Assembly (NCBI GenBank): GCA_963693285.1
Contig: OY848917.1
Span: 20,627,745 to 20,691,744 of the forward strand
Direction of reading: 5' to 3'
Source of the DNA: Xestospongia muta
Taxonomy: Eukaryota > Porifera > Demospongiae > Haplosclerida > Petrosiidae
Length of the DNA: 64,000 nt
Shown one piece after another: positions 1-64,000 of the stretch (within the stretch, counting starts at the first letter, position 1; each line of letters opens with the position of its first letter). The translations under genes and the position numbers were made by a program. The notes beneath the pieces were generated by a model that was not told the DNA's origin, searched no databases, and was given only the letters and a program-made list of their open reading frames with translations.

Positions 1-632
1 GGGCATGTAGGTATCTCCTGTTTATAACTTCGACAGTGACAGCCCTTACACACAATGACATAGGAAATTTACCACAGGTTACACAATGAAAATAATTGGT
101 TACTGTTTGTCTAACTAATAAGATAGACTATAACAGAGTCATTATTGCTTTGATAGTGAACTAAATAATTGTCGATCAGTTTAGTTTAATAATGATAGCA
201 ATACGATGTTCACTACTTTACAACCTCTCACCTTGTATTGTTATACAACGTAAATGACCATGAATTGTTAGATCAACCAGTCTATTATTACAGTATTACA
301 CAATATAATTATTTGCATATCATATTTTCATATATAGTAACGAGTTTTTATCTTTAAATTCACTTAATCAGATAAACAATTTTTTAAGTGCCTACAAAAT
401 AAAAAAATGATATGAGGAATTAAGTAATTTTGATACCTAATAGTTTGAATTAACTAAGTTAACAGTCCTATTGAAGTTCACTAGGTGTGGGGTCTCCAAT
501 CCTTTTGATTTTAAACGTTTCGTGCTTCTCACAAAGTGGGATAGTGAATTGTGGAGAATCGCAAGCATGTTTGTCACCTACATACAAGATTAAAAATACA
601 TAACTACATTTATATTTGTTATATTATTATTG
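1..632. other. Intergenic, AT-rich, no gene seen
   Basis: AT-rich sequence with many short stops in all frames. I see no exon-like open frame, no RNA gene and no clear repeat before the minisatellite begins at about 633. Confidence 0.6.
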
Positions 633-1442
633 AAGTACACTCGTGACCTTAAGACACAAGTTATGATCCTAGCTGAGTACACTCGTGACCTTAAGACACA
701 AGTTATTATCCTAGCTGAGTACACTCGTGACTTTAAGACACAAGTTATGATCCTAGCTGAGTACACTCGTGACCTTAAGACACAAGTTATTATCCTAGCT
801 GAGTACACTCGTGACTTTAAGACACAAGTTATTATCCTAGCTGAGTACACTTGTCACCTTAAGACACAAGTTATTATCCTAGCTGAGTACACTCGTGACT
901 TTAAGACACAAGTTATGATCCTAGCTGAGTACACTCGTGACCTTAAGACACAAGTTATTATCCTAGCTGAGTACACTCGTGACCTTAAGACACAAGTTAT
1001 TATCCTAGCTGAGTACACTCGTGACCTTAAGACACAAGTTATTATCCTAGCTGAGTACACTTGTCACCTTAAGACACAAGTTATGATCCTAGCTGAGTAC
1101 ACTTGTGACCTTAGACACAAGTTATGATCCTACCTAGTACACTCGTGACCTTAAGACACAAGTTATGATCCTAGCTGAGTACACTTGTGACCTTAGACAC
1201 AAGTTATGATCCTACCTAGTACACTCGTGACCTTAAGACACAAGTTATGATCCTAGCTGAGTACACTTGTGACCTAAAGACACAAGTTATTATCCTAGCT
1301 GAGTACACTTGTCACCTTAAGACACAAGTTATGATCCTAGCTAAGCACACTTGTGACCTTAGACACAAGTTATCATCCTACCTAGTACACTCGTGATCTT
1401 AAGACACAAGTTATGATCCTAGCTAAGTACACTCGTGACCTT
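633..1442. repeat. 42-bp minisatellite, about 19 copies
   Basis: A unit of 42 bp, containing GTACACTCGTGACC and TTAAGACACAAGTTAT and ending in CCTAGCT, is repeated head to tail about 19 times. Variants toggle C/T and A/G at a few fixed sites. From about 1110 on, some units lose one base at each of two places (TTAGACAC and CCTACCTAG), giving 40-bp units. Because 42 is a multiple of three and the unit lacks in-frame stops, open frames run through the array on both strands. That is a by-product of unit length, not evidence of a gene. There are no unique spacers, so it is not a CRISPR array. Confidence 0.95.
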
Positions 1443-2999
1443 ATGATATTTCATTTTTCTAGTATAAAGGGTCAGCCAAGAAAGCGCATGCTCTATCTTT
1501 AGGTTAGATATTGCATTCAATGTTTATGCACACAAGAGAACTACCATCAAAAAAATTAATTACCAATGGTTGAGCCTAAGGTCACTGAGTTACTTGTATT
1601 GTGTATAGAAAACAAAGTCCTAAACATTCCAAAGAGCATTGAAAGTGAAGATTCTAAATTTAACTGGTAATCTAAAGTATAAGGTTGATTTCGCTGTTTA
1701 TGACTAAAGACTAATATATCTATATATTTTGCTATCAAAAAGAAATGTTTAGTAAGAAAGTTTTACTAAATTATTCTGAGATTTCTAAGTAGCTCATTGA
1801 GGCTTCCTATGGGATATAGAAATCAACCAATCAAATTGCAGTACGTTGCTTATGTATAATCTAAACAGGAATGGCAACATAATCACAACAATGTATTGCA
1901 CAGCTGCATATACATGTACAACCTGACACCTGTAACTATGCTGATTTTATTGTCTGTCTTTAACTAATTCCTTGGTGCTTTATCTCCATAAAATAAACAG
2001 ACAAAAAAACAATACCAGTAGACAGATTGTGTAAACACTGGTCTAACCTTACGTGGGTGTGGGTCCACAATAATACTAACCAAACACTACACATCGTCCT
2101 GTCATAAATTATGACCTTTCAATTTTTTACATAATTATGTGTAAATTGTAAATTAACTACATAAATAGTTATTAATAGTTATTAATCAAAGAGTAACTTC
2201 AGATCAAGCTATGATAAAGGCTATAGTATTATAATATAAGATTGAATTAAATGATACAATGTCTTTTAATTTGTTAAGTGACCCTTCGCCAAAATTCCAT
2301 GCATTCTTCAAATGTTTTAGTATGGTGTTGCCTATGTTAATCGTTTGTCTTACAGGTTAACAAGGCGCTAGACTATTATTAATTAGGTTTAAGCCCAATA
2401 ATATTAGTATAATTATAAAAAGGTTATTCAATAGATTGGTATATATGGCTGCCAAGTCTTCACAAAACTGCAAAGCTTTGTGAGAGTATTATTAATAATG
2501 AAATATTGATTATGCACAAAAGGTCAGAGTTCATATCCATATGTTTGATGAGGAAGGTATAACATTAGGATACAAAAGCTTCTAACAAGAAGTATGTGTT
2601 TTAACTAGAGTCACAGGTTGATCTGAAGCTACCGGCACAACTTATATCACAACCTATATAGTCTCACAAGAGTTGTTCATGTCTGTTTTAGTTAGCCACA
2701 CCCACCTAAGTAATTAAAGATCAGTCCACTCCTATGGTCACACACTCTCCCAGTAGACAACCACAAAAGTCACATAATACAACTGAGAATGTATTGTGTA
2801 ATAATAATACTCCACAAACTTTTAATAGGCCACCCCTCAAGTACAGACCTTATCATATTACAGCCCCTCCCACCTTAATTAGATATATAATTCAATCCTA
2901 TGATTTGATATCTCATACAATTACAATATATCTATGACTTATTCAAGACAAGTGAAAAATACATTTGATAACAATACACGTGATATTCCTACCACGAGA
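1443..2999. other. Intergenic, no gene seen
   Basis: AT-rich DNA with scattered stops. Two short open frames (minus 1556-1738, plus 2734-2937) have no recognisable motif, hydrophobic pattern or splice context. A further exon of the small minus-strand gene at 3000-3305 could lie here, but I could not find one. Confidence 0.5.
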
Positions 3000-3305
3000 T
3001 CAATAAAACAACTTACTTTTCACACGTTCTCGCAATTGCTTGAAATAACCAAATACATCTTTCCAAAAAGGCGGACACTCGAGATCTGGTCTAGCTTGAT
3101 ATTTACATGAGTACTTGATCGCACCAGACGTACACTCAAATAACACAGCTCTATCAGTTGTTGCGTCTCCTTCTACCCGCCACGAGCATACGGAACCACC
3201 TTTCGTCGTAATGTAACCACCAGGTTGTTGACTGACAAAGGCTATCAGCCCTGCAACGATTGCAATAATGACCAGGATTGTTCCAAGATGCTTGTACTCG
3301 ACCAT
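3000..3305 (-). CDS. Small one-pass membrane or secreted protein, possibly exon 1 only
   Basis: I do not recognise the family. Read unspliced, the frame starts at the ATG at 3303-3305 and encodes 101 residues. Residues 7-24 form a hydrophobic helix (GTILVIIAIVAGLIAF), either a signal anchor or an uncleaved signal. It is followed by a short domain with four cysteines in the order CSW, FEC, YSC and LEC, ending in a basic amphipathic stretch (KQLRERVKSK). Four cysteines after a membrane helix suggest a small disulfide-bonded extracytoplasmic domain. A perfect donor (AAAA|GTAAGT) lies at 3016, so the real exon may stop at 3017 in phase 1 and continue below 3000. In that case the last five residues of the unspliced frame are intron. 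Codon use looks more coding-like and GC-richer than the flanks. Confidence 0.55.
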   Translation of the reverse strand: MVEYKHLGTILVIIAIVAGLIAFVSQQPGGYITTKGGSVCSWRVEGDATTDRAVLFECTSGAIKYSCKYQARPDLECPPFWKDVFGYFKQLRERVKSKLFY

Positions 3306-3552
3306 GACTTTCCTTCACAAGGGGCGTTACGACAATCGATAAATCAATGAATACTTTATAAGATTAATTATGTGTCATTATTAGAAGTATAGAACCTCAG
3401 AATTGTTTTCACCTTGCCTACATCTTATTTCACCTACTCTGGTTAATGTAATTTGTCTATACAACTAAACATTAAATCCTACAAGATTATAGGAAGAGTG
3501 AGAAGCAGCTGTAGTTGATGTATGTGAGACTGAAAGTATTATTTAAAACTAT

Positions 3553-3558
3553 TTTATT
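3553..3558 (-). terminator. ACTL6 poly(A) signal
   Basis: AATAAA on the minus strand (TTTATT on plus), about 50 bases past the ACTL6-like stop codon. This is a normal distance for cleavage and polyadenylation. Confidence 0.7.
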
Positions 3559-3606
3559 AAAGAATGATATCAAAAAAGTCTCTGGATGAATACCACAAGT
3601 CAATAA

Positions 3607-10081
<6,475 letters not shown>

Positions 10082-10219
10082 CTTGAAAACAAACCAACCA
10101 TGTGTTCACTTTAAAGGTGAGGCTCCGCCTAGTCGCCTACAAATGTAATTCTAATTAATGCCCATAACATCCTTGTTGACGTGGATACAGGAAAGTGGAC
10201 TGTGGATCGAAACAGAGCG
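10082..10219. promoter_or_regulatory. Shared bidirectional promoter, 138 bp
   Basis: Only 138 bp separate the ACTL6 start codon (minus) from the SNARE start codon (plus). The interval is locally GC-richer than its surroundings (for example GAGGCTCCGCCTAGTCGCC) and has no TATA box at a consistent position. Both 5' UTRs and core promoters must share it. Confidence 0.65.
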
Positions 10220-11507
10220 ATGTCCCGAATAAACAACCATGGAGCACGAGGTTAGTGTTGAGAGTGTTGTATTAATACAAATTTGCCACTCTTAAAAACT
10301 CCCTTTTATTGCCCTTCAGATGACAGTAAGTTTTCAGAAGAGTTAATGGAGACTGAGAATAATCGACTAATAGATGGACTTTCTACTAAAGTCTCAACAC
10401 TAAGACATGTAAGTGTATTATGATATAAATATTGTATTATAAACAATTTATTTACCTGTACCACTACCTAGACATTAGCAAAGGTTCTGACTGTAATTAT
10501 TGCCTTGAATTTCTGTTCTCTATCAATGAGTAAAATTATTATAACATAAAAGTATTGTAGTGAGTAGGTAATTAATAACTTAAGATTGTTACACAAGTCA
10601 ATAGTGAATATATAAGGCAATGTTCTTGAAAGCCCAAACAAAATAACGTTTTTCTGAACATTGAAAAAGTCTGTTTCTTCTACTATGAGTAAAATTTTAA
10701 ACATTGCTATGTTAGCTAAAACTTACAAGCAAATCTTAACATAAGCATATCCGATACGTGTAGACACATGTATCTAATGGAGAGATTGAAATCTGATTAA
10801 TCAACATGATATAATCTCATCATGTACACATAGGTCTGCGTCTGTAACCTATACATTTGTAGGAAGGAAATCAATATGTTTGGTTTTTATGTAAAGATAG
10901 TTTATATTCTAATAGTATTGTTATAATATCAATTATCAATAGAATGGCTATTGTTTTTAGTTGCATGTGTGGTATAATATAATTAAATAAATGAAGTAAC
11001 TTAAGTACCATTGGTATACATTCACAGATAAGCACATCATCCTATCTACAATTAGCATGAAAGATAATTTAAGTTAATAACATTAAATTTTTTCATCCTT
11101 ATTAGTTTTTTGTTTGCCTGAAATCACAAATTATTTTACTAATGTTAGTGACAGTGTATTATAATATTTATTGCTACACATTTTTATAGGTTGCATTGGA
11201 CTTAAAGCAAGAGGCAAACAGTCAAGTTAAAATGATTGATGAATCTGTAAGTACTATCTTACTGATAAAATAACCTCTTGTTCCATCATTATGAAATTTA
11301 GTATGAACATCTATTGTTTGACTCTCTGTTTTATAGGGTGGAGTTTTTGAAACAGCGTCTTCTCTTTTAAGTGGTAGTTTTAGTCGAGTCAAATTAATGA
11401 GATCAACACGACTTGGTAACTGTAAACTATTGGTGTATTTTGTTTTGCTTCTTCTCCTTCTGTTCTTCATTTTCTATCTTCTACTGGACAGAGTGATGTC
11501 CAGATAA
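10220..11507 (+). CDS. BET1L: BET1-like Golgi Qc-SNARE, 4 exons
   Basis: A tail-anchored SNARE of Golgi vesicle traffic (GS15/Bet1 family). Exons 10220-10250, 10320-10408, 11190-11246 and 11337-11507 join in phase to 115 residues; human BET1L has 111. The SNARE motif runs from about residue 15 to 80: [15 protein letters not shown], then [20 protein letters not shown], with the glutamine after NS at the zero layer. It is followed by [11 protein letters not shown] and a hydrophobic tail anchor [18 protein letters not shown] ending DRVMSR. The start ATGTCCCGA was chosen because the downstream ATG at 10231 would hit a stop in exon 2. BET1 itself is the alternative; the R-x-x-L-M-R-S lead-in and length do not separate the two fully. 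An ATTAAA at 11521 may be its poly(A) signal. Confidence 0.92.
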
Positions 11508-11797
11508 TACAGTAATATCAATTAAAATTATTAATTCAATTCTTATTGTTTTATATTAATGATATTCATCATAATTGGTTTCTATTGGCAACAAAACAAA
11601 TACTACACTATTACTAGGAATGGAGGTGTGGCTGCAGATGTAGTGCAAGTTAGAGACTATTTCTAGCATTTGGAGTAAGAAACAAGGCATTTTATATTGC
11701 CATATAACTGTATACCTTTGGATACCAGTTGCATTAACTTGTTGAATCTTGAGAGCACTTCGTTTTCTGGAGAATCTACATTGTGTGGGTGGCAAAG
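11508..11797. other. Short intergenic spacer and promoter of the giant cadherin gene
   Basis: 290 bp between the SNARE stop and the cadherin start codon. It must hold the SNARE 3' end and the cadherin promoter and 5' UTR, unless an untranslated exon lies further upstream. No recognisable element seen. Confidence 0.55.
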
Positions 11798-14700
11798 ATG
11801 GGCGTTCACTTTGTTATTCTAACGTATCTGGTTTTGGGCATACATCAATGTTTAGGACAAGTTGAATTTATTTATGCCGTGGGCAATTCTTACTCAGAAA
11901 TTAACGAAGAACAACCAGTTGGAACGCTCGTACTAGATTTGGACGTACAATATGACAATAGTTTTGGTATTCCTCAAGATGAAAGCACTGGTCTTTATTC
12001 GTTTGTGTCAGGCTTTGATGAGTCGTACTTCACACTTAATTTTAATACTGGTGAAACTAGGAATGCCGTTTTACTAGACAGAGATGCTGATAATGCCACG
12101 ACACAATTTACAATCCAAATAAAGTTTACTAGCAACATAGACTCTACAATCTCTGGTATTGAAGTAATTCAAATAACTTTACTTGACATCAATGATAATG
12201 CACCTATTTTCACTCAATCTTCGTATAATGTTATTGTCCCTGAAAACCAACCACCAGGATCATCATTTTATTATGTTCTTGCAAATGATAGCGATCAAGT
12301 CCAATCAGAGCAACAAGTTGTCGATGAAACCCTGGTAACTATTTATACAATTAGTAATGGCCGTGTTATTTATTCCATTATTGCTGGTAATGAACAAGGG
12401 TACTTCACCATTCATCCCGATGATGGTACACTGTCTATAGCAATGTCTGCAAATTTAGATATTGATGAAATCAACTTTTACAACTTGACTATCAAAGCAG
12501 AAGATGGTGGTGGATTAAATGACACATCACTTGTTCTAATTACGGTAATTGATTCTAATGATAATTCACCTGCTATCCATTATCCTTCGAGTTTTAGTCT
12601 TACTTTTTACGAAGACATATCACCTGAGTTAATCATTGTAGAATCAATGAACGCAACTGATGATGACTTGGGTTTAAATGCAGAAATAACATTTGCTATT
12701 GTCAGCGGTGATGTTACAAACAGTTTCTTTATTAACTCTTCTACAGGACAAGTAGTCATGACAGACAACCTTGATCGTGAAGCTGGTAATCCTATCGTAC
12801 TGACTTTAGCTGCCATAGACCAAGGCATACCACCGTTATCAGACACCATAACCGTCACTATCACCTTACTTGATATAAACGATAGTCCACCAGTATTCAC
12901 AGAAAATGTCTATGAATTTCATGTTGATGAGAGTGCAAATATTGGCGTTACTGTTGGACAAGTTGAAGCTATTGATCTTGACGCAGGACAAAATGGTACT
13001 GTATTTTATAGCATTATTAACAGTACTAGTAATTTTGAGATTAACAATGTAACAGGAGATATAGTAACAGCTGCAACACTAGACAGAGAAACTACAGCAT
13101 TCTACTTACTTCTCATCCAAGCTATTGACAATCCTGTTAATGCTACACTTACCTTTACCAGTACTGCTCTTGTTAACATCACAGTTGATGACGTCAATGA
13201 TAACCCACCTATATGGGCCCAAAGTGAATACTCTGTGGGTATTTTAGAAACTGAACCCATTGGATATATTCTCACAAATCTTCAAGCAACAGATGCAGAC
13301 ATCGGCACTAATGCACAACTTCGATATGAGTTTTTCCTATCAGCTGACTCAACTTTTGCTATTGATTCTATAACAGGCAATGTTACAGTCAACAAAGTAC
13401 TAGACTTTAGTACCAAGTCATTATATACTTATACTGTGCGTGCTTATGATAATGGTATTTTTATCTTGGATGCTACAACTCAATTATCAATTACAATCCA
13501 CACTCCAAATATAAAGGCTCCTAACTTCAAGATCAAGGCATATAATGCAACTATTAAAGAAACTACTCCCATTGATACTATTGTCTTAAATGTTACTGCT
13601 ATAGACAATGATCCAGGACTAATAGGAGAATTACATTATCGAATTCCAGTAGAGTGGCAGTTTGGTGGTGCTGGATCATTTGACGTAGATGCTGATACTG
13701 GTGCAATATTTGTCAATAACACATTGGACTATGATTACAGGTAAGTCATATCTTGTAGACTTACAGCATCTATAATTACTTAGTAAGTAAATGATTTATG
13801 CATTTAAGTTTCTAATAACTGCCATTCAATAATCTAATCACATATACAATGTATCCTTCTTCAAACTGTCTTTTTTCTTTATTCACAGTGGTGATGACAA
13901 TTCCATTTTCTTTCAAGTTGAAGCATATGATGGGGGTTTTCCAGAGCCATTAACAGCTAGAACTAACATCACTATATTTCTGCTTAACACAAATGATGAG
14001 TCACCAATGATTGTCACAGTTTTCCCAAATCTACCCACCATACCAGAAAACATGAATCCTGGTGTTGAGTTTGCTAACCTATCTGACTTCACTATAGATC
14101 CAGACCCTGGTGATGGTGGTCTATTCAATTTTTCATTGCTCCAAATTTTTGATGATGATCCCTCAAACTTCTCATTTAGCCTTACATCAACAGGAATGTT
14201 ATCAGCACTCAAAACATTTGATCGAGAAGCTCGACCAGAAGGCTTTACTTTATTAGTTCTAACAACTGATTTTGGTACTCCCACTCAATCTCGTACTAAT
14301 AATGTGACAGTTGCTATTGGCGATGAGAATGACAACACACCATTCTTTGAAGAAGTTGGAACAGCTGTAGCTTATGAATTTGTACCAGCTGGTCAAGTGG
14401 TGCTACAAAACTACACAGCCATTGATCATGATATTGGAACAAATGCTTTGTTAGTCTATGCTATTACCGATGGCAACATTGAGAACAGATTTACTGTTGA
14501 CAATAGTACAGGTACAATTACTACAACTAAAGTATTGAATAAAACTGAAGAACGTTATTACAACTTAACTATCATGGCAATGGATAGTGGTATAATACCA
14601 TTATATGGATATGGTCAAGTACATATTACAGTACTAGACGCAAACGATAATGCACCAGAATTCATTGAACCACTCACTACCTCATTCAGAGAAGACTCTG

Positions 14701-17700
14701 ATATTGGCTCCATATTTTATACATTAAATGTCACAGATTCTGATGAAGGCACTAACTCACATATTGCCTATTTCTTTGCTCCGAATACAACAACCAACTT
14801 TACCTATTTTGATAACTTAACAAACACAACCATCACAAGATTTTTCTTAAACAGCTCAAGTGGTGCTCTAAGTATTGAAGACATGTTTGATAGAGAGATT
14901 GAAGAATCATACGAATTAACAATTATAGCTATTGATATGGGAATGGTTCCTGTTCCACTCACTTCAACAGCCACTATCGTAGTCAATATTGAAGATGTTA
15001 ATGATAATGTACCCTTATTTGCCAACGACTCATATTTCTTTAATGTCACAGAAAATGAGATGGTCGGCAATCTGTTAGGATACGTTTATGGTACCGATGA
15101 TGATGCTACATACCCTAACAATAAAATAGTGTTTTCGTTGTTTGGTAACAGGAGTGATGTTTTAGCTGTTAATTCAGAATCTGGTCTAATATATGTTAAT
15201 GGTACTGTAGATTGGGAAGAAGGATCCGAATTTACAATTGCTGCCATTATTAGTGATCTTGGAGAGCCTCCTTTATCGTCACAAGTTAGTTTAACTGTCT
15301 ACATTGATGACATTAATGATAGAGCTCCAGAATGGAACATTACATCACTTAATATCTCCGTTCATGAAAACCTTCCTCCAGGTGCTTCTGCTGGTCGTAT
15401 ACAAGCTATCGATCCTGACAGCGAAGGTAATAACTCTCTTGTTGTATACAGTATTGTAATGGACTTCAGTGACAAACATTTTGCATTAAACTCAACTACA
15501 GGTGAAGTCACAACATTAAAAACATTCAACAGAGAGGCTAGAGATTTGTATGATTTTGTTGTTGTGGCTACAGACCATGGCTACAATCCACTTTCATCGT
15601 CTGCTATTGTTTATATTGAGATCTTAGATGACAATGACCACGACCCTTATTTCCTGCATTCTACATTTAGTGGTAGCATTTCAGAAAATGCTGACATTGG
15701 AATGTCTGTTTTACGAGTCTATGCCGATGATGAAGATATTGGTAGTAACGGTGATCTTGTATATTCAATACCTTCGACGGAGTTACCTTTCCGCATCAAC
15801 GCCACCACTGGAGTTGTGTATGTAAGCTCTCAACTTGACTTTGAAACCACACCATCTTATGAATTCACTGTTAGAGTTAATGATAGTGGTTTATTGTCAA
15901 GGGAATCAACAAGCACTGTCTTTATCACCGTCATTGACTACAATGATAACAATCCAGTGTTCGAATCTACTGAATATTCTATTACATTTGTTGAGAATAT
16001 AGCTGTTGGAACAGTACTATTGAAAGTAAATGCATCTGATGTTGATCAAGGAGATAACTCAAGAATTGAGTACATACTAGTTGAAAGCTATGGTAGTAGT
16101 TATTTTGGAGTTAACAATGATACTGGTGTCATTTTTACAAATGCTTTTATTGATAGAGAAGACAGCAGTGATAGTATAAATCTCACCATTATAGCCAATA
16201 ACTCTAATTCTGAAGTAGAACAATATACAACTGTTCCTGTCTTTATCAATATTCTGGACTTAAATGACCAAGCACCAACCTTTAACTCAACAATTACAGT
16301 CAATGTTCCTGAAAATACTTCCATAGGATCTGTTGTATATATTTTGTTACCTAAAGATGGGGATGAAGGACCCAATGGTACAATAAAATACCAAGTTATA
16401 AACGGTGATGTAGATGTTTTTGACTTGAATAGCACTACTGGAATGATTAAGTTATTAACAGCACTTAACTATGAAGGGCAGAGATATTATTACTTAACTA
16501 TTAACGCTACAGATATGGGAGAAGTATCACTTTCCAACTATACATCCCTTATATTTGAAGTAATTGATAGCAATGATCATTCACCAGAATTAGCTGGATC
16601 CTTTTATTTTGTCACCATCAGCTACACAGAAGTCATTGGAACAAAGATATTAAGTTTATCAGCTAGCGACCGTGATACCAGTCCAAATGATGATATTCGA
16701 TATAGTATAGTACCAGGTGAATTTAGCAGTCTGTTTGTCATATCAAGTTCAACAGGATCTATTTTCATTGAACAAGCACTTACGAGCTATGTAGGTATGT
16801 TACTCAATTTAACAGTACAGGCAACAGATGGACAACACAATAGTACTGCTACAGTGTCTGTTCATGTCAGAGGATCAACACTCCCAGTGTTTACAAAGAA
16901 ATTCTATACAATGACTATACCAGAAGATCACGATGCAAGTGTAAGTGTTTTTGACTTATATTCAAATGCAAATCCTGCTAAGTCTAGCAATGTGTTCACA
17001 TTAGTTGGTGGCAATGAAGATAATGCTTTTACATTATTAGCTAATGGAAAGCTATTTGTTGTGACTTCGAAGTTAGATTATGAATCAAAAACACGCTATC
17101 AATTGTCAGTATCAGTGACAGAGTCTAACATTACTGCATATACTATTCTCGATATAATAGTGACCGACGTCAATGAGTTTACACCGATGTTTCCATTGAC
17201 TTCATATTATGCTCCTGTCTCTGAAACCACCCCACGAAGGCAACCATTCTTCAAGCTCATTGCTACTGATGATGACAGATCTTCTCCAGCAAATACAGTT
17301 CGATATTCTATTGCTTCAGGCAATGAAGCCATTATCTTTTATCTTGATTCCATCTCCGGTGAATTAAGCCTTGAAAGAGTCTTAAACTACAATACAGACA
17401 ACCACAACTACACACTCAATATAACAGCCACAAATTCACTTTCCCCACCATATTACTCCTCGTCAACAATTGTCAATGTAGAGCTAATGGATGGTAATGG
17501 TCATACACCATTCTTCAGTCCATTCCTTTATAATGCAATATTATATGAAGATACAGCTATTGGAACACCCATTGATGTGGTAGTCACTGCTTTCGATGGT
17601 GATTTAGGATCTGATGGCACCATTATATATGGCTTGCTAGGAGATCACAGAAATTATGATTTTGAAATTAATCCTATTACTGGAAACATCACTGTAGGTC

Positions 17701-20700
17701 CAGGTGGTCTTGATTATGAACGACATGCTCTCTATACCTTACGAGCTGTTGCTAGCGATGGTGGTGTTCCACAACGATCTGCCACTGCTGTAATCAGTGT
17801 AACAGTTATTGATATAAATGATAACAGTCCAATATGGAAAGCAAACTATTATAATGTAACTGTGATGGAGAATATCACTGTTGGTACTGAGATCATACAG
17901 GTAGAAGCGACAGACTTGGATCCAGTCACTTTTACAGATGATGGTGAAGGCAATAAAATGTTAAGTAATCAAAATGGCTACATTACATACTCCATAACAG
18001 ATGGGGATCCAGTATCACAGTTCTATATTCATCCCGAGAGTGGTATCATTTCTGTGCAGGCTCTTCTTGACAGAGAACTCGCCAGTAATTATACCCTACT
18101 CCTCAATGCTACAGACGGTGGTGGACTCTATGCAAATTCTATTCTATTTATTAAAGTATTAGATATCAATGATGTCATACCTCATATTATCTCAGCGCCA
18201 ACTGCTACAGTTCCAGAAGATGCAGAGAACGGCACATTTATTATTCAAGTTTTGGCCACAGATGAAGATCCTTTACCGTATTCAGACATCGCTTATAGCA
18301 TAGTCTCTGGAAACCTCAATGATACTTTCGTCATTAATACAACAACAGGTGAACTCTTCTTGAACAATTTAATAGACAGAGAAGAACAGAGCTACTACAA
18401 TCTCACAATTGAAGCAGTTGATAATGGTCTTATTTCACTTACTGGCTTTAGTACACTTTTAATTAGTGTCCTAGACATTAATGACCATCCCCCAGTGTTT
18501 GAAAAGAATTCATACAGTGCTAATGTATTTGAAAATCAGTTAATTGGTATTGACATACTTCAAATAAATGCTACTGATCAAGACTTTAAAGAGAATGGTA
18601 CAGTTTTGTATTCAATAATTTCTGGAAATGATATGGGACTTTTTGAAATTAACAGTAAAACAGGATTGATAACAGTAGCAGAAGATATTGATTTTGAAAT
18701 TGTCAAATACCAAATTCTAACAGTAGAAGCCTCTGACAGTAGTCATATCGACACAAGACTTTCAAATATAGTCAACATCACAATCTCCATCTTGGATAGA
18801 AACGATAATGCTCCTCTTTTTTCTCAAGAGAGTTACATGGCTACAGTGTTTGAGGATGGACAACCTGGTGATCTCATTATTTCAATTAATGCATCAGATG
18901 TTGATTCTGGAAGCAATGCTGAAATATCATACTCCTTATTTTACAATGGTGACATTGATGCAGAGACTAGCTTCATTATTAACAGTACATTTGGGTATGT
19001 TACTTTATCATCAACACCATCATTGGATCGAGAATTGAAGAGAAATTTTACTCTCTTTGTCAATGCTACAGACAATGGCAGTCCACCAATGAAATCATCA
19101 GTTGAATTAATAGTTATTATTGAAGATACAAATGATAATGCTCCAGTTTTTACTTCGCTTTTCTTTGAAGGCAGTGTAGTTGAGAATCTTCCACCTGGTC
19201 AAAGTATAGTGACTATTGAAGCAACAGATGCTGACATTAATACAAATGGAATTATACAATACTCCCTTAATACTTTACTTTCAAATTTGTCTCAATGTCA
19301 ATCACATTGCATCAATAATTTCCCTCTTTGTTCTATCATTTTCAACTCAGAAGACAATCAAGGCACTTTCAATCAATTATTGAATGAGTCATTTGAAATA
19401 AATATTTCTACTGGACTTTTACTGTCTTCAGTGTCATTTGATCGAGAGATGGTTCAAACATACGTTTTGTTAGTGACTGCAGTAGACAATGGTATCCCCC
19501 AACTATCTGCCTCCACTTGTGTCTTTATAAATGTTACTGATACTAACGATGAAGTTCCTACTTTTAATGACACTGTCTACCAAGTAATAGTACCTGAAAA
19601 TGCTGTTAGTAATTATTTAGTAACAACAATCCAAGCTTATGATCGTGATGAAGGAGAGAATAAAATCTTAACATACTCACTTACAGATGGCTCTGGTTAT
19701 TTCACAATTCATCCTAATTATGGAGAAATCAGAGCATTAACTTCTTTTGATAGAGAGAATCAAGATACATACAATATCACAGTCTTAGCAAGAGATGGTG
19801 GTAGTCCAACGAATACTGGAACCACTACTGTATTGGTTACAATAACAGATGAAAACGATTCTCCACCTACTTTTGACCTATCACACTATACCACTTCGCT
19901 ACCAGAAAATGCTTTGGTTAACTCGTTAGTTATCACAATTACAGCTTTTGATGCTGATATTGGAATCAATAGTGAGGTAACATACAAACTTATTTCAGTA
20001 TTACCACAATCACACTTCACAATCAATTCAACAACAGGAGATATATTCAACTATCAAACACTAGACAGAGAAACTATAGAAGCATATAACCTCATAATAA
20101 TGGCTAAAGACAATGGTGTAATCCCTCTGAACTCCACCGTAGCTCTGACTATCAATGTGACAGATGTAAATGATAACTTACCGGTCTTTACACAAGATAT
20201 ATATAATGTATCGATATTTGAAAATTCAATACTAGAAAGTCCACTTGTTATTGTTGAAGCAAATGACATTGACATTGGAACAAATGCAGACATATACTAC
20301 AACATAGTAAGTATCAGTCCTTCATTAGAAGGGTTTACTATTAATTCTACAAATGGTGAGTTATATTTGAACACAGAACTCAATGCTGAATTAACACCAA
20401 CACTGACTATTATCGTTCAAGCTGACAATGGAGAAGCAAATCCTTACCAGTACACTAATGCTAGCATTCATGTGCAAGTTTTAGATTTAAATGACAATGC
20501 ACCACAATTTGAGTTTCCTGAGTATGTAGTACCAATATCAGAATTGGCCAGCAATGGTAGTCATGTCATCCAGTTAAATGCAACTGATGATGATATTACT
20601 GTTGCAAACACTGTTCTCGCGTATTCAATCATCTCCGACAGCGCATCATTTGACATTAATGAAACAACTGGTCTCATCTTTGTTGATGGCTTATTAGACA

Positions 20701-23700
20701 GTGAAGACATGCCTGAGCACTTGCTGGAAGTCCTGGTCATAGACAGTGGTGTTCCTTCTTTGAATACTACAGTTACTGTTACTGTCATACTTCAAAATGC
20801 TAACGACAACCGTCCAGTCTTTCAACATTTTAATTATTCATTTACTATTGTTGAAAATCAACCAGATGGAACATACTTTGGGCGAGTATTTGCAACAGAT
20901 GCAGACTTCGATAACATTACTTACCAAATTTCTGACGATACAATAAATAGAACATACTTTCAGATTGACTCTACATCTGGTGAACTTTATTCCAATATCA
21001 GCTTTGATAGAGAACTTGAGTCTATTTATATTCTCACATTACAAGCTATTGATGATTCTTTACTTGGTACAAGTTCAGAAGTTGTTGTTACAGTTGAAAT
21101 TCTCGATGAAAATGATAACCATCCTGAGTTTTCACAGGATATCTACTATATATCCTTGTTAGAAAACACAACAACAAGCTCTGACCTGTTCCTGCCCAAT
21201 GTGTCAGACTCTGATGTTGGCAACAACAGCACAGTAGCATTCTCTCTAAGCCCTACCAATGACTCTACATTTTTCACTATCAATGCAACATCAGGGCTAC
21301 TGAATCTAGAACAAGAATTTGACCGAGAGTCTCAGGATATGTTTACGATTACAATCATTGCTACTGATGATGGTATTCCAGTACTTAATAGCAGTGCTGA
21401 ATTGATGATACATATTTTAGATATCAACGATAACACTCCTGTTTTCACCCAGTCGATTTATAAAGCAGCATTATTTGAAAATAGTGACCATGGAACTGAA
21501 GTATTGACTGTGTATGCAAGTGATAATGATATCGATGAAAATGCCCAGCTGTCATTCTCAATCTCAGAAGAAGTTCATGACATATTTACAATCAATTCTA
21601 GTACTGGACTTTTGATGTTAGTTGGTGATTTAGACTACGAGAACACTCATAACTATTCCTTTGACGTCATGGTCACAGACCATGGTAATCCACCTTTGTC
21701 ATCAACAGCAAATGTATTGATAACTGTACTGGACTTAAATGATAACTCACCTTACTTTGAACAAGAGTTATATCAATTGTTTGTAGAAGAGAATTCAATC
21801 TTAAATTTGCCAATTTTTACAGTTCCAGGTATTGATATCGATGACACAGTTAATAGTGAATTACGTTACACTATTTTAAGTGGTAACATTGGATTCAAAT
21901 TTGACCTGGAAGAAACCACTGGAGTACTATCTGTCAGTGATTACATTGATAGAGAATTGACTACTGACTTTTTCTTAACAGTTAGAGTAGTTGATTTAGG
22001 AACACCTCAATATACAGCTACCACTACCCTCGACATTACTGTTACAGATATCAACGATCATAGTCCTCATTTCTCTGATAACATACTGTCAGTTTCAATA
22101 CCAGAAAATACATCGCATGGCACTGTCATTTTTAAATTACAGGCTACAGATGATGATATAGGATCAAACGCCAAATTGTCTTATGAAATTATTGATAGTG
22201 ATAGAGATCGTTTTCCATTTTACGTTGAAAACTCTACTGGACATGTTGTTGTCAATGGAAGTTTGGATATAGAATCTGTACCAACATATTCACTCTCTCT
22301 TCTTGTTCATGATAATGGTGATATCAGACGATACGATACAGCGGTACTTTCTATTTTGTTACAAGATATCAACGAACATTCTCCACATTTCTTCATACAT
22401 AGTTACACCTTAAACATATCAGAGGAAACTGCTATAGGCACTCCAATTGCTTACCTGATAGCTATGGACTTGGACAGTAACAATGATGAGTCTGTGTTAT
22501 ACACGATTGCTATTTCTAATACAAACAATTTTGCAATCAGTGAAGCAGGTACTTTGTATGTCTATCAGATATTAAATGTTGGAACTTTTAATCTCACTAT
22601 CAATGCAAGTGATAGTGTTTTCACAAGACAAATCACAGTTGAGATTACTGTACATTCACGATCTTATACTGGACCATTATTTCAGTCTCCAACCTATTAC
22701 TATGAAATATCAGAGGCTACCCACATTGATGCAACTGTTGGAACAGTCTCACTGTCTTCTAACGTTGACCTACTTGCATTTGTTACACCTGATCGGAACC
22801 ATTCTAATATTGCAGCCGATCACTTCAAAATTAATAACAACGGCTCCATTATCCTCATTGATCAACTAGATTTTGAGACCTCACCATATTATGTACTCAA
22901 TCTTCAAGCAACATCCTCTTTTGGTCAGACAGTATATACAATCATAACAGTCTTGGTTGTTGACTATAATGATCATCCACCATTGTTTTCTAGCTCTGAA
23001 TTTACCATATTCCTTTCAGAGCTTACCCCTCCTGGCACACCTATCATTACATTACAAACATATGATCTTGATTCTCCAGGAGTCAATAGTGACACAAGAA
23101 TACAGTTAGTAGAAGGACATGAAACATTCTCGTTAAATGAGTACACTAAGGTTGTCTCATTGAAACAACCTCTAGATAGAGAATTAGAAGACACACTTAT
23201 AATAACTGTTAATGCTACAAATTACCTTGCTTCACCTTTGCTATACAGTATGGTAACAATTCAGATTACAGTGTCAGATGAAAATGACAATGATCCTCAC
23301 TTCAGTGAGATATTTTATTCTACAAACGTCTTTGAAACAACTCCTGTAGACACTGAAGTTGCTATCACAGAAGCTACAGATATTGATGAAGGCAGTAATG
23401 CAGAGTTAGTGTATTCTATTACGTACCAGAGCTCTCCTGGAGCATTTGATATTAATCATAACAACGGTAGTGTCTACAGTAAAACAAACTTTGATGGCAT
23501 GGAAGGATCTTTATTTACAGTATCAATCATGGTGGCTGATCACGGATCTCCTATTCCTCGTGTGGATACAACAATTTTGTTTGTCACAGTCTTCAAAGAT
23601 AACTTAGAGGCACCTGTGTTCAGTCAACGTGATGGCTATGCTCTCTCTATTGATGAGACTCAGCCTGTTGGTAGTTCTGTTTTACAAGTATCTGCTTTAG

Positions 23701-26700
23701 ATCCAGAATATAACACCAGTGCTGTATACTACTCAATACAGTCTGACTTGTTACTACCATTTGCTATTTCTCCTACATCTGGTGTTATAACAATATTAAA
23801 GAAACTCAACTATAGCACCAACAATTTTTACTCTATCTCCCTCTCTGCGACAGACTTTGGCAACCCACCTAAATCCACAACTACACAACTTAATGTCACA
23901 ATTATTGACATCAACAACCATAGCCCTGTCTTTGATGCTATTACCTATTTTATCAATGTTACTGAAAATGTACCAAGTGGGACATTTGTGTTACAAGTAC
24001 ACGCTACTGATGTTGATGCTGTTAGTATACTATATAAAATCACAGTTAATCATCTGGTAAATGGTATTAATGCATTCAGTATCAATGAAACAACAGGGGA
24101 GATAGTCATTGCTACACAAATCAACAGAGAAGTATCTCCAACGATAGAGCTGTTAATATCAGCCATTGATACTGGTTATTCAATACAGCGATCTACAAGT
24201 GTTCCTGTAATTATTGACATTAATGATATCAATGATGAGACACCAATTTTCAACCAATCAGAATACAGCGTTGATGTTATTCGTCTCCTGCCACCTGGTC
24301 AACAGGTTATCACCGTACATGCATATGATACAGACATATTGAGTGATAAATTAATATATAGCATATCATTTCAGTCAATACCTGGATTGTTTACCATTGA
24401 TGCTACTACTGGAGTCATTACAACTGCATACACTGTCCCAGAAGATGTCCTGAATTCTACTAACATCAGTATAGCAGTGCATGATGGAGCTCAGACATCG
24501 ACTGTAATTGTGAATGTCATTGCTGTTGATGATGGAACATTCTGTGAAGGTATAGTTCACATTTAATAATACATTGTTATTTTTAATCAGTTGTGTCATT
24601 GAATCCTTTTATTGACAGGTGAATTCTGTACTAGTGTAACACCAAGGTTGTTAGAATGCAACTACGTCATACCTTCAAATCCAATTTGTAATCCTTACTG
24701 CACCAATGATAAAGTAAGTATTGTTGTGATGATTTTAACTCTCAGCTTTTTCAGTATGCATTTTATTGTATATGAAATTTCAACTATAAGCGATAGTGTT
24801 ATCAACAATATTATACACTATATAATATGAACTAATATTGTTAGCTCGAATAACAATGATCAGGTTTCAAAATGTCTCAATTCTTTTGACAGGAACTGTC
24901 TCAAAACACGTGGTTGTGTCTGTCATACTTCTGTCTCAATAGTGAGCAGGTAAATGAACTCACCTCCTATGTCCCATGAATTTAATCACATTAGTTTTAA
25001 TTATTACATGAATATTCAGTTATTGTAGTAACTTATTTCCTGCACTTTAGGTACCATGTATTATTAACAAAGAATGTCTTCCACAAGAAATGGCATGTGC
25101 TGGAATTTGTCCTTTAGGAAAATCTGTTTGTCCTACTACCAACATATGCTATGCTCTAAGTAATGAGCAACCATGTGATGTCAATACTTGCCTTAATGGT
25201 CAAACACTGATTCAAAGATCAAATGGAACACGATATTGTGGACCATCGTCAAGTCTTCCAATCCAAGGTCAAACATGCAATACAAGTGATGTCATTTACT
25301 GTGAAGAACTAGATGTCTGCTCTAATTTGACAGCCCCTCATCTATGCCAGGCCTGTCCTGATGGTTTGATTGCTTGCTCTGATACAAAGGAATGTGTCAC
25401 AGATTCTCAGCTTTGTTGTGGCTACAATGCTGGCTTTTGCCAAATATTAAATAAATGTTTACCTACTGGTGAAATATGTCAATTACCAAACATTGCTCCA
25501 GTAATACCTTCTCCTCTAATTTATATTGACAGTATAGATCAGCCACCCTATAAAGGTCATATGGTCGGTATTATACTTGGTAATAATAGTATTGCTGTTG
25601 ATGAACAAAATGAAGAAGTTAGCATAGCAATAACTGACATTTCAAATACATCACAGGATTTCGGTGAATGGCAATATGCTCTGTGTCATAGCTCTTTCTC
25701 TGTTTGTACAACTTGCTTACATTTATCAACACCTTGGATAAAAATAACCAATGTATCTGATGACAATGCACTCTACCTTCCTAATACTGCTTGTCTACGT
25801 TTCTGGAGAAAATCAATTGAAATTGAAGGAGCCGTTTGGTTAAGTGGTAAGCTTTGGGATGGTAGTATTAATGGATACTTAAGCAACTCCACAACTCTTG
25901 TGAGATATCAACAACCATACCATAACACTACATTGACTTATAGTAGCAATGGACCAATCAGTCAAAACTCCACACTATTACTTTCCTTGTTACTTCCACT
26001 CACTGAGCCACCCAATTTTAGCTCAGATGCTCCTTTGGCACTAACAGATATAGATGAAGAGGTTCCACTCACACATAACCTTGGTGACAGCATTGACAAA
26101 TTGGTGTTGTCAGTCTCCACTCACTATCTACAACAACTTTCAGAGTCTAAAATACAAGGACTTCCTGACAGTGACATTGGATTGTCTTATGAAGAGTTGA
26201 TACCCACATTTATCAAAGATGACTATTATAACAATGCTACAATAGCTAATGTAATTAGAAAGCAGCGTCTACAGACCTTAAGCAATGGACAAATGAGTGG
26301 AGTAGCTGTTTCTTTACTTTCCTTAAACAGCCCTTGGCAGGTCTCAATTAATGGCGATCCACAACTCTTTGTTTATATAAATGACATCCTCACTTCCACT
26401 GACCAATTGTTATTACTCAATACATCTTCCCTCATTCGGTTTTTGCCACCTTCAAACTTTCATGGCACAGAGAGTCTTGGAGTAAAAGCCTGGGATGGAG
26501 TCATTCCAGATTCATCTGGACAATTGACAGTACACAATTCATTGACATACGTATCTAGTTTGGATGCTTTGAGCATATATCATGTAAACACTCAACAGTA
26601 TGTCAAAGTCAATATCAACAGTATCGCTGATGTCCCTACAATAATCCAAACCACTACAACATTACCTCCATTACCTTACACATTGGAGTACCATCATGAG

Positions 26701-29700
26701 CGACTCTTCACTGTCTTAGTTGGTCAGAGTTTTGACTCACTTCGATCCATTCAAGAAGCATTAGATGGTTTATTTTCTCTTATATTAGATGAAACAGTTT
26801 CTGTACATCGACTTTATCCAGCATCTGGAAACAGGTATGGGTTTTTATCATAAATTTAGAATATACATTAATTACTGCTTTCATTTTTACAGCACTTACT
26901 TAAGCTTTTCTGTTGACAATAATGAACTCACTCTATCTGAAATTAATGATAAAATCACATCGAAGGACATTGTTGACTCTGTTATTCCCATTATCAGTAT
27001 TTCACAAGGTAAGCAATGTTCTATTTGATTGTCTACACAACTACAACCGAATACTGATTTCTCATTAAAATGTAGTTGAATGAATCTGTGGTAGGTAATA
27101 ATGCATCATGCTATTTCTAATTAATTTGTGTCTCATAGATTTACCAATTCAATTTATCTTACAGATAGCCACTATGGACCAGGAAGTCCATGCTATTCTG
27201 ATAACACTGCTGTTACCGGTGCTCCAACTAGTAGGAATGTCAATGTTCTAGCATTTCAGCTAGCTAATGACACTGACAATGACTTTCTAGGTCTAGCTGT
27301 TGTCAATGTTAATGATGGATATGGACAGGGAGTATGGCAATACTTAAGAAGCAAGCACCAGAATTATTCTGATGATCCCATCTCCAGTAAGTTTGAAACA
27401 TAATAATAATACATGTATCTATCACGTGCCATTGTAATATCAAAATATGTTACACATTTTTTGTTGGAATAGGTTTGTGGATCAACTTTCCTCCCAATAT
27501 TACCAACACAAATGCTCTTCTTCTTCATGGTAATGACAGTCTTCGTTTCTTACCTAAACCTCTATATTACTGGCAATCAACTGATGCACCTAAACTAACT
27601 GTCAAAGCCTGGGATGCTACACAAGGAGAATTAGGTCCAACAGAATCATCATGGATGAATATTAACACAGATCCATTCAGTAACACTACACAATCACTTT
27701 CAAACAGACTAGGTCTCTTTAGTTCATCAACAGCAACAATAGTGGCTACAAGATTTGGTTGCGATGGAGTCGTGAACTCGCAAGTTATCCACGATGCATG
27801 TTGTACGTGTGGAGGTAATGGGGCTACCTGTGCTGGGTGTGACAATGTACAGGGGTCTAATGTGAAGATAGATGGTTGTGACATCTGTGGGGGCAGTGAA
27901 AACACTTGTCTTGGTTGTGATTATATACCATTCTCGTTTACTTCTTTTGGAGTTTGTTCTGAATGTATCGGTACCATTTCTGTTCCAAGTGATAATAGTA
28001 ATCTTCCAGCCACATTATATCCTTCTACATCATTTCAAGATTGTTCTGGAACATGCTTTGGTATGTCTGTGAATGATGACTGTGGAGTGTGCTCTGGTGG
28101 TGGGACTTCTCATAGCTTTAATGAAGACAAGTGAGTGTATGCATAATATGATTCATGCAGTATGCATTTCACATAAATTCTAATTAATATGTATCTTTTC
28201 TCAATTGTTGTGTACTCCATAGATATATTTGTTCTCATTTTTATGCCAACACATTGTATGGATTCTATCTATTAGCATATGCTATTGAGTGCTTTATTTG
28301 CGAGAAGAAAAATAAAAAAAAATTGCATTTCCACATTACTATATATATGCTTATACATTAATCTACATTAAGTTTGTTGGTAACTACTACACTGATACTT
28401 TTCTTCTTTAGGGATTGTCTTGGAATTTGTTTTGGTAATAATACTGTTGATAACTGTGGGTACTGTATAGGACCTGGGACAGATATATCATTCAATGAAT
28501 ACTTAGATTGTACTGGAGTTTGTAATGGACCATTTAGAGCAGATTCCTGTGGTATATGTCAATTGCCTGACAGTGATGGTACCATAACTCAATATGCTGA
28601 TTGTAATGGGGACTGTTTTGGATCAGCAAAGGTTGATGATTGTGGAGAATGTTATGGTGGAAACACTGGTAAAACAGCTAACTCCACCATGGATATCTGC
28701 GGTGTTTGTGGTGGTGATAATTCAACGTGTTATGGTTGCAATGGAGTTGTCAACAGTGGGCATACTGTTGATAGCTGTCACATATGCGGAGGTAATGACT
28801 GCGGCTGCTTTCATATCACTACCATCTCACCTCAAATGGGACCTCGTACAGGAGGCACTCAGATAACTATTAAAGGAGCTGGATTTTTCAAAAATGGAAC
28901 ATTCTATAACAACACCTTACCTCTCTGTGGGAGCTCTTTGACTGATTCTCTAGGCAAATCTATTCCTGTGACTTGCCAATTTATTAGCAATGATGAAGAG
29001 ACTGTACCAGGCTCAGCTTATATTGTTGATCAAAGTACTGTAATATGTCAAACACCAGCTTTAATTGATGATCAGACTCTTAGAGAACAATTTGATCTTA
29101 GCATTAGAATTGATAATGGACAATTCTCTAATTCAGTACCTTTCTATTATGACAATTACAACCAGATAACTGTGACTGATATAGCCCCAAAAGAAGGTCT
29201 TATTAGCACAAACATTACTCTCATTCACACTGGCCAAAACTTCATGAATAGCTCTCTAGCAGCTTGTTTACTGTATGGATATGACACTTGTATTCCTGAT
29301 AACTCAAACAATTACTTATCTGTCCCAGCTGTATTCGTTAATCCATCCACCTATTATTGTATTCTACCATCCAAAAGCTATCCTTGTCAGATTAAAGTTG
29401 ATCTTACTCTTGATGGACAAGTATCTGGAACAGTGACACCTGATACCTTCGATTCAATCTTCACATACTCGTTCTCTGCTCCTATAGTGAACTCAATTCA
29501 CTTTACAGACAATATCTCGTCACTTGTTTTATTATTGGATAGATCCAGCATACTCTCAAATAATCAGAAGATGTCATGTGATGCCATATTTACTGAATCA
29601 ACAGTCTTTCTTCTTGGAGGTAATAGTGCTCAGTGCTTTTGGGCTAATGACCATCATCAAGAAATATTGGTTACCTTGCCATATCAGGCCAATATAGCAG

Positions 29701-32700
29701 TTAACTCACCTATTAAATTTAAAGACAATGTTATTGGTACAAGGGGACCTCAGTTCAGCCTCAAAATACAAAACACAATAACTTACATTTCCAATGTCAC
29801 AAACGCTATCTACCCAGTTCCCGTCATCTTAGGACCACAGTTCATACCAAATTGTGGGTTTATACAGTATATTGCCACTGCCTCTCTTTATCAAGGATAC
29901 AGAGGATTTCATTATCGATGGTCAATTTATACACATAACTCATCTATCTCTGGTTTCAGTCAGGTAGTTAGTACTCTGAATGGTTTGCCTTTAACGGCAG
30001 GAGAGATCTCACTACCATCAAATCTCTTCCAACTATCAGTGCCATATACACTTCAAGTAGAAGTAACTAATTCACTTGGACTGTCAGCTTCAGTTAGCAG
30101 AATTATCAGTAAAACAATGTCTTCAGTTCTTGAAGTGGCAATTACAGGACCAAAAGAAAAGGTCATCAATACTGGAGAGAATCTTTTAGTCGAAGGTTAT
30201 GTGATCAATAATGAGTGCTCATTACCAAATGGTCCATTCGTATATCAATGGCGTCTTTATCTTATCATTGATCAACTTCAAAATATACTTCAGCATCAAC
30301 CTCTCTCAAATATAGTGTCCAATAATCCAGTTCTATACATACCATCGTCTGTTTTTATACCAGACTCCAAGTATCAACTACAACTAACAGTTACAGCTAA
30401 CAATGATGCAACAACTTCCAATGACACCCTCGATATTACAATATTGCCACCAATGTGTGTTGCTCGTATACACGGTGGTGATCGTAATATCTCCAGTAGC
30501 GAGACAGTTCTCTTAAATGCTTCCTCTTCAGTAATTATTGAAGGATTAAAATCATCACCAACATATACATGGGCATGTTCAGTAGTGGGTAATGGAGGTC
30601 CATGTTATAACAGCACAGAACCTGTCTTCATACCAATCTACCTGCCAAAATCACCAAATGTGCTTTTCCCAGCATCCAATCTACAGTCTGGATTACAATA
30701 CAACTTCACCTTAATACTTAGTCATGGTACATGTATCTCAAAATCTACAGTCATTATTAGCACTTACCCCTCATTTGTTGACCCAATAGCTGTTGTCCAG
30801 ATATTAACAACAACAACTCAAGTTGTCTCATCACAATATCTAATCTTAGAAGGACTAGTTTATCCTAACTATCTTGTAAATGTGTCGTGGTCTTGTCTTG
30901 ACCTGCCAGGTCAAGGTTACATTGATCTTATTACTGGCAACTACACAATATCTCCAACTTACTACACGTCTACCTCAACTATCAGTGTTAGTCCCTTAAC
31001 TGAGTTTGTGAATAAGGCTATGACTAGACAAACAAACCGAGTTAATTTGGTAATAAAACCGCACTCACTTCAGCCAGGTTGGAAATACACCTTTCAACTC
31101 AGTGCACAACATGACCAAACTATCGTGTATTCCAAGATAACTATCATTCCTGAACACCCTCCAGTAATTCATAACTTCTTTGTCACTCCACACAGTGGAG
31201 TAGCATTGAATACACCCTTTCAGTTGTCTGTGAACTGGACTACAGATAATGTAAATGACCATCCACTCTACTATCAGTTTGGTGTTGTATTGGCTCAAGT
31301 CAAATATTGGTTTACAGGGCCCGGCACAGAGAATTCTATTACGGTCAGCCTACCACCTGGTGACATAGCAATAATTGCCAGAGTATATGATAGCTTATTA
31401 GTAGAATACAGTGAATATCAAATTGATATGTCTGTATCTGTAAATTCTTTTATTAACTACCAATCATCCATTGACAATTTAGCTAATGATCTACAAAACA
31501 CTAAGAGATGGCCTTCAGTATTCTCAGGACTTATCACTACTCTTCTCTCAGTAAGCACTACATTAAATAATGCTCAATCAAAGTCTGTACTAAGTCTTTA
31601 TTCAAATATTTTGAACAATTACATGCCATCAATGAAAGAGCACTACATGCTTATGTTAACGACAATGGAATTGATTACTATGAAACTATCTTTTACTGAA
31701 TTGAATGACAAAATTACTATATCAAACCAATTGAATTCTATTCTTGATGCTTTCATAAAAACAGTAGATGGAAATTTCCAAGAAAGCAATGTTGTTGTCT
31801 CCTTGACAGATAACAATGGTCTCCCCTTGCTTCTAACAAGTGATCGATATAATCTTCAACATTTTAATTATGGTATTGATGATAGAGCAATAGATACAGT
31901 TGTTAATACCATTACTAACTTGTACACATCTAATTGGGACTCAACTCTTGCTAGACAACTGCGAGAAACTATGACCAAACTAACAAGTGTTCTATGTAGA
32001 CAACATGTCATAGGTCAACGAGGAATAACAAGAACTACTAATATACTGAGTTATTCCTTTGAAAAACAGTTCCCATTTGGCACATTTTTTATCAAAGAAG
32101 GAACAATCGACTTCTCCAACAAACTCAATCAATTTTACAATAAGCAAGCTTGTTCACATGCCAGCATTGCCTGTTCTGAAATGTGTCTTAACTTCATAAC
32201 TACAACAAAAGACTATTTCTCTAATACCAGTCAAATTGTAACTATTGGTACTAAATCACAAGATGCCATAAAGTCAGGCATTGAGGGAGTTGATCCTCAA
32301 GCAATTCAACTACATTCTGATATAGTAACTGTAGATTTAGCTACTGCACTTCAGCAGACTGTGTTGTCAGTACAAAACCTTCCTTCTCCAATACGTGTAT
32401 ACATACCTGTTGGAAGTATCTCAAATGACAAAAGCCAACCTATTTGCATCTTCAGAAACACTACAGTTGAAAGTAATAGTCAATGGGAACTCGATACTTT
32501 AGCACCACCATCTGTTATACCTATTAATGGTAGAGAACACTACCTCTGTGAGTATAACCACCTCTCAGAATTTGCAATTGGGTTATTACCACCTCCAGTC
32601 ATCACATCTTCCTCACCTTCTTCTATGATGGGATCTTCAAGCCCTATACCATCACCAAGTCCAACTTCATCAAGTGTGACAATGTCATCTTCTCCAGTTG

Positions 32701-34364
32701 TCTCTTCTGTTCCCATTGATAATAACTCAGGTCCAGTGATTGCTGGAGTAGTAGTTGTTGTCCTCTTCATGATCATTCTCACATCAAGTCTCCTTGTAGT
32801 TGCATTCATTGTTTGGAGAAAGAAATATCATAAGAAACTAAGAATAGCAGCGGTAACACCTAGTGAAGAAAACAAAGTTCTTCTAGAGGAAGAACCAGCT
32901 CCACCAGCTAAGGATGATGGAAAAATTTCACTTGGAGTAATTCAATTATTAGCAGATGGAGAAAGGTTAGCATTAGGTAGTGTTGATGCCTTATCTTCTA
33001 TGAGACTTCGCGAGTTGAGAACACAATTGACAGAAGTATTTGACTCTCTCAAAAATAAGCCATTTTATTTATGCACAAAGGAGTTGTGTGATATTGATCC
33101 CTCTTCTGAGCAACAGCAGTTTGTGAGCATTGTTTATGGTAGTATTGTGTATATCCGAGAAATTACAGCAGTAACAGAAAAAACAAAGAAAGAGTTTTGC
33201 ATATGTGGTGCTGCAGCACAGTTTGAATGTACTGGTTGTGTTAGGGGTTACTGTAGTCAGGAGTGTCAACTAAAACATTGGGAAGATGGCCATCAAAGAG
33301 AATGTCAACGTGTTAGTGAGAAGAGACAACGTACAGATATCCTTCTTCGACAACAAACGCCGACCACTCTCCTCCTGTCTTCAAATCAAGAACGAACGGA
33401 AGAGTCAGCACAACAAAAACCATCAGTGAGTACACCAACCAACTGGAAAAGCTTTCTTTCAGATTCAAAACGATATTCTTCTCCTCCAGTTTCTCCAAGA
33501 ACCAGTGTGACAGTACAGCCACTACAACCATTACCAGAACAAAGACATACTATGACTAAAGAACAATATCAAGAATTAAAACAACAATTTAAGTCACATA
33601 TACCAGAGCATAAATCAGACGGTACAATGCAGCCACGATCACAAGTATCAATGCAACCAAAGTTACCACGTTTAGCATCAACTGGACAGGTAACAACTAT
33701 AGGAAAACTAGCTTCACAAACACCATCAATACAACTATCCAGATCTGGACAATCTTCTCTTCCAGCAGCTTCTTTGAAAAGCAGAACACAATCATTGCAA
33801 GCCCCAGAAGTAAGATCACAACCTGGTCTTTCTCCTTTGAACATTGAAGGATACCACCCAATGCAGAATATACCTGGTCCTTATCAGTATCAGCAAAGAA
33901 TCAGCCCTCAGCAACTAGCAAACACATACTCACAACAGCAATTAGGTCAATGGTTTCATAAACGGGAGCTTGGTCATCAGGAATCACAAACTCCTACTGT
34001 TCAGACACCATACTTCATGCCTGCTAGACCATTTCAACTACAACCATTGTTACAACGTGACTTGTCCATTACATCTGTTGGTTCAGCTGACCTAAACCTC
34101 TCGACTATGAGTAATCTTCCTTTGAAAAAAGATGTTCGAAATGAGCCTGTCCTCGAACATGACCATGAATCATCCTCTTCCTCATCTACAGAAAGTGAAG
34201 ATGATGATGTACAGGAACAACAAGTCAGTCGACCACCATCACTAGCAGTACGTAGACGTCATTCTTCCAGAGTACAATCTCAAGCAATAGCTGAAGTTTC
34301 ACATGAAGGTCTTGTTGATACATCAAGTGATGAAAGTGAAGACATTGACAAGGAAAACAGTTAG
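11798..34364 (+). CDS. Giant cadherin / IPT-TIG / REJ / GPS-like / MYND type I membrane protein, 9 coding exons
   Basis: Exons 11798-13740, 13889-24549, 24619-24713, 24893-24949, 25051-26834, 26893-27008, 27165-27386, 27473-28130 and 28412-34364 join in frame to 7,162 residues, all with GT-AG introns. Order: signal peptide (1-20); about 39 cadherin repeats (22-4200); small cysteine-rich exons (4203-4403); modules with the pattern WQ...RF.P...(K)AWD (4403-5020); CGG-type cysteine-rich cassette (5054-5311); two IPT/TIG folds (5313-5530); REJ-like region (5650-6190); GAIN-like region ending in a GPS-like motif (6556-6571); Ser/Pro stalk; membrane helix (6620-6648); cytoplasmic tail with a MYND finger (6775-6810). 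It is probably an adhesion or signalling receptor with its long rod outside the cell. There are no EGF or laminin-G domains and no beta-catenin-binding tail, so it is not Fat, Dachsous or a classical cadherin. ATG at 11798 was chosen because it begins the hydrophobic leader; the frame upstream opens only with GTG. Confidence 0.92.
11861..24540 (+). other. Array of about 39 cadherin repeats
   Basis: I counted repeats by their end motif (D-x-N-D-N/H/E-x-P-x-F or variants) and inner motifs (xEN/xED after the first strand, LDRE, A-x-D-x-G). About 39 fit, each near 105-110 residues. The repeats mostly keep the calcium ligands, so most linkers should bind calcium. Links after repeats 5, 15, 33 and 36 lack the D-x-N-D-N signature. 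Asn-x-Ser/Thr sites are frequent. Repeats 1 to mid-6 are in exon 1; all the rest are in the single 10,661-bp exon 2. Confidence 0.92.
24549..25500 (+). other. Cysteine-rich segment after the cadherin array
   Basis: Residues about 4203-4403, over exons 3, 4 and the start of exon 5, hold more than 25 cysteines in short spacings (CEGEFC, YCTND, CLSYFC, CPLGKSVC, CQACPDGLIAC, LCCGYNAGFC). No domain I can name; probably small disulfide-knit modules. Confidence 0.75.
25501..27660 (+). other. Adhesin-like modules with WQ...RF.P...AWD pattern
   Basis: At least three repeats end in a shared signature: GEWQYAL to SGKLWDGS, SPWQVSING to GVKAWDG, and GVWQYLRS to TVKAWDA. A RF(W/L)(R/P)P-like strand precedes each. 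The sheet-like pattern resembles modules of giant bacterial and protist surface adhesins, as far as I recall. The match is by eye only. Confidence 0.55.
27754..28808 (+). other. Cysteine-rich CGG repeat cassette
   Basis: Residues about 5054-5311 repeat D-x-C-G-x-C-x-G with GCD/CNG lead-ins (for example DGCDICGGSENTCLGCD, DICGVCGGDNSTCYGCN, DSCHICGGNDCGC). The motif CGVCGGDNSTC also occurs in ADAMTS cysteine-rich regions and in protist and bacterial surface proteins. Exon 8/9 splicing (28130|28412) falls inside the cassette without breaking the pattern. Confidence 0.75.
28812..29475 (+). other. Two IPT/TIG domains
   Basis: The first begins ITTISPQMGPRTGGTQITIK with GAGFF after it, the classic IPT/TIG opening (I-x-P-x-x-G-P-x-x-G-G-T-x-I-T-I-x-G-x-x-F). 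The second begins VTDIAPKEGL and continues ITLIHTGQNF. IPT/TIG folds occur in plexins, Met-family receptors and fibrocystin-like proteins. Confidence 0.85.
29800..31440 (+). other. REJ / PKD-like region
   Basis: Residues about 5650-6190 show repeated (Y/H)-x-W strands (FHYRWSIYTHNS, FVYQWRLY, PTYTWACSVVG, NVSWSCLDLPG) and the block VARIHGGDRNISSSETVLLN, which resembles the receptor-for-egg-jelly module of polycystin-1 and PKDREJ proteins. Divergent; domain limits approximate. Confidence 0.65.
31441..32590 (+). other. GAIN-like region with GPS-like motif
   Basis: A helix-rich stretch (about residues 6190-6400) is followed by strands and the block YLCEYNHLSEFAIGLL at about 6556-6571. This matches the C-x-(C/Y)-N-H-L-(T/S)-x-F-A core of GPCR proteolysis sites, where cleavage occurs after H-L. 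The usual upstream Cys-Trp pairs are only partly present (CIFRNTT, QWEL), so cleavage competence is uncertain. Confidence 0.6.
32591..32818 (+). other. Ser/Pro-rich stalk and single transmembrane helix
   Basis: A mucin-like stalk of mostly S, P, T (about 6572-6618) leads to the helix VIAGVVVVVLFMIILTSSLL followed by VVAFIVW. A basic stop-transfer stretch RKKYHKKLR follows, fixing an extracellular N-terminus. There is no second membrane span, so this is not a polycystin-type channel. Confidence 0.9.
33192..33305 (+). other. MYND-type zinc finger in the cytoplasmic tail
   Basis: Residues 6775-6810 follow the MYND pattern: CTGC, then YCSQEC seven residues before an invariant-type H, then a final C (H6806, C6810); QLKHWEDGHQ matches the usual Q-x-x-x-W-x-x-H. 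The first pair is spaced C-x-C (6775, 6777) rather than C-x-x-C. MYND fingers usually bind proline-rich peptides in co-repressors and SET-domain proteins. A segment just before it (about 6690-6770, RELRTQLTEVFDSL to VYIREI) could be a small beta-grasp fold; I cannot name it. Confidence 0.85.
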
Positions 34365-34505
34365 GAAAAAAGATAATGGATATGTTGTGACTTTTTATAT
34401 TGATTGTATTATTTCTTTTATTTGAAGCTTTTTAATTGTTTTATGCATTTATTATATCTTGTTATGTAAGCAAATGATATTGTATACTGTTTTAACAATA
34501 TTTTA

Positions 34506-34511
34506 AATAAA
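34506..34511 (+). terminator. Poly(A) signal of the giant cadherin gene
   Basis: AATAAA about 140 bases after the TAG at 34362-34364. Confidence 0.75.
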
Positions 34512-34518
34512 GGGAATA

Positions 34519-34524
34519 TTTATT
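34519..34524 (-). terminator. Poly(A) signal of the acyl-CoA synthetase gene
   Basis: AATAAA on the minus strand, about 180 bases past the synthetase stop. It sits 8 bases from the plus-strand cadherin signal, so the two 3' UTRs should overlap. Confidence 0.6.
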
Positions 34525-34702
34525 AAATTTAGCAGGAAAATAAGGTCCAGCAATTAACAATCAAATAATAGTAGTCAAATGAGTAAACACTTCGTACAGT
34601 TCATAATTAATTTACATTTTAATATTTTAATATTACAACAGATATTAATAGCATCAAATATTAGCAAAGTGTCCAGTTAATAGGATCCTAAAGGATCCTA
34701 AA

Positions 34703-37700
34703 TCATTCAGCATACATCTGGGTCACATAATCTTGATATTTCTCCACAACTGTCTTTCGCTTGACTTTGAATGTAGGAGTAAGTTCACCACCATTAACAC
34801 TGAAATCACAAGGTAGAATATGAAATTTCTACAAAAAAGTAGAGTGATTATATTATTTCAAGAATCGTTCCAGAAATGTGTTAAATAGAAGCAATAAAAC
34901 ATCCAAAGCTTCAAAGATTATAGTTTGTATAGACAGTACAGTACGTAAATTGTACAAACAAAACTACATAAATGAGCAACTATATACTTCATTTACCTGA
35001 ACTCGTGCTGGTCTGCTAATAGCCTCTTCATTAACTTGTTCCATGCCTTGTTGAATGTAGTCCTTCACAAGATCATCAGTCCTAGCCTCAGAAACTAAAA
35101 AAGAAAACATTCTCTAACTTTAAATCAAATTGTTTTATTATATAAACCATAACTAGGATGATGTACATAAGTGATGTATTACCTCAATGATAAGGACATA
35201 TATGAACTATGAAGAAGTTATACACACCTAATTGTCATAATCAGAAAGTGGTATATCACTTACATATACTAACTTCACACAATTCATACATTCTAATTCT
35301 CATAGTGAGTATAGGTTGAGTATACTATGTGCATTCATTAATGGACATTCCAATTCTTATTTCCTATATCTTCCACGCACCTTTGCATATTAAAAAATTC
35401 CAATTAACGACCCAGTTGATGAATTCCAATTTCTTATTCCTAATTCTATTTTTGGCACGTCTACCATTTCTAAGCTTTTTTTGTTACTTAATAAAACACA
35501 AAGAGCAAGTACCACGAGTCGTCAGTTAGAATCAAGTGTCAGCGAGATGTTTCCAGTTGGATTGGGTTCCTGAATTTGGTCATATATTAGAATTGGAAAC
35601 CATCAACTGCATCTTTAATTGGAATATAAGGTGTGCGGAAGAAATTGGAACTAAGAATAGGAATGTCTATCTGTGGCTTCCATAGGATGTGAAGAACATA
35701 TATAGCATTTTCCAGTTTACACTTTTTCTAAGTAGCTAGTACTCTAGTTTTTTCTGAAAAATTTGCAGACTAACAAGGCATTTTAAATAATGTAAACCAT
35801 TTTTCTCTAGCTCATTTCTAGCCAGGGTTATAACTTTTGAGTCAAACAAGAGTATAGCAATCTAAACCAAAATGACATAGGTAGCTAATGCAATAGTATC
35901 ACAATAACTATGATGTTTTTATTACAGATGATTGTTACCTGTTGTGGCAGTGGAGCCAATTTCATTCAACACAAGTTTAGCAAGAGAATCTAATTCTTCA
36001 GTAGGATTGCCAAGGTCATCAACCTAATAAAGATTAAAACAATGACAATCACAAATGAACAAGAATTAGTGTACTATAATTTACTATAATTATAGAGAAA
36101 CATTTACCTTACATTTGATGGTTACAAACATAGTGAGGTAACGTTGATCATCTCCTATAACCATCACATTACTTAGAAGACGCATTAATGTTAACATACG
36201 CTGGAAGAAGACAACAATAATATGATTAACATTGTATTAATAGGATGGATGATTGTTCTAGGGTTGCTATAAACATACAGGACCTTAAACAAATTTTATT
36301 ATACTTACATTTTCAATAGGTACTGGTGCAATATTTTCTCCTGCTTTAGTAATTATTAGTTCCTTAGATCGTCCAGTGATATAATAAAATCCTGCAATGT
36401 AGTATCATGAAATGAGTCATTAAAAATAATAAATACTGAAAATGTAACATAACATGTAAATTAGCAAATCACAAATGAATTTAATTTGCTATCTAGTTGG
36501 TCAATTATAGGTCACAATTATCCATAAATGTGTGTCATAGACACAGGTCACTCTAATTCTAACGTCCACTGAGTTTGTTCTTTTTTTTCTCAAGGGTTAG
36601 GGACTAGTACAAAAGCAACATTGCAAACTAACTTCTAAACCAGTTAAAAACCTTGGTGTTTGATCATTTCATTGCTCAGTAATGCTCAGAAGGATAAAAT
36701 CCTCACAAGTCCTATAATACTCTTCCTGACATTTGGGCATCATAATACTGGTTTATTTAGGTAACTAGTAACTTCCATTTTCATCTATAATCTATCCATT
36801 TCACATATATGAACAATGTGAAGATTATTCCATGTCATTATTGTGAGAAACAAATCATAATAACTTTATTGAACACACCATCATCATCCATATTTCCAGT
36901 ATCTCCTGTGTGAAACCAGCCATCTTCATCAATACAGGCTTTGGATTTCTCTTCATCATTAAGATATCCCATAAACACATGGCGTCCACGAAGACATACT
37001 TCTCCATCACCGTTTGGTCCAGGACTATCAATTCTAACCTCACCACCCATAAGTGGATGTCCAATAGAAGTCTGTTTGAATTTGTCTAAGGAGAAAGTAA
37101 ACAAATAATAGCTAGCTATATACTAAATGTATATCTCAAGGTGAACAGAATATATACCGTATACCGGGATTTATTGGCGACCGATAAAATTTGGCGAATT
37201 TGCGAATTTCAAAAAATCGCCAAATTAAATAACAGTCAAAATTTATCACTTAGTCGCCACACCCACGAGGTAAGTTTTCTCCAACAATAGCATTCCATAC
37301 ACTTGGTAGTCTCTAACCATAGACATTAGAAACTATTCCAATATCTATGTTCTAACAACAGAATCAAACCTGAACTCAATTTTATTTCATTAAAGTGGGT
37401 GTGGTATCAAGACATGTGCTAAATTCGTCAAATTTAATTCGCCAATTATAAAATTTTACAATTCCACCAAATTTTATCGTCGCAAATAAATCCCGGCATA
37501 CGGTATGTGTCAACAACTATTACTTCAGAGTTTCATTCAATTTGTTGCTGATTAATTCACATGTCAGACTATCCTATGATTGTTTACACTAGAGGTAACA
37601 TAATCCATACAGATGTATGACTAGTTCTTGTATTATTTTATTCTGTTGTCATATGTAACTTTTGAAAAGCAACAAACTAAATTTATCACATACTCTAACA

Positions 37701-40700
37701 GTCAATAAATATTGCAACCAACAAATCTTTATGAAAGCATCAACAGCAATACTGTGATTGTAATAGCTCTAAACAGCAATGAAAGTACCATCAAAACAAT
37801 GTTGAGAAATTTTGACATTTTGCTTAGACTCTTGTTGGGAAAATTCACTTCTATAACATGTCCATTATTACAAATGACAAACATAGTAAAGAAGCATCAT
37901 ACTACTATAATCCATCTTTCATAAAACACTCAACACACGTTTATCCAGTCATCCTATCACCACTAGCTGCTTGTAAAAATGTAAGATAAGATATAGTCAA
38001 TGAAATTACTAATATGACAGTAAAGTCAGTCCTATTTATTGTACAAACATTCCAAGTCCAACAAATTAAGAAACAGTGGATTGAGACACAAGCAACTTGT
38101 GTCAATGGTCAATCTAATATTCTTTGGACTAATCCTTTCTTAGCTAACAGTTTTGGTAGCAAACTACTACTTCACTAACTCAGTTTTTTTGTTAGACAAG
38201 AGACGAAATATAATCTTTACCTAGTGTATTTTGACAACCAGCTCCTGATGTTTCAGACAAACCATATAGCTGATATAGAGGAATATCGAAGTCAGCAAAG
38301 AAGTCACTCACTGCAGTAGGCAAAGGAGCAGCTCCAGAACCCTAGAAAAGTCATACCAAACAAACTTATATTTTTATCACAACAGTAAACATCATATCAC
38401 TAAGTCAGTCAGTAAACAAATGCTTATTGCAAGTGACTGCAATGTTATTCAATCATCACTTCAAAATCCACTTACAATATGGGCAATGGATAGTACAAAC
38501 TTATATTAAAACAATTAAATGATTCCTAAATTATTACAATATCAAAAAGTGTCACTTAAGAAACTATTATTATACTACTTCCCAAACATTATAAAGTGTC
38601 AGTTAAGAAGCAATTCAACAAATGGCAGTTGACCGAATAGTACTCCTTTTAGGAAGGTTAGGGAGGTGTTTTGAAATAGGATATAGATTAATGACTATAT
38701 AAATTATCTTTAAACAAATGATAGTTATGATATCTATAGTAATCCTTACAGTTATATGACACTGATCCAATCCTAGTTTTTCACGAAGACCCTTGAATAC
38801 AAGGCTACAAGAAGCAACAAAAATACTTACTTTAGTGAAAGTATAAAACAAACAAAAGTATAGAACCATATATTCCATTTACTATGTGATATACAAATCA
38901 AATATATGTAATTTAGTTTAGTTACTGGTTTATTAAGAATTGTATAGTCTTTAAAAGGAAACAACTTAGCAATGTTTAGGTGGTGTATTTACAACCAATA
39001 ACACATCAATCAATTCCAATTCTATGTGTAACAGACATGACACATAGAGTAAATATAGCATAATAACTAAATAAAAATAAATAGGCAAGCAAACATCATA
39101 ATTAATGCATATACTGATGGAACACACAGGTACAGTTCCTTTCAGTTCAGTGATGTTTACCTATTAGCTAGCCAGTAACCCCATGCAGTACCTCCTCCAG
39201 ATAACCTATTGTTATAAGTCTTCCTTCCAATATCCTAACATAAAATAAATAAAGTTATAGATATCAAAGAGGGACAAAAATGTTCAATGTTTACAAACAT
39301 TATACCAACAATGACAGAGTTAGGTTCATTATAGCAACATAACATTGAGATTATCACATGAATATTAGGTGATGATAACAATGACAAATAAACATTACCT
39401 TTGATTTTTCCAAGATAAATGCTTTAACTCCTTTTACTTCAGCTGTCTGAATCTCAATAGCTTCTTTAAACTTTTCCCAAACACGAGGTACACATACAAA
39501 CAAATTGGGTCGAACTTCCTACAAAGCAATTAATGAAATAAGGCCATTTCATTATGCATATTATACCAGTAGTGTCTCTTTAAGACTCCCTTTAAGAGCA
39601 TCAGGTTTAGCAAAGTAAACACAGTGACCAGTGACAACAGGAGACAAAATGTCCACCATCTGAGCAGCAATGTGACTCAATGGTAGAAAACTGACAATAC
39701 GAAATTCCTACAAATCACAGATAACAGTACATATTTATTATCTACTATTATATGTCATATCATTAATATTATATAGTGTATTGTATAAAACTCATTAGAG
39801 TGTTAGTATGGTATAGGTTATACATCAAGATCAAGGTAGATATGTAATTTGTACACCAATGACTGCAGACCTGAGGTGTATAAATCACATAGCTAATGAG
39901 ACTGAGGTATATAAATGATTTGTACTATGTTGACCAATCAGATTGCTGTGTTTTAATTGCTATATTAGATACACTTCATCAGTTGCTTTGGATACATGTG
40001 TAGGTCAAGATATACTTATAAGCTTTAGATCACAAACGAATACTTACCACTTTACTTGCAATAGAAGAAACAGACTTTCTTATCTACATTTTTCTTTTCG
40101 ATACATGACAAGACCATTTAGCTAGAGTGCTACTCCTTCCTTAGCCTAACTCCTTACTTTGATGTTTAGCCATACATTATACTGATTAGCTATAGATTCC
40201 AACTTGGTTTAGTAGCAATAGTTGTTACTTTTAAACAGACAATTACACTCTAAAATCAAAAAAGGTCTTTAAGCTCATGGAAAAGTTTTTACTTAGAATT
40301 AGACTCTATCAACAGAAAAATTGAACCATAAAAACAGTCTCAAAAGGCCAGCTACCTTTGCTTAGAGAGGAAGAACTTGCAAAACTACCACAGAAATTTG
40401 CCACCAGCCTATACTGCATTTATCAAGTTCATTCTTTAAATCTCAGACTTTGCTTGTTTCATACTTTCGGAAACATTGTATTCTATATAGAAACATTATT
40501 GAGCTGAGTAAATGTCAATATTTTCATGATATTTGTTAGAAATATAAAGCAGCAATTTCTCCCATACTATTTACATTAACTTTGGAGATCATTTCTCAGA
40601 AAAGAGTGTATGAGAACTTATATACCTCTCTGGGAAGAATGTATTTATTGACCATAATGGTGATTGGTCAATTAAGGCATAGCATAGTAGAGCATAGTAC

Positions 40701-43700
40701 AAGTATCTAGTATTGTCTATCAAAAAGGTCAATTCAAATAGAAAAGCTCACTTCATTGACGTTGTAAGTATGGGACACAGTAACAGCAGTCCATATTAAG
40801 TTGTCATGACTCAACATCACTCCCTATACAAAAAGAAACAGTAGAAGATTAAAAACATGAAACAATTCATATTGACAAAATACACCATCAATTTTATTAA
40901 GGAAAATTTTATAATTTGGCTCCACTAAAAGCAAAGGAATCTGGTCTTTAAAGCAATTAAAATATGAATTGTCTGATTGTTAACTTGCACCACACCAGGT
41001 TATACTTTGTGAAGCACAAATGGGTAAATGACAGTAAGCATAACAACAAGCTTATAACAACATCAAATTTCAAAACAATTTCCATAAAGAATAAAAAGAT
41101 ATATCATAATGCACATGTTGTCAATTAACAAATCAGAGAGCAGTTTTAGAGGTTAACTCTCTTATATAACTCTATGTAAAACTGCAAAGTACTACATTAT
41201 GCTTTGACGTTTCATGATAAACTTATTGTTCAAGCTTTAGAATTCACAATTATATTTTTTATTTCATTAATTAGTGTTAATTATAAACACAACAGCCCTA
41301 GGTGTAGGTTTACAATTGCCAAAGTATAGACCTCCTTAGTCTCTATGGTATTTAAAAAAATTAAAATAAATTAAAATAAATTAAGTTGGCTTTAGTAAAA
41401 ATGTCAGAACCATCATCTACCTCAATATATATATACTAAAGTAATGTCTTTGCCAAATGTCACAGCTGCTTACTTTGGGAGGGCCAGTTGTTCCTGACGT
41501 ATAAATAAGTGAAGCACAATGACCTGGTTTCTGAGCATCAATTCTTCCAGACAACTCAAAATCAGACACATCCTACATAAAATTGGAACAAACACTCACA
41601 TACTGTAGCATGAGAACCCTTAGACAACACAAACAAAGATACAATATGTAGTAGCTCAAGTATAATTTATTGTATATGATACCTCCTTCATAAACACACC
41701 TTGTTGTACATACCCAGATCAAATACCTCAGTAATACATCCACTAATACTTGTAACAGACACCCAACTATCCATATTATAGTGACATGACTAACCACATT
41801 TATTCTCATAACCAACATTATTAATACATATATATGTCTTGTATCAGCTGTTAAAACTAACAAACTCAAGTAGTAATAGTTACTATATATTGTTACCTTT
41901 CCAAGGTCTAAAAACTCTTCCCAAGATATAACACCAGCTTCTTTCATATGTGGTGTAACAGGTTCAGGAAGATATTGTATAATAGCCTTGAGATGAGGTA
42001 AGTGATCCTTCACCTAATATTATAACAAGAAAAAAGGAAGAAAATGTAGGGATGGATAGCATAAGTACTTTACAAAGAATACAAACAAGATAGTAGGGAA
42101 GGTAGTCATGGCAGCACTACACTTAAAACATAGACATAAAATCTATTAGAATTATGATATATAAAGGTGCATTACTTTTGTTTATGTTATATTGCTATTA
42201 TGTAGGGAAGATGGTCCCTGCATTTTCACTTGTTTTTCTTCTAAATCAAGCTTTTAAACATATTAGTGTCAAGATTTAGCTAGTACTTAAAAAAAGAACA
42301 CTTATTTGCTTTTTTGTTTAAAGTAATTGTTATTTTTTAATTAAACTTGTTTGTTATTATTTTGTTAATAGTTCAGAATAGGCTTGGTGTCAATCTGTGT
42401 CACCTTAGTAAAGATGATAGCTAAAGTCTTTTTGCTTTTTCTGTTATCATGCAATACAAGGAAGTGGAAGCGAAAAAATTAAACATTTAGCAAACTGTTG
42501 TTACTTAAGTCCTGTTGGCTCAAGAACATTGCGTACTATTGATAGGTTCTGATCAACTATTGACAAGACATTTTGTGTTTCCAGCCAATACAACAGCTCA
42601 GGGCAACCCTACATTGACATTATTAGCATGTGCCTATTAAAACTATAAAGATAAGAACTAAAGGTCAAAAAGAGTGATCTAATTCAATAAACAATAGACT
42701 GTCTAAACCACAGACTCCACCCATACTTTGACACATTTATCACACTATCATTTTATACAAGTTCAATTTGTCTATTGTGAGATATCATATATCAAATGAT
42801 TTGACACTTCATGTATTACAATTTAATAAGTACACTCTATTATACAAATGAATTAGTACATATAGAGAACACATCAAACTAACAAAGTCACAAAGGATAA
42901 ATAACACTTTTACAAAGTGCCAAAATTCTAGGAATAGATTTATCATACACCTTGTAATGGCATTTAGTCATTGCTATGGCAATCAAAATTCCCAGGAATA
43001 TATAAAGCAACTGAGTGCAAACTGTTGATTCTTTAGATCAGTCTGTTAGACCAATGAACTTACAATTGAAAGTAAAAATGGACTTTTGCCTTAACATGTA
43101 GTTCACTGGCTATTTAAGTAATAAAAAAGGTTGTTTACTTCATACAAACGTTTGTTTTCTCATTAAAGGCTATTAACAAATAATGAAAACAAGGTTCAGT
43201 CATTTATTATTGAATTTATTATACAAGTATAGGTTATACACTGAGATTGAAGTAGATATGTGATTAATACATCAATGGCTGCAGACCTGAGGTGTATAAA
43301 TCACATAACTAATGAGACTGAGGTGTATAACTGACTTGTACCATGTTGACCAATCAGATTGCTTTGTTTTAATTGCTACAGTGTGTCAAGATCTACTTGT
43401 TAGCTTTAGCTAACAAAGGAACACTTACTATTTTACTTGCAGTAGGAGAAAGAGATTTTCTTATCTACACTTTTGTTTACAATACATGACGAGAGTTTCT
43501 ACTAGAGTGTTATACAAATATTAGCCCCATCTCTATTTGTAAAAAATAGAAATATAAGGCAGTAATTTCATCCATATTAATTTGCTAAAACCATGGAAAT
43601 CAAAACATCGGAAAAGAGTATATATTAGAATTAATATACCCCTCCAAGAGATATTTAAGATATTAAATGACCTAAAACGAAGCAATCTGATTGGTCAATT

Positions 43701-45314
43701 AAGGCATCGCATGGTATATTTCACATTAATGTCAATACCTCCAATATCTTTTCCAGTTGTTTATCATTCTCACAAAAAAACAGTTCAGCATGACAACTTT
43801 CAGCTATATATTGGCAAGTCTCTGAAAGGGAAGTAGATCACAGTGACATCAGTATAGGTGCTATTCTATTAATAAGTGTTTAATTTCATTCATACTACAG
43901 CAGTACATAATAGCTATGCCATAAATAAACCACTGTTATACCTAAAATTATATGCAGTAAGAGACAGAAGCCTGTTTGTGTTAACTTGACCACTTTTTAC
44001 TGTTCAATTTACAATTACATGTATTAGGATACCAAATTACTCCAACAGTACAATACTTCCTGTTAATACTGGACAAGTCTGCAATCAATACTACAATACT
44101 AGCCAATAATAATAAGGACAAGAAAGCAATAGACATTAAACTGATTTATAATATTAAAGTAAATGTGATTAGACTTTAGTAACACTTCAATATAGTAAGA
44201 CAACACTATTGCTTTCTTTTATACTATACATCAATATTTATCTTATAAGAAGTTAAGAACCAATAGTTATCAGATTTTCTACATCTTATGAAGGTTCATA
44301 TAACATGTCAGAGATGGTGTTCCATACCTTTGTTGTTAGTAGTATAGACACCAGCAGCAATACCACCAGCCTACAAAATATGAAGCTACTTTATACATTA
44401 AGTAATTATATCATCAACACATCCAAAGGAATTGATAACAGACTAAATATCTTAAATGGTATCATGTGATGAATATGTGTAGTCATACCATTATAGATGC
44501 CATGAAAGTGATAAACCACTCAGGAGAATTGAAGCCTAAAATAGGTACTCCATGATGAGCTTCCAAACCAAGCTTGATCATAGACTTTGCTGCCTTTTCA
44601 ACATCATCAAGATACTGATTATAGGTCCAGGTTATCCATATATCATTCCGCTTCACTTTGAGAGCAGGACAATGTCCAAACTTTGAGACAGTTCGTTTAA
44701 AGGCTTCATTGACAGTCACAGGAGGAATAGAAGCAGGACCAGTTAATGATACCTGTGAGATATGGCAATGAATAATACCAGCTGAAACAAATGTCTTCCC
44801 AGAATATCTCTTTTATACTTCCCTACATTGTATGTGGTTTAAAGATTGTACAAAATAAAGCCATAAAAAAGAACCAAAGTTCAATTGATAAAAAAACAAT
44901 GGTGTAAATAAATTTGATGATGTACCATCCAGTTGCTGTTTCTGTAAATAGCAGCTATACATGTAGTTTATTTGAATATATTTTCTTTAACAATAATTAT
45001 ACCAATCTTCCTTAACCACAGACTAATTAACTGGACCCATTAAATTAGAAACACTTAACTTTTGATTTTTGCCCTATGACATTTGGCTAAATTTTGTATT
45101 CAATGAATACAACTTATTATGTAACAATTTACATCAAAAAGGTTAAAAGGTCACATGTATAATAGATTGTACCCAGTAATGCACAAGCATGTACAATGCC
45201 GTTGTCCATATATAGCGTAGAAATAGGATGATATTGCCAAAATAAGATGGATAAACTAACCTTAATAGACGCTTCTGCATCTGGTTCTACTGTCCAGTGC
45301 TTAGCAGTTGCCAT
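34703..45314 (-). CDS. ACSBG2: Long-chain acyl-CoA synthetase, bubblegum (ACSBG) type, 18 exons
   Basis: Activates long-chain fatty acids to acyl-CoA with ATP, at membranes. Eighteen exons join in phase to 644 residues (human ACSBG2 is about 666): 45261-45314, 44489-44752, 44328-44370, 43739-43821, 41897-42013, 41474-41572, 40752-40823, 39567-39707, 39399-39518, 39161-39234, 38750-38804, 38221-38341, 36879-37085, 36309-36391, 36108-36200, 35939-36023, 34997-35094, 34703-34828. Adenylate-forming signatures are in order: [10 protein letters not shown] (P-loop, exon 6), [14 protein letters not shown] (exon 8), [11 protein letters not shown] (exon 12), GWFHTGDTG (exon 13) and [20 protein letters not shown] (exons 13/14). 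The lead [20 protein letters not shown] and the end [11 protein letters not shown] point to the ACSBG branch rather than ACSL. The symbol marks the family; one-to-one orthology to ACSBG1 or 2 is not implied. Introns hold several repeats, listed separately. Confidence 0.95.
35344..35667. mobile_element. Foldback/MITE element with about 100-bp inverted arms
   Basis: The left arm (about 35344-35445) and the inverted right arm (about 35560-35667) match over roughly 100 bases with scattered changes. Outer ends: GACATTCCAATTCTTA on the left and TAAGAATAGGAATGTC on the right. AATTCCAATT blocks recur within the arms. It lies in the intron between exons 16 and 17 of the synthetase gene and has no coding capacity. 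Confidence 0.75.
37154..37506. mobile_element. MITE with near-perfect terminal inverted repeats, TA-flanked
   Basis: The left end CCGTATACCGGGATTTATT is inverted at the right end (AATAAATCCCGGCATACGG) with one mismatch, and the inverted match extends inward to over 40 bases (GGCGAC / GTCGC, AAATTTGG). The ends are flanked by TA. Size about 350 bp and a TA target suggest a Tc1/mariner-type nonautonomous element. It sits in the intron between exons 12 and 13 of the synthetase gene. Confidence 0.8.
39806..40692. repeat. Interspersed repeat, copy 1 (synthetase intron 7)
   Basis: Shares long stretches with 43225-43725: the block around GACTGCAGACCTGAGGTGTA, the TTGACCAATCAGATTGCT block, a middle section (ACTTGCAATAGAAGAAACAG against ACTTGCAGTAGGAGAAAGAG) and an end block GATTGGTCAATTAAGGCAT. 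TTGACCAATCA near the left is inverted near the right, so it can fold back. No coding capacity. Confidence 0.75.
42501..42608 (-). other. Exon-like open frame inside synthetase intron 4
   Basis: A 36-codon frame bounded by an acceptor-like AG at 42609-42610 and a stop. Entered from exon 4 it would be in phase and would truncate the enzyme. It reads [19 protein letters not shown]. An internal donor-like GTACGC would even allow it to be skipped forward to exon 5 in frame. The normal exon 4-exon 5 junction (KQLEKILE to [10 protein letters not shown]) aligns to ACSBG without a gap, so this is not needed for the enzyme. Confidence 0.3.
43225..43725. repeat. Interspersed foldback repeat, copy 2 (synthetase intron 4)
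   Basis: Diverged and shorter relative of 39806-40692. TTGACCAATCAGATTGCTT at about 43346 is inverted at about 43680-43700 (AGCAATCTGATTGGTCAA), bracketing about 300 bases. Its right arm ends only about 14 bases from the end of synthetase exon 4 (43739). Confidence 0.75.
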
Positions 45315-45600
45315 TGACACTTTAGTAAGGGCAAGTCAATAATTGTCTTGAGATTCATTTCCTCTTCCAACGTACATCCGGTGTCTGAGTAGACAATTTA
45401 CACTATTGTAGAATACCCCATCACGGACATTCTGCACTAGTGCTAATTGTCCAATAACGACTTCCTTCGTTATCATAATAGGTACCCAAACAGGTTCACT
45501 AAATTGTGACAAAAGAGCTTTACGTCATAAAGCTACTAACTACAAGGTGGAAAGCAGCCACTTATTTTATTATCTCAAGGCTGGCCAGACATGGAAGGAG
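45315..45600. promoter_or_regulatory. Upstream region of the synthetase gene
   Basis: Non-coding DNA before the start codon, presumably holding the promoter and 5' UTR. It is somewhat GC-richer near 45350-45500. No specific box recognised. Confidence 0.4.
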
Positions 45601-45619
45601 GTACCTCGTTCATCTACTG

Positions 45620-45930
45620 AAAGAATATGAATATTAGAAGCATGCCACTCCTTAGCTGAAGGCAAGTTACTTTGTCGCTCTGAAATATGAATATGTACTG
45701 TTGTACACGACATTTATATAATGTCAAATTTTTAAATATACATAGGAGGGCATCTGGGCGATAATAAGACATATGAAAAGATTGCTGAAAATTTTAATGG
45801 AAATTGCTATGGAAACATGTAACTGATTATGTTAGAATTTGTACTGTATGTCAAACAACCAATGATGCCAAAGTTGTAAAGCAAGCTGTACCACCAATCC
45901 CTGTTAAACCAAAAGTATGGAGACAGGTAT
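45620..45930 (+). pseudogene. Relic of a retroelement-type integrase zinc-binding domain
   Basis: The frame at 45626-45660 reads ILEACHSLAEG. About 90 bases of non-matching, intron-like DNA follow. The next frame starts at 45750 with GGHLGDNKTYEKIAENF, and the C-x-x-C part (ICTVCQ) near 45845 is in a different frame. H-H-C-C order and spacing match the zinc-binding domain before the catalytic core of Gypsy-type integrases and related domesticated genes. One frameshift separates the H-H and C-C halves and no core domain follows, so it is dead. The block ends at a donor-like CAG|GTATAT at about 45929. Confidence 0.65.
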
Positions 45931-46274
45931 ATAACATAGCTACTGTAATAACATAGCTACTGTAAGATCATTTGTTATAAATCTCACCAAATTATTGTAC
46001 AGGTAACATATTCAGTAGAGGTCAATACTAATAACAAAGCTAAAGGCTAACTAGGAAGATCAAAAAAGCATTCCAATTTTCATAGACTCTTTGATGATTA
46101 ATTATAATGTTGTTTGTCAACATTGTGTTAATATACATCAACAATAAAGTTTGTTTATAGAAGGTATTATATAATTACATAGTTAGTGATTTTATATTGA
46201 TACTGTAGGAAGTAATGGAAGTTAAACAAATGGGACCTTAAATGATGTATTTCTTGAAACTCTTATTTAAACTA

Positions 46275-46530
46275 GTGGATTCAAGAGTTATTTTGAAGAG
46301 GTCCTTTTATAATCTCAATGATCTCTCTCCAAATAGATGGGGTTGGTCGGTTATTGAGCCAATTCTGAAGTGTTTTTGACAACTTTACTTCATTCAGTAA
46401 ATTTTTATTAAGCAAGCCAACAAGACTATTATCAGCAACTCCAAATAGGCCACCAAACCTCATACCACTTAGAAGAAACTGAAGATAGAAACTCTAGCAG
46501 AACATCTTTCTGTGGTTCTGAATCTGTGAC
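46275..46530 (-). pseudogene. Decayed Death-domain exon, type 1 copy A
   Basis: One frame gives VLLEFLSSVSSKWYE. After a frameshift the second gives LFGVADNSLVGLLNK, then KLSKTLQNWLNN and WREIIEIIKGPL. The W-Y-E, L-x-x-L-L, L-x-x-W-L and W-x-x-I-I positions follow the Death fold. It is clearly related to 56991-57242. The frameshift falls just after WYE, so it cannot encode the domain. Confidence 0.7.
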
Positions 46531-46568
46531 AAAGTGCAGAATATACTATAATTATACTTATTTTGCAG

Positions 46569-47101
46569 GTACAGTTACTTTAATAGAGTTAGTGCAACTT
46601 ATTAAAAGTTTAAAATCTGTTGCTGACTTTCAGGTAATTGTTTATTATTAATATAACTCCTATTGTAACTTCTAATGAATAATTGATATAAAGTAATTTA
46701 GAGCATAGTACTGGTTTATCCAATTGTTGTTTTAAATTAATGGCTTTCTTTTTGAAGAAACTAATGCAAAATTCACCATCTCTCTCTGGTTTTACTAATA
46801 ACTCTACTATCAAAAAACAACAGAAACAAAGTAAGTAATAATCATAAGTCCTGTTTTAACAGTTATTCATCTGTAGCTGCTCTTAGTGATGTTTTAAAAT
46901 TGAAGCAGTATTATGATCTCACTATATCAACCTCTTTGTTAAGTCCTTAATCTACAGTGATATATTATCTGTTATGTTGTCATAATGATTTTACAGGTGC
47001 ATTAGGTCAAAATAATATTATTTAACTAATATCCCTGGAGTGATTAAACCAATAAGGAGTATTTTAGAGGAGCAGTCAACAGTATTGTCACTACTGCTAA
47101 G
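46569..47101 (+). pseudogene. Exon-like fragments of an unidentified plus-strand gene
   Basis: Three blocks with good splice borders: 46569-46633 (reads VTLIELVQLIKSLKSVADFQ), 46758-46830 (KLMQNSPSLSGFTNNSTIKK) and 46997-47101. The first two join in phase. The third has an early stop in the expected frame but reads NIPGVIKPIRSILEEQSTVL in another, so the gene looks broken. No family recognised. Confidence 0.3.
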
Positions 47102-47167
47102 GTATATTCATTATTAGGTACATATAATTATATACTAGTTTCACTTCGTAAAGCCACTAAATGATAT

Positions 47168-48062
47168 TTACTTCTTCCTTTTTTTCTTTCCTTAGACAGA
47201 TTTTGCTTTCTTTGGTGATAAGATATTATTAATAATAAATACATTGACATGTTTACAGATACAAAGATCAAAAAATAGTTTAGTCAATGGAACAAGGATC
47301 ATTGAGATTATAAATGACTTTACTATTGCTACCAAACGATCATTTTACAGTATACATTCCACCTTTGTACCCTTCCACCTTTAATAATATTATCATTACA
47401 AAAAATCTAATTGCAGCAAGAAGGGAAGTTACATAATAATATTTGTATTATGTAAAAAATGTTTCAAACTATAAAGCACTAGTAGTACATATAGGGTAGT
47501 TTAGTTATTGATGTCTGGGGAGACATAGATGGTCACGTATTTCATTAGCTTTTGCTAAGTTATCAACGAACTTTCCCTCAAGAGTAGAGATCATTGTCTT
47601 CCAGGTAACAAGTGATGGCTGAGAAGTCAACCAGATGTTGATTACTTGAATGAGTTTAAATTTGTTATCTTCTGGACTCTTTTGTAAACCATTCAAAACA
47701 TCATCGGAAACTTTTAAAGCTGTGCCAATTACATACACTGGTGACTGATATCAGGCAATAATTCGACTAGCTTGTGTTTATCAGGGGCAGTATTTACAAC
47801 ATTTGGAGAACCTGAATAAAAAATAAAGATTTAAACACAGTAGCTTTAAAACATTATAACATTAGTAATTTTTGTTCTTACATATACGATATCCATTAGT
47901 TTGTATGCCTGACAATCAATCTTAAGTAAGCTAACATTTGAAAGTACATGTAACAACAAAGAAAACCCTGTGTACATTTTCAATAATTGTTTAGGATACT
48001 TTAATGTATGCATATATAAATTTAATAATGGAATAAACATGTATAGATGGCTTAACAAGTCA
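47168..48062. repeat. Segmental duplication, copy 1
   Basis: Closely similar to 57268-58228, and in its first 650 bases to 48898-49600. It includes the region around TTTGCTTTCTTTGGTGATAA, the antisense Death-domain exon and, further on, intron sequence of the Roc-like gene (for example TTTGAAAGTACATGTAACAA). It is a truncated duplicate of the 3' end of that gene. Confidence 0.85.
47505..47805 (-). pseudogene. Decayed Death-domain exon, type 2 copy A
   Basis: Matches the intact exon 57668-57975 over its length: PDKHKLVELL at the start, then KVSDDVLNGLQKSPEDNK, INIWLTSQPSLVTWKTMIS and KANEIRDHLCLPRHQ. One base is missing at the HQWYVIG position, which becomes HQCM followed by a stop. The downstream frame is otherwise open. 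Confidence 0.8.
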
Positions 48063-48360
48063 GACCATTAAAAACAGTAAATAATTCAAATTGCCAAATA
48101 CAAACACTATATTCATAGTTGGTAGTGTCTATTACCAGGAGTCCATGAGTCAATGAGAAATTAATACGATACCTTATACCTTAAATTCTAAACATAAGAA
48201 TCTACAGTATTAATTTTTTATTGGAATAGATCTATGCACTTCCAGTACCCTACAAATAACCACTACATTCCTACTTTATCTTTGAAAATGTTAACAGATG
48301 AAAGAAGGAAGCCATTAAATTAAATTGCCATAACACCAGATTAACTTTTTACAGACAGTT

Positions 48361-48600
48361 AAAGTGTGTCATCTAACGTTTCAGACACATGCACATGAGG
48401 TACAATACCATAGCAGTTCAATTCATAGTTGGTGGTTAATCAGTGGAACAAAGATCATTAAGATAATAAATGACTTTACTAGATTATTGACATATTTTAA
48501 GTTATTACATCCAAGACAATTGCAGTTAAATCTATCAAATAATCCTTTTTCAGTATACACTCCTCCCTGGTACCCTCCCACTTTTAATAATTGTGTTTAA
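48361..48600 (+). repeat. Partial copy of the duplicated segment with a plus-strand open frame
   Basis: Shares with 49010-49180 and 57370-57545 a block reading FTRLLTYFKLLHPRQL, then YTPPWYPPTFNN on the plus strand. A copy at about 47280-47385 is more degraded. No protein family recognised. It may be a duplicated untranslated or intergenic stretch that happens to stay open. Confidence 0.6.
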
Positions 48601-48897
48601 GTTTTTTATGAAGTGCTTTGCTCCATTCTCAATATCATGTGATGATCATGTGAAGAGTCATTGTTTGTCTGTCTACTCCAAAGATTATGTAATCACTACG
48701 TACATGGAAACAATGTATATCCATATAACTAAGTACACATCCATTTTTATCATGATATGTACATGGATACAATGTAATCATGCAGCTAAGTATAGATATT
48801 CTACCTTATTGATATATTGTATAGTAATCCATGGGTATCCTAGTACATACATGGATAAATGATAAAAACAATAGCAACTGTGTATAATCATATGTTT

Positions 48898-49600
48898 GAT
48901 ATTATTTTCTTTTTTTTTCTTTCCTTACACTGATTTTGCTTTCTTTGGTGATAAGATATTTGGTATTAGTAATAAATACATTGACATGTTCACAGATACC
49001 AAGATCAATAAATAGTTTAGTTAATGGAGCAAAGATCATTAAGAAAATAAACTCCTTTACTAGATTATTGACATATTTTTAAGTTATTACATCCAAGACA
49101 ATTGGAGTTAAGTCTATTAAGTGGTCATTTTGCAGTATACACTCTTTCCTGGGACCCTCCCACTTTTAATAATATTATCATTACAAAAAACTAAATGCAG
49201 CAAGAAGGGAAGCTACATAATAATATTTGTATTATGTAAAAATTGTTTCAAACTATAAAGCACTAATAATACATATAGGGTAGTTTAGTTAGTTAATTAT
49301 TGATGTTTGGCGAGACCTAGATGGTTATGTAGCTTTTGCTAAGTTAATAATGATCCTCCCCTCAATAGCAGAGATCACCATCTCCCAGATAACAGGTGAT
49401 GGCTGAGAAGTCAACCAGGTGTTGATTATTTATTGAGTTTAACTTTCTTATGTTGTGGACTGGTTTGTAAATCTTCCAAAACATCGTCGGAAACTTTTAA
49501 AGCCATGCCAATGACATACCATTGGTGACTGATTTCAGCCAATAATTTGACTAGCTTGTGTTTATCAGGGGCAGTATTTACAATATCTGCATAAAAATAA
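48898..49600. repeat. Segmental duplication, copy 2
   Basis: Near-duplicate of 57268-57990, with the same order: pyrimidine tract, TTTGCTTTCTTTGGTGATAA, TPPWYPP-like block, then the antisense Death-domain exon. It lies in direct orientation 1.7 kb from copy 1. Confidence 0.85.
49310..49595 (-). pseudogene. Decayed Death-domain exon, type 2 copy B
   Basis: Good match to the intact exon at its start (DKHKLVKLLAEISHQWYVIG, then MALKVSDDVLEDLQTSPQ). A one-base loss after KLNK then gives stops, and a further deletion lies in the ...IRDHL end. It cannot encode a complete domain. Confidence 0.8.
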
Positions 49601-50870
49601 AAAAAATAATTTGAATTAAATTTAATTGAGCATATGGTGTGCAAAATTAATTATAATTAATACTGTGATAATTAAACAGGAAGTAAACACAACAATTACA
49701 TCTCATGTAATTTTGCTTAAATTTACATATATAAAAAGTTGACTATATTGTATGTAGTGGTTCAGTATTATTATTGACTTCCTCTAATTTCTTATTGTTT
49801 ACTGTATTGTGCCTTATAGTCTATTGTGCATTACTACTAAGTCAGATTAAAAGAAATAGGAACCATTCAAGAAATGTGCCAAAGGAGGGAGTGATTACTG
49901 TTCTCTAATACCATTTCTAAATGTTCAAAAGAGACACTACATATGCTTATTATCCCAAAATAACAGAGATCAGGCAAGAGTTATAATTTAACGTTAAATA
50001 CTACTCTACACCTGATTAATACTATATACCTTATCAGCATTAAATTTACACTCGCATCAAACTAGTGTTCATTCTTTAGGACATGTGCCCACTGCTTCTA
50101 ACATGTACTATATGGAACTCATCTTCAACTGTGTTTACTCTTTGTCATTAACAATATAGTGACTTAGGCAATCTTCTGCCAGCAGAGGATGTGGTCAATG
50201 ATTTCTCTCTATTGACTCCAATTCTTAATCTAGTCAGAGCACATCTCCATAATTTTCTTACTCCTAAATAAATTTCAATGTGGAGTCCTTTTAAATAATT
50301 TATATGTCATATCCATACTACCCCCAGATCCTGACTATTCTCTAGTTAATCTTTATACCATTCATTTATAAAGACTCATAACTTTTCATTTACTTCCCTG
50401 ATATATACATTACCAATAGTTAAAAGTTTTAAAACCTAGTGTGGAATGCATAGATCATGTCATTCACAAAGATATAAGAGTGAGTACAGTCAAGTGAAAA
50501 TTTTTCCTAAGTCTTTTTGGATGTCTGCTAATGCTCCTCCTTCTCAAATATTTCTGGCACCTGAAATACTTAAGCTGTCTACACTAGTTATCAATTTGTT
50601 TACATTGACCAAACATGTAGTTACTATCATCATGGTGTTGAACTCTTGTATTTTGTACTTATGTTCTCTGTCATTGTTTTACTTTGGTAACTGCAGTGTA
50701 TAACTTACACTTCTACTGGAAAAAACAACAAAATATCTAAGAGGTAGGATTTAGGGATATTATGTTCAGAACACAAACATGACAAACTTATACATATATC
50801 ACAAACTTTGTGATATATATGTAACATTATCATTTAGCCTGAAGATTTTGGTTATGTGCGTGAATACTGA
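49601..50870. other. Gene-poor DNA
   Basis: AT-rich stretch without exon-like frames. A plus-strand 85-codon frame at 50446-50703 has no motif or splice context that I would trust. A small inverted TATATATCACAAAGTTTGTGATATATA-like palindrome sits near 50795-50822. Confidence 0.5.
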
Positions 50871-53117
50871 AAAAATGAAAGGCACTAAAGTGCCGAACCT
50901 CGTTGGAGTTTCTAAGTTATTTATAAATTCTATGCCAGCTTAGGCCCAGGTATGATGTTGTTATTGCAAGAAAATTTATTTACATTCCAGAAGGTGTGGT
51001 TATAAAATGGCAAGCTTTGTCATTCTGTATATGCTCATTAATTGTTGCTTGATTTCTAGCTTTGTCATATTTGTGAAGCAGTAACTGAATACGTGATAGT
51101 ATCATTCAATTCCCAAGCAAGATTAAGTGCTACTTTCGTGATGAAAAGTTTTCCTGAGTCTTTACATGACCCTTTAAAATCTATCAATATTTCCTATACA
51201 AAATTTATTGTAACTTGAAGATGAAACCTTCTTTGGAAACGTCCCGTGGTACAAATATAAATCGATATATTATCTATTAGTAGCAGTCCTTTCAGTGCTT
51301 GGAGACGTTTCCTGAATGCGTTACTTCGCTCCAAGTCCACAAAACATTTTTCAAAACTTTTCTAACGATTACTTCGACCAACGGCCTTCTGTCTTGCTGA
51401 TCCGTATTCCTCTGAGATTGTTTACAACATACTAAAAAATCTCCACGTTAAGTTTTTTACTTTTCGAGAAACGGCACTTGACCTCTGCAGCCTGAAAAAA
51501 TCTATCAATATTTCATATACAAAATTTATTGTAACTTGAAGATGAAACCTTCTTTGGAAACGTCCCGTGGTACAAATATAAATCGATATATTATCTATTA
51601 GTAGCAGTCTTTTCAGTGCTTGGAGACGTTTCCTGAATGCGTTACTTCGCTCCAAGTCCACAAAACATTTTTCAGAACTTTTCTAACGATTACTTCGACC
51701 AACGGCCTTCTGTCTTGCTGATCCGTATTTCTCTGAGATTGTTTACAACATACTAAAAAATCTCCACGTTAAGTTTTTTACTTTTCGAGAAACGGCACTT
51801 GACCTCTGCAGCCTGAAAATTCTTTTGCGAGTTTTAAGCTTCTGTTTTCCTTGACGATGTTCTTGACACTACTGTTGTAAAGTCCACATGCTTTTCTATT
51901 CGTTGCTAAACGTTGGTAGCTGTAATGCTTCGGTTGCCAAGTTATAGCAGTTCAAAATGAAAGGCACTAAAGTGCCGAACCTCGCTGTAGTTTCTAAGTT
52001 ATTTATAAATTCTATGCCAGCTTAGGCCCAGCTATGTTGTTATTGCAAGAAAATTTATTAACATTCCAGAAGGTGTGGTTATAAAATGGCAAGCTTTGTC
52101 ATTCTGTATATGCTCATTAATTGTTGCTTGATTTCTAGCTTTGCCATGTTTGTGAAGCAGTAACTGAATAAGTGATAGTATCATTCAATTTCCAAGTAAG
52201 ATTAAGTGCTACTTTCGTGATGAAAAGTTTCTCTGAGTCTTTACATGACCCTTTAAAATCTATCAATATTTCATATACAAAATTTATTGTAACTTGAAGA
52301 TGAAACCTTCTTTGGAAACGTCCCGTGGTACAAATATAAATCGATATATTATCTATTAGTAGCAGTCCTTTCAGTGCTTGGAGACGTTTCCTGAATGCGT
52401 TACTTCGCTCCAAGTCCACAAAACATTTTTCAGAACTTTTCTAACGATTACTTCGACCAACTGCCTTCTGTCTTGTTGATCCGTATTCCTCTGAGATTGT
52501 TTACAACATACTAAAAAATCTCCACGTTAAGTTTTTTACTTTTCGAGAAACGGCACTTGACCTCTGCAGCCTGAAAAAATCTATCAATATTTCATATACA
52601 AAATTTATTATAACTTGAAGATGAAACCTTCTTTGGAAACGTCCCGTGGTACAAATATAAATCGATATATTATCTATTAGTAGCAGTCTTTTCAGTGCTT
52701 GGAGACGTTTCCTGAATGCGTTACTTCGCTCCAAGTCCACAAAACATTTTTCAGAACTTTTCTAACGATTACTTCGACCAACGGCCTTCTGTCTTGCTGA
52801 TCCGTATTTCTCTGAGATTGTTTACAACATACTAAAAAATCTCCACGTTAAGTTTTTTACTTTTCGAGAAACGGCACTTGACCTCTGCAGCCTGAAAATT
52901 CTTTTGCGAGTTTTAAGCTTCTGTTTTCCTTGACGATGTTCTTGACACTACTGTTGTAAAGTCCACATGCTTTTCTATTCGTTGCTAAACGTTGGTAGCT
53001 GTAATGCTTCGGTTGCCAAGTTATAGCAGTTCAAAATGAAAGGCACTAAAGTGCCGAACCTCGCTGTAGTTTCTAAGTTATTTATAAATTCTATGCCAGC
53101 TTAGGCCCAGCTATTAA

Positions 53118-53145
53118 CCTCGCTGTGCGTGGGCGCATAGCGAGG
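53118..53145. repeat. Terminal hairpin of the transposon family, plus orientation
   Basis: CCTCGCTGTGCG and CGCATAGCGAGG pair as a 12-bp stem with one G-T-type mismatch around a 4-base loop. TTAA at 53114-53117 precedes it and a TG tract follows at about 53159-53184. Confidence 0.85.
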
Positions 53146-54281
53146 GTACTGTAGTCTGTTTGTGTGTGTGTGTGTGTGTGTGTCTGTTACCAGAGTTGTT
53201 TTTTTTGAACTGCTATAACTTGGCAACCGAAGCATTAGCAGCTACCAACGTTTAGCAACGAATAGAAAAGCATGTGGACTTTACAACAGTAGTGTCAAGA
53301 ACATCGTCAAGGAAAACAGAAGCTTAAAACTCGCAAAAGAATTTTTAGGCTGCAGAGGTCAAGTGCCGTTTCTCGAAAAGTAAAAAACTTAACGTGGAGA
53401 TTTTTTAGTATGTTGTAAACAATCTCAGAGGAATACGGATCAGCAAGACAGAAGGCCGTTGGTCGAAGTAATCGTTAGAAAAGTTCTATCAAGCAACAAT
53501 TAATGAAAGGCACTAAAGTGCCGAACCTCGCTGTAGTTTCTAAGTTATTTATAAATTCTATGCCAGCTTAGGCCCAGCTATGATGTTGTTATTGCAAAAA
53601 AATTTATTAACATTCCAGAAGGTGTGGTTATAAAATGGTAATTTTTGTCATTCTGTATATGCTCATTAATTGTTGCTTGATTTCTAGCTTTGCCATGTTT
53701 GTGAAGTAGTAACTGAGTAAGTGATAGTATCATTCAATTGCCAAGCAAGATTAAGTGCTAATTTCGTGATGAAAAGTTTCTCTGAGTCTTTACATGACCC
53801 TTTAAAATGTATCAATATTTCATATATAAAATTTATTGTAACTTGAAGATGAAACGTTCTTTGGAAACGTCCCGTAGTACAAATATAAATCAATATATTA
53901 TCTATTAGTAGCAGTCTTCTCAGTGCTTGGAGACGTTTCCTGAATGCGTTACTTTGCTCCAAGTCCACAAAACATTTTTCAGAACTTTTCTAACGATTAC
54001 TTCGACCAACGGCCTTCTATCTTGCTGATCCGTATTCCTCTGAGATTGTTTACAACATACTAAAAAATCTCCACGTTAAGTTTTTTACTTTTCGAGAAAC
54101 GGCACTTGACCTCTGCAGCCTGAAAATTCTTTTGCGAGTTTTAAGCTTCTGTTTTCCTTGACGATGTTCTTGATACTACTGTTGTAAAGTCCACATGTTT
54201 TTCTATTCGTTGCTAAACGTTGGTAGCTGCTAATGCTTCGGTTGCCAAGTTATAGCAGTTCAAAAAAAACAGGCAGTGCAG

Positions 54282-54313
<32 letters not shown>

Positions 54314-54323
54314 ACTACAGTAC

Positions 54324-54351
54324 CCTCGCTATGCGCCCACGCACAGCGAGG
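54324..54351. repeat. Terminal hairpin, minus orientation, with CA tract
   Basis: Same 28-base hairpin inverted. TTAA follows at 54352-54355 and a CA tract precedes it at about 54282-54308. Confidence 0.85.
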
Positions 54352-55538
54352 TTAATGAGCATATACAGAATGACAAAGCTTGCCATTTTATAACCACACC
54401 TTCTGGAATGTTAATACATTTTCTTGCAATAACAACATCATAGCTGGGCCTAAGCTGGCATAGAATTTATTAATAACTTAGAAACTACAGCGAGGTTCGG
54501 CACTTTAGTGCCTTTCATGTTGTTATTGCAAGAAAATTTATTAACATTCCAGAAGGTGTGGTTATAAAATGGCAAGCTTTGTCATTCTGTATATGCTCAT
54601 TAATTGTTGCTTGATTTCTAGCTTTGCCATGTTTGTGAAGCAGTAACTGAATAAGTGATAGTATCATTCAATTTCCAAGTAAGATTAAGTGCTACTTTCG
54701 TGATGAAAAGTTTCTCTGAGTCTTTACATGACCCTTTAAAATCTATCAATATTTCATATACAAAATTTATTGTAACTTGAAGATGAAACCTTCTTTGGAA
54801 ACGTCCCGTGGTACAAATATAAATCGATATATTATCTATTAGTAGCAGTCCTTTCAGTGCTTGGAGACGTTTCCTGAATGCGTTACTTCGCTCCAAGTCC
54901 ACAAAACATTTTTCAGAACTTTTCTAACGATTACTTCGACCAACTGCCTTCTGTCTTGTTGATCCGTATTCCTCTGAGATTGTTTACAACATACTAAAAA
55001 ATCTCCACGTTAAGTTTTTTACTTTTCGAGAAACGGCACTTGACCTCTGCAGCCTGAAAAAATCTATCAATATTTCATATACAAAATTTATTGTAACTTG
55101 AAGATGAAACCTTCTTTGGAAACGTCCCGTGGTACAAATATAAATCGATATATTATCTATTAGTAGCAGTCTTTTCAGTGCTTGGAGACGTTTCCTGAAT
55201 GCGTTACTTCGCTCCAAGTCCACAAAACATTTTTCAGAACTTTTCTAACGATTACTTCGACCAACGGCCTTCTGTCTTGCTGATCCGTATTCCTCTGAGA
55301 TTGTTTACAACATACTAAATAATCTCCACGTTAAGTTTTTTACTTTTCGAGAAACGGCACTTGACCTCTGCAGCCTGAAAATTCTTTTGCGAGTTTTAAG
55401 CTTCTGTTTTCCTTGACGATGTTCTTGACACTACTGTTGTAAAGTCCACATGCTTTTCTATTCGTTGCTAAACGTCGGTAGCTGCTAATGCTTCGGTTGC
55501 CAAGTTATAGCAGTTCAAAAAAAACAACTCTGGTAACA

Positions 55539-55539
<1 letters not shown>

Positions 55540-55632
<93 letters not shown>
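55540..55632. repeat. Long CA microsatellite
   Basis: About 46 uninterrupted CA units next to the transposon hairpin at 55648-55675. It is the longest of four CA/TG tracts that occupy the same place in each element copy. Confidence 0.97.
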
Positions 55633-55637
<5 letters not shown>

Positions 55638-55647
55638 ACTACAGTAC

Positions 55648-55698
55648 CCTCGCTATGCGCCCACGCACAGCGAGGTTAAAAAACAACTCTGGTAACAG

Positions 55699-55730
<32 letters not shown>

Positions 55731-55768
55731 ACTACAGTACCCTCGCTATGCGCCCACGCACAGCGAGG
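55648..55768. repeat. Two tandem terminal hairpins with CA tracts
   Basis: Hairpins at 55648-55675 and 55741-55768, each followed by TTAA. The intervening 65 bases repeat the AACAACTCTGGTAACAGAC block and a shorter CA tract, so the element end was duplicated. Confidence 0.85.
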
Positions 55769-55772
55769 TTAA

Positions 55773-56985
55773 TAAGACTATAAAAAGGTTTCTTGATATA
55801 TTCTAACACCAACAGGCCATTTGGCACCAACAAAGAACACTTTATTCTTTTGTAATAACAATTACTATCAAAATTATGTAGATTTCAATTTTTGAAGTAA
55901 ACAAATTCAAAGGTATTACAAATACAACAAAAGAATCTATATAATTATGGTTAATTATTGTTACTATATAATATGTAATTAAAAGTGTCAAAATTTCAGT
56001 AGATATAAAATGAAGCACTTTAATTTATGAAGAAAACAATTTTGCAAATTTTGAGGAATACCTTAAATAAAACAAAAAGAGAAAAATTGGTAAAATTTGT
56101 TAATACATTAATTGAAATGGCTACCATTAACACATGATATTTCTACCATAAATACCATGCATCTTTTAAGGAAATATAGAACAGCATCGATTATTCTTTG
56201 TCTAATGTAATGATATGGTGTAATGTCAGCCATAGTTTAGTCAAAAACCTGCTTGTCATGTCAGACATCTGTATGTGACAGCAACCAATAATAACATCAG
56301 AAATAATGTATATGTACTTCATACCAATGATTTTTATAATTACATAATATCTAAATGAACTAGCATTGCTAAAAGAGTATAATTAATTATACCTCTTGGA
56401 TTTAGCAGTTAGTATTGAGTTGCATGAGATCCAATAAATGTACCCCCAACATCTAAATAATTGACATGTAAAAAAAGGAGGCCATTTAGTACAAAGTGGA
56501 CAAGACCAAGACTATGTAGTATGGTACAAATTAAGATTCAGTTATGTTGGTCAATGTGTTGTATGCAGTTGTAGTATAAATCAGTCGTACTAACTAGAAC
56601 TGCTGTGTTATACTTATATACGATATTTCTAATATAATAGTTTTATCAATCAAATATACATATTTGTTCTATAGGTCTATAAGTTAAAGTAATTACCAAC
56701 TCTACCAGTATAAGTCTATATACAGCTTTGTATAAATACTAATTCCAAACATCATTACCATTATTGATTTTAACAAATTTGTTAAGTTAGTTATTTTTTA
56801 GCAGTAGCAGAGATAGCACAACAAAACAAACATGACCCTATACTTTGTGGTCGAGACAATACTGCCACATAGACAGGAGTAAATTAGGTAATGGTCCTGT
56901 AATGATACAAGACATAGAACCCTCTACATAATATTATGAGATGGGGAATAATTGTGCCTCCTTTTATGAGATACTGTCTAATATC
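55773..56985. other. Gene-poor DNA
   Basis: AT-rich, many stops on both strands. I see no exon, RNA gene or repeat of note. Confidence 0.5.
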
Positions 56986-56990
56986 AGTAG

Positions 56991-57242
56991 TCAATGACTT
57001 TTCAAGAGGTCCTTTGATAATTTTGATGATCCTTCTGCTAGTAGTTGGGGTTGGTTGGTTATTGAACCAATTCTGAAGTGTTTTGACAACTTTACTTTAT
57101 TCAGTAAATTTGTATCAAGCAAGCCATCAAGAGTATTATTATCAACTCCATGTAGGTCACCAATCTCATACCATTTAAAAGAAACTGAAGATAGAAACTC
57201 TAGCAGAACATGTTTCTGTGCATGGTTCCAAAATTGTGACAA
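56991..57242 (-). pseudogene. Decayed Death-domain exon, type 1 copy B
   Basis: The frame starts well: HVLLEFLSSVSFKWYEIG, then DNNTLDGLLDTNLLNKVKLS. It then loses one A compared with copy A (46275-46530), so the rest (LQNWFNNQPTP, IIKIIKGPLEKS) is in another frame. It lies just downstream of the intact gene, in the same order as the copy A pair (type 1 then type 2 along the plus strand). Confidence 0.7.
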
Positions 57243-57267
57243 AGTACAGAGTATACTATATCATGTG

Positions 57268-58228
57268 TTTGATATTTACTTCTTCCTTTCTTTCTTTAGA
57301 CTGATTTTGCTTTCTTTGGTGATAAGATATTAGGTATTAGTAATAAATACATTGACATGTTCACAGATACCAAGATCAATAAATAGTTTAGTCAATGGAG
57401 CAAAGATCATTAAGAAAATAAACTCTTTTACTAGATTATTGACATATTTTAAGTTATTACATCCAAGACAATTGGAGTTAAATCTAACAAGTGGTCATTT
57501 TGCAGCATACACTCCTCCCTGGTACCCTCCCACTTTTAATAATATTATCATTACAAAAAATTAATTGCAGCAAGAAGGGAAGTTACATAATAGTATTTGT
57601 ATTATGTAAAAAAATGTTTCAAACTATAAAGCACTAGTAGTACATATAAGGTAGTTTAGTTAGCTAATTATTGATGTTTGGGAAGACCTAGATGGTCACG
57701 TATTTCGTTAGCTTTTGCTAAGTTATTAACAAGCTTTCCCTCAATAGCAGAGATCACTGTCTTCCAGGTAACAGGCAATGGCTGAGAAGTCAACCAGGTG
57801 TTGATTACTTTATTGAGTTTAACTTTATTATCTTGTGGACTGGTTTGTAAATCCTCCAAAACGTTGTCGGAAACTTTTAAAGCCATGCCAATGACATACC
57901 ATTGGTGACCAATATCAGCTAATAATTCAACTAGCTTGTGCTTATCAGGGGCAGTATCTACCACATCTGGAGAACCTGCATAAAAATAAAATTTTAAACA
58001 CTGTAGCTAGAAGTCATTGTAACATCAGTGATGTTTATTCTTACATATACAGTATGTATTAGCTTGTACAGCTGATAATCTTAACTAAGCTGACATTTGA
58101 AAGTACATGTAACAACAAACAAAACCCTGTGTAAGTTTTATATAATTATTTATAATACTTTAATGTATCATATATAAATTTAATAATACATTATACATGT
58201 ATAGATGGTTTAACAAGTAAGACTAATG
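57268..58228. repeat. Segmental duplication, source copy
   Basis: Contains the intact terminal exon of the Roc-like gene and part of its last intron. Counterparts are at 47168-48062 and 48898-49600. Confidence 0.85.
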
Positions 58229-61200
58229 TATACTATCTTATCTAAAATTTCAGACACCAATAGGAGAGATATTATTTAATAAAACAAAAAACCACTAACA
58301 CTATACACAAACCTTTAAAGAAGACTTTCTCAGATATCTTTTCAATATCGCGCTCATTTAATGAAGGATAGGCAAGATCCTATAACAGAATGTGGTATAA
58401 ATATGATGCAGTACAAAATGTGTTGTAAATAATATTCAGTACAGAAAGTGATATGAGTATTGTGCTATACAAAATGTGGTAAAGTATGATCCAGAACAGA
58501 ATGTATGATACATGACATTACATTTATTGTATGCTCAAACAAACATATACTTACCAAAGGATTACGTCCAGCAAACACACTAAGTTGACTGCAACGTTCC
58601 TTTATTGACATGTGACTTAATAATAAGGGTGATGATGAGAAAAAAGAACACCTTTCTTCTATGTGTTGAAGGTGGTTATGTTGAAGTGGTAGGTCATCAT
58701 TGAAAAGTGCCCTTGTCACTGAAGGAGCAATGCAAAGAAAAGGGTCATGAACTCCCACAATTTCTTCAACATGCACCTTGGTGCTGTTGTCATCTCTAAC
58801 AATACGTTTTGTAAGCACTGATCGAGCAACATCTTTTATATTGTAAAGTGTGCGTTTGTCCATGATAAGACTACGAGCTTTTCCTACATCGCTAGGAGCA
58901 ATGAGGTACTCCTCACATTTAAATGAGTGCATCTGACTCTTCAACGTTAATATGGCCTGAACAACATCATTGAAAACTTCATGGCTGTTTTCAATGTCAT
59001 TCATTGATGTAACTACTGTAATGCAACGATAGTGCTCTGTTACTTCAACAATAACTTCAACCTCATCATCATTCTCCCAATAAATACCATTTGTCCATAC
59101 ATCACATCGACGAGCTAGCAATAGGGTTTGTGGATCACCATCAGCAATTTTTCCACCTTTATTATGGCGTGGAAGACAAAAAATGTAGGAAAGGCTAAAA
59201 AGGAGAAGATGAAGAAATCGTGTTGAGAGAAATTGGTTAGGATCAGGACACCAGAGGCACCATCCCAACCCATTTTCTATTTTAATATCTGTAGGTGGTG
59301 CAGCATTAATGAGGGATGGAAAAAATAACAGCTCATCTGATGGCAGAGGAATTGAAGCTGATATATTGGTTTTGAACATTTGTAGCGTATTAGATTCTAA
59401 AACATGACAGAACTGAAGACTTTTAAGGAACCCAATTAACATATGAATATCGTGCTTTGGAAATAATTTTTCCAGAACAGATGTAGGCACAATACCTGTA
59501 TTACTAGCAATATCTTGATGGGCATGTTTGATTTCCTTTGGAGCAAAAAGGACGCCATTGACTTCAGCAAGAAGAGCAGCTCTGTCAATAACTACCCAAC
59601 TTTGAGCGTCATCGTCACTTTTAATGAATAAAATGAGACCTTTGTCACTTAAAGTGGCTAGAAATTGCAACAAGACTAACTTTTCTGAAGGAAGTGAAGG
59701 GTCGTCACGCTTTCGTAATACAGCACATAGCTCTTCCAAGCTAATGGCTATCTTTTGAAGCAATTGCAAGAATGAGAATTGAACATGGCAGTAGAAACTA
59801 ATTTTATCAGATCGATCAAGTACAGCTGTACAGCTATAAGAAAGCATACCAACAAACTCGTTGACACCTTTTCCTCCAGGACGATGACATTCCATAGGTA
59901 AAAACCCACAAAAGTGTTGTGAATGATCAGCTTTTTCAGCAACTTCAGCAACTGCTTTTGAAATTTCCTCCCAACCATCAGTCATCTCATCAAGTCGACT
60001 TCCAATGACAAGTATTTGAGATGGTCTTGAGCATGATAAACGAAGACTGACATTCTTTATAAAATTAAACCAGTAATATAAATCACACTTAATCGTGTGG
60101 ACATCGTTGGTCATCTTAGAAAGTATCGCAAAAACAGCAGGTGTGTTTAGCATGAGATTTTCGAGAATTGCTGCATGGCTACTGTAATATTCCTCATGCC
60201 CTGCAAGATCATAAAGGACAATGTTTCCCACTTCGTGACTTGAAAAGGTATGTGCATTAATCCCAGCAGTAAGTATATCTACTGGAATAGGATCAGATGT
60301 GTCAAACTTGTAGTTAGGCGGCTTCTTAGCTCGTTCCATAATGACTGCTGCAAGTGAACTTTTACCTGCACCAGTGTTACCACAAAAAAAGACTTTGCTG
60401 TAAGATTCTACAGGAAAGTCTTTTCGGCATTGCTCAAATGGCTCAAACATCTTTAAAATACCAAAGCGATTTACATTGTCATGATAAGCAAGCTCCATGG
60501 CTGTTTGATTATTTCGGTTCTTAGCCATTGGGTTGACCTTTCCTGATGACAAAAGGGATTTCACAACATCACCATAACAACCCTGGCAAGCAGCATGAAG
60601 GGGTGTATTACCAAACTAAAAAAATAAAATATATTTCCAGTAAACTGTAGTAATTGACTATTTATTTCAGATTATAACATGACAATTATAATTACTTCAT
60701 TTATACCTAAATTTGAAAGCATTTTTATTTAAACCAGTTAATTATCATGTCACAAACTAATAATAATAATAATTTTGTACCAATTAAAACATTGGTAAAA
60801 TATTTTTGAAGGAATGAGAATTAGACATTTTGAAAAAAAGCTCAACTCATCCATATATTCTTGATATACAAACATCTAAGCCTGCATTTAAAGAGACTTT
60901 GTTCCACTTTACTTTCTAATGGAAGTGTATCTACAGTGAGTGAAACTGATTGAAATCAGAGCTATTTTTTCAGAAAGCTCTAAAAACATATCTAATCAAT
61001 TGTGCACCTACTTTCTATAATAATGGTTTGAGTAGGTTGGTTAAAATGTTTTAGGACATAATATATGTTCTATATTAATCTTATTTAATGAATAAACCAT
61101 AAATGCATGTCACAACTTACATAATCAGCAATGTCAGGGTTAGCACCATTATTAAGAAGAAGCTGAACACATTCATTATTGCCTTCCTCAGATGCAATGT

Positions 61201-62497
61201 ACAAAGCAGTTTGGCCATTCTATGTAAATGTAAAAGGACAAATAACAAATGATTGTTAGTGTGTATATAAATGACAAAAGGTGTTTCAATAAAAGGATGC
61301 ATCATTCCTTCTAACTATAGAAATTATGAGAGAAACATTCTTTAATATAATAACAATATTAGACTACTTATTAATAATTCATCAGGAAAAACTTTTAATG
61401 TAGTGAACTTTCCGACATATTGATACAGATTAGATGATAATTGTCTAAATGAGTCATAGTCTTCATAATTGGACTGTCATGTGCTTACATAATAACCACA
61501 GTTAAGTCAAGCTATAACTATTACTAAGTGGCAGAGGTTGTTTGCTGTAACATGTTAAAGTTGATATGATACAAAGGAGTTCAAAGTGTCAACAAACTGC
61601 TTCAACTTTTTAAATGACTGTATCAGATATAGCATAGCACTGTATCAGATACAACAAGGCTGTCACATCACTTTGAACTTACATGGTAATCACATAAGCC
61701 ACAAACACATTTTAATTATTTTAATACAACAGATCTAATCAATTGTGTCTTACTTTCCATGATAATGTTTGAGTAAGCTGTATTGCTGTATCATACTGTA
61801 TTGCACATGTGCTTTGCTGTGACATTAACAACCCATGGGTCTGTTAGCCATTGGGTTTGTTTACATCACAGCACCTGTATCTGCCATATAACCCTCATGG
61901 TTGTGTATGTATATTTAACACTATCAATTACAAATCAGCATACTTTGTTTCCAATGTTAATATTAGCTCCCCTGGACAGAGCATCCTTAGTACCTTCCAA
62001 ATTCCCTTTCCTTGAAGACTCTAAAAGTAAAGTGTCCTAAATAGAAAGGTAAAATTTCTTACTTTTAACAGAATACTATTACAGAATTTTAAGATGTACA
62101 TACACTCACATAGAACACTTATACTTTGAGTATGTATGAACTTCTAAATGTGATATTACCTTATTACACTAAAAACTATTCATTCACCAAAATGTTCTTA
62201 TTACTTACTACCCAAACAATATTGACTAACAATTGCTGTACCTGTTTGATTTATAGGATATATATGTGCATATTTACATATTGTGAATGCTATAATTACA
62301 TAAAGTGTATATCACAACAAGCACTACAAATATAGAGCAAGAGATTTGGTGCATAATACATAGAAATGTGTACAAACTCATAACATATGACTTACAGCCT
62401 GTACAGCTTCTAAATTGTCGGCATTAGCATTAACTAACATCTTTATAATGTCATCATTTTTATTCCAATAAGCTGCATGAAGTGCTGTACGTCCATA
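57668..62497 (-). CDS. Ankyrin - Roc/COR-like GTPase - Death domain protein, 3' part (6 exons)
   Basis: Exons 62396-62497, 61944-62036, 61121-61219, 58555-60615, 58313-58379 and 57668-57975 join in phase to 909 residues. The 5' end was not found. Residues 1-98 are three ankyrin-type exons (YGRTALHAAYWNKND, then LLLESSRKGNLEGTKDAL, then NGQTALYIASEEGNNE), and a fourth repeat opens the large exon (FGNTPLHAACQGCYGD). At about 177-184 is a P-loop GNTGAGKSSL, at about 233 the switch-II-like DLAGHEEYY, then VIGSRLDEM as a G4-like site. This order fits a Roc GTPase, followed by about 450 residues that could be a COR-like dimerisation region. Residues about 810-900 form a Death domain (HQWYVIGMALKVSDNVLEDL, INTWLTSQPLPVTW). 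The plan resembles DAPK-type and other ROCO proteins without a kinase. It probably acts as a nucleotide switch that recruits Death-domain partners in innate immunity or cell death. Confidence 0.85.
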
Positions 62498-63850
62498 CTA
62501 AATGATAATTGTGACAAAGATATGATGAGTCAAAATAAACAAATAAACAAAACATAGACATAAAGATCAAAGTCTAAAGTATTGGATACCTCCCTGTTAA
62601 ATGTTTTAAAGCTAAACTATTGGCCAAAAATAGTGCCTCATGAAGCTTCACCTAGTGTCATAGTGCCACATGAAATTTTTTTCTGTGCACCATGTGCTCA
62701 TGATTGTATTACAAGATACAAGGTCTGCAATTATATCACCAAAGAACTAGTCAAGCCTAGTGTTGATCGTAGACAACAAACATCATTTAAAGTCATAAAG
62801 GTTTGGAATTTATATTCCTTCTGAATTTAAGTACTATTTGAATTTAATCCCATCTGAAGCCTCATTTTATTAAAGGTTGTTAACCAGCCTCATTTCTCAA
62901 AGCAACTTGTCCAAAAAAACCATCTTAATTACAAAGACTTGTTAAGAAATTTGTACTAAAGCTGGATTGGAACGCTATTTCAATGGACATAGTTTAAAGG
63001 TGACTTGTATACCGTTGAGCAAATTAGAAAAATCTGTAGTGAACAGTTCATCCAAAGTGAAGTGGTCATTTTAGTACTGAACCAGTTAAACACTATGAGG
63101 GACAACCACCTCCTGCAAAAAGTCTGCACAGGTACAGAAAACTCAGTAAATCAATAAATAAGATCGACAAAACTGTGGTTGCTCCAAAATGGTCACAACT
63201 CTCTTCTAAAATCAATCCATTGTCTGAAATTATATGTACTCCTGATTTCTTTTGCATTGGTACAGTTTCTGAAACATTAAAAGGCAAATGACACAGCAGA
63301 TCAAATATTTACATCCCAAAAATAAAGTCACATGTCTGTACAACTAGGATAGTACAATGTGTTAAGAGTTCTTAGATGAGTACAATTCAAGTACATACTA
63401 AGTGCAGAAGGTATGAATATTCCTAACTTCATCATGTCATGTTTCAGAGGAGACTAATGACTCAAAGAAGGTCATTATTGGCATAGTAATAATAGTCATG
63501 AAATATAGAAATACATGTACCATATTTGCAATTATTTTTGTGATATATAATTTTCATATTTGTTTAGGAAATGCTATCAACAGAAATTTCAATGATTTTT
63601 TTCACATTTCATTTTTTATGATATTGGCCCACCGCATGTGACATACATATGTGCAGGTAAGAAGCAGTTGGAGAATGACTACTTACTTCACAGTAGAATC
63701 AATGATTAGAGGTTACCACATATATATAGATGATTAGGAAAGTTCAGTTGGAGAGCAGCTCTTTTGTAAAATTAAATAAAATGATCAACATGATTCTTAT
63801 CTTGTAGTGCCATTAAAACTTGAACAACCTTTAGGCATGTAACTCAAAAT
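62498..63850. other. Probable intron or intergenic DNA with weak plus-strand frames
   Basis: If the Roc-like gene extends upstream, this is its intron. Plus-strand open frames at 62582-62824 (IVPHEASPSVIVPHEIFFC, then KPSVDRRQQTSFKVIKVW) and at about 63100-63290 (GQPPPAKSLHRYRKLS) have coding-like composition. They lack family motifs and convincing splice partners. Confidence 0.4.
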
Positions 63851-63994
63851 ATGGCTTTGCTCTACACCCTGTTTTGTGCTGGACTGGGTCTTCTATTTAT
63901 TGTAAAGTTACTGGTAAAAGACAATACTCTTACATTCTACTGCAACGATGACTGGAGATTCTCTGCAAATCATACGTCAAAGAAATTCTATTAA
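63851..63994 (+). CDS. Possible first exon or short membrane peptide, unidentified
   Basis: ATG at 63851 opens 47 residues with an N-terminal hydrophobic helix (LLYTLFCAGLGLLFIVKLLV), then DNTLTFYCNDDW, before a stop. A signal anchor followed by a short lumenal or cytoplasmic stretch recalls the N-termini of membrane-anchored short-chain dehydrogenases, but that is a guess. The gene may continue by splicing beyond the window. No donor was identified with confidence. Confidence 0.3.
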   Translation: MALLYTLFCAGLGLLFIVKLLVKDNTLTFYCNDDWRFSANHTSKKFY

Positions 63995-64000
63995 CTGTAG

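Follow-up and report, generated by a model that had tools for sequence, protein, structure and literature searches.

Whether one protein can carry a long cadherin array, a polycystin-like extracellular region and a cytoplasmic zinc finger, and to which receptors such a protein is related, is the question raised by this locus of the sponge Xestospongia muta. The window analysed is a stretch of 64,000 nucleotides (C1:20,627,745-20,691,744) of a genome of 158 Mb in 28 contigs. Stop-to-stop frames of 663, 3577, 600, 245 and 2000 residues follow one another on the forward strand. The splice-site check revealed that all eight introns are bounded by GT and AG and that the joined frame of the nine exons runs for 7,162 residues plus the stop codon, with zero internal stops. 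The initial annotation, which had proposed nine exons joined in frame to one type I membrane protein, was exact in the length and the end points, and the giant cadherin gene as observed is confirmed. The protein start is hydrophobic. Inside the gene, AATAAA also occurs at 25450, 28311 (intron 8) and 31052. The features are summarized in Table 1.

Table 1. Features of the giant cadherin gene in window coordinates.
Feature	Position	Strand	Basis
Giant cadherin gene, entire coding span (9 exons, 7,162 aa)	11798..34364	+	GT-AG splice sites, open joined frame
Exon 1: signal-peptide-like start, first cadherin repeats	11798..13740	+	5 cadherin stretches; exon 1 match in 19/19 relatives
Exon 2: ~34 cadherin repeats	13889..24549	+	PF00028, 34 stretches, 1491 bits
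Exon 3: Cys-rich region begins	24619..24713	+	Homologous residues after the cadherin repeats without intron in 9 relatives
Exon 4: Cys-rich region	24893..24949	+	Alignment to intron-less relatives
Exon 5: Cys-rich region and adhesin-like modules (by eye)	25051..26834	+	Splice sites; relatives' alignment
Exon 6	26893..27008	+	Only splice sites and frame
Exon 7	27165..27386	+	Splice sites and frame
Exon 8: start of Cys-rich cassettes	27473..28130	+	Splice sites and frame
Exon 9: Cys cassettes, TIG, REJ, GAIN, membrane helix, UBL, MYND, tail; single open frame	28412..34364	+	RDC at exon start
TIG/IPT, better of two stretches	28815..29150	+	PF01833
REJ domain	30213..31460	+	PF02010, 125 bits (cut-off 25)
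GAIN domain, predicted fold	31554..32591	+	Structure prediction
GPS tetrapeptide N-H-L-S (aa 6561-6564)	32556..32567	+	Sequence, predicted fold, relatives' alignment
Sole strong membrane helix (aa 6625-6647)	32748..32816	+	Mean hydropathy 3.04
Ubiquitin-like (beta-grasp) domain, predicted	32913..33161	+	Structure prediction/Foldseek; relatives 69% mean identity
MYND zinc finger, first ligand pair CxC	33198..33305	+	Pfam; ligands across relatives
Poly(A) signal AATAAA	34506..34511	+	142 bases past the stop codon

The Pfam search identified 39 cadherin stretches, five in the exon 1 frame and 34 in the exon 2 frame, which agrees with the approximately 39 repeats proposed earlier. Residues 1-4201 contain calcium-type motifs of the forms DxN[DE][NHS] (24), AxDxD (28) and LDRE-like (24), and the tandem EC repeats and calcium-binding motifs of the cadherin superfamily are both present. 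A strong membrane helix was not found in the cadherin part. Further along the protein, exon 5 gives a weak Big_9 match (18.5 bits against a cut-off of 23.6) and exon 8 a weak ADAMTS_CR_3 match (18.6 bits against 21). The two TIG folds and the REJ region of the initial annotation were both recovered by Pfam, the latter at residues 5780-6195. LamG and EGF gave no Pfam match at E-values up to 1 in the four protein pieces, PLAT gave none in the window protein, and Cadherin_C gave none in any piece at E-values up to 1 or in the tail alone at E-values up to 10.

Because Pfam returned no GPS match in the window protein, structure prediction was undertaken for the membrane-proximal region. The predicted fold is that of a GAIN domain with a putative cleavage site between the last two strands, and its top Foldseek match is the CADH9-GAIN structure of CELSR1 (E = 3.3e-10). 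The GPS profile matches 4 of the 13 members of the GAIN alignment weakly (best E = 0.011), and a profile of this alignment retrieved nothing from the PDB sequences at E-values up to 1, so the GAIN call rests on the predicted fold together with the Cys/Trp/HL[ST] pattern. A polycystin GAIN domain is absent among the structure matches listed, which is not evidence against kinship. The cleavage motif HL[ST] is found in 13 of 16 aligned rows (HLS in the window protein); obligatory cleavage is excluded for the whole family, since the other three rows read HFT, HLA and NFG. The GPS-like site proposed initially lies, as an HLS motif, in the predicted GAIN fold. The single membrane helix was found as proposed. 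Right after the GPS strand (window 32583-32603; residues 1408-1414 of P0004), LLPP is invariant and the following P and I are nearly so. This motif, LLPPP[VI]I, resembles the PPPL-type ligands of MYND domains, but it sits extracellularly, outside the membrane.

The cytoplasmic MYND finger of the initial annotation holds. It scores 22.5 bits in the full last exon (cut-off 22.7) and, in scans of the tail by itself, 25.8 and 28 bits; the Pfam match recurs in all 13 members of the tail alignment, and all eight zinc ligands are kept in 16 of 16 rows. The first ligand pair, usually spaced CxxC in MYND domains, is spaced CxC here. Between the membrane helix and MYND lies a domain that was overlooked earlier, with the predicted beta-grasp fold of ubiquitin-like (UBL) domains; its Foldseek matches are modest (best E = 9e-4; TM-scores of the top two 0.34-0.38 by query length), and the fold is a common one. 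Relatives of the tail in prokaryote and viral contigs amounted to pattern matches (52 and 30 stretches), none of which was confirmed.

The combination of domains had been thought to be unknown, which does not hold: the same architecture has already been printed for XP_003386184.1 of Amphimedon queenslandica. This protein is drawn by Zhu et al. (2013; PMC3620549) with cadherin repeats, VSP, IPT, REJ and MYND and is called dachsous. According to the text of that article, its VSP to REJ region lies at 5114-6215, the stretch of residues 4900-6300 recurs in two Monosiga proteins, and the four extra domains are treated as exclusive to A. queenslandica. As described there, it resembles the window protein in the cadherin repeats, IPT, REJ, membrane region and MYND, at near-equal residue numbers. 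In contrast to the window protein, the published description, on which this comparison is based, contains no GPS, GAIN or ubiquitin: the main text uses neither the word GPS nor the word ubiquitin, and its one instance of gain has the everyday meaning. Judging from this description, XP_003386184.1 is very likely the same gene or the orthologue of the window gene. Within the open-licence literature, no other paper contains this accession and no other paper on a REJ/MYND cadherin was found. Excerpts of PMC13245172, PMC13197933 and PMC9729800 name no such cadherin, that of PMC4890752 deals with a REJ protein of a coral, which has PLAT and crosses the membrane several times, and that of PMC7882143 is unrelated to the giant cadherin. 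The published precedent is thus one protein, filed as dachsous, and not a recognised family. Relative to the text of PMC3620549, the new elements are the GAIN and UBL domains, the conservation across the family and, elsewhere in this genome, a cadherin-free relative. The cadherin-TIG-REJ-GAIN-UBL-MYND proteins look like a conserved family in their own right. The search with the exon 9 protein covered proteins of 0.55-1.75 times 2,000 residues, a range outside which full-length relatives, including XP_003386184.1, fall.

Two known receptor types share parts of this architecture. In the giant cadherin, as in CELSR/Flamingo, a GAIN domain (here a predicted fold) comes after the cadherin array. 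CELSR proteins have LamG and EGF domains and seven helices, whereas the giant cadherin combines REJ and TIG with a single strong helix and UBL-MYND, and LamG or EGF was not found. Candidate CELSR-like genes, with cadherin repeats near GPS motifs on one strand, are located at C7:7.793-7.800 Mb and C4:8.789-8.798 Mb, and at least 150 GPS matches occur in the genome. Like polycystin-1 and suREJ3, the giant cadherin has REJ and then GPS/GAIN ahead of the membrane; it differs in the extra cadherin array, the single strong helix and the lack of a PLAT match. In polycystin-1, REJ is followed by a GAIN/GPS with a single Cys pair, an order and a single pair that the window protein repeats, and the C-terminal search (proteins of 0.55-1.75 times 2,000 residues) gave just two more distant matches, P0021 and P0022, both of which carry REJ and GPS annotations. 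Nevertheless, one strong helix and no PLAT match argue against a member of the polycystin-1/REJ family in which cadherin repeats were acquired while PLAT and the channel helices disappeared, and we consider such a descent improbable.

A sponge Dachsous is slightly less probable still. The cadherin array is long, and one named match among those listed for the cadherin region, P0110, is labelled Protocadherin-16, which we take to be a Dachsous-type name. However, most named animal matches among those listed bear the names Fat 4 or Fat-like, with identities of 27-30% that a long array might produce, and the Cadherin_C searches described above give no sign of a Dachsous-type, catenin-binding-like tail. 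The filing by Zhu et al. (2013) leans on BLAST (section 6 of PMC3620549), and the tree given there did not place the protein with Fat or Dachsous.

REJ was found at three loci in this genome: in the cadherin gene itself, in a copy at C1:21.60 Mb and in a divergent gene at C1:22.477-22.485 Mb. The copy (C1:21,600,100-21,607,000; L026 and L027) corresponds to window 30650-37564 with 97% DNA identity over at least 6.9 kb; it begins inside REJ, keeps a 1,244-residue open frame through MYND and carries an inverted 363-bp piece at its left edge. P0007, which comes from a different source, matches this copy at 99.9% identity. The divergent gene (C1:22.4767-22.485 Mb) shares TIG, REJ, a single helix, the cytoplasmic LKELRN...YIER stretch and a CxC-type MYND with the giant cadherin, but differs from it in several respects: no cadherin repeats were found, a laminin-type EGF precedes the helix, and there are two MYND fingers. 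For the UBL domain, the divergent gene gives a marginal match (E = 0.028, compared with 0.13 for the best of 1,000 shuffles). Since this gene has its own hydrophobic start, and the whole cadherin protein used as a tblastn query gave no cadherin match in the preceding 30 kb at E = 1e-3, the receptor half exists in a cadherin-free form. Five further loci on C1 and C7 (L011, L012, L013, L015 and L016) are decayed copies of the 3´ end of the gene (window 33485-36700). Three of them (L011, L015 and L016) extend far beyond the end of the gene and lack all or nearly all of window 35312-35704, a segment that contains an inverted repeat (35397-35431/35591-35625) and looks like a later insertion. Mobile capture of 3´-end fragments was set aside after this DNA comparison; because three of the five are copies of a segment reaching past the gene, segmental duplication is sufficient to explain the dispersed fragments.

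Unusually long uninterrupted frames are also present elsewhere in the genome, one of 8,283 residues with cadherin repeats (C4:8.820-8.844 Mb) and one of 13,770 residues with TIG (C13:4.8757 Mb). Approximately ten genes rich in TIG, whose frames measure 2,810-3,546 residues, lie in tandem at C1:19.74-19.98 Mb. In the window itself, a 716-residue frame on the reverse strand (58465-60615) has matches to ankyrin repeats and Roc/GTPase, the latter under the cut-off.

The relatives were also examined for evidence on the joins of the gene. Because exon 9 alone holds the Cys cassettes, TIG, REJ, GPS region, helix and MYND, the exterior and interior domains are joined without an intron. For the cadherin part, the end of the cadherin exon was used as the query; 1,967 candidates were scored, among them 1,353 under E = 1e-60, of which the best 120 were listed; 94 of these 120 were compared, and 59 align at 36% identity or more. 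All 19 relatives with frames of 4,196-4,243 residues have a hydrophobic start and an exon 1 match (38-44% identity) upstream of the exon 2 part in the same frame. At least nine frames among the listed matches (P0092, P0095, P0098, P0101, P0105, P0108, P0109, P0115 and P0120) extend past the exon 2 donor position by some 650 residues that resemble exons 3, 4 and 5; the five that were aligned show 38-40% identity over 672-683 residues and end a few residues from the exon 5 donor. Exons 1-2 and 2-5 being fused without an intron in these relatives, a break is possible only after exon 5. Exons 6-8 and the joins from exon 5 to exon 9 are based on splice sites, frame, contig sizes and the start of exon 9: the latter reads RDC in all eight rows that reach it (of 16), preceded by unrelated residues, the pattern of a splice acceptor. 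Among the matches listed, C-terminal and cadherin matches lie on contigs of equal size in 4 of 18 distinct sizes, an indirect pairing in that the size given is that of the longest contig per cluster: 404,902 (P0010, P0048), 428,366 (P0015, P0082), 33,126 (P0017, P0071) and 719,764 (P0023, P0024, P0032). In the 33-kb case, a 3,582-residue cadherin frame lies near a 2,084-residue receptor frame. The other 14 C-terminal contig sizes have no partner among the best 120 of 1,353 cadherin matches.

The least probable alternative, and a very unlikely one, is that two adjacent genes encode a secreted cadherin with a Cys-rich tail and a separate TIG-REJ-GAIN-MYND receptor, a division for which speak the divergent gene, whose hydrophobic start just ahead of TIG indicates that a receptor half can stand alone, the AATAAA of intron 8, a hydrophobic stretch with Met ahead of the exon 9 start in P0006 that could mimic a leader, and the lack of a frame spanning exons 5-9 among the relatives compared, and against which stand the fused exons, the RDC acceptor pattern, the equal-sized contigs (one of just 33 kb), the cadherin part without a strong membrane helix and the publication of both halves in one protein, XP_003386184.1. 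The gene organization thus points, very probably, to a single gene.

The interpretation offered by the initial annotation is partly supported. We consider it likely that the product of this one gene is an adhesion receptor that crosses the membrane once and belongs to a conserved, probably sponge, family, with a predicted GAIN domain that would respond to force or shedding and a UBL-MYND module that may dock partners. At the level of sequence, this reading is carried by the gene structure, the domains and the conservation of the cytoplasmic module. The approximately 39 cadherin repeats would provide a long, calcium-stiffened adhesive reach on a stalk of Cys-rich, adhesin-like, TIG and REJ modules. 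The predicted GAIN fold next to the membrane would cut itself at HL|[ST] in most members, leaving the ectodomain held non-covalently; if the ectodomain is pulled on or shed, this would alter or free a short membrane stub, whose cytoplasmic MYND finger and predicted ubiquitin-like fold may dock partner proteins. From this arrangement we infer that the protein adheres, cleaves itself, responds to force or shedding, docks partners through MYND and signals; of the earlier proposal that adhesion is linked to a cleavable signalling tail, a cleavable receptor is plausible, and the cleavable signalling tail is an inference.

Sponges are central to the origin of animal cell adhesion and signalling. Our confidence is evenly balanced on the wider proposal that these proteins form an unrecognised, sponge-wide class of cadherin receptors (giant ectodomain, GAIN, single helix, UBL-MYND), the sponges' own alternative to CELSR and polycystin by which calcium-dependent adhesion or force would be passed on as a signal inside the cell, in which a cadherin array was added to an older TIG-REJ-GAIN-TM-MYND receptor and a cadherin-free relative survives. 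If this is true, the dachsous label of the gene would be called into question, and a UBL-MYND tail behind a GAIN domain, rather than a tail of the catenin-binding kind, would represent an early path of its own that leads from adhesion to signalling.
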